From a virus, in IMG/VR virus record IMGVR_UViG_3300010389_000119, positions 1-25,523 of that record: a DNA stretch of 25,523 nucleotides; one strand, given 5' to 3'. Every line of letters starts with the position of its first letter. The first letter of the stretch is position 1. The translations under genes and the position numbers were made by a program. Shown piece after piece: positions 1 to 25,523 of the stretch. The notes below the pieces were generated by a model, which saw only the letters and a program-made list of their open reading frames with translations, was not told the origin of the DNA and did no database searches.

Positions 1-55
1 CATCGTTCGACCTCTCGACCGTTGACGCGTTGCAGGAAAATCAAAACGCTATCGC
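1..55. repeat. Left copy of 55-bp terminal direct repeat (circular assembly overlap)
   Basis: These 55 bases match 25469-25523 exactly, and the portal reading frame passes through in phase. This is the expected signature of a circular contig assembled with a 55-base overlap, not a biological end. Unique circular length is therefore about 25,468 bp. It does not tell whether virion ends are cos, pac or redundant. Confidence 0.93.
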
Positions 56-1400
56 AGACCGAGTAAGTAAAACAGTATCAGAAGACATCATAACAATCGA
101 CGAAGCCAGAGAAAAACTAGGTCTCGAACCATTACCAAACGGAGAGGGAAATCAAACACTCTCTCGTTATCGTGCCTTACTAGGAATGAGTATCAACGGT
201 GGAGCATTACCAGAATCAGCGTTCCAAATCGTTCAAGGTAATCGAAACATAGAAACAATCACCGAGCAACCACTAGAAGAAAAACGAATCACTGACATTC
301 CAAAGTATATCATCGAAAACGCTCAACGCGGTCTCAAATATCTAGAGGAAGGATTCGGCGGAGACGGACTAACAGAAGAAACGATAAGAGACGCACGTCG
401 GATGGCAGATAGTTTCATATCAGAAGAAAAAATCTCTAAAATAGGACCCTGGATTCGGAGACATCTAGGAGACCTCGACGCAGAAAAAAACAATAATCCC
501 GACCACCCAGAGTATCCAGGTCCGGGTCTAGTCGCTCACTTTTTATGGGGAAGCGGACCGGATAAAGCAACATCTCTCCGAGTAGCTAGGTGGGCAGAAA
601 GAAAAGCAGCCGAATACAATAAAAACACATTCGGTCAAGGTTTACACACCAGAGGAATCGACGAAGAGTACGCAGATAAAATCCTCGATAACTTAGAAAA
701 TCAACTAAATCGAGTGATTAAAAGACTATCCGAAGCTCAACTAAGAGATTCTCTTCGCCGTTTGCAGCGAGGAGAAAGAAATAACAGTCTCCCGGCAGAC
801 GCAAACATTACATTCAATCCAGAGGCGTGGTCGGAAAGAGCTTACGAATACATTATTCCAGCCGTAGCCACCGCAATCGAAACAGGTGCAGACATCGCCA
901 TAACATCTCTCGGAGTTAACGGTGCAGACCTAGAAGTAGATTTATACATCGCTCAGGCAGCAGACGAAAGAACAAAGGTTCTCGTCGATAGAGTTAACAA
1001 TACAACAAGCAAAGTTCTCCAAGACCGACTCTCAGCCGCAGCTCTCGCAGATAGAATCACAGTCGACGAATATCGTTCAGCGTTAGAAACTACATTCACA
1101 GAGCTATCCACATCGCGAGCAAATACTATCGCTCGAACAGAGATGGTCTCATCGCTAAACGGAGCATCTAGAGAGGTAGCCGTCAAGTCTAAGGTTGCAG
1201 TCTCTCGCGAGTGGTTGGCAACAAGAGACGACTTAACCAGAGACAGTCATGCACAACTCAACGGTTATCAAACAAGAACGATGGAAGACCTCTATCCAAA
1301 CGGGCTCCGGTTTCCAGGCGACCCAAACGGAAATCCAGAAGAAACAGTCAACTGCCGGTGCGTAGAGCTCTACGTAACGGACTACAAAAAGGAAGCATAA
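1..1400 (+). CDS. Portal-MuF fusion, C-terminal part (portal end, middle helical module, SPP1 gp7/Mu F-like domain)
   Basis: This continues the portal frame that begins at 24400. Bases 3-29 already read SFDLSTVDA, the usual run-up to the portal end, so the TTG at 30 is an internal Leu codon and not a start. Fusion residues about 357-415 finish the portal. Residues about 425-570 form a helical module with RGL, RRHLGD and VAHFLWG signatures; I recall similar modules in other phage head proteins but cannot name the family. Residues about 730-815 carry the Mu F / SPP1 gp7 hallmarks: ARTEMV, W-x-A-T-R-D-D, DSHAQLNG, a GLRFPGDP motif and VNCRC. MuF proteins are minor head proteins linked to DNA ejection and are normally a separate gene after the portal. 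No stop or start separates them here. The protease gene follows 2 nt later. Confidence 0.9.
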   Translation, partial: SFDLSTVDALQENQNAIADRVSKTVSEDIITIDEAREKLGLEPLPNGEGNQTLSRYRALLGMSINGGALPESAFQIVQGNRNIETITEQPLEEKRITDIPKYIIENAQRGLKYLEEGFGGDGLTEETIRDARRMADSFISEEKISKIGPWIRRHLGDLDAEKNNNPDHPEYPGPGLVAHFLWGSGPDKATSLRVARWAERKAAEYNKNTFGQGLHTRGIDEEYADKILDNLENQLNRVIKRLSEAQLRDSLRRLQRGERNNSLPADANITFNPEAWSERAYEYIIPAVATAIETGADIAITSLGVNGADLEVDLYIAQAADERTKVLVDRVNNTTSKVLQDRLSAAALADRITVDEYRSALETTFTELSTSRANTIARTEMVSSLNGASREVAVKSKVAVSREWLATRDDLTRDSHAQLNGYQTRTMEDLYPNGLRFPGDPNGNPEETVNCRCVELYVTDYKKEA

Positions 1401-1402
1401 TC

Positions 1403-2254
1403 ATGCAGAAGAAAGAACAAAGAAACATCATTCTCGACTCTATCGAAATCGAGGATAACTACTTCGAAGGCAGAGCGTGTCAATATAACGTAAAAGACTC
1501 ATACGGAACCACATTCGTTCCAGGTTGTTTCTCACGCGGCGGTCTAGACGATAAGCAATACTCACTCCTGTGGAATCACGATTACAATCGACCAGTCGGA
1601 ACATTCAAGGCAGAAGAGCGAGAGGACGGACTCTACATCATGGGTCGGTGGGACGATAACACCGCAGGAAGAGACGCAAGAGCTTCCGCATTATCAGGTT
1701 CAGCGTCAGACCTATCCGTAGGCTTTACGTGGATAATCGAAAGCGAAGCAGACGCGAAAGACGAAATCATCAGAACCGCTCGACTCCAAGAGGTTTCTCA
1801 AGTTACATCACGGTTCGGTGCAGTACCAGGTTCTCAGTTAACAGCAGTTCGTAATCAAGAATCAGAAACCATCGAAGAGGAAACAGAAGAGCGGTGGACG
1901 ACAGTTTATCCGTCGAAAGATAACGCAGGACCACAGAACACTGTCCCAGAAGCCACAGAATCCATTCTAACACCTTCGGAGCCAGTTGGCGACATATCAC
2001 ACGGAGAAGAAAAAGAAGAGACTCAGGAGTCATCAGACCAAGTAGATGAAGTCTCGCTCTCCGAAACCGCAGAACCCGCAGTTAACACCTCAGAAGACGA
2101 ATCAACACTCGAGGCAAGCGTGCCTGAGGAAACGCCTGAGGAAACACCGGAAGAGGTTGCAGCCGAAGACACAGACTCGAAGAGTAAACCTAAAAAGAAA
2201 AAAGTCAATAAATCCATCATCGCATTAAACGACTACATTCAATCACTCTTCTAA
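1403..2254 (+). CDS. HK97-family prohead protease (S78) with long acidic C-terminal tail
   Basis: This is the head maturation protease, which cleaves scaffold and the capsid delta domain inside the prohead. The ATG at 1403 follows the portal-MuF stop by 2 nt; longer versions would overlap that gene. The protein is 283 aa. The N-terminal 155 residues hold the S78 fold: LLWNHDYNRPVG with probable catalytic His59, SASDLSVGF with probable catalytic Ser105, and a V-S-Q-V-T-S-RFGAVPGS stretch like the family's usual S-x-V-x-x-P region. Residues about 156-265 are Glu/Asp/Ser/Thr/Pro-rich with repeated EETPEE, then a short Lys-rich patch. No separate scaffold gene is visible between this gene and the capsid gene, so the acidic tail may act as scaffold; that part is inference. 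Confidence 0.9.
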   Translation: MQKKEQRNIILDSIEIEDNYFEGRACQYNVKDSYGTTFVPGCFSRGGLDDKQYSLLWNHDYNRPVGTFKAEEREDGLYIMGRWDDNTAGRDARASALSGSASDLSVGFTWIIESEADAKDEIIRTARLQEVSQVTSRFGAVPGSQLTAVRNQESETIEEETEERWTTVYPSKDNAGPQNTVPEATESILTPSEPVGDISHGEEKEETQESSDQVDEVSLSETAEPAVNTSEDESTLEASVPEETPEETPEEVAAEDTDSKSKPKKKKVNKSIIALNDYIQSLF

Positions 2255-2259
2255 AAAAC

Positions 2260-2300
2260 GTGCGGGAAACAAGTTAACAGGGTCGCCTTGTTTCCCGCAC
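2260..2300 (+). promoter_or_regulatory. Perfect 14-bp stem-loop between protease and membrane-protein genes
   Basis: GTGCGGGAAACAAG (2260-2273) pairs perfectly with CTTGTTTCCCGCAC (2287-2300) around a 13-nt loop. No T-run follows on the + strand. The A6 tract just upstream would supply a U-run only for minus-strand transcription, where I see no genes. It may be a processing or attenuation hairpin setting the level of the genes downstream, or a bidirectional terminator element. The function is not established. Confidence 0.6.
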
Positions 2301-2329
2301 CTAAATCAGAGACCCGAAAAAGGATAAAG

Positions 2330-2554
2330 ATGACATTCATCAACCAATCAACAAAGAATCTCCTAGCATCGTGGTTCCGAGTTTTCGTAGCCGCGTTCAT
2401 CGCGGCAGTCCTACAATCGGGCACAGCTCCCTGGGAGTGGCAAAACGGAGAACTCCTAAACTTCGTGTGGGCAGGAGTTGGAGCTACTCTAATCGCAGTC
2501 TATAACTACATCAACCCGAACGACAATCGGTTCGGAATAACTAAAGAATCGTAA
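2330..2554 (+). CDS. Small two-helix membrane protein, holin candidate
   Basis: This 74-aa protein starts at the ATG at 2330, which has AAAGGA at a good distance. An upstream TTG at 2288 would add 14 residues but lies inside the stem-loop arm and has no ribosome site. Two hydrophobic segments, about residues 12-29 (VFVAAFIAAVL core) and 42-59 (VWAGVGATLIAV core), are separated by a Trp-rich turn, and the protein ends in a short polar tail with NPNDNRFG. Small proteins of this plan in Gram-positive phages are often annotated as holins, and such a role would fit. The position between protease and capsid genes, far from the endolysin, is unusual. It could instead be an unrelated membrane protein. 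Confidence 0.6.
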   Translation: MTFINQSTKNLLASWFRVFVAAFIAAVLQSGTAPWEWQNGELLNFVWAGVGATLIAVYNYINPNDNRFGITKES

Positions 2555-2558
2555 AATC

Positions 2559-2960
2559 ATGCTACAACTACCAGCAGAGCAAATCGGAGCCATAGTTGGA
2601 ATCCTAACCATATCGGGAATCCTACTAGGAACAATCCGTATGCTCTACAACTTCATCAAAAAAATCGAGAAAGTCATCGGAGAAGATAAGGAAGGTAGAA
2701 GCATTTCAGAGCGAATCTCTAGAGTAGAACATCAAGTGTTCCCAAATAACGGGAGCAGTCTATCAGACCAAGTAGAAAACGTAAAGCAGACGGTTGCAGC
2801 AATCGAAGCAAAAACAGAAACAATCGAGAAGCTATTGCAAATCCTAATCGGTCAATCATCAAACGCCATCGTCAACAATAACAAACGATTCGGCAGCAGT
2901 CCCGAAGAACCTTCACCGACTGCGAAAACAAGAAAACGAAAACAACCTAAGGAAGGTTAA
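2559..2960 (+). CDS. Membrane-anchored coiled-coil protein (possible second holin-type gene)
   Basis: This is a 133-aa protein starting at an ATG 4 nt after the previous gene. It has one N-terminal transmembrane segment (about residues 8-28, IGAIVGILTISGILLG), then a charged stretch and a heptad-like coiled coil (about 45-95, with VEHQV, VENVKQTVAAIEAKTETIEKLL). The C-terminus is polar and basic, ending KTRKRKQPKEG. The architecture recalls actinophage membrane proteins encoded next to holins, which lack a proven function. Pairing with the two-helix protein upstream suggests the two act together. It could also belong to the head module because it sits just before the capsid gene. Confidence 0.6.
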   Translation: MLQLPAEQIGAIVGILTISGILLGTIRMLYNFIKKIEKVIGEDKEGRSISERISRVEHQVFPNNGSSLSDQVENVKQTVAAIEAKTETIEKLLQILIGQSSNAIVNNNKRFGSSPEEPSPTAKTRKRKQPKEG

Positions 2961-2965
2961 TACTC
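2947..2965 (+). promoter_or_regulatory. Strong ribosome-binding site of the capsid gene
   Basis: CTAAGGAAGGTTAATACTC directly precedes the capsid ATG at 2966. Nearly the same string occurs before the major tail protein at 5931-5949 (CTAAGGAAGGTCAATAATC). The two most abundant virion proteins therefore share a near-identical initiation region. Confidence 0.7.
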
Positions 2966-4024
2966 ATGTTCGACATTAAAGAACTACAGGGTGAAGCCAG
3001 GAATCTCGCAAAAATCGCAGAATCAGGTGAAGCCACAGACGAGCAGTTAGCTCGTATCGCAGAAATCAGCGAAATCCTCTCTAACCGCAAAGCACAGGCA
3101 GAAGCCGCCGCCAAGCTTCTATCAATGACAGAGGTAGAAGAGGTAGAAACTAAGAACGTAGAAGAGAGCTCAACTCTCGGTTTATCGTTTGTTCGCTCCA
3201 ACCCAACCGGAAATCGCACTCGTACCCACAAGGTAGAAGGCGAGTTCGACCTACGTGCAATCACTACCAGCACCATCGTCACAAACCCAACTCTCGTTCC
3301 AGTTGCATCGCCAGCACCTAGAACTCCATTGGCACAGTTAGTGACTATCGAGCGAGTGAACACCACATCAGTCGATGCCGTTATCGAGGTAGTTACCAAC
3401 AACGCCGCTGGCGTAGTTGAGGGAGACCTCAAGCCGGAGACTACTATCGATTTCGTTCCTCAGAGCTACGTTCTCGAAACTCTAGCTCACCACGTAGACG
3501 TTTCTCGTCAGGCAACCGAAGATGATGCTCGCATCGAGGGTATCATCAACACCACTCTTCTAAACGGATTGGCACGTGTTGCAGAACAGAAAATCGCTAC
3601 CGCTATCAGCACCGACCTAAACATCGGTACCAGCGATTCAGCATCTCTCCTCGACGCTATTCGTTATGCAGCAGCAGAGGTCGAGAATAACGACTACACT
3701 CCAACCACCGTTCTCCTTAACCCTAGCGACCTCGCTCAGCTCGACATCGAGGCAGCCGGAACATTCCGTGCCATCGAGCGAAACGGTTCGTTCTTCGGGC
3801 TAAACGTTGTAACCTCATCTCAGGTTCCAAGCGGAGAAGCATACGTCGGAGACTTCGCATCAGCCGTGAAGTGGTACGACAGAGGAACCGCCGGAGTTTA
3901 CACTACCGACGCCGACCAGGACAAGTTCCTTCGCAACATCATCACCGTTCTAGCCGAGACTCGTGCAGTCGCAGCAGTAGAACGACCTGCCGCTATCCAA
4001 AAGGCAATCATCACAGTAGCTTAA
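2966..4024 (+). CDS. Major capsid protein, HK97 fold
   Basis: This is the 352-aa main shell subunit. Residues 1-60 are a charged helical region (ELQGEARNLAKIAE) that fits the delta scaffold domain removed by the S78 protease. From about residue 115 the HK97 fold follows: the stretch around TPLAQLVTIERV, PQSYVLETLAHHVDVSRQ (helix and spine), VLLNPSDLAQLD, FGLNVVTSSQVPSGEAYVGDF and a C-terminal TRAVAAVERPAAI strand, all typical of the Phage_capsid family. The start is fixed by the strong AAGGAAGG site. The gene sits after the protease and is followed by a rho-independent terminator. The cleavage site is not obvious. Confidence 0.95.
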   Translation: MFDIKELQGEARNLAKIAESGEATDEQLARIAEISEILSNRKAQAEAAAKLLSMTEVEEVETKNVEESSTLGLSFVRSNPTGNRTRTHKVEGEFDLRAITTSTIVTNPTLVPVASPAPRTPLAQLVTIERVNTTSVDAVIEVVTNNAAGVVEGDLKPETTIDFVPQSYVLETLAHHVDVSRQATEDDARIEGIINTTLLNGLARVAEQKIATAISTDLNIGTSDSASLLDAIRYAAAEVENNDYTPTTVLLNPSDLAQLDIEAAGTFRAIERNGSFFGLNVVTSSQVPSGEAYVGDFASAVKWYDRGTAGVYTTDADQDKFLRNIITVLAETRAVAAVERPAAIQKAIITVA

Positions 4025-4043
4025 TAATATCAGATAGCTACCG

Positions 4044-4080
4044 AAAAGAGGGGGAGGGAAAAATCCCTCTCCCTCTTTTC
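4044..4080 (+). terminator. Rho-independent terminator after the capsid gene
   Basis: The arms 4044-4059 (AAAAGAGGGGGAGGGA) and 4064-4079 (TCCCTCTCCCTCTTTT) form a 16-bp stem with one G-U wobble and an AAAA loop, ending in a T-run. It lies 20 nt after the capsid stop, and partial termination here would make capsid mRNA more abundant than downstream head-tail genes. Confidence 0.85.
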
Positions 4081-4101
4081 TAATAGATAAAGGAAACTCT
4101 T

Positions 4102-4749
4102 ATGGCATATTGCACTATCGACGACGTAGAGAGGTATCTACAACCTCAACCGACCGCAGACGTTGCAGCAGCAATCACGGCAGCTCAAAAGAAAATCGAG
4201 CTCGTTACTAAAGACATATTCGAACCAAGAGCTCTCACAGTTTACACCGAAACAAATCGTGCCAATACCGCCGAGCTGCCTTACACTACTCTCGACGTGA
4301 CGAACGTTTTTCTCCTACCTAGAGAAACCGAAATCCCATTCACAGGGTGGGTGTTAGAGAACGGTTCTAGACCTAGACTCAGAATCTACACAGCGACTCC
4401 ATTCAATCTCCTAACCGTAGGTTCAGAACCCTGGATAATAACAAAGCTCCCAAAGCTAAGGTTAAAAGTTGACGGCGTGTTCGGCTACGAAGAAGTTCCA
4501 TTCCAAATCAGAGAAGGAACGGCTCTACTCGCAGCATATTATCTTTTTCAAGCGGGGTACGGAGAGCTCAAAGATAGAGCCATCGAAATCACATCAAGAG
4601 ACGCAGACGTTAGTTCAATAACGGTAGAAGGATTCAGTGTATCGTATAACAATCAAAGTTCTATCAAAGCGAAAGAATCAACAGGAATCGCTAATCTAGA
4701 CCGTTTCCTCGAGCCATATCATCGAGACAATAGAATCCAAGCGGGGTAA
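4102..4749 (+). CDS. Head-tail connector / adaptor protein (gp6/gp15-like)
   Basis: This 215-aa protein is encoded directly after the capsid gene, where siphophages carry the connector ring that docks under the portal. It opens with YCTIDDVERYLQP and a helical AAITAAQKKIE segment, as in connector proteins that begin with a V-x-x-YL pattern. The middle is beta-rich (LRLKVDGVFGYEEVPFQIREG), followed by a helix (ALLAAYYLFQAG) and SITVEGFSVSYN, a pattern frequent near the C-terminus of this family. An AAAGGAAA-type site precedes the ATG. I assign it by position and pattern. Confidence 0.75.
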   Translation: MAYCTIDDVERYLQPQPTADVAAAITAAQKKIELVTKDIFEPRALTVYTETNRANTAELPYTTLDVTNVFLLPRETEIPFTGWVLENGSRPRLRIYTATPFNLLTVGSEPWIITKLPKLRLKVDGVFGYEEVPFQIREGTALLAAYYLFQAGYGELKDRAIEITSRDADVSSITVEGFSVSYNNQSSIKAKESTGIANLDRFLEPYHRDNRIQAG

Positions 4750-4751
4750 TC

Positions 4752-5072
4752 ATGTTCGTATCTCCTTCACTCAACCAAGACGAAATCACTCTCTACAGAC
4801 AGGTCGACTCGATAGACCTCGAAGGAACTCCCAGTCAAGAGTTCGTACAGATAGAGACATTCAGAGGTGGCTTCGGTTCAGTGAACACAGGAAGACAAAT
4901 AGTCAGAGGCGACGCAGGACAAGAAGCCGAAGCAGCTATCAGTACACTAAGCCAAGTACAAGTTCAGGTAGGAGACATGTTGCAACTCAGAGGCAGAGAT
5001 TGGAAAGTTATCGGAGTTCTCGAAACAGGAGTGACTCAAAGGTTCCTCGTTCAAGCATGGGGAGTTCGATAA
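4752..5072 (+). CDS. Head-tail stopper / head closure protein
   Basis: This is a 106-aa, mostly beta protein. The ATG is 2 nt after the connector gene and the stop overlaps the next start (TAATG). Motifs such as RGGFGSVNTG and a C-terminal LQLRGRDWKVIGV are like the small barrel stopper proteins that plug the connector in SPP1/HK97-type phages. The gene order connector, stopper, HK97 gp10-like, tail terminator is the standard one and is the main support. Confidence 0.72.
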   Translation: MFVSPSLNQDEITLYRQVDSIDLEGTPSQEFVQIETFRGGFGSVNTGRQIVRGDAGQEAEAAISTLSQVQVQVGDMLQLRGRDWKVIGVLETGVTQRFLVQAWGVR

Positions 5073-5488
5073 TGCTAGACGTTAACAGCGACGACTTCCA
5101 GGCGAGTCTCAAAAAACACATCTCGGGAATAGAGGATAAAATCCTCGACGAAGTAATGAAAGCAGCACTCGAAATCCGGAACGTTGCAGCATCAAACTCT
5201 CCAGTCAAAACAGGTAATCTCCGTGCTAGTTGGCAAGTCCGAAAGAGAAGAGAAATAAAAGGTGGCGAAGTTCAGGTTCTAAATAACGCGAAGTATTGGA
5301 GAGCAGTGGAGTACGGCACGAAGCCACACATAATCCAAGCAAAAACAAAAAAGGTTCTCGCGAATAAAAAAGAAGGAAAAGTATTCGGAAAAACGGTTAA
5401 CCACCCAGGTACAAAACCAAAACCGATGATTCGACCAGCACTCAAAAAAGTTCTCCCGCTATTCATCGAACGACTAAAGAGGTTATAA
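5072..5488 (+). CDS. HK97 gp10-family tail/neck completion protein
   Basis: This is a 138-aa protein. I choose the ATG at 5072, overlapping the upstream stop by one base (TAATG), over the more distal ATG at 5000 that lies inside the previous gene. The HK97_gp10 signature is clear: N-terminal helices, SPVKTGNLRASW, YWRAVEYGTKPHIIQAK, then HPGTKPKPMIRPAL and a C-terminal helix. Family members act at the head-tail junction or on tail completion. The protein is basic and translationally coupled to the stopper gene. Confidence 0.88.
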   Translation: MLDVNSDDFQASLKKHISGIEDKILDEVMKAALEIRNVAASNSPVKTGNLRASWQVRKRREIKGGEVQVLNNAKYWRAVEYGTKPHIIQAKTKKVLANKKEGKVFGKTVNHPGTKPKPMIRPALKKVLPLFIERLKRL

Positions 5489-5489
5489 C

Positions 5490-5882
5490 ATGGCAGAAAC
5501 AATCGGAGGAGCTCTCCGCGAAATCATCATCTCTCAAATACCAGGTGTTCAGGTCTACCGGAAAACAGCTCCGCCAAACTCAGAGCTTCCACTAATAGTA
5601 ATCAACGAAAACATTTCAGCAACAACACAGGATTTAGGAGATGAGTTTGCAATAACAGAAGAGGTTCAAGTAGACCTCTACCTCGAGTACGCTAGCACAT
5701 CGAATCTCCCAGACCAGCTCCACGCCGCGATGCATAAAAAACCTCTACAAATCCCGAGTAGCCATATTCATCGCTGTTCAGTTCTCCAGCGACAGCTCGA
5801 CGTTGCAGCCGAAGGAAACGACGACGGAGTGGAGAGAATAACATACTCAGTCGCAATCATAAGAATGATTCCTAACAACTAA
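5490..5882 (+). CDS. Tail terminator protein
   Basis: This is a 130-aa protein in the tail terminator position between the gp10-like and major tail protein genes. It starts with a helix (IGGALREIIISQIPGVQVYRK), then has beta strands (ELPLIVINENI, EEVQVDLYLEYA) and a helix (LPDQLHAAMHKKPL), with a terminal VERITYSVAIIRM strand. This is the usual alpha/beta plan of lambda gpU-like and SPP1 gp17-like ring proteins that cap the tail tube. The call rests on order and secondary-structure pattern. Confidence 0.7.
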   Translation: MAETIGGALREIIISQIPGVQVYRKTAPPNSELPLIVINENISATTQDLGDEFAITEEVQVDLYLEYASTSNLPDQLHAAMHKKPLQIPSSHIHRCSVLQRQLDVAAEGNDDGVERITYSVAIIRMIPNN

Positions 5883-5949
5883 AAATCAACGGCAACAACA
5901 ACAATCAAATCAGAGACCCAAACAACTTCACTAAGGAAGGTCAATAATC

Positions 5950-6708
5950 ATGTCAGAACTGGCAACTCACGTCTTCGGTGCTCAGCACGCGGAAATCAGT
6001 AGCGTCACCGCCGAAGACCCAATCGCCGAGACCATTACGTACGGCACTCCCGTAGACGTTCCCGGTCTCAAAAACGTAACAGTAAACATCAGCACCGACA
6101 GCAAAGAGCTAAGAGGAGACAACACTCTCCTGGCAAAAGAAACCGTCGTTCAAAACGTCGAGGTAGTTCTCGAGTTTGCAAAGTGGGATGCTACCATCTT
6201 CGCAGCAATCACCGGAAGCACCATCGTAAACTCGACCGACGGGTATTCGGTTGCAGTCAACGCAAACAACACTCCCGGAACATTCGCTCTTCGTGCTCAA
6301 TCAGTAAGTACCAGCGAATCCGGTAAAATCGCAGAGATTTTCTTCCCTAAGTTGAAAATCTCTAACCTCCCAGACATGCTCGGACTAGTCGAGGAAGAGT
6401 TCAAGACAGTCTCAGTAACGTGCGAAGTTATCCCAGCATATACCGGAGACTGGATGGTGTTCAACTACGGCGACAGCATCGGTGGAACAGGAACCGCACC
6501 AGGCGGCGGAACTCCAGAGACCGCAATCGTTCCTGACGTCGTCGGACTAGACGAAGCAACAGCCATCGCCGCAATCGAGGCAGAAGGCTTCACAACCTCC
6601 AGCGGAACCACAACCGGTGGCACAGTCGGAACAGTAGCATTCACCGACCCAACCGGTGGTACCGAAGCAACGTTCGGCTCGGACGTTCTAGTAGTAGTCT
6701 ACGTCTAA
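5950..6708 (+). CDS. Major tail protein with C-terminal PASTA-like domain
   Basis: This 252-aa tube subunit occupies the standard site between tail terminator and tail chaperones. The first 175 residues are beta-rich (VPGLKNVTVNIS, VVQNVEVVLEFAKWD, ISNLPDMLGLVEEEFKTVSV), as in siphophage tube proteins. A GGTGTAPGGGTPE linker follows. Residues about 193-252 match the PASTA plan: VPDVVGLDEATAIAAIEAEG, then GTVAFTDPTGG and a terminal GSDVLVVVYV strand. PASTA domains are known as peptidoglycan or beta-lactam sensing modules in PknB-type kinases and PBPs. Decoration of tail tubes by Ig-like domains is common; a PASTA-like domain here would display a wall-binding module along the whole tail. The start is set by AAGGAAGG. 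Confidence 0.87.
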   Translation: MSELATHVFGAQHAEISSVTAEDPIAETITYGTPVDVPGLKNVTVNISTDSKELRGDNTLLAKETVVQNVEVVLEFAKWDATIFAAITGSTIVNSTDGYSVAVNANNTPGTFALRAQSVSTSESGKIAEIFFPKLKISNLPDMLGLVEEEFKTVSVTCEVIPAYTGDWMVFNYGDSIGGTGTAPGGGTPETAIVPDVVGLDEATAIAAIEAEGFTTSSGTTTGGTVGTVAFTDPTGGTEATFGSDVLVVVYV

Positions 6709-6738
6709 AAAACAATCAACAATCCTTCCAGCGAAGAA

Positions 6739-6777
6739 CCCGCTGGGTCATCATAGAGAACAAGGTGACCCAGCGGG
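6739..6777 (+). promoter_or_regulatory. Perfect 12-bp stem-loop after the major tail protein gene
   Basis: CCCGCTGGGTCA (6739-6750) pairs with TGACCCAGCGGG (6766-6777) around a 15-nt loop in the 108-nt gap before the chaperone gene. No T-run follows, so it is more likely an RNase barrier, attenuator or weak terminator than a strong one. It would help keep tail-tube mRNA above chaperone mRNA. Confidence 0.55.
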
Positions 6778-6816
6778 AACCCTAAGGAAGTAAGACCCTA
6801 AACAAAAGGAAAAACA

Positions 6817-7170
6817 ATGACCCAAAACAAAGCAGCGGCAATCAAAGCCGACGGAGCAAAAATCACTCTAACCAGCGGAAGCGTCATGCAAATCAAGTAC
6901 GACATGGCAGCATTAATCGAAGTGGAAAAAGAACACGGTTCAGTTACAGCTCTCTACGAGAAACTCAAAGAAGGCGACAAAGGACCAATCTTCGGAACTC
7001 TAGCTCATGCATTATGGGCGGGAACAAATCGAAAGATGCCATTCGAGGCGTTTGTTAATCTACTAAGCACTCACTCAATCGAGGAGTACTCTAACGCATT
7101 CGCAGAAGCAATCCAGGAAGCGTTCCCAGTTGCAGAAGAATCCGACTCGGGAAAAGCGGAGACCGATTAG
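6817..7170 (+). CDS. Tail assembly chaperone, unshifted product (gpG-like)
   Basis: This 117-aa protein lies between the major tail and tape measure genes, where siphophages encode the G/GT pair that coats the tape measure protein during tail assembly. It has an N-terminal beta part (AKITLTSGSVMQIKYD) and a helical part (IEVEKEHGSVTALYEKL, FGTLAHALWAG), typical of these chaperones. The last codons contain the slippery heptamer at 7149-7155; unshifted ribosomes stop at TAG 7168-7170. Confidence 0.87.
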   Translation: MTQNKAAAIKADGAKITLTSGSVMQIKYDMAALIEVEKEHGSVTALYEKLKEGDKGPIFGTLAHALWAGTNRKMPFEAFVNLLSTHSIEEYSNAFAEAIQEAFPVAEESDSGKAETD

Positions 7171-7187
7171 GAAGTGGCGACCTAATC
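7149..7187 (+). promoter_or_regulatory. Programmed -1 ribosomal frameshift site (slippery heptamer plus stem-loop)
   Basis: G GGA AAA at 7149-7155 is in the correct phase for X XXY YYZ slippage (zero-frame codons TCG GGA AAA). After a 9-nt spacer, GATTAGG (7165-7171) pairs perfectly with CCTAATC (7181-7187) around a 9-nt loop, and the zero-frame TAG lies in the stem. A -1 slip enters the frame that runs to 7427. Heptamer, spacer and stem agree with the conserved lambda-type G/GT frameshift. Confidence 0.88.
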
Positions 7188-7427
7188 CAGTGGGACGAGT
7201 GGTACTACATCGCCACAGTTTTGTTCAATAGAACAGAAAAAGATTTCTGGAAGATGACTCCAGCACAGTTCTATTGGCTAACGGAAGTTCACGTCGAGTT
7301 AAATACTCCGGAAGAAGATAAAAAATCCCGAAGACGAAAAACAAAAAATCACTTCGACCCAGACAGACCGGAGAGCATTTACGGATTCGAACAGCTCTCC
7401 AAAATAAAACTCCCAGCAGGAAGGTAG
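7155..7427 (+). CDS. T extension of the tail assembly chaperone, made by -1 frameshift (gpGT-like)
   Basis: After slippage the next codon is AGC at 7155, and translation continues S-G-D-R-L-G-S-G-D-L-I-Q-W-D-E-W-Y-Y-I-A for 90 codons to TAG at 7425-7427. Joined to 113 residues from the upstream frame, this gives a protein of about 203 aa. The extension contains WKMTPAQFYWLTEVHVEL, a typical T-part stretch, then a basic linker (KSRRRKTKNH). An ATG-less TTG at 7221 could begin a shorter ORF, but it has no ribosome site. Only the fused form is expected to bind the tape measure protein. Confidence 0.85.
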   Translation, partial: SGDRLGSGDLIQWDEWYYIATVLFNRTEKDFWKMTPAQFYWLTEVHVELNTPEEDKKSRRRKTKNHFDPDRPESIYGFEQLSKIKLPAGR

Positions 7428-7434
7428 AAAACAG

Positions 7435-9501
7435 ATGGCTTCTCCAGAACTAAGTCCAATCGCAGTCAGATTCCAAGTTGACACATCAGGACTCGACGAA
7501 GCCGTAAGCCAAGCCAAAAAAGCCGGCGGCAAAATCTCCGACCAGATGGACAAAGCCGGAAAAAAAGCCGGGAAGGTATTTGCAGCAGGACTCGGAGCAG
7601 CTACAGCAGCCGTCGCCGGAATCGCAACCTCAAGCGTTAAAGCATTCTCAGACTTCGAAAGCAAAATCGCTCAAATCGAAGGACTCGTAGGAGTAACCGG
7701 AGCAGAGTTAGATGAACTCGCCGAAGCAGCCAAAAGGCTAGGACCAGAGTTCGGGAAATCAGGAAACGAAGCAGCGGAAGCTCTATTCTTCATCACCTCC
7801 GCCGGTCTAAGAGGTCAAGACGCAATCGACGTTCTAGAAGCATCTCTAAAAGCATCAACCGTCGGACTCGGAGACGTTACCACAATCGCAGACCTAGCAA
7901 CGTCCGCGATGAACGCTTACGGAGTAGAAGTTCTCTCAGCCACAGATGCCACCGACGTTCTAACCTCAGCAGTTCGAGAAGGTAAACTCGCTCCAGAAGA
8001 ACTCTCAGGGGCGATGGGTGCCGTTCTACCAGTTGCATCAGCAATGGGAATCTCGTTCGACGAAGTCGGTGCCGCGTTTGCAGCCATGTCCAGAACAGGT
8101 ACCGGAGCAAGCGAAGCCGCTACTCAGCTACGTGGAATCATGACTTCGATTCTAAAACCTAGCGTTCAAGCAGAAGAAGCTCTAAATGACATGGGTCTCT
8201 CCTCAGCAGGACTCCAACAACAAATCAAAGACAAAGGACTCCTCTCAGTTCTCGAAACTCTAACAGAGACCTTCGCGAATAACGAAGTCGGAGCTCAAGC
8301 CGTGTTCGGAAACGTTAGAGCACTCTCCGGTATCATGGACCTAATGGGTAGCAACGTCGAAGGAACCCGAGCCATCTTCAACAACATGGCAGACACAACA
8401 GGGATTCTCGACGAAGCGTTCGAATCAACATCAGAAACCGCCGAGTTCAAGTTCAATCAGGCGATGGCTAAAATCAAAAGCACAGGACTCGTCATCGGAG
8501 GAGCTCTACTCCCTCTCCTGGCAACACTATTCACAAGTCTAGCACCTATCCTCGAGGAAGTTGGAACTCAGCTCATCGCCGCATTCCAAGAAGCTCAACC
8601 CGCTATCGAGCAACTCATCGCGATTCTACCAGACCTTCTCTCAGCATTAACTCCACTTCTCCCAGCAGCGGTGCAAATCGTGCAAACCATGCTCGAACTA
8701 GGAACAGCGGTTCTCCCGGCAGTCATACCGGCAATCCAACTCATAGCACAGAACGCTCCTCTCATTCTAGGACTAGTCGGTGCCTTCTACGGACTAGTGC
8801 AGGTAGTTAAAGGAGTTTCCGCCGCAATCGGAATCATGAACGCAGTCATGGCACTAAACCCAATCGGGCTCATCATCATCGCGGTCGCAGCTCTAGTAGC
8901 CGGCATCGTATATCTAGCCACACAGACAACATTCTTCCAAGACACGTGGCAAGCAATGACAACAGCAATCTCAGCAGCGTGGGAGGCAGTGGTTTCGTTT
9001 TTCTCCGCAGCGGGAGAAACCATAAAAAACGGATTCAAGGCAGCCGGAGATTTTGTTAAAAATACATGGGATTCAGTGCTCGGTTTTCTAAGCGGACTCG
9101 TGCAAAATATCGCCGGAAAAATAGAAGGCTTTTTCTCAGGAATAATCAGTTTCATAACAGGACTCGGCTCAACCCTATTCAATATCGGAAAATCTATCTG
9201 GCAGGCATTCGTTGACGGAGCTCTCGAGGCGTTGTTTGCACTACCGAATCTCGTTGGAAATATCATCAGTAAGATTCCAGGACTCGGAGGAATCGGAGAC
9301 GCCATAACCTCAGGTATCGGAAACATAAAAAGCGGAATCTCATCAGTAGTCGGTGGCAGCGGAAGAAACTCAACACAGCAACCAACAGTAGTAAACAACT
9401 ACAATCAAAGCATTTCCGCTCGAGGGTTGACAGTTCCACAAGTTCAACAATCGGCAATCAGACGAGGAACACTCATGCGACCAGTTGGAGTAAGACGTTA
9501 A
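7435..9501 (+). CDS. Tape measure protein (TP901 core family)
   Basis: This 688-aa protein sets tail length and is ejected with DNA. Residues about 60-270 carry the TP901 tape-measure core (SDFESKIAQIEGLVGVTG, LFFITSAGLRGQDA, ELSGAMGAVLPVASAMG, AAMSRTGTGASEAATQLRG). Residues about 365-500 are strongly hydrophobic, with likely membrane-active helices (APLILGLVGAFYGLVQVV, IGLIIIAVAALVAGIVYLA). The C-terminus is Gly/Ser-rich and ends in a region with NNYNQSISARG. At the usual 0.15 nm per residue the tail would be about 100 nm. It starts 7 nt after the chaperone stop. Confidence 0.95.
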   Translation: MASPELSPIAVRFQVDTSGLDEAVSQAKKAGGKISDQMDKAGKKAGKVFAAGLGAATAAVAGIATSSVKAFSDFESKIAQIEGLVGVTGAELDELAEAAKRLGPEFGKSGNEAAEALFFITSAGLRGQDAIDVLEASLKASTVGLGDVTTIADLATSAMNAYGVEVLSATDATDVLTSAVREGKLAPEELSGAMGAVLPVASAMGISFDEVGAAFAAMSRTGTGASEAATQLRGIMTSILKPSVQAEEALNDMGLSSAGLQQQIKDKGLLSVLETLTETFANNEVGAQAVFGNVRALSGIMDLMGSNVEGTRAIFNNMADTTGILDEAFESTSETAEFKFNQAMAKIKSTGLVIGGALLPLLATLFTSLAPILEEVGTQLIAAFQEAQPAIEQLIAILPDLLSALTPLLPAAVQIVQTMLELGTAVLPAVIPAIQLIAQNAPLILGLVGAFYGLVQVVKGVSAAIGIMNAVMALNPIGLIIIAVAALVAGIVYLATQTTFFQDTWQAMTTAISAAWEAVVSFFSAAGETIKNGFKAAGDFVKNTWDSVLGFLSGLVQNIAGKIEGFFSGIISFITGLGSTLFNIGKSIWQAFVDGALEALFALPNLVGNIISKIPGLGGIGDAITSGIGNIKSGISSVVGGSGRNSTQQPTVVNNYNQSISARGLTVPQVQQSAIRRGTLMRPVGVRR

Positions 9502-9502
9502 G

Positions 9503-9976
9503 ATGAGCAGACAAATCACAATCAACAGAGACAGCATCGGTCTCGAACCATTAATCCTTCACAATCCACAAAAAGGATTCTATCTATCGGACGAGTTTTC
9601 TCCAAGCTCTATCAGTTGGCAACGCTACGAGGCATCAACAAGTCCGTTCGTTAACGGAGAAAGAATCATCGCTCAAAGAAAAACCAACGATGAGACTATT
9701 TTCCGTTTGCATCTAGACGTTAACGGACTCAAATCAGAAGCAATCCTAAAAAGTAAAAATGAAATCTATCAAGAGAGATTCATAGAACTACACCAAGCTC
9801 TCTCTCAAAAACGGTTCGATTATACCGTCGAGTGGGAAGGAATAGTAGAAGTTTACAACGCAGCAGGAGCAGCAGATATCGAAAAAGTTCTCGACCCAGT
9901 TCTCACTCGTGCAGGGTGGGTTTCATTCGTCATCAGCATACCAACAAGTCCATTCCTAACAAATACAGGAGAATAA
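9503..9976 (+). CDS. Distal tail-like minor tail protein
   Basis: This 157-aa protein starts 1 nt after the tape measure stop. It occupies the distal-tail (Dit) position between the tape measure and tail-tip genes. The sequence is beta-rich (FRLHLDVNG, DYTVEWEGIVEVYNA, GWVSFVISIPTSPF) with one central helix (YQERFIELHQALSQ). It is shorter than typical Dit proteins and I see no galectin-like C-terminal domain, so it may represent only the ring-forming part. Assignment is by order and general pattern. Confidence 0.6.
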   Translation: MSRQITINRDSIGLEPLILHNPQKGFYLSDEFSPSSISWQRYEASTSPFVNGERIIAQRKTNDETIFRLHLDVNGLKSEAILKSKNEIYQERFIELHQALSQKRFDYTVEWEGIVEVYNAAGAADIEKVLDPVLTRAGWVSFVISIPTSPFLTNTGE

Positions 9977-9983
9977 TAAGAAA

Positions 9984-10382
9984 ATGATAAATACAACATA
10001 CATCAACGGAATCCTCGACGACCTAATCCTCAACACGAGTGACCCACTTTACGTAGGTCTCTCGACTACCGAGCCATTATTAGACGAACTCGACCCAAGC
10101 GGATTCACAAATATCACAGAACCAGCAGCGGCGGACTACAGCCGAGCACCTCTCTATCAAGCAGACTGGGACGTTGCAATCGGAAGAACTAAAACAACAA
10201 TCAACGACATCGTGTTCTCAGCTCCAGTAGACGCGTGGGGAGTTGTTACACATATCGCCGTGTTCGACCAGACAAGCGGAGAGGTTATATTTACGTCGCC
10301 GTTAATCCAAACGGTTAATCTAACCGCAGGAGGAGACCAGCTAATCATTCCAGCCGGAACTCTAACAATCACCTTCCCGTAA
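9984..10382 (+). CDS. Minor tail / fibre-type protein of the LYVGLSTTEP family
   Basis: This is a 132-aa protein. The motif DPLYVGLSTTEP, then EPAAADYSRAP, INDIVFSAPVDAWGVVTHIAVFD and a final IIPAGTLTITF strand form a recognisable small phage tail family that often lies with fibre or tip genes in Gram-positive phages. The role is structural, probably at the tail tip; the precise part is unknown. It sits between the Dit-like gene and the large tip protein in an uninterrupted late operon. Confidence 0.65.
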   Translation: MINTTYINGILDDLILNTSDPLYVGLSTTEPLLDELDPSGFTNITEPAAADYSRAPLYQADWDVAIGRTKTTINDIVFSAPVDAWGVVTHIAVFDQTSGEVIFTSPLIQTVNLTAGGDQLIIPAGTLTITFP

Positions 10383-10412
10383 AATAAAGCACTACACCGA
10401 AAGGAACATGAA

Positions 10413-12824
10413 ATGGCGTTCAACGTTGGAACAGCTCCAATCACACAGCCGACGGTTGCAGCCGGATATCTAAGATATACAAATCTCACGTTCCAAACAG
10501 CATCACCGGAAGAAATACAACAGCCGACGGTTGCAGCCGGATATCTAAGATATACAAATCTCACGTTCCAAACAGCATCACCGGAAGAAATACAACAGCC
10601 GACGGTTGCAGCCGGATATCTAAGATATACAAATCTCACGTTCCAAACAGCATCACCGGAAGAAATACAACAGCCGACGGTTGCAGCCGGATATCTAAGA
10701 TATACAAATCTCACGTTCCAAACAGCATCACCTTACACAATCGAGCAAAGCTCCAGAATATACTCGTTTCTTTACTTCCGTCCGTTTATACCAAGCAACG
10801 CGAATCTCCTCCCACTATACCAAGTCACGCCGAAGTTTTCCGGTTTACCGATATCATTTGTTAACCCTACAGACGATGGCTTCCCAGGTAAAGACATTCC
10901 AAGCGGTGGAGGACCACAGACAGAAACAAAGCTAATGACTACCGAGTCATTTATACCAGGTACAAACGAGCAAGGAGTACCAAATCCAGACATCGTCTCA
11001 GAGTGGGGAAAGCTATACACAGTCATCGACAAGCAAGACGTTAGCAGTTTCAGAGACGCAGAGCCAATCATTACAACAATATCATGGTCGATGGTTGGCA
11101 ACTACGAAACTCTCGAAGTTATCATTCCAGGAGCAACATCGTTCGACACAAAAGAAACGCTTCCCTGGCTATACAGCGGAGCTCAGATTGAAATCTATAA
11201 AGAAAAAGACAACGCGTTCGACATTTTATGGAGAGGAAGCATCAACGGGTGGACCTTCGAGGACAACGGACTCGGACTCAGAATCACAGCCAACGGGCTT
11301 CTCTACGACCTAACGTATCAGGTTGCAACACCGCAAAAAGGTTTTGACTCAAGTAAAGACGTAGCTCACTACATTAGACAAATCGTAAACGAAGGCAAAC
11401 AAAAGTGGAACTACATGCCAGCACAAACGGTCGGAAGCACAACAAGCACGAAAGCGAACTACGAGTCCGAGTTGGAATACATAAAAAAACTCGGCGAAGA
11501 ATCGTCCACAACTTTATGGGTGAATGAGTACGATATACCGAAAATCGTTGCAAAAGACGAGCGACTCAATACAAACATTCTCGGAGAACCCATAAACCCG
11601 TCAATCTCTCTTCCAAATAAAACAGTTCGTTATCTAAACGGGCAAGACGGGCTCGTGGATAATCTATCCCTCGATGAGAAATCAGAAGCGAACGTAATCT
11701 ATAAAACCGGTAGTTATCCGGCAGGCGGAAGATGGGTCAACTGGAACTTCCCTCAAATCGAGGGAGGAACATACAATCAAAGCATGATGAATCTCTATTA
11801 CTCAATCATCATCAGCAACATTCCTCCCGAATCTCTCACCAGCGAAGTCGTCCTCGCGTTCCCGCTTCCAGATATCGACGACAAAATCAAAGTAGGAACA
11901 AGCGACACAGACACGATGAAAATATCAGAGTTTCCCTCGACACTCGACAAGGGAGGACCAGTTGTTTACGACGAACCATTCTCCAGTAGGTATGACCGGG
12001 AAAGACTCCCAGCAGTTAACGTGGTTTTTATCGAGCAAGACGGAACGGAATCCGATATCGACATCAGGAAAGACGAGCCGCCAGTTAACAACCCAAACGG
12101 AATCGTTACACTACAATATCTCATCGCGTGGTACATGCTAGGACCAGCGAGCTATTGGAGCATTCTCGCACAAAATAGGTACAACCAGTTCCCGTCACTC
12201 AGAACAGGACAAGTAGGAACATTCCAAGAATCAGATGCAGAAAATATCAGAACCATACAAAGGCAAAACGGTCTTCCAATCACCGGAGAAGTAGACATAA
12301 AAACGTGGTCAGTTTTATGCGGAAAAATCGACCTATCATCAGATGCGTGGATAGCTCCCGCAGTTATAAATCTACACCCAGACAGAGGAAGACTAAATGA
12401 AGTTTACGAAGATATCGGAATCGCAACAAAAACAATCGGTCAAGGGTTGCAGCTATCGCAAGAAGAGTATCAGTCCATTATCGAAAGCAATAAGCCAGTC
12501 GGAGGTCAAATAAATACAGCCATCACTCCGGCATGGCTTGGAGAAATAGAGCTCACGCTGTGTCCTCCAATCGTAGAGGGACAAGGTCAGTTCGGCAGCG
12601 GAGAAATATCTCGATTCGATATAAGACCTCGAGACATCATCGAGTTATGGTATCACCCGGGAAGTTATAAGTTCTATCTCGAAAGCGAATACCTTAGGTA
12701 CCTAGACCTCTTCATAACAAGGGTAGAGTGGGACCTCTCAGCCGAGCCAAAAGTCAAGCTCCAGGTTGCAACAAAGCCATTCGACTACACAGAACTCGTA
12801 GAATATATTTACCCTGACCTCTAG
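10413..12824 (+). CDS. Large tail-tip protein with N-terminal tandem repeats and a peptidoglycan-binding-like segment
   Basis: This 803-aa protein is last in the tail operon, where siphophages encode the tail-associated tip or baseplate protein. Residues 12-107 are four copies (the last partial) of a 25-residue unit starting QPTVAAGYLRYTNLTFQ. Residues about 170-400 hold a beta-rich tip region (YETLEVIIPGATSFD, WRGSINGWTFEDNGLGLRI, GLLYDLTYQ). Residues about 590-637 resemble a PG_binding_1 fold (SLRTGQVGTFQ, NIRTIQRQNGLPITGEVD, KTWSVLCG). The C-terminus (RDIIELWYHPG, YLDLFITRVEWDLSAEPKVK) is like the ends of actinophage minor tail proteins. It probably contacts the cell wall during adsorption. 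A strong terminator follows. Confidence 0.75.
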   Translation: MAFNVGTAPITQPTVAAGYLRYTNLTFQTASPEEIQQPTVAAGYLRYTNLTFQTASPEEIQQPTVAAGYLRYTNLTFQTASPEEIQQPTVAAGYLRYTNLTFQTASPYTIEQSSRIYSFLYFRPFIPSNANLLPLYQVTPKFSGLPISFVNPTDDGFPGKDIPSGGGPQTETKLMTTESFIPGTNEQGVPNPDIVSEWGKLYTVIDKQDVSSFRDAEPIITTISWSMVGNYETLEVIIPGATSFDTKETLPWLYSGAQIEIYKEKDNAFDILWRGSINGWTFEDNGLGLRITANGLLYDLTYQVATPQKGFDSSKDVAHYIRQIVNEGKQKWNYMPAQTVGSTTSTKANYESELEYIKKLGEESSTTLWVNEYDIPKIVAKDERLNTNILGEPINPSISLPNKTVRYLNGQDGLVDNLSLDEKSEANVIYKTGSYPAGGRWVNWNFPQIEGGTYNQSMMNLYYSIIISNIPPESLTSEVVLAFPLPDIDDKIKVGTSDTDTMKISEFPSTLDKGGPVVYDEPFSSRYDRERLPAVNVVFIEQDGTESDIDIRKDEPPVNNPNGIVTLQYLIAWYMLGPASYWSILAQNRYNQFPSLRTGQVGTFQESDAENIRTIQRQNGLPITGEVDIKTWSVLCGKIDLSSDAWIAPAVINLHPDRGRLNEVYEDIGIATKTIGQGLQLSQEEYQSIIESNKPVGGQINTAITPAWLGEIELTLCPPIVEGQGQFGSGEISRFDIRPRDIIELWYHPGSYKFYLESEYLRYLDLFITRVEWDLSAEPKVKLQVATKPFDYTELVEYIYPDL
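10446..10732 (+). repeat. In-frame tandem repeat: three exact 75-bp units plus a 62-bp partial fourth
   Basis: Units start at 10446, 10521, 10596 and 10671, each beginning CAGCCGACGGTTGCAGCC. The three complete units are identical at DNA level by eye, and the fourth is identical over 62 bases before diverging at 10733. The period is 25 codons, so copy-number change keeps the frame. Perfect DNA identity implies recent expansion or ongoing homogenisation. Confidence 0.95.
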
Positions 12825-12837
12825 AATAAATCTATAC

Positions 12838-12868
12838 AAAAAGGCACTCCACAAAGGGGTGCCTTTTT
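12838..12868 (+). terminator. Rho-independent terminator ending the late operon
   Basis: AAAAAGGCACTCC (12838-12850) and GGGGTGCCTTTTT (12856-12868) form a 13-bp stem with one wobble pair and a 5-nt ACAAA loop, ending in a T5 tract. It lies 13 nt after the tail-tip stop and separates late transcription from the early region. Confidence 0.92.
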
Positions 12869-12874
12869 ATTTAT

Positions 12875-12945
12875 AAAAAGTTTCCGAAAATCTAGTTAGG
12901 GTGCCGATAATATAATCAGCAAATCGCTACTCAAAAAAGGACAGG
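12875..12945 (+). promoter_or_regulatory. Promoter-leader motif, copy A (nuclease-sigma operon)
   Basis: It contains AAAAAGTTTCCG, then AGGGTGCCGATA and a TATAAT-like hexamer at 12911-12916. AAGTTTCCG and GGGTGCCGATA are shared with the copies at about 19745 and 20211. No TTGACA lies 17 bp upstream of the -10. The leader hairpin seen in the other copies is reduced to AGC/GCT. It drives the operon that encodes the sigma factor, so autoregulation is possible. Confidence 0.65.
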
Positions 12946-12948
12946 CTA

Positions 12949-13593
12949 ATGCTAACAAGAAACGAAGCGTATCGAAAAAACGCTCATAAAGAAAATCTCG
13001 CCGTAGAAGTTTTCGAGGACTTCCTAAAAAGCAAAATAAAACTAGACTACGAAACGGTAGAGGACTATTTGCAGAACTGGCTGTACGGAGATATCAAGCT
13101 CGAAAATAATCGGTATATCGAAATCAAAGGTCAGCCAATAAATCCGAAAAAATATAACGGACTCAACTTCGTAGAGGTTGCAGAAAAAACTCAGAATCCA
13201 AAGCATGCCGACGGTTGCAGTAAGCTATCAGAAATCCTCGAAAGAGATATAAGCACAATCAAAGTTCGCAACAAAATAACAAACACAGTCGAACAGTTAG
13301 GAACTCCGCAGTTTCTAAATATCGCCATTTCTAGTTTATACAACGGCACCTCGTATGCTTACGTTAATCATAGCGAAGAAATCGTATATCTATACTCAGC
13401 AAAGAAACTCCTCAGTCTAATAAAAGAATCGATTAATACAAAAGGCATGACTCAAGGAGCAGGTCGAACTCATATCGACACACTCGGAGTTCAGGTTCCA
13501 ATCCCAGTCGCTATCTGGCAAAAAGAAAACGGCGAGTGGAAGTTCATCGGTTCAGGAAACGAGAGTGCAATATTGGAGGCGTTAACATGCTAA
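12949..13593 (+). CDS. PD-(D/E)XK nuclease-like protein
   Basis: This is a 214-aa protein, first gene after the late terminator. A restriction-endonuclease-like core is visible: Asp48 in WLYGDIK, then YIEIKGQP with Glu58-Ile-Lys60, a D-x9-E-x-K spacing typical of PD-(D/E)XK enzymes, preceded by helices that include AVEVFEDFLKSK. The C-terminal half (IVYLYSAKKLLSLIKE, GVQVPIPVAIW) is not recognised. Roles could include host DNA breakdown or processing of phage DNA; none is proved. Its end overlaps the sigma gene start by 7 nt (ATGCTAA), so the two are translationally coupled. Confidence 0.5.
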   Translation: MLTRNEAYRKNAHKENLAVEVFEDFLKSKIKLDYETVEDYLQNWLYGDIKLENNRYIEIKGQPINPKKYNGLNFVEVAEKTQNPKHADGCSKLSEILERDISTIKVRNKITNTVEQLGTPQFLNIAISSLYNGTSYAYVNHSEEIVYLYSAKKLLSLIKESINTKGMTQGAGRTHIDTLGVQVPIPVAIWQKENGEWKFIGSGNESAILEALTC

Positions 13594-14297
13594 ATCCTAA
13601 AGAGAAAGAAAAACTAATCTCAGACCATATCGGGCTCGCCAAATCTCTCGCGAAGAAACATCGTCAGTTCGAGACTACTGACCGTCCCAACTACGAAGAA
13701 AGAGAAGCCGAAGCGTTTCTCGCATTAGCAGAAGCAGCTTCTCACTATAATCCAGACATCGGACCATTCAGTACGTACGCAACTAAGGTAATAAAAAGCC
13801 AGCTAATCCGAGCAGATAGAAAATATCTCTTCCCGATGAGGGTTTCCGATAATACACACAAAATCCTCAGAGATATCAGAAGAGAAGTTAACAACGGCGT
13901 AGAAGAAACTCCAGAAGCAGTAGCCGCCGCTCTCAAAATAAACATTAAAAAAATCGAAGAGGTGTGGAAATACTACAAGAAAGAAGTTATCCTACAGCCA
14001 AAACAAACCGAAGAAGAATCCGAATCTATTGCAGAAAAAATCCCATCAAGAGAATCGGTAGAAGATATCGTAGAAATAAAAATACAAAAAGAAAAAATCG
14101 CTCAAGCTCTTAATCAGTTAGATGACATTGAAAAACTAATCATCACTCATCGGTTCGGGTTTGCAACAGGAGAAGCAAAACTCTCAAACGAAATCATCGA
14201 AGAGTTAAACATAAAAGAATCACAATATAAAATCAAAGAAGCAACCGCAATCGAAAAACTAAAAAACATTCTCGGTGATATAAATCCGAGCCGATAG
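13587..14297 (+). CDS. Phage-encoded sigma-70-family RNA polymerase sigma factor
   Basis: This is a 236-aa protein. The ATG at 13587 has GGAGG 9 nt upstream; a longer reading from 13536 would overlap the nuclease gene more and lacks a ribosome site. Region 2 is at residues about 14-76: HIGLAKSLAKKH, EAFLALAEAASHYNPDIG, FSTYATKVIKSQLIRADRK. A region 3-like helical part follows (PMRVSDNTHKILRDIRREV, EETPEAVAAALKI). Region 4 is at residues about 185-232: ALNQLDDIEKLIITHRFGF, SNEIIEELNIKESQYK, AIEKLKNIL. It would redirect host RNA polymerase, most plausibly to the repeated GGTGCCGATAGTATA promoters, one of which overlaps its own stop codon. Confidence 0.8.
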   Translation: MLNPKEKEKLISDHIGLAKSLAKKHRQFETTDRPNYEEREAEAFLALAEAASHYNPDIGPFSTYATKVIKSQLIRADRKYLFPMRVSDNTHKILRDIRREVNNGVEETPEAVAAALKINIKKIEEVWKYYKKEVILQPKQTEEESESIAEKIPSRESVEDIVEIKIQKEKIAQALNQLDDIEKLIITHRFGFATGEAKLSNEIIEELNIKESQYKIKEATAIEKLKNILGDINPSR

Positions 14298-14341
14298 TAT
14301 ATACAGAAGCAACACCGCTTCTCAAAACAAAGGAAAGAAAA
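14281..14341 (+). promoter_or_regulatory. Promoter-leader motif, copy B (replication-initiator gene)
   Basis: CCGATAGTATATACAGAAGC at 14291-14310 is followed by AACACC and GCTTCT, forming an AGAAGC/GCTTCT hairpin at the expected 5' end of the transcript, then an AAAGGAAAG ribosome site. The TAG inside GATAGT is the sigma gene stop codon. The upstream GGGTG is changed (ATCCGAG here). Confidence 0.65.
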
Positions 14342-14947
14342 ATGAAAATAATAAGGTCGCAAAAACCATCGGAGCACTATACAGTAATCCGAAACGATAT
14401 ACTCCGTGACGAATCCCTCTCGTTTCGAGCTAGAGGAATCCTAACATATATTCTCAGTAACGTAGACACTTGGCGAACAGACGCAACGACACTCTCAAAA
14501 ATCGGCGGAGAAGGTAGACAGGCAATCCAGACCGCCATCAACGAGCTAAAATCAGCTGGCTACATCGAGAGCAAAAAAGTTCAAGACCCACTCACCGGTA
14601 GGTGGACAACAGAAGTCACGGTCTACGATATACCAAAACACAAAAGAGAGAAATCAGAAGCTCTCGACACGGAGACCAGTATCGCAATCGAGATGGTTCG
14701 TGATATCTGGGAGACGACTAGTCATTCGGAGCAACCTCCAATCGCGGTCGTAAAAATCGTTGCAGCAGCAATCAAACGTGGAGAAGATAAAAAAGCATTA
14801 TCTAAAGCTCTAGATAAGGTGGCAAAATCAGGTAAAACACTCACGGCGGAAAGATTGCAAAACGCTCTAAATAATAGAATAATCATAAAAGGAAAACTCG
14901 CAGCCGATGCTCGAGTAGATTGGAACGCAATCGGAGAGGAGCTATAA
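14342..14947 (+). CDS. Winged-helix replication-initiator-like protein
   Basis: This is a 201-aa protein. Residues about 12-100 form a typical winged-helix module of phage/plasmid replication proteins: YTVIRNDILRDESLSFRARG, ILTYILSNVDTW, then SKIGGEGRQAIQTAINELKSAGYIE and a wing ending WTTEVTVYD. The C-terminal part is helical (IAVVKIVAAAIKRGEDKKAL, ALDKVAKSGKTLTAERLQNAL). No polymerase, primase or helicase is encoded, so it may bind the phage origin and recruit the host replisome. A transcriptional regulator is the alternative. It has its own promoter copy and an AAAGGAAAG site. Confidence 0.65.
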   Translation: MKIIRSQKPSEHYTVIRNDILRDESLSFRARGILTYILSNVDTWRTDATTLSKIGGEGRQAIQTAINELKSAGYIESKKVQDPLTGRWTTEVTVYDIPKHKREKSEALDTETSIAIEMVRDIWETTSHSEQPPIAVVKIVAAAIKRGEDKKALSKALDKVAKSGKTLTAERLQNALNNRIIIKGKLAADARVDWNAIGEEL

Positions 14948-14948
14948 A

Positions 14949-15158
14949 GTGAACACCCATAAGTATAAATCAAACGCCGCACAATCATACTTCACAAACG
15001 CGTGCTCAACAGGAAAACGTTGTTATCTAACAAAAAGCATCGCGAGACAAGCAGCAAAACAAATCAAGAAAAACGGAGCAGACAAACTCATTCCGTACGA
15101 TTGCAGCATTTGCAATCAGATTCATCTCGCACACCCAAAAAGAAATCCGGAAAAATAG
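14949..15158 (+). CDS. Small zinc-ribbon-like protein
   Basis: This is a 69-aa basic protein with a GTG start at 14949, 1 nt after the previous stop. Cysteines and histidines occur as C-S-T-G-K-R-C near residue 20 and Y-D-C-S-I-C-N-Q-I-H-L-A-H near residues 50-62, a pattern I recall in small actinobacterial and phage proteins whose function is unknown. It probably binds a metal ion. It is translationally coupled to the replication-initiator-like gene. Confidence 0.6.
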   Translation: MNTHKYKSNAAQSYFTNACSTGKRCYLTKSIARQAAKQIKKNGADKLIPYDCSICNQIHLAHPKRNPEK

Positions 15159-15220
15159 GATTAGGGTGCCGATAGTATATACAGAAGCAACACCGCTTCT
15201 CAAAACAAAGGAAAAATATC
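15145..15220 (+). promoter_or_regulatory. Promoter-leader motif, copy C
   Basis: It has AAATCCGGAAAAATAGG, then GGGTGCCGATAGTATATAC (15164-15182), an AGAAGC-AACACC-GCTTCT hairpin and AAAGGAAAA before the ATG at 15221. It matches copy B from GCCGATAG through the ribosome site. Confidence 0.7.
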
Positions 15221-15595
15221 ATGAGTAACAGCATCACCGCCATCGCAGCCGCAGCATTAGCAATCGGAATCAGTACGTACGGAATAGAAGCATATAAAGA
15301 CGCTCAAGAAGTAGCAAATCAACTCGGCAGCGTTGAAATAAATACAATCAAAAAAGCGTACGGAATCAGTGACCTAGTTTATAACTGCGTAGAAGAGGCG
15401 TTCAAGAAAGAAAACAAAAACAACGTCGATGACCTAGTAGCATTCATCGAGCTAGAGGCACAGACAGCCGGAACCGAAAACGAAACACAACTCGCAGCGG
15501 AAATCAAAGCCTGCGTATATCAAGACCCGTTCGGTTGGCACGGTACGGAGAACGAGTGGGCAATCGAACTCCTAGACACGGAATCGTGGGAATAG
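15221..15595 (+). CDS. Hypothetical protein with N-terminal hydrophobic segment
   Basis: I do not recognise this 124-aa protein. Residues 5-22 (ITAIAAAALAIGISTYGI) could be a membrane anchor or signal-like helix without a clear cleavage motif. The rest is acidic and mostly helical (VEINTIKKAYGISDLV, DDLVAFIELEAQTAG) with two Cys. The gene has its own promoter copy upstream, and its stop overlaps the next GTG start by one base. Confidence 0.6.
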   Translation: MSNSITAIAAAALAIGISTYGIEAYKDAQEVANQLGSVEINTIKKAYGISDLVYNCVEEAFKKENKNNVDDLVAFIELEAQTAGTENETQLAAEIKACVYQDPFGWHGTENEWAIELLDTESWE

Positions 15596-15873
15596 TGGAT
15601 AAAAATCTCAAAATAAAACTCGAAAAAATAAAACAGCTCGATGAGGAAAATATAATAATCCGAATCTCGTGGGTGGATAGGAAAACAAATAAAATCCTAA
15701 CCACCCACGAGCTTGTTTGTTTGCAAGAAGCAGTTCTCAAAAAAGAAGGCAGAGAGCAAATCATCGAGTACGCTAAAACGTTTCTACTAGCTATCGAGAG
15801 ACTCATAGTAGAAACGTTCGAATCAGACGACGAAGAAGAAATCGAAGAGTGGAGAAAAACACTTTTCTCCTAA
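15595..15873 (+). CDS. Hypothetical 92-aa charged protein
   Basis: I do not recognise this protein. I take the GTG at 15595, which overlaps the upstream TAG (TAGTG), rather than the start at 15535 inside the previous gene. The protein is rich in Lys, Glu and Ile with helical stretches (KLEKIKQLDEENIIIRISWV, GREQIIEYAKTFLLAIERLI) and a very acidic end before WRKTLFS. A near-perfect 17-bp inverted repeat sits inside the gene. TCTCCT-AA-AGGAGA at its 3' end overlaps the next ribosome site. Confidence 0.5.
   Translation: MDKNLKIKLEKIKQLDEENIIIRISWVDRKTNKILTTHELVCLQEAVLKKEGREQIIEYAKTFLLAIERLIVETFESDDEEEIEEWRKTLFS
15666..15711 (+). promoter_or_regulatory. Intragenic 17-bp inverted repeat (possible attenuator)
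   Basis: CTCGTGGGTGGATAGGA (15666-15682) pairs with TCCTAACCACCCACGAG (15695-15711) apart from one A-A mismatch, around a 12-nt A-rich loop. A T-rich tract (CTTGTTTGTTTG) follows. It lies inside a coding region and looks like a terminator or attenuator. Which function it serves is not shown by sequence alone. Confidence 0.6.
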
Positions 15874-15884
15874 AGGAGACAATC

Positions 15885-16172
15885 ATGGAAGATATCACGA
15901 AAAAACTAGATGAAGAAATCAAAGCCAGCAGGTTAAGAGAAATCGCTCAGGGTTCAGGACCAAAAGCCAGAGCAGCTCGCCACGCAATCAAACGAAAAGA
16001 CAATAAAAACAAGAACGTGTGTCCCGAAGGTCACCCATACAACGTCAAGAATACACTCTACAACGCCGTAGGAAGCCGCTACTGCCTTCGTTGTTTGCAA
16101 GACCGGCGAATCTATACAGACGAAAAGAAACAGGCTCAGAAAGCCATCAGCCGCCGTATAGAAAAGCTCTAA
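15885..16172 (+). CDS. Small basic zinc-finger/HNH-like protein
   Basis: This is a 95-aa protein with its ATG at 15885 after AAAGGAGA; the reading from 15849 overlaps the previous gene and lacks a ribosome site. The helical basic N-terminus (ASRLREIAQGSGPKARAARH) is followed by CPEGHPYNVKNT and YCLRCLQDRR, a C-P-x-GH / C-x-x-C metal-binding pattern also found in HNH-like and recombination-related phage proteins. Active-site residues for an HNH nuclease are not complete by eye. It lies 49 nt upstream of the methyltransferase pair. Confidence 0.5.
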   Translation: MEDITKKLDEEIKASRLREIAQGSGPKARAARHAIKRKDNKNKNVCPEGHPYNVKNTLYNAVGSRYCLRCLQDRRIYTDEKKQAQKAISRRIEKL

Positions 16173-16221
16173 CCAACGGCGAGAGCAACAATAAAAATCG
16201 AATCGGAATAAAAAGGAAATC

Positions 16222-17598
16222 ATGGAGAACCAACAACCACAAGTCGGAGAACAAGTTTACAACGTGCCAGTTTCCGCGTTAAGAGAATACAGGGATAATC
16301 CTAGAGTCGGAAACGTTGCAGCAATAGCGGAATCTCTAAAAACAAACGGGCAGTTCAGACCTATCGTCGTGTGGAGAGAAACACAAGAAATCCTCGCGGG
16401 AAATCACACCTGGAAAGCAGCGAAAGAACTCGGGTGGGAAACCATCAAGGTCACGTATCTAGAAAATCTCACAGAGGACCAGGCGAAAAGAATCGTTCTC
16501 GCAGATAATCGCTACGGAGAAATCGGTGGTTATAATAATAAAAAACTCGCGGAGTTGTTAGAGAGTCTCGGAACTCTAAACGGCACAGGGTACGATGCGG
16601 AATATCTAGACATTCTCATCTCAGGATTAGAGCCAGACGCTCCCGTAGCTCTAACAGACGAAGACGACGTTCCAGAACCACCGCAGCGTGAAAAAGCATA
16701 CATAAAAGAGGGACAAGTGTGGAGACTTGGAAATCAACATAAGCTCGTGTGCGGAGACGCTACAGACGAGGAAGTTTACAAAAAGGCACTCGCCGGGAAA
16801 CAGGTAGACCTCGTTCTCACAGACCCACCGTATAACGTTGCACTCTACGACAACATGAGTCCCGAAGAAGCTAAAATCCGCAAGAAAAGAAGTGACGGGT
16901 TAACAATCCAGAACGACGCGATGAGCGACTCGGAGTTCGATATCTTCCTAAATACAGTTTTCAGTCGCATGCTAGAGAACTCAAAACCAGGAGCACCAAT
17001 CTACGTGTTCCACCCGAGCTCCAGAACGGGAACGTTTCAGAGAGCAGTTGAAGAATCAGGGTGGCTCGCTAAGCAAATCCTAATCTGGGTGAAAGATAGA
17101 CTCGTTCTCAGCCGCCAGGATTATCATTGGCAACACGAGCCAATCCTCTACGGTTGGAAGCCAGGAGCAGCTCACTACTGGGAGGGCGGAAGAACGCAAA
17201 CAACAGTGGTCGACAAAGAGCCAGACTTCAACAGCATGAAGAAAGAAGACCTCCTCAAGTTTATAAAGGACCTCTATCGTCAATCATCTATCGTAAGAGA
17301 AAAAAGACCGGGACAAAATAAAGAGCACCCGACGATGAAGCCGGTCGAGTTGTTGAAAAGGTTAATAAATAGTAGTTCGCCGTATACAGGACTCGTTCTC
17401 GACCCATTCGGAGGTAGCGGAAGCACTCTAATCGCCGCACACGCTACCGGAAGAGTTGGAATCGTTATCGAGCTAGACCCTACGTACGCAGACGTCATCG
17501 CAAGAAGATTCCAGGAGCACACGGGAATCCTTCCAGTTAACGACGAAACAGGAGAACCTCACGACTTCACAAAACCAGTTCCAAAGGATAAAAAATAA
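16222..17598 (+). CDS. ParB-domain / beta-class DNA methyltransferase fusion, copy 1
   Basis: This is a 458-aa protein. Residues about 8-115 are a ParB/sulfiredoxin-like N-domain (REYRDNPRVGNVAAIAESL, PIVVWRETQEILAGNHTWKA, RIVLADNRYGE). The catalytic motif is DPPY at 201-204 (LVLTDPPYNV). The SAM-binding motif is DPFGGSGSTLIAAH from residue 394, so the order DPPY first, SAM motif last marks a beta-class N6-adenine or N4-cytosine enzyme. HPTMKPVELL precedes the SAM motif. ParB-MTase fusions are common in phages and are usually thought to protect phage DNA from restriction. A paralogue follows 5 nt downstream. The recognition site cannot be read from sequence. Confidence 0.9.
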   Translation: MENQQPQVGEQVYNVPVSALREYRDNPRVGNVAAIAESLKTNGQFRPIVVWRETQEILAGNHTWKAAKELGWETIKVTYLENLTEDQAKRIVLADNRYGEIGGYNNKKLAELLESLGTLNGTGYDAEYLDILISGLEPDAPVALTDEDDVPEPPQREKAYIKEGQVWRLGNQHKLVCGDATDEEVYKKALAGKQVDLVLTDPPYNVALYDNMSPEEAKIRKKRSDGLTIQNDAMSDSEFDIFLNTVFSRMLENSKPGAPIYVFHPSSRTGTFQRAVEESGWLAKQILIWVKDRLVLSRQDYHWQHEPILYGWKPGAAHYWEGGRTQTTVVDKEPDFNSMKKEDLLKFIKDLYRQSSIVREKRPGQNKEHPTMKPVELLKRLINSSSPYTGLVLDPFGGSGSTLIAAHATGRVGIVIELDPTYADVIARRFQEHTGILPVNDETGEPHDFTKPVPKDKK

Positions 17599-17603
17599 TC
17601 ATC

Positions 17604-18926
17604 ATGCATCAAGATAATACAATCCACGAAGTTTCAGTATATAATCTCAAAGAATACAGGGATAATCCTAGAGTCGGAAACGTTGCAGCAATAGCGGAAT
17701 CTCTAAAATCTAACGGGCAGTTCAGACCTATCGTCGTGTGGAAAGAAACGGGAGAAATCCTCGCGGGAAATCACACGTGGAAAGCAGCAAAAGAACTCGG
17801 GTGGGAAACCATCAACGTAACGTATATCGAAGGAATAACAGAGGACCAGGCGAAAAGAATCGTTCTCGCAGATAATCGGTACGGAGAAATCGGAACATAC
17901 AACAACAAAAAACTCGCGGAGTTGTTAGAGAGTCTCGAAGACCTATCGGGAACCGGGTACTCCGATGATTACCTTGACGACCTCATCTCAGGGCTAGACC
18001 CGGAACCAGTTGCAACACTCACAGACGAAGACGACGTTCCAGAAATACCACCTCTTCCATTAACTACAATCAAAGAGGGAGAGGTGTGGAAACTAGGAGA
18101 ACATCTACTCCTGTGCGGAGACGCTACTGACCCACTAAGTTATCAAACACTCATCGGAAACGAACAAGTCGACCTCGTTCTCACAGACCCACCGTATAAC
18201 GTAGCGTATCAAGGTGGCACAAAAGAACAGCTAACAATCCAAAACGACGCAATGAGAGAAGAAGACTTCGAGAAGTTTCTAAGCGAATCGTTTTCTAGGA
18301 TGCTAGAGAACTCAAAACCGGGAGCACCAATCTACGTGTTCCATACTAGCATTCACGGCGAGCTTTTCAGAAGGGCGTTCAGAAACTCAGGGTGGCTCCT
18401 AAAGCAAATCCTAATCTGGGTGAAAGATAGACTCGTTCTCAGCCGCCAGGATTATCATTGGCAACACGAGCCAATCCTCTACGGTTGGAAGCCAGGAGCA
18501 GCTCACTACTGGGAGGGCGGCTATACTCAATCAACAATCCAGAAAAAGGAAAAAGTAGATTTCTCAAAGCTAAAAAAAGAGGAGCTCCTCAAAATCATAG
18601 AGGAAGCATTTGCAACCTCTAGTATCCTAGAAGAAAAGCGACCATCAAGAAACGCCGAGCACCCGACGATGAAGCCGGTCGAGTTGCTAAAAAAGCTCAT
18701 AGATAACAGTTCGCCGTATAAGGGAGTAGTGCTAGACCCGTTCGCGGGTAGCGGTAGCACTCTCATCGCAGCTCACGCACTCGGAAGGCGAGCAGTTGTT
18801 ATCGAGTTAGACGCTCGGTACGCAGACGTCATCGCAAGAAGGTTCCAGGAACATACAGGCATTCTCCCGGTTAACCAGAAAACCGGAGAGCCACACGACT
18901 TCACAATCCAAACGAAAGCGACCTAA
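17604..18926 (+). CDS. ParB-domain / beta-class DNA methyltransferase fusion, copy 2
   Basis: This is a 440-aa tandem paralogue of the preceding gene with the same plan: ParB-like domain (KEYRDNPRVGNVAAIAESL), DPPY at 195-198, and DPFAGSGSTLIAAH from residue 378. Two DNA blocks are identical to copy 1: 58 bp (17651-17708 versus 16284-16341) and 119 bp (18402-18520 versus 17071-17189). The rest has diverged, mostly after DPPY (a shorter insert) and between residues about 310-350. Different specificity after duplication, or dosage, are both possible. It is coupled to copy 1 by a 5-nt gap. Confidence 0.9.
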   Translation: MHQDNTIHEVSVYNLKEYRDNPRVGNVAAIAESLKSNGQFRPIVVWKETGEILAGNHTWKAAKELGWETINVTYIEGITEDQAKRIVLADNRYGEIGTYNNKKLAELLESLEDLSGTGYSDDYLDDLISGLDPEPVATLTDEDDVPEIPPLPLTTIKEGEVWKLGEHLLLCGDATDPLSYQTLIGNEQVDLVLTDPPYNVAYQGGTKEQLTIQNDAMREEDFEKFLSESFSRMLENSKPGAPIYVFHTSIHGELFRRAFRNSGWLLKQILIWVKDRLVLSRQDYHWQHEPILYGWKPGAAHYWEGGYTQSTIQKKEKVDFSKLKKEELLKIIEEAFATSSILEEKRPSRNAEHPTMKPVELLKKLIDNSSPYKGVVLDPFAGSGSTLIAAHALGRRAVVIELDARYADVIARRFQEHTGILPVNQKTGEPHDFTIQTKAT

Positions 18927-18942
18927 GAAAAGGGGGTATAAC

Positions 18943-19485
18943 ATGCCAAGAAAAACAATCCTAACTCCAGACAAAGCAAAACGTATCGCGGACCTCATAG
19001 CGGCAGGGAATGACCAGGAGACCGCAGCTCAGGCAGCAGGCATCAGTAAGAGCACTCACTACTCGTGGCTCTCTCGAGGTCGGTTAGAGAGAGAACGCTT
19101 GGAAGCGTTGGAAAACCAGGAAGACCAGGAGAGCACGGAAGAGATAGAGCCAGAGGAATCCGAGAGACCATTCGTGGAATATCTGGACGCCATAGAGAAG
19201 GCTCTCGCGGAAGCGGAAGCAGGACTCGTTCTCCATATCAGGACCGCAGCAAAAGAGCCGAGAACGTGGCAGGCAGCGGCGTGGCTTCTAACTCACGGAC
19301 CAGCGAGGCAGAAGTGGAAGGACGTTAATCGGACGGAAATATCAGGACCGGACGGAAAACCTATCCAGTCAGAGACGAAGAGCCTGGCGTTATCAGAGCA
19401 GGAAATCATCAAGCTAGCAGACGAGATTCTCGGTCTCGACGTTGCAGCAGAAGATGAGAACGTTTCCTCAGGGGATAGCCGGTAA
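18943..19485 (+). CDS. Terminase small subunit-like helix-turn-helix protein
   Basis: This is a 180-aa protein. The N-terminus has a classical HTH (AKRIADLIAAGNDQETAAQA, then GISKSTHYSWLSRGR), followed by a Glu-rich linker and a helical part (FVEYLDAIEKALAEAEAGLV) with a WLLTHGP...WKDVNRTEISGPDG signature known from terminase small subunits of Gram-positive phages. The C-terminus (LALSEQEIIKLADEIL) may bind TerL. It lies about 3.5 kb before TerL, separated by the accessory cassettes and lysis genes, which is unusual. It follows the methyltransferase pair with a 16-nt gap and a GGGGGT site. Confidence 0.75.
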   Translation: MPRKTILTPDKAKRIADLIAAGNDQETAAQAAGISKSTHYSWLSRGRLERERLEALENQEDQESTEEIEPEESERPFVEYLDAIEKALAEAEAGLVLHIRTAAKEPRTWQAAAWLLTHGPARQKWKDVNRTEISGPDGKPIQSETKSLALSEQEIIKLADEILGLDVAAEDENVSSGDSR

Positions 19486-19504
19486 TCCGGAGCACCGTGC
19501 GAAC

Positions 19505-19544
19505 CTCAGAGAGACCTCCCTTCGGGGAGGTTTTCTCGTTTGCA
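19505..19544 (+). terminator. UUCG-loop terminator, copy 1
   Basis: ACCTCCC-TTCG-GGGAGGT followed by TTTTCTCGTTTGCA. Forty bases are identical in the copies at 20114-20153 and 20755-20794. It lies 19 nt after the TerS stop. The following part up to promoter D (19545-19741) holds one palindrome and AT-rich tracts; I see no gene in it. Confidence 0.88.
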
Positions 19545-19555
19545 CTCTAGCTCGG

Positions 19556-19573
19556 TGTCTACATTTGTAGACA
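19556..19573. promoter_or_regulatory. 18-bp palindrome, operator candidate
   Basis: TGTCTACA-TT-TGTAGACA has perfect 8-bp arms. The TACAnnTGTA core resembles operators of the BlaI/MecI/CopY repressor family. No repressor of that type is encoded here, so a host regulator would have to bind. It could also be an origin or recombination element. Confidence 0.45.
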
Positions 19574-19741
19574 AATCATCTCCGAAGACCAGAAACCGGA
19601 GAGCCGGAAAACCGTAAAACAGAATCCCGGTCGTTATAAGAAGTAACAATAAGAAGACTCATAGAACGTGATTAGTTTTTCTCAAATAGAAGAGTTTCAT
19701 TAGTGAGTAGTATAGCGTTGCAATCTCCAAAAAATAAAATA

Positions 19742-19821
19742 AAAAAGTTTCCGGAAAATAGAAAAGGGTGCCGATAGTATATACAGAAGCAAGAAGGCTT
19801 CCCAAACAAAGGAAAGAAAAC
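19742..19821 (+). promoter_or_regulatory. Promoter-leader motif, copy D
   Basis: AAAAAGTTTCCGG, GGGTGCCGATAGTATATAC, a GAAGC-AAGAAG-GCTTC hairpin and AAAGGAAAG before the ATG at 19822. The block 19742-19838, including the first codons, is identical to 20208-20304 over 97 bp. Confidence 0.72.
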
Positions 19822-20100
19822 ATGGAAACAATCACCGCCAGCACCTCTCGACTCCTAGAGATTATCTCAGAGCTAGACGTTGACAACTACTCGAGCGTGG
19901 ACGAAATCGAAGGACTCATCGCTCAGAGCTACGGAGAGGTTTTCTATACTGCCATCATCGAAGGAATCGCAGACGGCGAAGACCTTCACGGTAGCGACAT
20001 CGTTCGACTCATAGAAGACGAGGGAACAGCTAGAAACCTAATCGGAGCATTCGGAGATGAAATCTACGACCTATTCGAGAACGTGCTAAGAGTTGCATAA
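19822..20100 (+). CDS. Small, very acidic protein (cassette 1)
   Basis: I do not recognise this 92-aa protein. By my count it has 21 Asp/Glu against 4 Arg and no Lys, and is predicted mostly helical (SRLLEIISELDVDNYSS, IADGEDLHGSDIVRLIEDEG). Such a charge profile occurs in DNA-mimic anti-restriction and anti-CRISPR proteins, but also in many other small phage proteins, so this is only a hypothesis. The start at 19822 has AAAGGAAAG; an in-frame GTG at 19768 lies within the promoter motif. It has its own promoter and terminator. The first codons (METITA) are identical to those of the next cassette. Confidence 0.65.
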   Translation: METITASTSRLLEIISELDVDNYSSVDEIEGLIAQSYGEVFYTAIIEGIADGEDLHGSDIVRLIEDEGTARNLIGAFGDEIYDLFENVLRVA

Positions 20101-20113
20101 AACAAATCCATCA

Positions 20114-20153
20114 CTCAGAGAGACCTCCCTTCGGGGAGGTTTTCTCGTTTGCA
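20114..20153 (+). terminator. UUCG-loop terminator, copy 2
   Basis: Same 40 bases as copies 1 and 3, starting 14 nt after the stop of the acidic protein gene. Confidence 0.88.
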
Positions 20154-20207
20154 GGGGAAACAAGGTGAGCCGGAAATCCATAAAATAATCACCGGAAAAA
20201 AGTTTAT

Positions 20208-20287
20208 AAAAAGTTTCCGGAAAATAGAAAAGGGTGCCGATAGTATATACAGAAGCAAGAAGGCTTCCCAAACAAAGGAAAGAAAAC
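20208..20287 (+). promoter_or_regulatory. Promoter-leader motif, copy E
   Basis: Identical to copy D. An extra inverted pair, CCGGAAA (20192-20198) and TTTCCGG (20214-20220), lies at its upstream edge and could be an operator or activator site. Confidence 0.72.
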
Positions 20288-20566
20288 ATGGAAACAATCA
20301 CCGCATTAGAGACCTACGAAGACACTACAGTAGTCGTCATTCAGACAGACGCAGGCAAGAAACAGTGGCTCGAAATCAGAATCTACAGAGACGGCGGGTA
20401 CGCAGTTAACACGGTTCGCCGCTACATGGCAACCGAGCTCGCATCTCCTAGATTCTGGGTAGCGGACTCTCTCGAAATCCTAGAGTGCCACTCGGAGCTC
20501 TCTACCGAAGCCGCAGCAGATATCGACCTCGAGCAAGTTGCAATCGCAGCGATGCTCACTAAGTAA
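20288..20566 (+). CDS. Small acidic protein (cassette 2)
   Basis: I do not recognise this 92-aa protein. It starts METITA like its neighbour, then diverges completely: an N-terminal beta part ([20 protein letters not shown]) and a helical, acidic C-terminal half ([30 protein letters not shown]). The shared first six codons belong to the duplicated promoter-leader block, not to homology of the proteins. It is followed after 18 nt by a second, shorter gene in the same unit. Confidence 0.65.
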
Positions 20567-20584
20567 GAAAAAGGAAAAAGACCC

Positions 20585-20743
20585 ATGACCAAGTACGAGA
20601 CACTCTCAAGCAAAGAGCTCCAAGAGCTCATCATCATAACTCAAGAGCAAATGACAATCGAAGAACAACTCACCGGTATCCGTTCCCTCATGTGGGAGCT
20701 AAGGTTAGACCAGCTCCAAAAGGAACTCAAATCGCGAGGTTAA
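20585..20743 (+). CDS. 52-aa helical protein (cassette 2, second gene)
   Basis: The ATG at 20585 follows AAAGGAAAAAGACCC. The product is 52 aa, charged and probably helical ([33 protein letters not shown]), with Leu spacing suggesting a short coiled coil. It is unrecognised. It ends 11 nt before terminator copy 3. Confidence 0.55.
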
Positions 20744-20754
20744 TAGACCATCAC

Positions 20755-20794
20755 CTCAGAGAGACCTCCCTTCGGGGAGGTTTTCTCGTTTGCA
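20755..20794 (+). terminator. UUCG-loop terminator, copy 3
   Basis: Third identical 40-bp copy. It closes the second cassette before the lysis genes. Between it and 20945 I see no gene and no clear -35/-10 pair. Confidence 0.88.
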
Positions 20795-20944
20795 CTCTCA
20801 GTCGCAAACAGGTCTCAGAAGCCACGTGCGGCTCACAGGAAGACCGGGAAACCATCGGGGAACAGAGACGCCAAGCACAACAATCAAAGGCAGAGAGAAC
20901 AATATACCGGAATCGTTGTTTCAGACTAGAGCAAAGGAATATCG

Positions 20945-21163
20945 TTGGATTACCTATTAGCAGCCGGAGGAATAATACAAATCTATCTCACCGGAAAAAA
21001 GATAAGAGCCGGGTGGCTAGTTGGCATCGGGACCTCTATCGCGTGGGTGATATTTGCACTCCATACAAATCAGTTCGGGTTTATAATCTCCGCAGCAGTT
21101 TTCTCAGCAATCCACGTAAAAAACTACATCGCCTGGGGAACCAGGAAGCACGGCGAACAATAA
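20945..21163 (+). CDS. Small membrane protein upstream of endolysin, holin candidate
   Basis: This is a 72-aa protein with a TTG start at 20945 and AAAGGAA 5-6 nt before it. About three hydrophobic segments are visible: [30 protein letters not shown] and [15 protein letters not shown], with positive residues between them, and a polar C-terminus. The size and number of segments fit a class I holin, and it sits 11 nt before the endolysin start. It also vaguely resembles a small PnuC-like fold. Of the three membrane proteins in this genome it has the best position for the holin role. Confidence 0.65.
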
Positions 21164-21174
21164 GGGAGAAGGAC

Positions 21175-22614
21175 GTGCCAGACGAATACAAATCACTCAC
21201 AGAACACGGAATCGACGTAAGCCATTGGCAATCAACAATCGACTTCCAGAAATATAAAGAATCCGGCGGGAAGTTTGTTATCATCAAACAAGCCGGAGCA
21301 AACATCGGCAGACTTTACGAAGCTAGCAAAAGAGAAGAACATCTAAAGGGAGCACGGGAAGCCGGTCTCCAAATCGGATTCTATTACGTCGTTAACGGAT
21401 ATCTCGATATCATAGAACAAGCTAAGTTCTTCGTCGATAGCGTTAGACCATCGCTCAGAGAGAACGATATCGTAGCTCTAGACAACGAATCACTCGATAA
21501 GGGAATAGCATTCAATCCAGAACAAGCTCTCAAGTGGTTGCAGCACGTGGAAAAAGAGCTCAATCTAGTTCCATTCTACTATTCGTATCCAGCTCTCATT
21601 CGACGACAAAATCTCAGCAAAATCGCAAACCGTTATCCTTTATGGCTAGCCGCATTCAATAGAAACAACGGAACCACCGAAGGTGGCTACGAAAAGCATC
21701 TCACACAGTGGGACGAAGTAGCTATCTGGCAGTATAGTTCAAGAGGAAAAATAAACGGTTATAACTCTAACATCGACGTCAATCTCTCCAAGAAAGACGT
21801 TTTCTCAATCTACGGACACAAGACAAAACAGGAGAACCCAGTGAACACGGATAACAATAAAGACCACCCAGAGTATATCAAGTGGTTAGAACTAACAAAA
21901 CAAGCCACCGAGCACTTTATAAGTTGGCAAAACGACATCGCAAGAAAAACAGAAACGGAGGTTCCAAACGATACTCCCGTAGAAGTTGACAAGAGCTCAG
22001 AGGAGAAATCCAAAACGCATCTCCCGCTCAATCCACTTCCTAGAATCTCCAGCCACTACGGCATGAGAATCCACCCTATAACACGCAGGAAGAGGATGCA
22101 CAACGGAACAGACTTCGCGGTTGCAGCGGGGACTCCTATCTTCTCGATTGAAGACGGCATCGTTATCAAATCAAAAGTTAGCGGACACCCTACCGGTGGG
22201 TACGGAGAGTTCGTAGAAATCAAACACGCAAACGGAGTCTCCTCCTTGTACGCACACATGCTCAAAGGCAGCCGCACCGTTTCCGTCGGCGATATCGTAA
22301 AAGCCGGACAGAAAATCGGAGAAGTAGGGAGCACCGGGCAATCCACCGGGAATCATTTGCATCTCGAAATCAAAGTTAATCGCAAGTTCGTAGACCCGAT
22401 GAAATACCTAAAGAGCTTGGAAACGTTTGCAACATCGAACCCAGTATCCGAAGAGAATATTACATACATCGTAAAAAGGGGAGACACTCTCTCAAAAATA
22501 GCGAAGAAATATAATACCTCAGTCGCACGAATAGCTTCCGAAAACCGCATTAAAAATCCGAACGTTATTAGCGTAGGACAAGTTCTCAAAATATCAAAAC
22601 TCAAACGGAAGTAA
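21175..22614 (+). CDS. Endolysin: GH25 muramidase + M23 peptidase + LysM
   Basis: This is a 479-aa wall-degrading enzyme. I take the GTG at 21175 with GGGAGAAGG just upstream; the open frame reaching back to 20692 crosses the terminator and the holin gene and is not coding-like. Residues about 10-205 are GH25: GIDVSHWQ with Asp14, IVALDNES with Asp103/Glu105, and LWLAAFNR. A linker of about 70 residues follows. Residues about 290-405 are M23: [20 protein letters not shown] with His309 and Asp313, and HLHLEI with His394/His396. Residues about 430-476 are one LysM ([19 protein letters not shown]). It would cut both glycan and peptide bonds. No signal peptide is present, so release depends on a holin. 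Confidence 0.95.
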
Positions 22615-22629
22615 CAACAACAAAAGGTA

Positions 22630-22703
22630 TCCTCGCCGGAGGAAGAATCCCTCCGCAAGTTCTCCAGAAGCGGGCACGGTTGAGTAAGACCCTCCGGCGA
22701 GGA
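22630..22703 (+). promoter_or_regulatory. Structured intergenic region: 13-bp long-range stem with internal alternative pairing
   Basis: TCCTCGCCGGAGG (22630-22642) and CCTCCGGCGAGGA (22691-22703) are perfectly complementary, 48 nt apart. The intervening CCCTCC can pair with GGAGG of the left arm, and CCTCC could also pair with the AAGGAGG ribosome site at 22711-22717. It lies just upstream of the gene before TerL. A terminator, translation switch or packaging/cos signal are possible; none is demonstrated. Confidence 0.5.
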
Positions 22704-22728
22704 CTCCATCAAGGAGGACAAGGAAAAC

Positions 22729-22965
22729 ATGGATAACAATGAAAACACTCCCGAAAATATCGCATTAGAATCGTGGTCTAAAGCGGTCGAGCACGCAGAG
22801 CGTGCAGAAGAGCTCAGAGAAGACTTAATAAAACTCACCAATCACGTTCAGAAATCTATTAATAAAGAAAAAGCACTCGCGGGGTTCTGGCTCGCGTTAG
22901 GTGGGTTTGCAGAAGATGAGGCAGCTCATCGCCAACTAAAAATCCCGTTCATAAAAGAGAACTAA
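22729..22965 (+). CDS. Small acidic helical protein upstream of TerL
   Basis: I do not recognise this 78-aa protein. It is helical and acidic (ALESWSKAVEHAERAEELRE, KEKALAGFWLALGGFAEDEA). The ATG at 22729 has AAGGAGG 12 nt and AAGGA 5 nt upstream. It stops 2 nt before TerL, the usual place for a small terminase subunit, but no HTH is visible and a TerS-like gene exists at 18943. It may be a packaging accessory factor. Confidence 0.6.
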   Translation: MDNNENTPENIALESWSKAVEHAERAEELREDLIKLTNHVQKSINKEKALAGFWLALGGFAEDEAAHRQLKIPFIKEN

Positions 22966-22967
22966 TC

Positions 22968-24395
22968 ATGTCCAAGACCCTAAAACTTCCAGAAGACGCA
23001 GCGACTCGCGAGCGGCTTCTAGAAATCCTCGCGGATAGAAAAGAAGCTATCGCTTGGCGTTGCAACCTAGAAGAGTGCGATGGGTTACCTCACGCCGGAA
23101 GAGAATATCGCCACGCTCGCAGTAAGCAAAGACCTCCCTGGTCTACAGGAATCCCAACGGAGAACAAGGATATCAGAAGGTGGTATCTAAGAGGAGGAAG
23201 AGGTTCAGGGAAAACGTTTGCAGGCTCATTCGCTCTCAAGGAAATCATTTTATGGTACGGAGGCTCAGACGAAAACGGTGACCGCAGAGAGTACGGAATC
23301 GTCGGACCATCGTTCAAATATACAAAAGAAACACTCATGGAGGGTGGCAGCGGACTCATTAAAGCCTTCGGCGGAGAAAACGGAAAGCACATAAAAGATT
23401 ATAACAGAACAACAGGAACACTCACTCTCTCAAACGGAGCAGTAGTGTTCACCGCCGGAGCAGATAATAACGGTCAAGGAATCGAAGGAAAAAACCTATC
23501 AGCCATCTGGCTCGACGAAGTAGGTTTATGGTCTCTCCGACGTTGGAAATACACGTGGGAGCAAGCGATAAGGTTTGCAGTTAGAAAAGACCCAGCTCTC
23601 TTCATCATGACCGGAACACCAAAAGAAGGACACCCGTTCGTTAAGGAGTTAATAAACGACGAAAAGGTTTGCACGGTGGTGACATCGACAAAGGAGAACA
23701 CGGCTCTCCCGGAATCCGTTCGCCAAGAGTACGAAAGCCAGTATGCCGGAACAAGACTAGGTCGCCAAGAGCTAGAGGGAGAAGTTCTCTACGACGTTCC
23801 GGGAGCGTTATGGACTATCGCTCACATTGAAACAAATCGACTCCGAAAAGAAGACATCGACAAAGACGACCTCAAAAGAATATTCATCGGGTGGGACCCA
23901 GCAACAACAAGCACAGAAGGTAGTGACGAACACGGAATCATTATCGCGGGACAGTTAAACTCAGAACCGAAAGAGTTTGTAATCCTAGAAGACGGGTCCG
24001 GAAGGTATTCACCACTCGAAGCAGTTAGAAAAGTGATAGACCTCTACGAAACGTGGAACGCAGACATGGTAGTTGCAGAAACTAACAACGGAGGAGACAT
24101 GATAGAGGCTCTTCTTCGAACGGCTAGCTCAACAATACCATTCACGAAAGTAACCGCAACTCGAGGCAAAAGACTCAGGGCGGAACCAATCGCAGCTCTC
24201 TCGGAACAAGGAAGACTCAAAATCGGAGGAACCTTCCCGAAGCTAGAAGAACAGATGACAACATGGTCAGTAGAACAACCCGGTTCTCCCGACCGACTAG
24301 ACGCGATGGTGTGGGCAGTTACAGCATTACAAAAAAAGGCGGCGACATCAACGGCATTCGTCGGTAAACATCAAATCTCGTTAAGGAGTAAATAA
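22968..24395 (+). CDS. Terminase large subunit (TerL)
   Basis: This 475-aa packaging motor combines ATPase and nuclease. Walker A is RGGRGSGKTFAG (Lys82). Walker B is LSAIWLDEVGLW (Asp183-Glu184). The coupling motif TGTP lies about 30 residues on. The RNase H-like nuclease domain begins GWDPATTSTEGSDEHGIII, with VVAETNNGGDMI and SPDRLDAMVWAVTAL supplying the other acidic residues. The length is typical for siphophages. The portal follows after 4 nt. TerS is not adjacent. Confidence 0.95.
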   Translation: MSKTLKLPEDAATRERLLEILADRKEAIAWRCNLEECDGLPHAGREYRHARSKQRPPWSTGIPTENKDIRRWYLRGGRGSGKTFAGSFALKEIILWYGGSDENGDRREYGIVGPSFKYTKETLMEGGSGLIKAFGGENGKHIKDYNRTTGTLTLSNGAVVFTAGADNNGQGIEGKNLSAIWLDEVGLWSLRRWKYTWEQAIRFAVRKDPALFIMTGTPKEGHPFVKELINDEKVCTVVTSTKENTALPESVRQEYESQYAGTRLGRQELEGEVLYDVPGALWTIAHIETNRLRKEDIDKDDLKRIFIGWDPATTSTEGSDEHGIIIAGQLNSEPKEFVILEDGSGRYSPLEAVRKVIDLYETWNADMVVAETNNGGDMIEALLRTASSTIPFTKVTATRGKRLRAEPIAALSEQGRLKIGGTFPKLEEQMTTWSVEQPGSPDRLDAMVWAVTALQKKAATSTAFVGKHQISLRSK

Positions 24396-24399
24396 TAGC

Positions 24400-25523
24400 A
24401 TGGGTTTCCTAGACCGATTCTCAAATCAGAATCAAGAACAACGAGCGACAGAAATCGTTCAACCAAACGGGAAAGAATCTTCCACCATAGAACTCAAAGG
24501 TTTATGGGCATCAGCTCTCGGAGCACGCACAGAAGGTGCAGTAGAACTCAAAAAAATCCGTCCCGCAGCGGACGAAGCAATCAACATCAACAGCGTCGCC
24601 GCTCGGTGCATAGACATAATCGTAGACACTCTCTCGTCGATAGATTTGCAAGTTACTACAGCAGCCGGTGAACCGGTCGACCATTATCTCGAAAAACTAT
24701 TCAACGAGAAACCGAACGCCAGCACCTCAGCTCGTCTCTTCAAGAAATCCGTGTGGTATCGAATATACAATCACGGAGAAGCCATAATCATTCTCGACAG
24801 AGGAGCGTCTCGCGTTGACGAGCCAAAATCCGCGAATCTATTCTACGGCGACGTAAAAGTAAATCTAACAAAGCCAACTCCACAATCACCGCACGGAGAA
24901 ATCGGCTACTTCGAAATCAAACTCAGCAAAGACCAGTGGGTAAAGCTAGCTCCATCAGAGGTCGTGTGGCTAAGAGAGCCAGACCCGACAAATATCTGGA
25001 AATCCAGAGCACCGATGGAAGCCGCTCTCGAATCCATCGGATTAGCTCGAGCAGCTCGCGGTTGGCAAGCCGGACAACTATCAAACGGAGCCAATCCAGG
25101 CGGAATCGTTTACGTTGGCGACCCAGAATCTCCAGAAGACTACTTCCTCATGCGTGAAGAAGTAGAATCAGCATTAACCGGACCCAGCTCAGCCGGTCGC
25201 ATCGCCGCGATGGCAGGACCAACCGAACCCAAGTGGATTCCTACATCACTCAACGCTCAAGAAGTAGCATATCTGGAAACTCTCAAAATCACGGACGAGC
25301 AAATCGCTAACGCACTCGGTGTCCCTCTAGACCTAATCGGCGGAAATAGAACGTACGAAAACGTTTCCGAAGCGAGAAAGCTATTATGGGAACACACTCT
25401 CATTCCAAAGCTCGAAATCATAGCATCAGAAATCAACAGGCAAGTTCTCGCAGAGACGGAGTTGTTTGCATCGTTCGACCTCTCGACCGTTGACGCGTTG
25501 CAGGAAAATCAAAACGCTATCGC
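24400..25523 (+). CDS. Portal protein (N-terminal part of portal-MuF fusion; runs off the window end)
   Basis: This is the HK97-type portal, the dodecameric ring at the capsid vertex through which DNA is packaged and ejected. The ATG at 24400 follows TerL by 4 nt, with AAGGAG about 12 nt upstream. The frame stays open to the window end and continues at base 1 because 25469-25523 repeats 1-55. The first 356 residues are in this segment. Portal-like stretches include LGVPLDLIGG and the following E-A-R-K-LLWEHTLIPKLE, typical of the portal stem and wing regions. The position directly after TerL supports the call. The full polypeptide would be about 822 aa, roughly twice a normal HK97 portal, because a MuF-type domain is fused at the C-terminus. 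Portal identity is very likely; domain borders are approximate. Confidence 0.93.
   Translation, partial: MGFLDRFSNQNQEQRATEIVQPNGKESSTIELKGLWASALGARTEGAVELKKIRPAADEAININSVAARCIDIIVDTLSSIDLQVTTAAGEPVDHYLEKLFNEKPNASTSARLFKKSVWYRIYNHGEAIIILDRGASRVDEPKSANLFYGDVKVNLTKPTPQSPHGEIGYFEIKLSKDQWVKLAPSEVVWLREPDPTNIWKSRAPMEAALESIGLARAARGWQAGQLSNGANPGGIVYVGDPESPEDYFLMREEVESALTGPSSAGRIAAMAGPTEPKWIPTSLNAQEVAYLETLKITDEQIANALGVPLDLIGGNRTYENVSEARKLLWEHTLIPKLEIIASEINRQVLAETELFASFDLSTVDALQENQNAI
25469..25523. repeat. Right copy of 55-bp terminal direct repeat
   Basis: This is identical to bases 1-55 and lies inside the portal gene. A biological terminal repeat placed within the portal coding region and keeping the frame is unlikely, so I read it as assembly overlap. 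Confidence 0.93.

Follow-up and report, generated by a model that had tools for sequence, protein, structure and literature searches.

The window, i.e., the whole analysed stretch of 25,523 nucleotides (positions 1 to 25,523 of IMG/VR record IMGVR_UViG_3300010389_000119), encodes a sigma-70-family protein and carries five related promoter-like leaders. The question raised by this locus is whether the leaders are read by the host polymerase or by a polymerase carrying the phage sigma. The sequence fits the ordinary start signal of a host as well as a private switch of the phage. Our answer is a tentative one: the five copies may be early promoters built on an actinobacterial-type -10, fired first by the host polymerase, with the phage sigma perhaps acting later.

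The family was recognized by the 17-base core GCCGATARTATAWWCAG. When both strands were searched with up to three mismatches, the same five sites and no more were found, all on the + strand, with core starts at 12903 (copy A), 14290 (B), 15168 (C), 19770 (D), and 20236 (E) and an ATG 46-53 bases downstream of each. In 100 dinucleotide shuffles, the mean was 0.24 sites and the maximum 2, and five were reached in 0/100. By a matrix made from A-D (E was omitted as a copy of D), the family members scored 31.9-38.4. No sixth copy was found in the window, as the runner-up scores, 11.1 (+) and 10.5 (-), were at the level of 20 shuffles (best, 13.4). The five copies of the original prediction were thereby recovered far above shuffles. 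Its motif string, GGTGCCGATAGTATATAC, is exact in C, D, and E, but A has GGTGCCGATAATATAATC and B has GAGCCGATAGTATATAC. The core occupies five of the 12 gaps longer than 40 bases, every one in the non-structural region; the gap lists were entered by hand from the ORF list. This is the sole repeated promoter-like family noticed, which was counted against a plain host-promoter reading.

Copy A (12870..12919, + strand) is composed of an A-rich block, GTTTCCG, GGGT, and the core version GCCGATAATATAATCAG, which contains a perfect TATAAT. It differs from the core at three positions, two of which create the TATAAT. Copies B (14290..14336, +) and C (15163..15214, +) consist of the core and a hairpin leader, and the core of B overlaps the stop codon of the sigma gene. 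Copy D (19742..19838, +) is a 97-base promoter-leader that includes the first six codons of its gene, and copy E (20208..20304, +) has the same 97 bases. GGGT is present in A, C, D, and E and absent from B, and GTTTCC is present in A, D, and E, where the distance of 15 bases from GTTT to GGGT agrees with the earlier description. The recurrence of GGGT and GTTTCCG goes beyond the need of a plain host promoter and was counted against that reading; recent copying could explain it.

The five copies are not independent because D and E share 97 identical bases and B and C share 47, and we judge the number of distinct leader versions to be about three. C and D have 28 exact bases in common around the core, with different flanks and loop, and the core was kept in A, C, and D although flanks and loops show substitutions and indels. 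The predicted GAAGC...GCTTC hairpin is present in B-E, with fold z of -3.3 (B), -2.2 (C), and -1.5 (D/E). In GAAGC-N6-GCTTC, the arms are preserved and the loop is altered, without covariation. The leader of copy A is kin to those of B and C, lacks this hairpin, and folds little better than shuffles (z -0.9). The leader was also considered as an N-terminal protein extension. The frame is open from a GTG into the gene in D/E, but it stops after four codons in A and is out of frame in C, so the extension was rejected as a common function.

The sigma gene (13587..14297, +) is real, as predicted, and encodes a 236-aa protein that aligns with SigA chains over regions 2-4. Region 2 is clear and region 4 is weak, its match being under the Pfam cut-off. 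The protein scored 59 bits against the sigma70-ECF superfamily (cut-off 42.9), 63 bits against RpoD_Cterm (under its own cut-off of 354), and 33.9 bits against SigBFG (under the cut-off of 234.35). In sequence comparison it is nearer to RpoD/SigA than to SigB/SigF. In the alignment to SigA chains, the region 2.4 and 4.2 segments, which we take to be the -10 and -35 reading segments, diverge from SigA. Altered reading segments would point to a promoter class other than the standard one, which was counted against a host-promoter reading. The single-sequence AlphaFold model was unusable (mean pLDDT 46.7). Copy A stands ahead of the sigma operon, as the original prediction had it, and sigma is the second gene after it. 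The first gene (12949..13593, +) encodes a protein of no assigned family, for which family searches gave just chance-level weak matches.

Directly 5' of promoter A and after the tail gene, a hairpin with a T-run (12833..12870, +) looks terminator-like by eye and is absent from the terminator scan list. The HTH protein at 14342..14947 (+) is replication-initiation/DnaD-like by a match just under the Pfam cut-off, and the first gene behind copy C (15221..15595, +) and the 92-aa proteins behind D (19822..20100, +) and E (20288..20566, +) have no family match. Upstream of copy D, a repeated hairpin (19503..19548, +) has CTTCGG in its loop and ends in a TTTT tail. It is again terminator-like by eye and absent from the scan list, and further copies were found by repeat search at 20112-20157 and 20753-20798. 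Terminator-like matches in 12500-22000 numbered 13 vs 12.7 in shuffles, and the scan of 1-12499 gave 27 terminator-like matches vs 15.7 and 10 sigma-70-like matches vs 10.7. The gap at 20744..20944, ahead of the PnuC-like, lysin, terminase, and structural genes, contains neither the motif nor TAnnnT on the + strand, and no motif was detected ahead of late structural genes by matrix and gap scans of the structural gaps.

For each copy, a -35 was sought at a spacing of 15-19 from its four leading -10 candidates. As predicted, no TTGACA-like -35 was found on the + strand, the best matches being 4/6 (B, D, E) and 3/6 (A, C). The original prediction took this as an argument against the housekeeping sigma, but the absence carries no weight against an actinobacterial host sigma, because Mycobacterium tuberculosis promoters lack a conserved -35. 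In that species, 73% of primary starts have TANNNT; SRN precedes it in 49% of these, and CGN accounted for 45% of cases, giving the frequent form CGN-TANNNT (excerpt, PMC3898074). The core CGA-TARTAT fits CGN-TANNNT in all five copies, a consensus taken from M. tuberculosis; unlike those promoters, the phage copies have added conserved blocks and a leader. The source of the consensus is a distant G+C-rich actinobacterium, M. tuberculosis, in which CG is common anyway, and this was counted against a host-promoter reading. In the 13 listed gaps, which include a 10-base one and one widened to take in core B, CGN-TANNNT occurs on the + strand at the five cores alone, i.e., 5 vs 1.4 expected at the genome rate, for copies that are related. 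The TATAAT match is 6/6 in A and at best 4/6 in B-E, and the poorness of B-E was also counted against the host. A SigB/SigF-type promoter was rejected: B lacks GTTT and GGGT, C lacks GTTT, and the sigma scored 33.9 bits as SigBFG vs 63 as RpoD. Promoter-like repeats, a sigma gene, copy A before its operon, and a + strand free of TTGACA are therefore retained from the original prediction, whereas its -35 argument and its SigB/SigF likeness are abandoned.

Copy A is the sole intergenic promoter candidate found ahead of the sigma gene. Since the sigma must first be made, the host polymerase probably reads at least copy A. In the reading tentatively preferred here, the early non-structural units would be transcribed rightward from five copies built on CGA-TARTAT. 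The RNA would start with a standard copied leader, i.e., a hairpin at or near its 5' end (B-E) followed by an A-rich ribosome site. When infection begins, the housekeeping RNA polymerase of a presumably actinobacterial host would fire the copies, above all A with its perfect TATAAT, and the phage sigma would then be made. The sigma may afterwards turn the polymerase towards the late genes, which have a gap without the motif upstream, or add to the firing of B-E.

A repeated-leader design in two actinophages without a detected sigma was counted for host-polymerase reading. In Gordonia phage Vardy, a 50-bp motif has five published intergenic copies with a -10 and a ribosome-site leader (excerpt, PMC9671010). 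It is unlike the present family in having another sequence and a perfect TATAAT, and no sigma region 2 or region 4 was found in Vardy. In Pontimonas phage phiPsal1, two genes are each preceded by an exact copy of one 49-base leader. It is alike in the repeated leader before genes and unlike in sequence, and sigma region 2 and region 4 were not found there either. The SAS/ESAS repeats of cluster K mycobacteriophages lie directly before non-structural start codons, some with inverted repeats, and a role in translation was suggested by the authors (excerpt, PMC3203893). The likeness is the position near non-structural start codons; unlike in cluster K, the 13-bp SAS, GGGATAGGAGCCC, is absent from the window (0 matches with up to two mismatches).

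A regulon of the phage sigma with feedback is possible, although we consider it rather improbable. Copy A would be dual, read by the host and then by the phage sigma, and B-E would need the phage sigma reading an extended -10, GCCGATAGTATATAC. The alignment of the sigma over regions 2-4, its 2.4 and 4.2 segments unlike SigA, the 28 exact bases of C/D despite differing flanks and loop, and the TATAAT of A made by two of its three core changes argue for this regulon, and precedents exist. The promoters of the phiEco32 sigma have the single element tAATGTAtA (PMC4331800, PMC8948821), and in phage 7-11 the gene of the late sigma is proposed to be activated in turn from a late promoter of its own, where a leader hairpin lies (PMC8948821). 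The first reading of that 7-11 gene is presumed to come from host promoters, which was counted for the host-first reading. These systems are alike in a phage sigma gene with low-copy conserved promoters, and 7-11 also in the proposed feedback and the leader hairpin. The phiEco32 sigma, however, lacks region 4, and in 7-11 a sigma with region 4 reads a two-part promoter (PMC8948821), whereas no constant-spaced -35-like block is present in all five copies here. The mapped phage-sigma promoters of these phages serve middle/late or late genes, whereas here the structural genes have no motif upstream. The core is also compatible with a host -10. Moreover, the repeat-based promoter prediction made for 7-11 in 2015 differed from the promoters mapped in 2022 (excerpts, PMC4331800, PMC8948821). 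The motifs of phiEco32 and 7-11 do not agree with the present one: GTAATG-16-ACTA had 0 matches with one mismatch, and TAATGTATA had 5 matches with one mismatch where chance would give 2.6, and the five cores were not among them. It is doubtful that this 25-kb phage with its own sigma uses one promoter type, i.e., a host-readable A and phage-sigma B-E with a 5' hairpin leader, for most non-structural units as a self-amplifying switch.

It is unlikely that a phage regulator binds GCCGATA or GAAGC-N6-GCTTC at B-E and switches them jointly while the host sigma reads the promoter. The arms kept around a changed loop without covariation are equally good as a DNA palindrome or an RNA hairpin, the HTH protein encoded from 14342 could be what binds them, and GCCGATA-like blocks were seen by eye within TTGACA/TATAAT spacers of another viral contig, L051. 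However, the palindrome is missing from A, the loop exists in two versions only, each recently copied, and the HTH protein resembles a replication protein. We give still less credence to a leftward promoter that would also lie on the - strand of each copy (TTGRGN, 16-18 bases, TATACT or TATTAT) and give antisense or short RNAs. By plain sigma-70 scoring, the - strands reach 9-10/12 vs 7-8/12 on the + strand, and all five are among the 14 sigma-70-like matches of 12500-22000, a number not far over shuffles (mean 9.2, sd 3.4). Against it, related copies mean few independent events, leftward RNA from B or C would be antisense to + strand genes, and on the + side of 5/5 copies a ribosome site and an ATG follow directly. 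Least probable, and very much so, is recent cassette duplication, by which units of hairpin repeat, leader, and small gene were copied by recombination and conservation reflects age rather than function. The 97-base D/E identity including six codons and the three near-identical hairpin repeats fit such copying, but the core is held in A, C, and D while flanks and loops vary by substitutions and indels, and an ATG follows every copy at 46-53 bases.

If the phage sigma reads B-E, the locus would hold a very compact switch with positive feedback, made with very little DNA. If it does not, the locus would illustrate well how a phage can make host-type promoters uniform by means of a copied leader. 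It is tempting to take repeated motifs as a short way to the targets of a phage sigma, and the 7-11 precedent indicates that this can go wrong. The present genome offers a small and clean case for testing it.

Searches of IMG/VR, GTDB, and phages found neither this leader in another genome nor a close kin of this sigma. The sigma query gave 0 confirmed matches in IMG/VR and GTDB, where 15 and 53 stretches fit the peptide pattern, and 7 matches at 25-28% identity in phage records. GGTGCCGATARTATA matched 65 IMG/VR stretches, of which 0/65 run on into WWCAG, and the hairpin-leader pattern had 0 matches. GGTGCCGATARTATAWWCAG was found in 2 stretches of the GTDB collection, roughly the number estimated for chance, and blastn of the leader against phages gave short weak matches and nothing more. 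Tail-protein and capsid queries had 0 confirmed matches in IMG/VR. Relatives found by terminase, methylase, and tape measure, many of them fragments, have one to three genes in common with the window by tblastn (one contig, L138, has none), a comparison in which the lysin query was out of frame and carries no information. The sigma protein matched 0/20 terminase and methylase relatives in a search without a positive control, so this empty answer shows nothing. Sigma region 2 was found in 0/43 tape-measure relatives, and CCGATARTAT in 0/43 relative loci, i.e., the loci examined rather than whole contigs. The top-ranked phage matches of terminase, replication protein, capsid, and tape measure were phages of Arthrobacter, Gordonia, Microbacterium, and Pontimonas, at 25-41% identity, and this was counted for the reading with an actinobacterial host. 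Counted against it, other hosts lead by record count, i.e., Salinibacter (184/717) and Paenibacillus (85/509) in the capsid and tape-measure matches.

The motif GCCGATARTATAWWCAG was found at 12903, 14290, 15168, 19770, and 20236, only on the + strand. These sites mark the five promoter-like leader repeats, i.e., copies A to E, and no further site was found with up to three mismatches allowed. In 100 shuffles the maximum count was 2, and by matrix score the weakest copy reached 31.9 vs 11.1 for the next site. In each copy, the start of the conserved -10-like core lies 46-53 bases before the ATG. The five-copy repeat accompanying a sigma gene was confirmed as an observation, with corrections, and the copies are likely a promoter family.

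The five copies are not independent of one another: a 97-base block, six codons included, is identical between D and E, as is a 47-base block between B and C. The upstream sequence TTTATAAAAAGTTTCCG (17 bases) is common to A and E, TTAGGGTGCCGATA (14 bases) is common to A and C, and a gapped comparison related the A leader to the B and C leaders beyond the core. By our count of these sequences, the five copies may represent about three versions. C and D match exactly over 28 bases, AGGGTGCCGATAGTATATACAGAAGCAA, although substitutions and indels separate their flanking sequences, which suggests constraint on the block. A second TAGTAT, GAGTAGTATAG (19702-19715), about 60 bases upstream of the D core, is possibly a decayed promoter.

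The genes are arranged on a 25.5-kb contig with a 55-base terminal repeat, and all those named in the gene order are on the + strand. Portal, head, and tail genes extend up to 12824, followed by a gene of unknown product and the sigma gene (12949-14297; sigma, 13587-14297), whose stop codon is overlapped by copy B. An HTH replication-initiation-like gene is at 14342. Small genes, an HNH-like gene, two ParB-like/methylase genes, and the small terminase gene continue up to 19485, then two small unknown genes (19822 and 20288), and finally a PnuC-like gene, lysin, and large terminase. The putative PnuC label is based on resemblance to an actinophage gene name. The ParB-like/DNA methylase genes (16222-17598 and 17604-18926), a family assigned from the first, are adjoining and clear duplicates, with 76-94% DNA identity in blocks. 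A tandem 75-base unit is present within a large tail-region gene (10445-10732).

Hairpin potential of the AGAAGC/GCTTCT or GAAGC/GCTTC type was borne out in B-E as predicted (fold z -3.3, -2.2, and -1.5), and no such hairpin is present in copy A. With TARTAT as the -10, the transcript would begin at the hairpin or just inside it. The T4 gene 32 mRNA is described as stabilised by a 5' hairpin, and phage 7-11 as having a hairpin ahead of its sigma gene (PMC8948821). Because the arms are invariant across B-E, with zero covariation, an RNA hairpin and a DNA palindrome are not separable on this basis. Other hairpins precede copies A, D, and E; they look terminator-like by eye and are absent from the list of the terminator scan. 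A hairpin with a CTTCGG loop is repeated almost identically at three sites (19503-19548, 20112-20157, and 20753-20798), and these repeats and the D and E leaders together frame small genes as copyable cassettes.

The sigma protein scored 30.9 bits for region 2, above the Pfam cut-off, and 17.9 bits for region 4, below the cut-off and at the expected position. It passed the NCBI sigma70-ECF superfamily model (59 bits vs cut-off 42.9), and the HMMER alignment to SigA chains spans regions 2-4. By family score the protein is nearer RpoD/SigA (63 bits) than SigB/F/G (33.9), neither reaching its cut-off. The original likening of the promoters to the SigB/SigF type was rejected. In the SigA alignment, WWIRQAIT is replaced by KVIKSQLI and TRERIRQ by KESQYKI. 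From structure work, we take these segments to hold the residues reading -10 and -35, so the phage sigma should not prefer TTGACA promoters. The changes would fit a private promoter class, without specifying which.

No close relative of the phage was found. The top-ranked phage hits of terminase, replication protein, capsid, and tape measure were Arthrobacter, Gordonia, Microbacterium, and Pontimonas phages (25-41% identity), whereas by record count other hosts lead, i.e., Salinibacter for capsid (184/717) and Paenibacillus for tape measure (85/509). Judged from these sequences, the host is likely an actinobacterium. In mapped M. tuberculosis promoters, TANNNT is reported at 73% of primary starts, preceded by SRN in 49%, of which 45% have CGN, and no conserved -35 is reported (PMC3898074). 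All five cores read CGA-TARTAT, and CGN-TANNNT on the + strand of 13 listed gaps gave the five cores only, i.e., 5 observed vs 1.4 expected. The five are one related sequence, and CG occurs often where G+C is high. Even so, the missing TTGACA, taken originally as an argument against the host sigma, loses its force.

Copy A has a perfect TATAAT, and B-E match at best 4/6. The scan also listed a 9/12 site at 12781-12809, which lies upstream of the hairpin and within the tail gene. In the simplest view, host polymerase would read at least copy A, because sigma must exist before acting and A was the sole intergenic promoter candidate found ahead of its gene. The proposal that the phage sigma reads A-E and feeds back on itself is possible but rather doubtful. 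It is favored by the unusual reading segments, by A-E being the sole repeated promoter-like family noticed, by the recurrence of GGGT in 4/5 copies and GTTTCCG in 3/5, and by a proposed feedback on the sigma gene of phage 7-11 (PMC8948821). Two of copy A's three core differences create TATAAT, which suits a dual promoter. However, the sigma has region-4 similarity, yet no -35-like block recurs at a fixed spacing across the five copies. The -35-less promoter of phiEco32 is tied in PMC8948821 to a sigma described as lacking region 4, unlike the sigma here, and the 7-11 sigma possesses region 4 (PMC8948821). The 201-base gap before the late genes (20744-20944) contained no motif and no TAnnnT on the + strand, the latter a weak absence as roughly three were expected. 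The phage sigma may thus act there instead, or read-through may reach the late genes.

Leftward or two-way transcription from the copies would be a further, less probable reading, as plain sigma-70 scoring placed the best match of every copy on the - strand, i.e., TTGAGA-18-TATACT in B and C (10/12), TTGGGA-18-TATACT in D and E (9/12), and TTGAGT-16-TATTAT in A (9/12), vs 7-8/12 on the + strand. However, the related copies represent few independent - strand events, and the + side leads directly to a ribosome site and ATG. The - strand pattern over all five copies, e.g., 15203-15174, is TTGRGN-N16/18-TATACT or TATTAT.

Other phages were compared. Pontimonas phage phiPsal1, the top-ranked tape-measure relative, has two exact copies of a 49-base leader of its own, and a sigma search of it gave no match. 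For Gordonia phage Vardy, a 50-base motif with TATAAT is published in five copies (PMC9671010); its sequence showed six TATAAT sites in the motif region, 5/6 sharing a GAGACCC...GAAAGG leader, and no match to sigma region 2 or 4. Therefore, repeated leaders need no phage sigma. In phage 7-11, a repeated TGATGT motif was attributed to the phage sigma in a 2015 study (PMC4331800), whereas the 2022 mapping describes a different, two-part promoter, GTAAtg-(16)-aCTA (PMC8948821). In L051, a 56-kb viral contig with a sigma region 2 match, about ten TTGACA/TATAAT promoters were read by eye within 3 kb of the - strand (~3170-340), and the spacers of about six of them carry a GCCGATA-like block.
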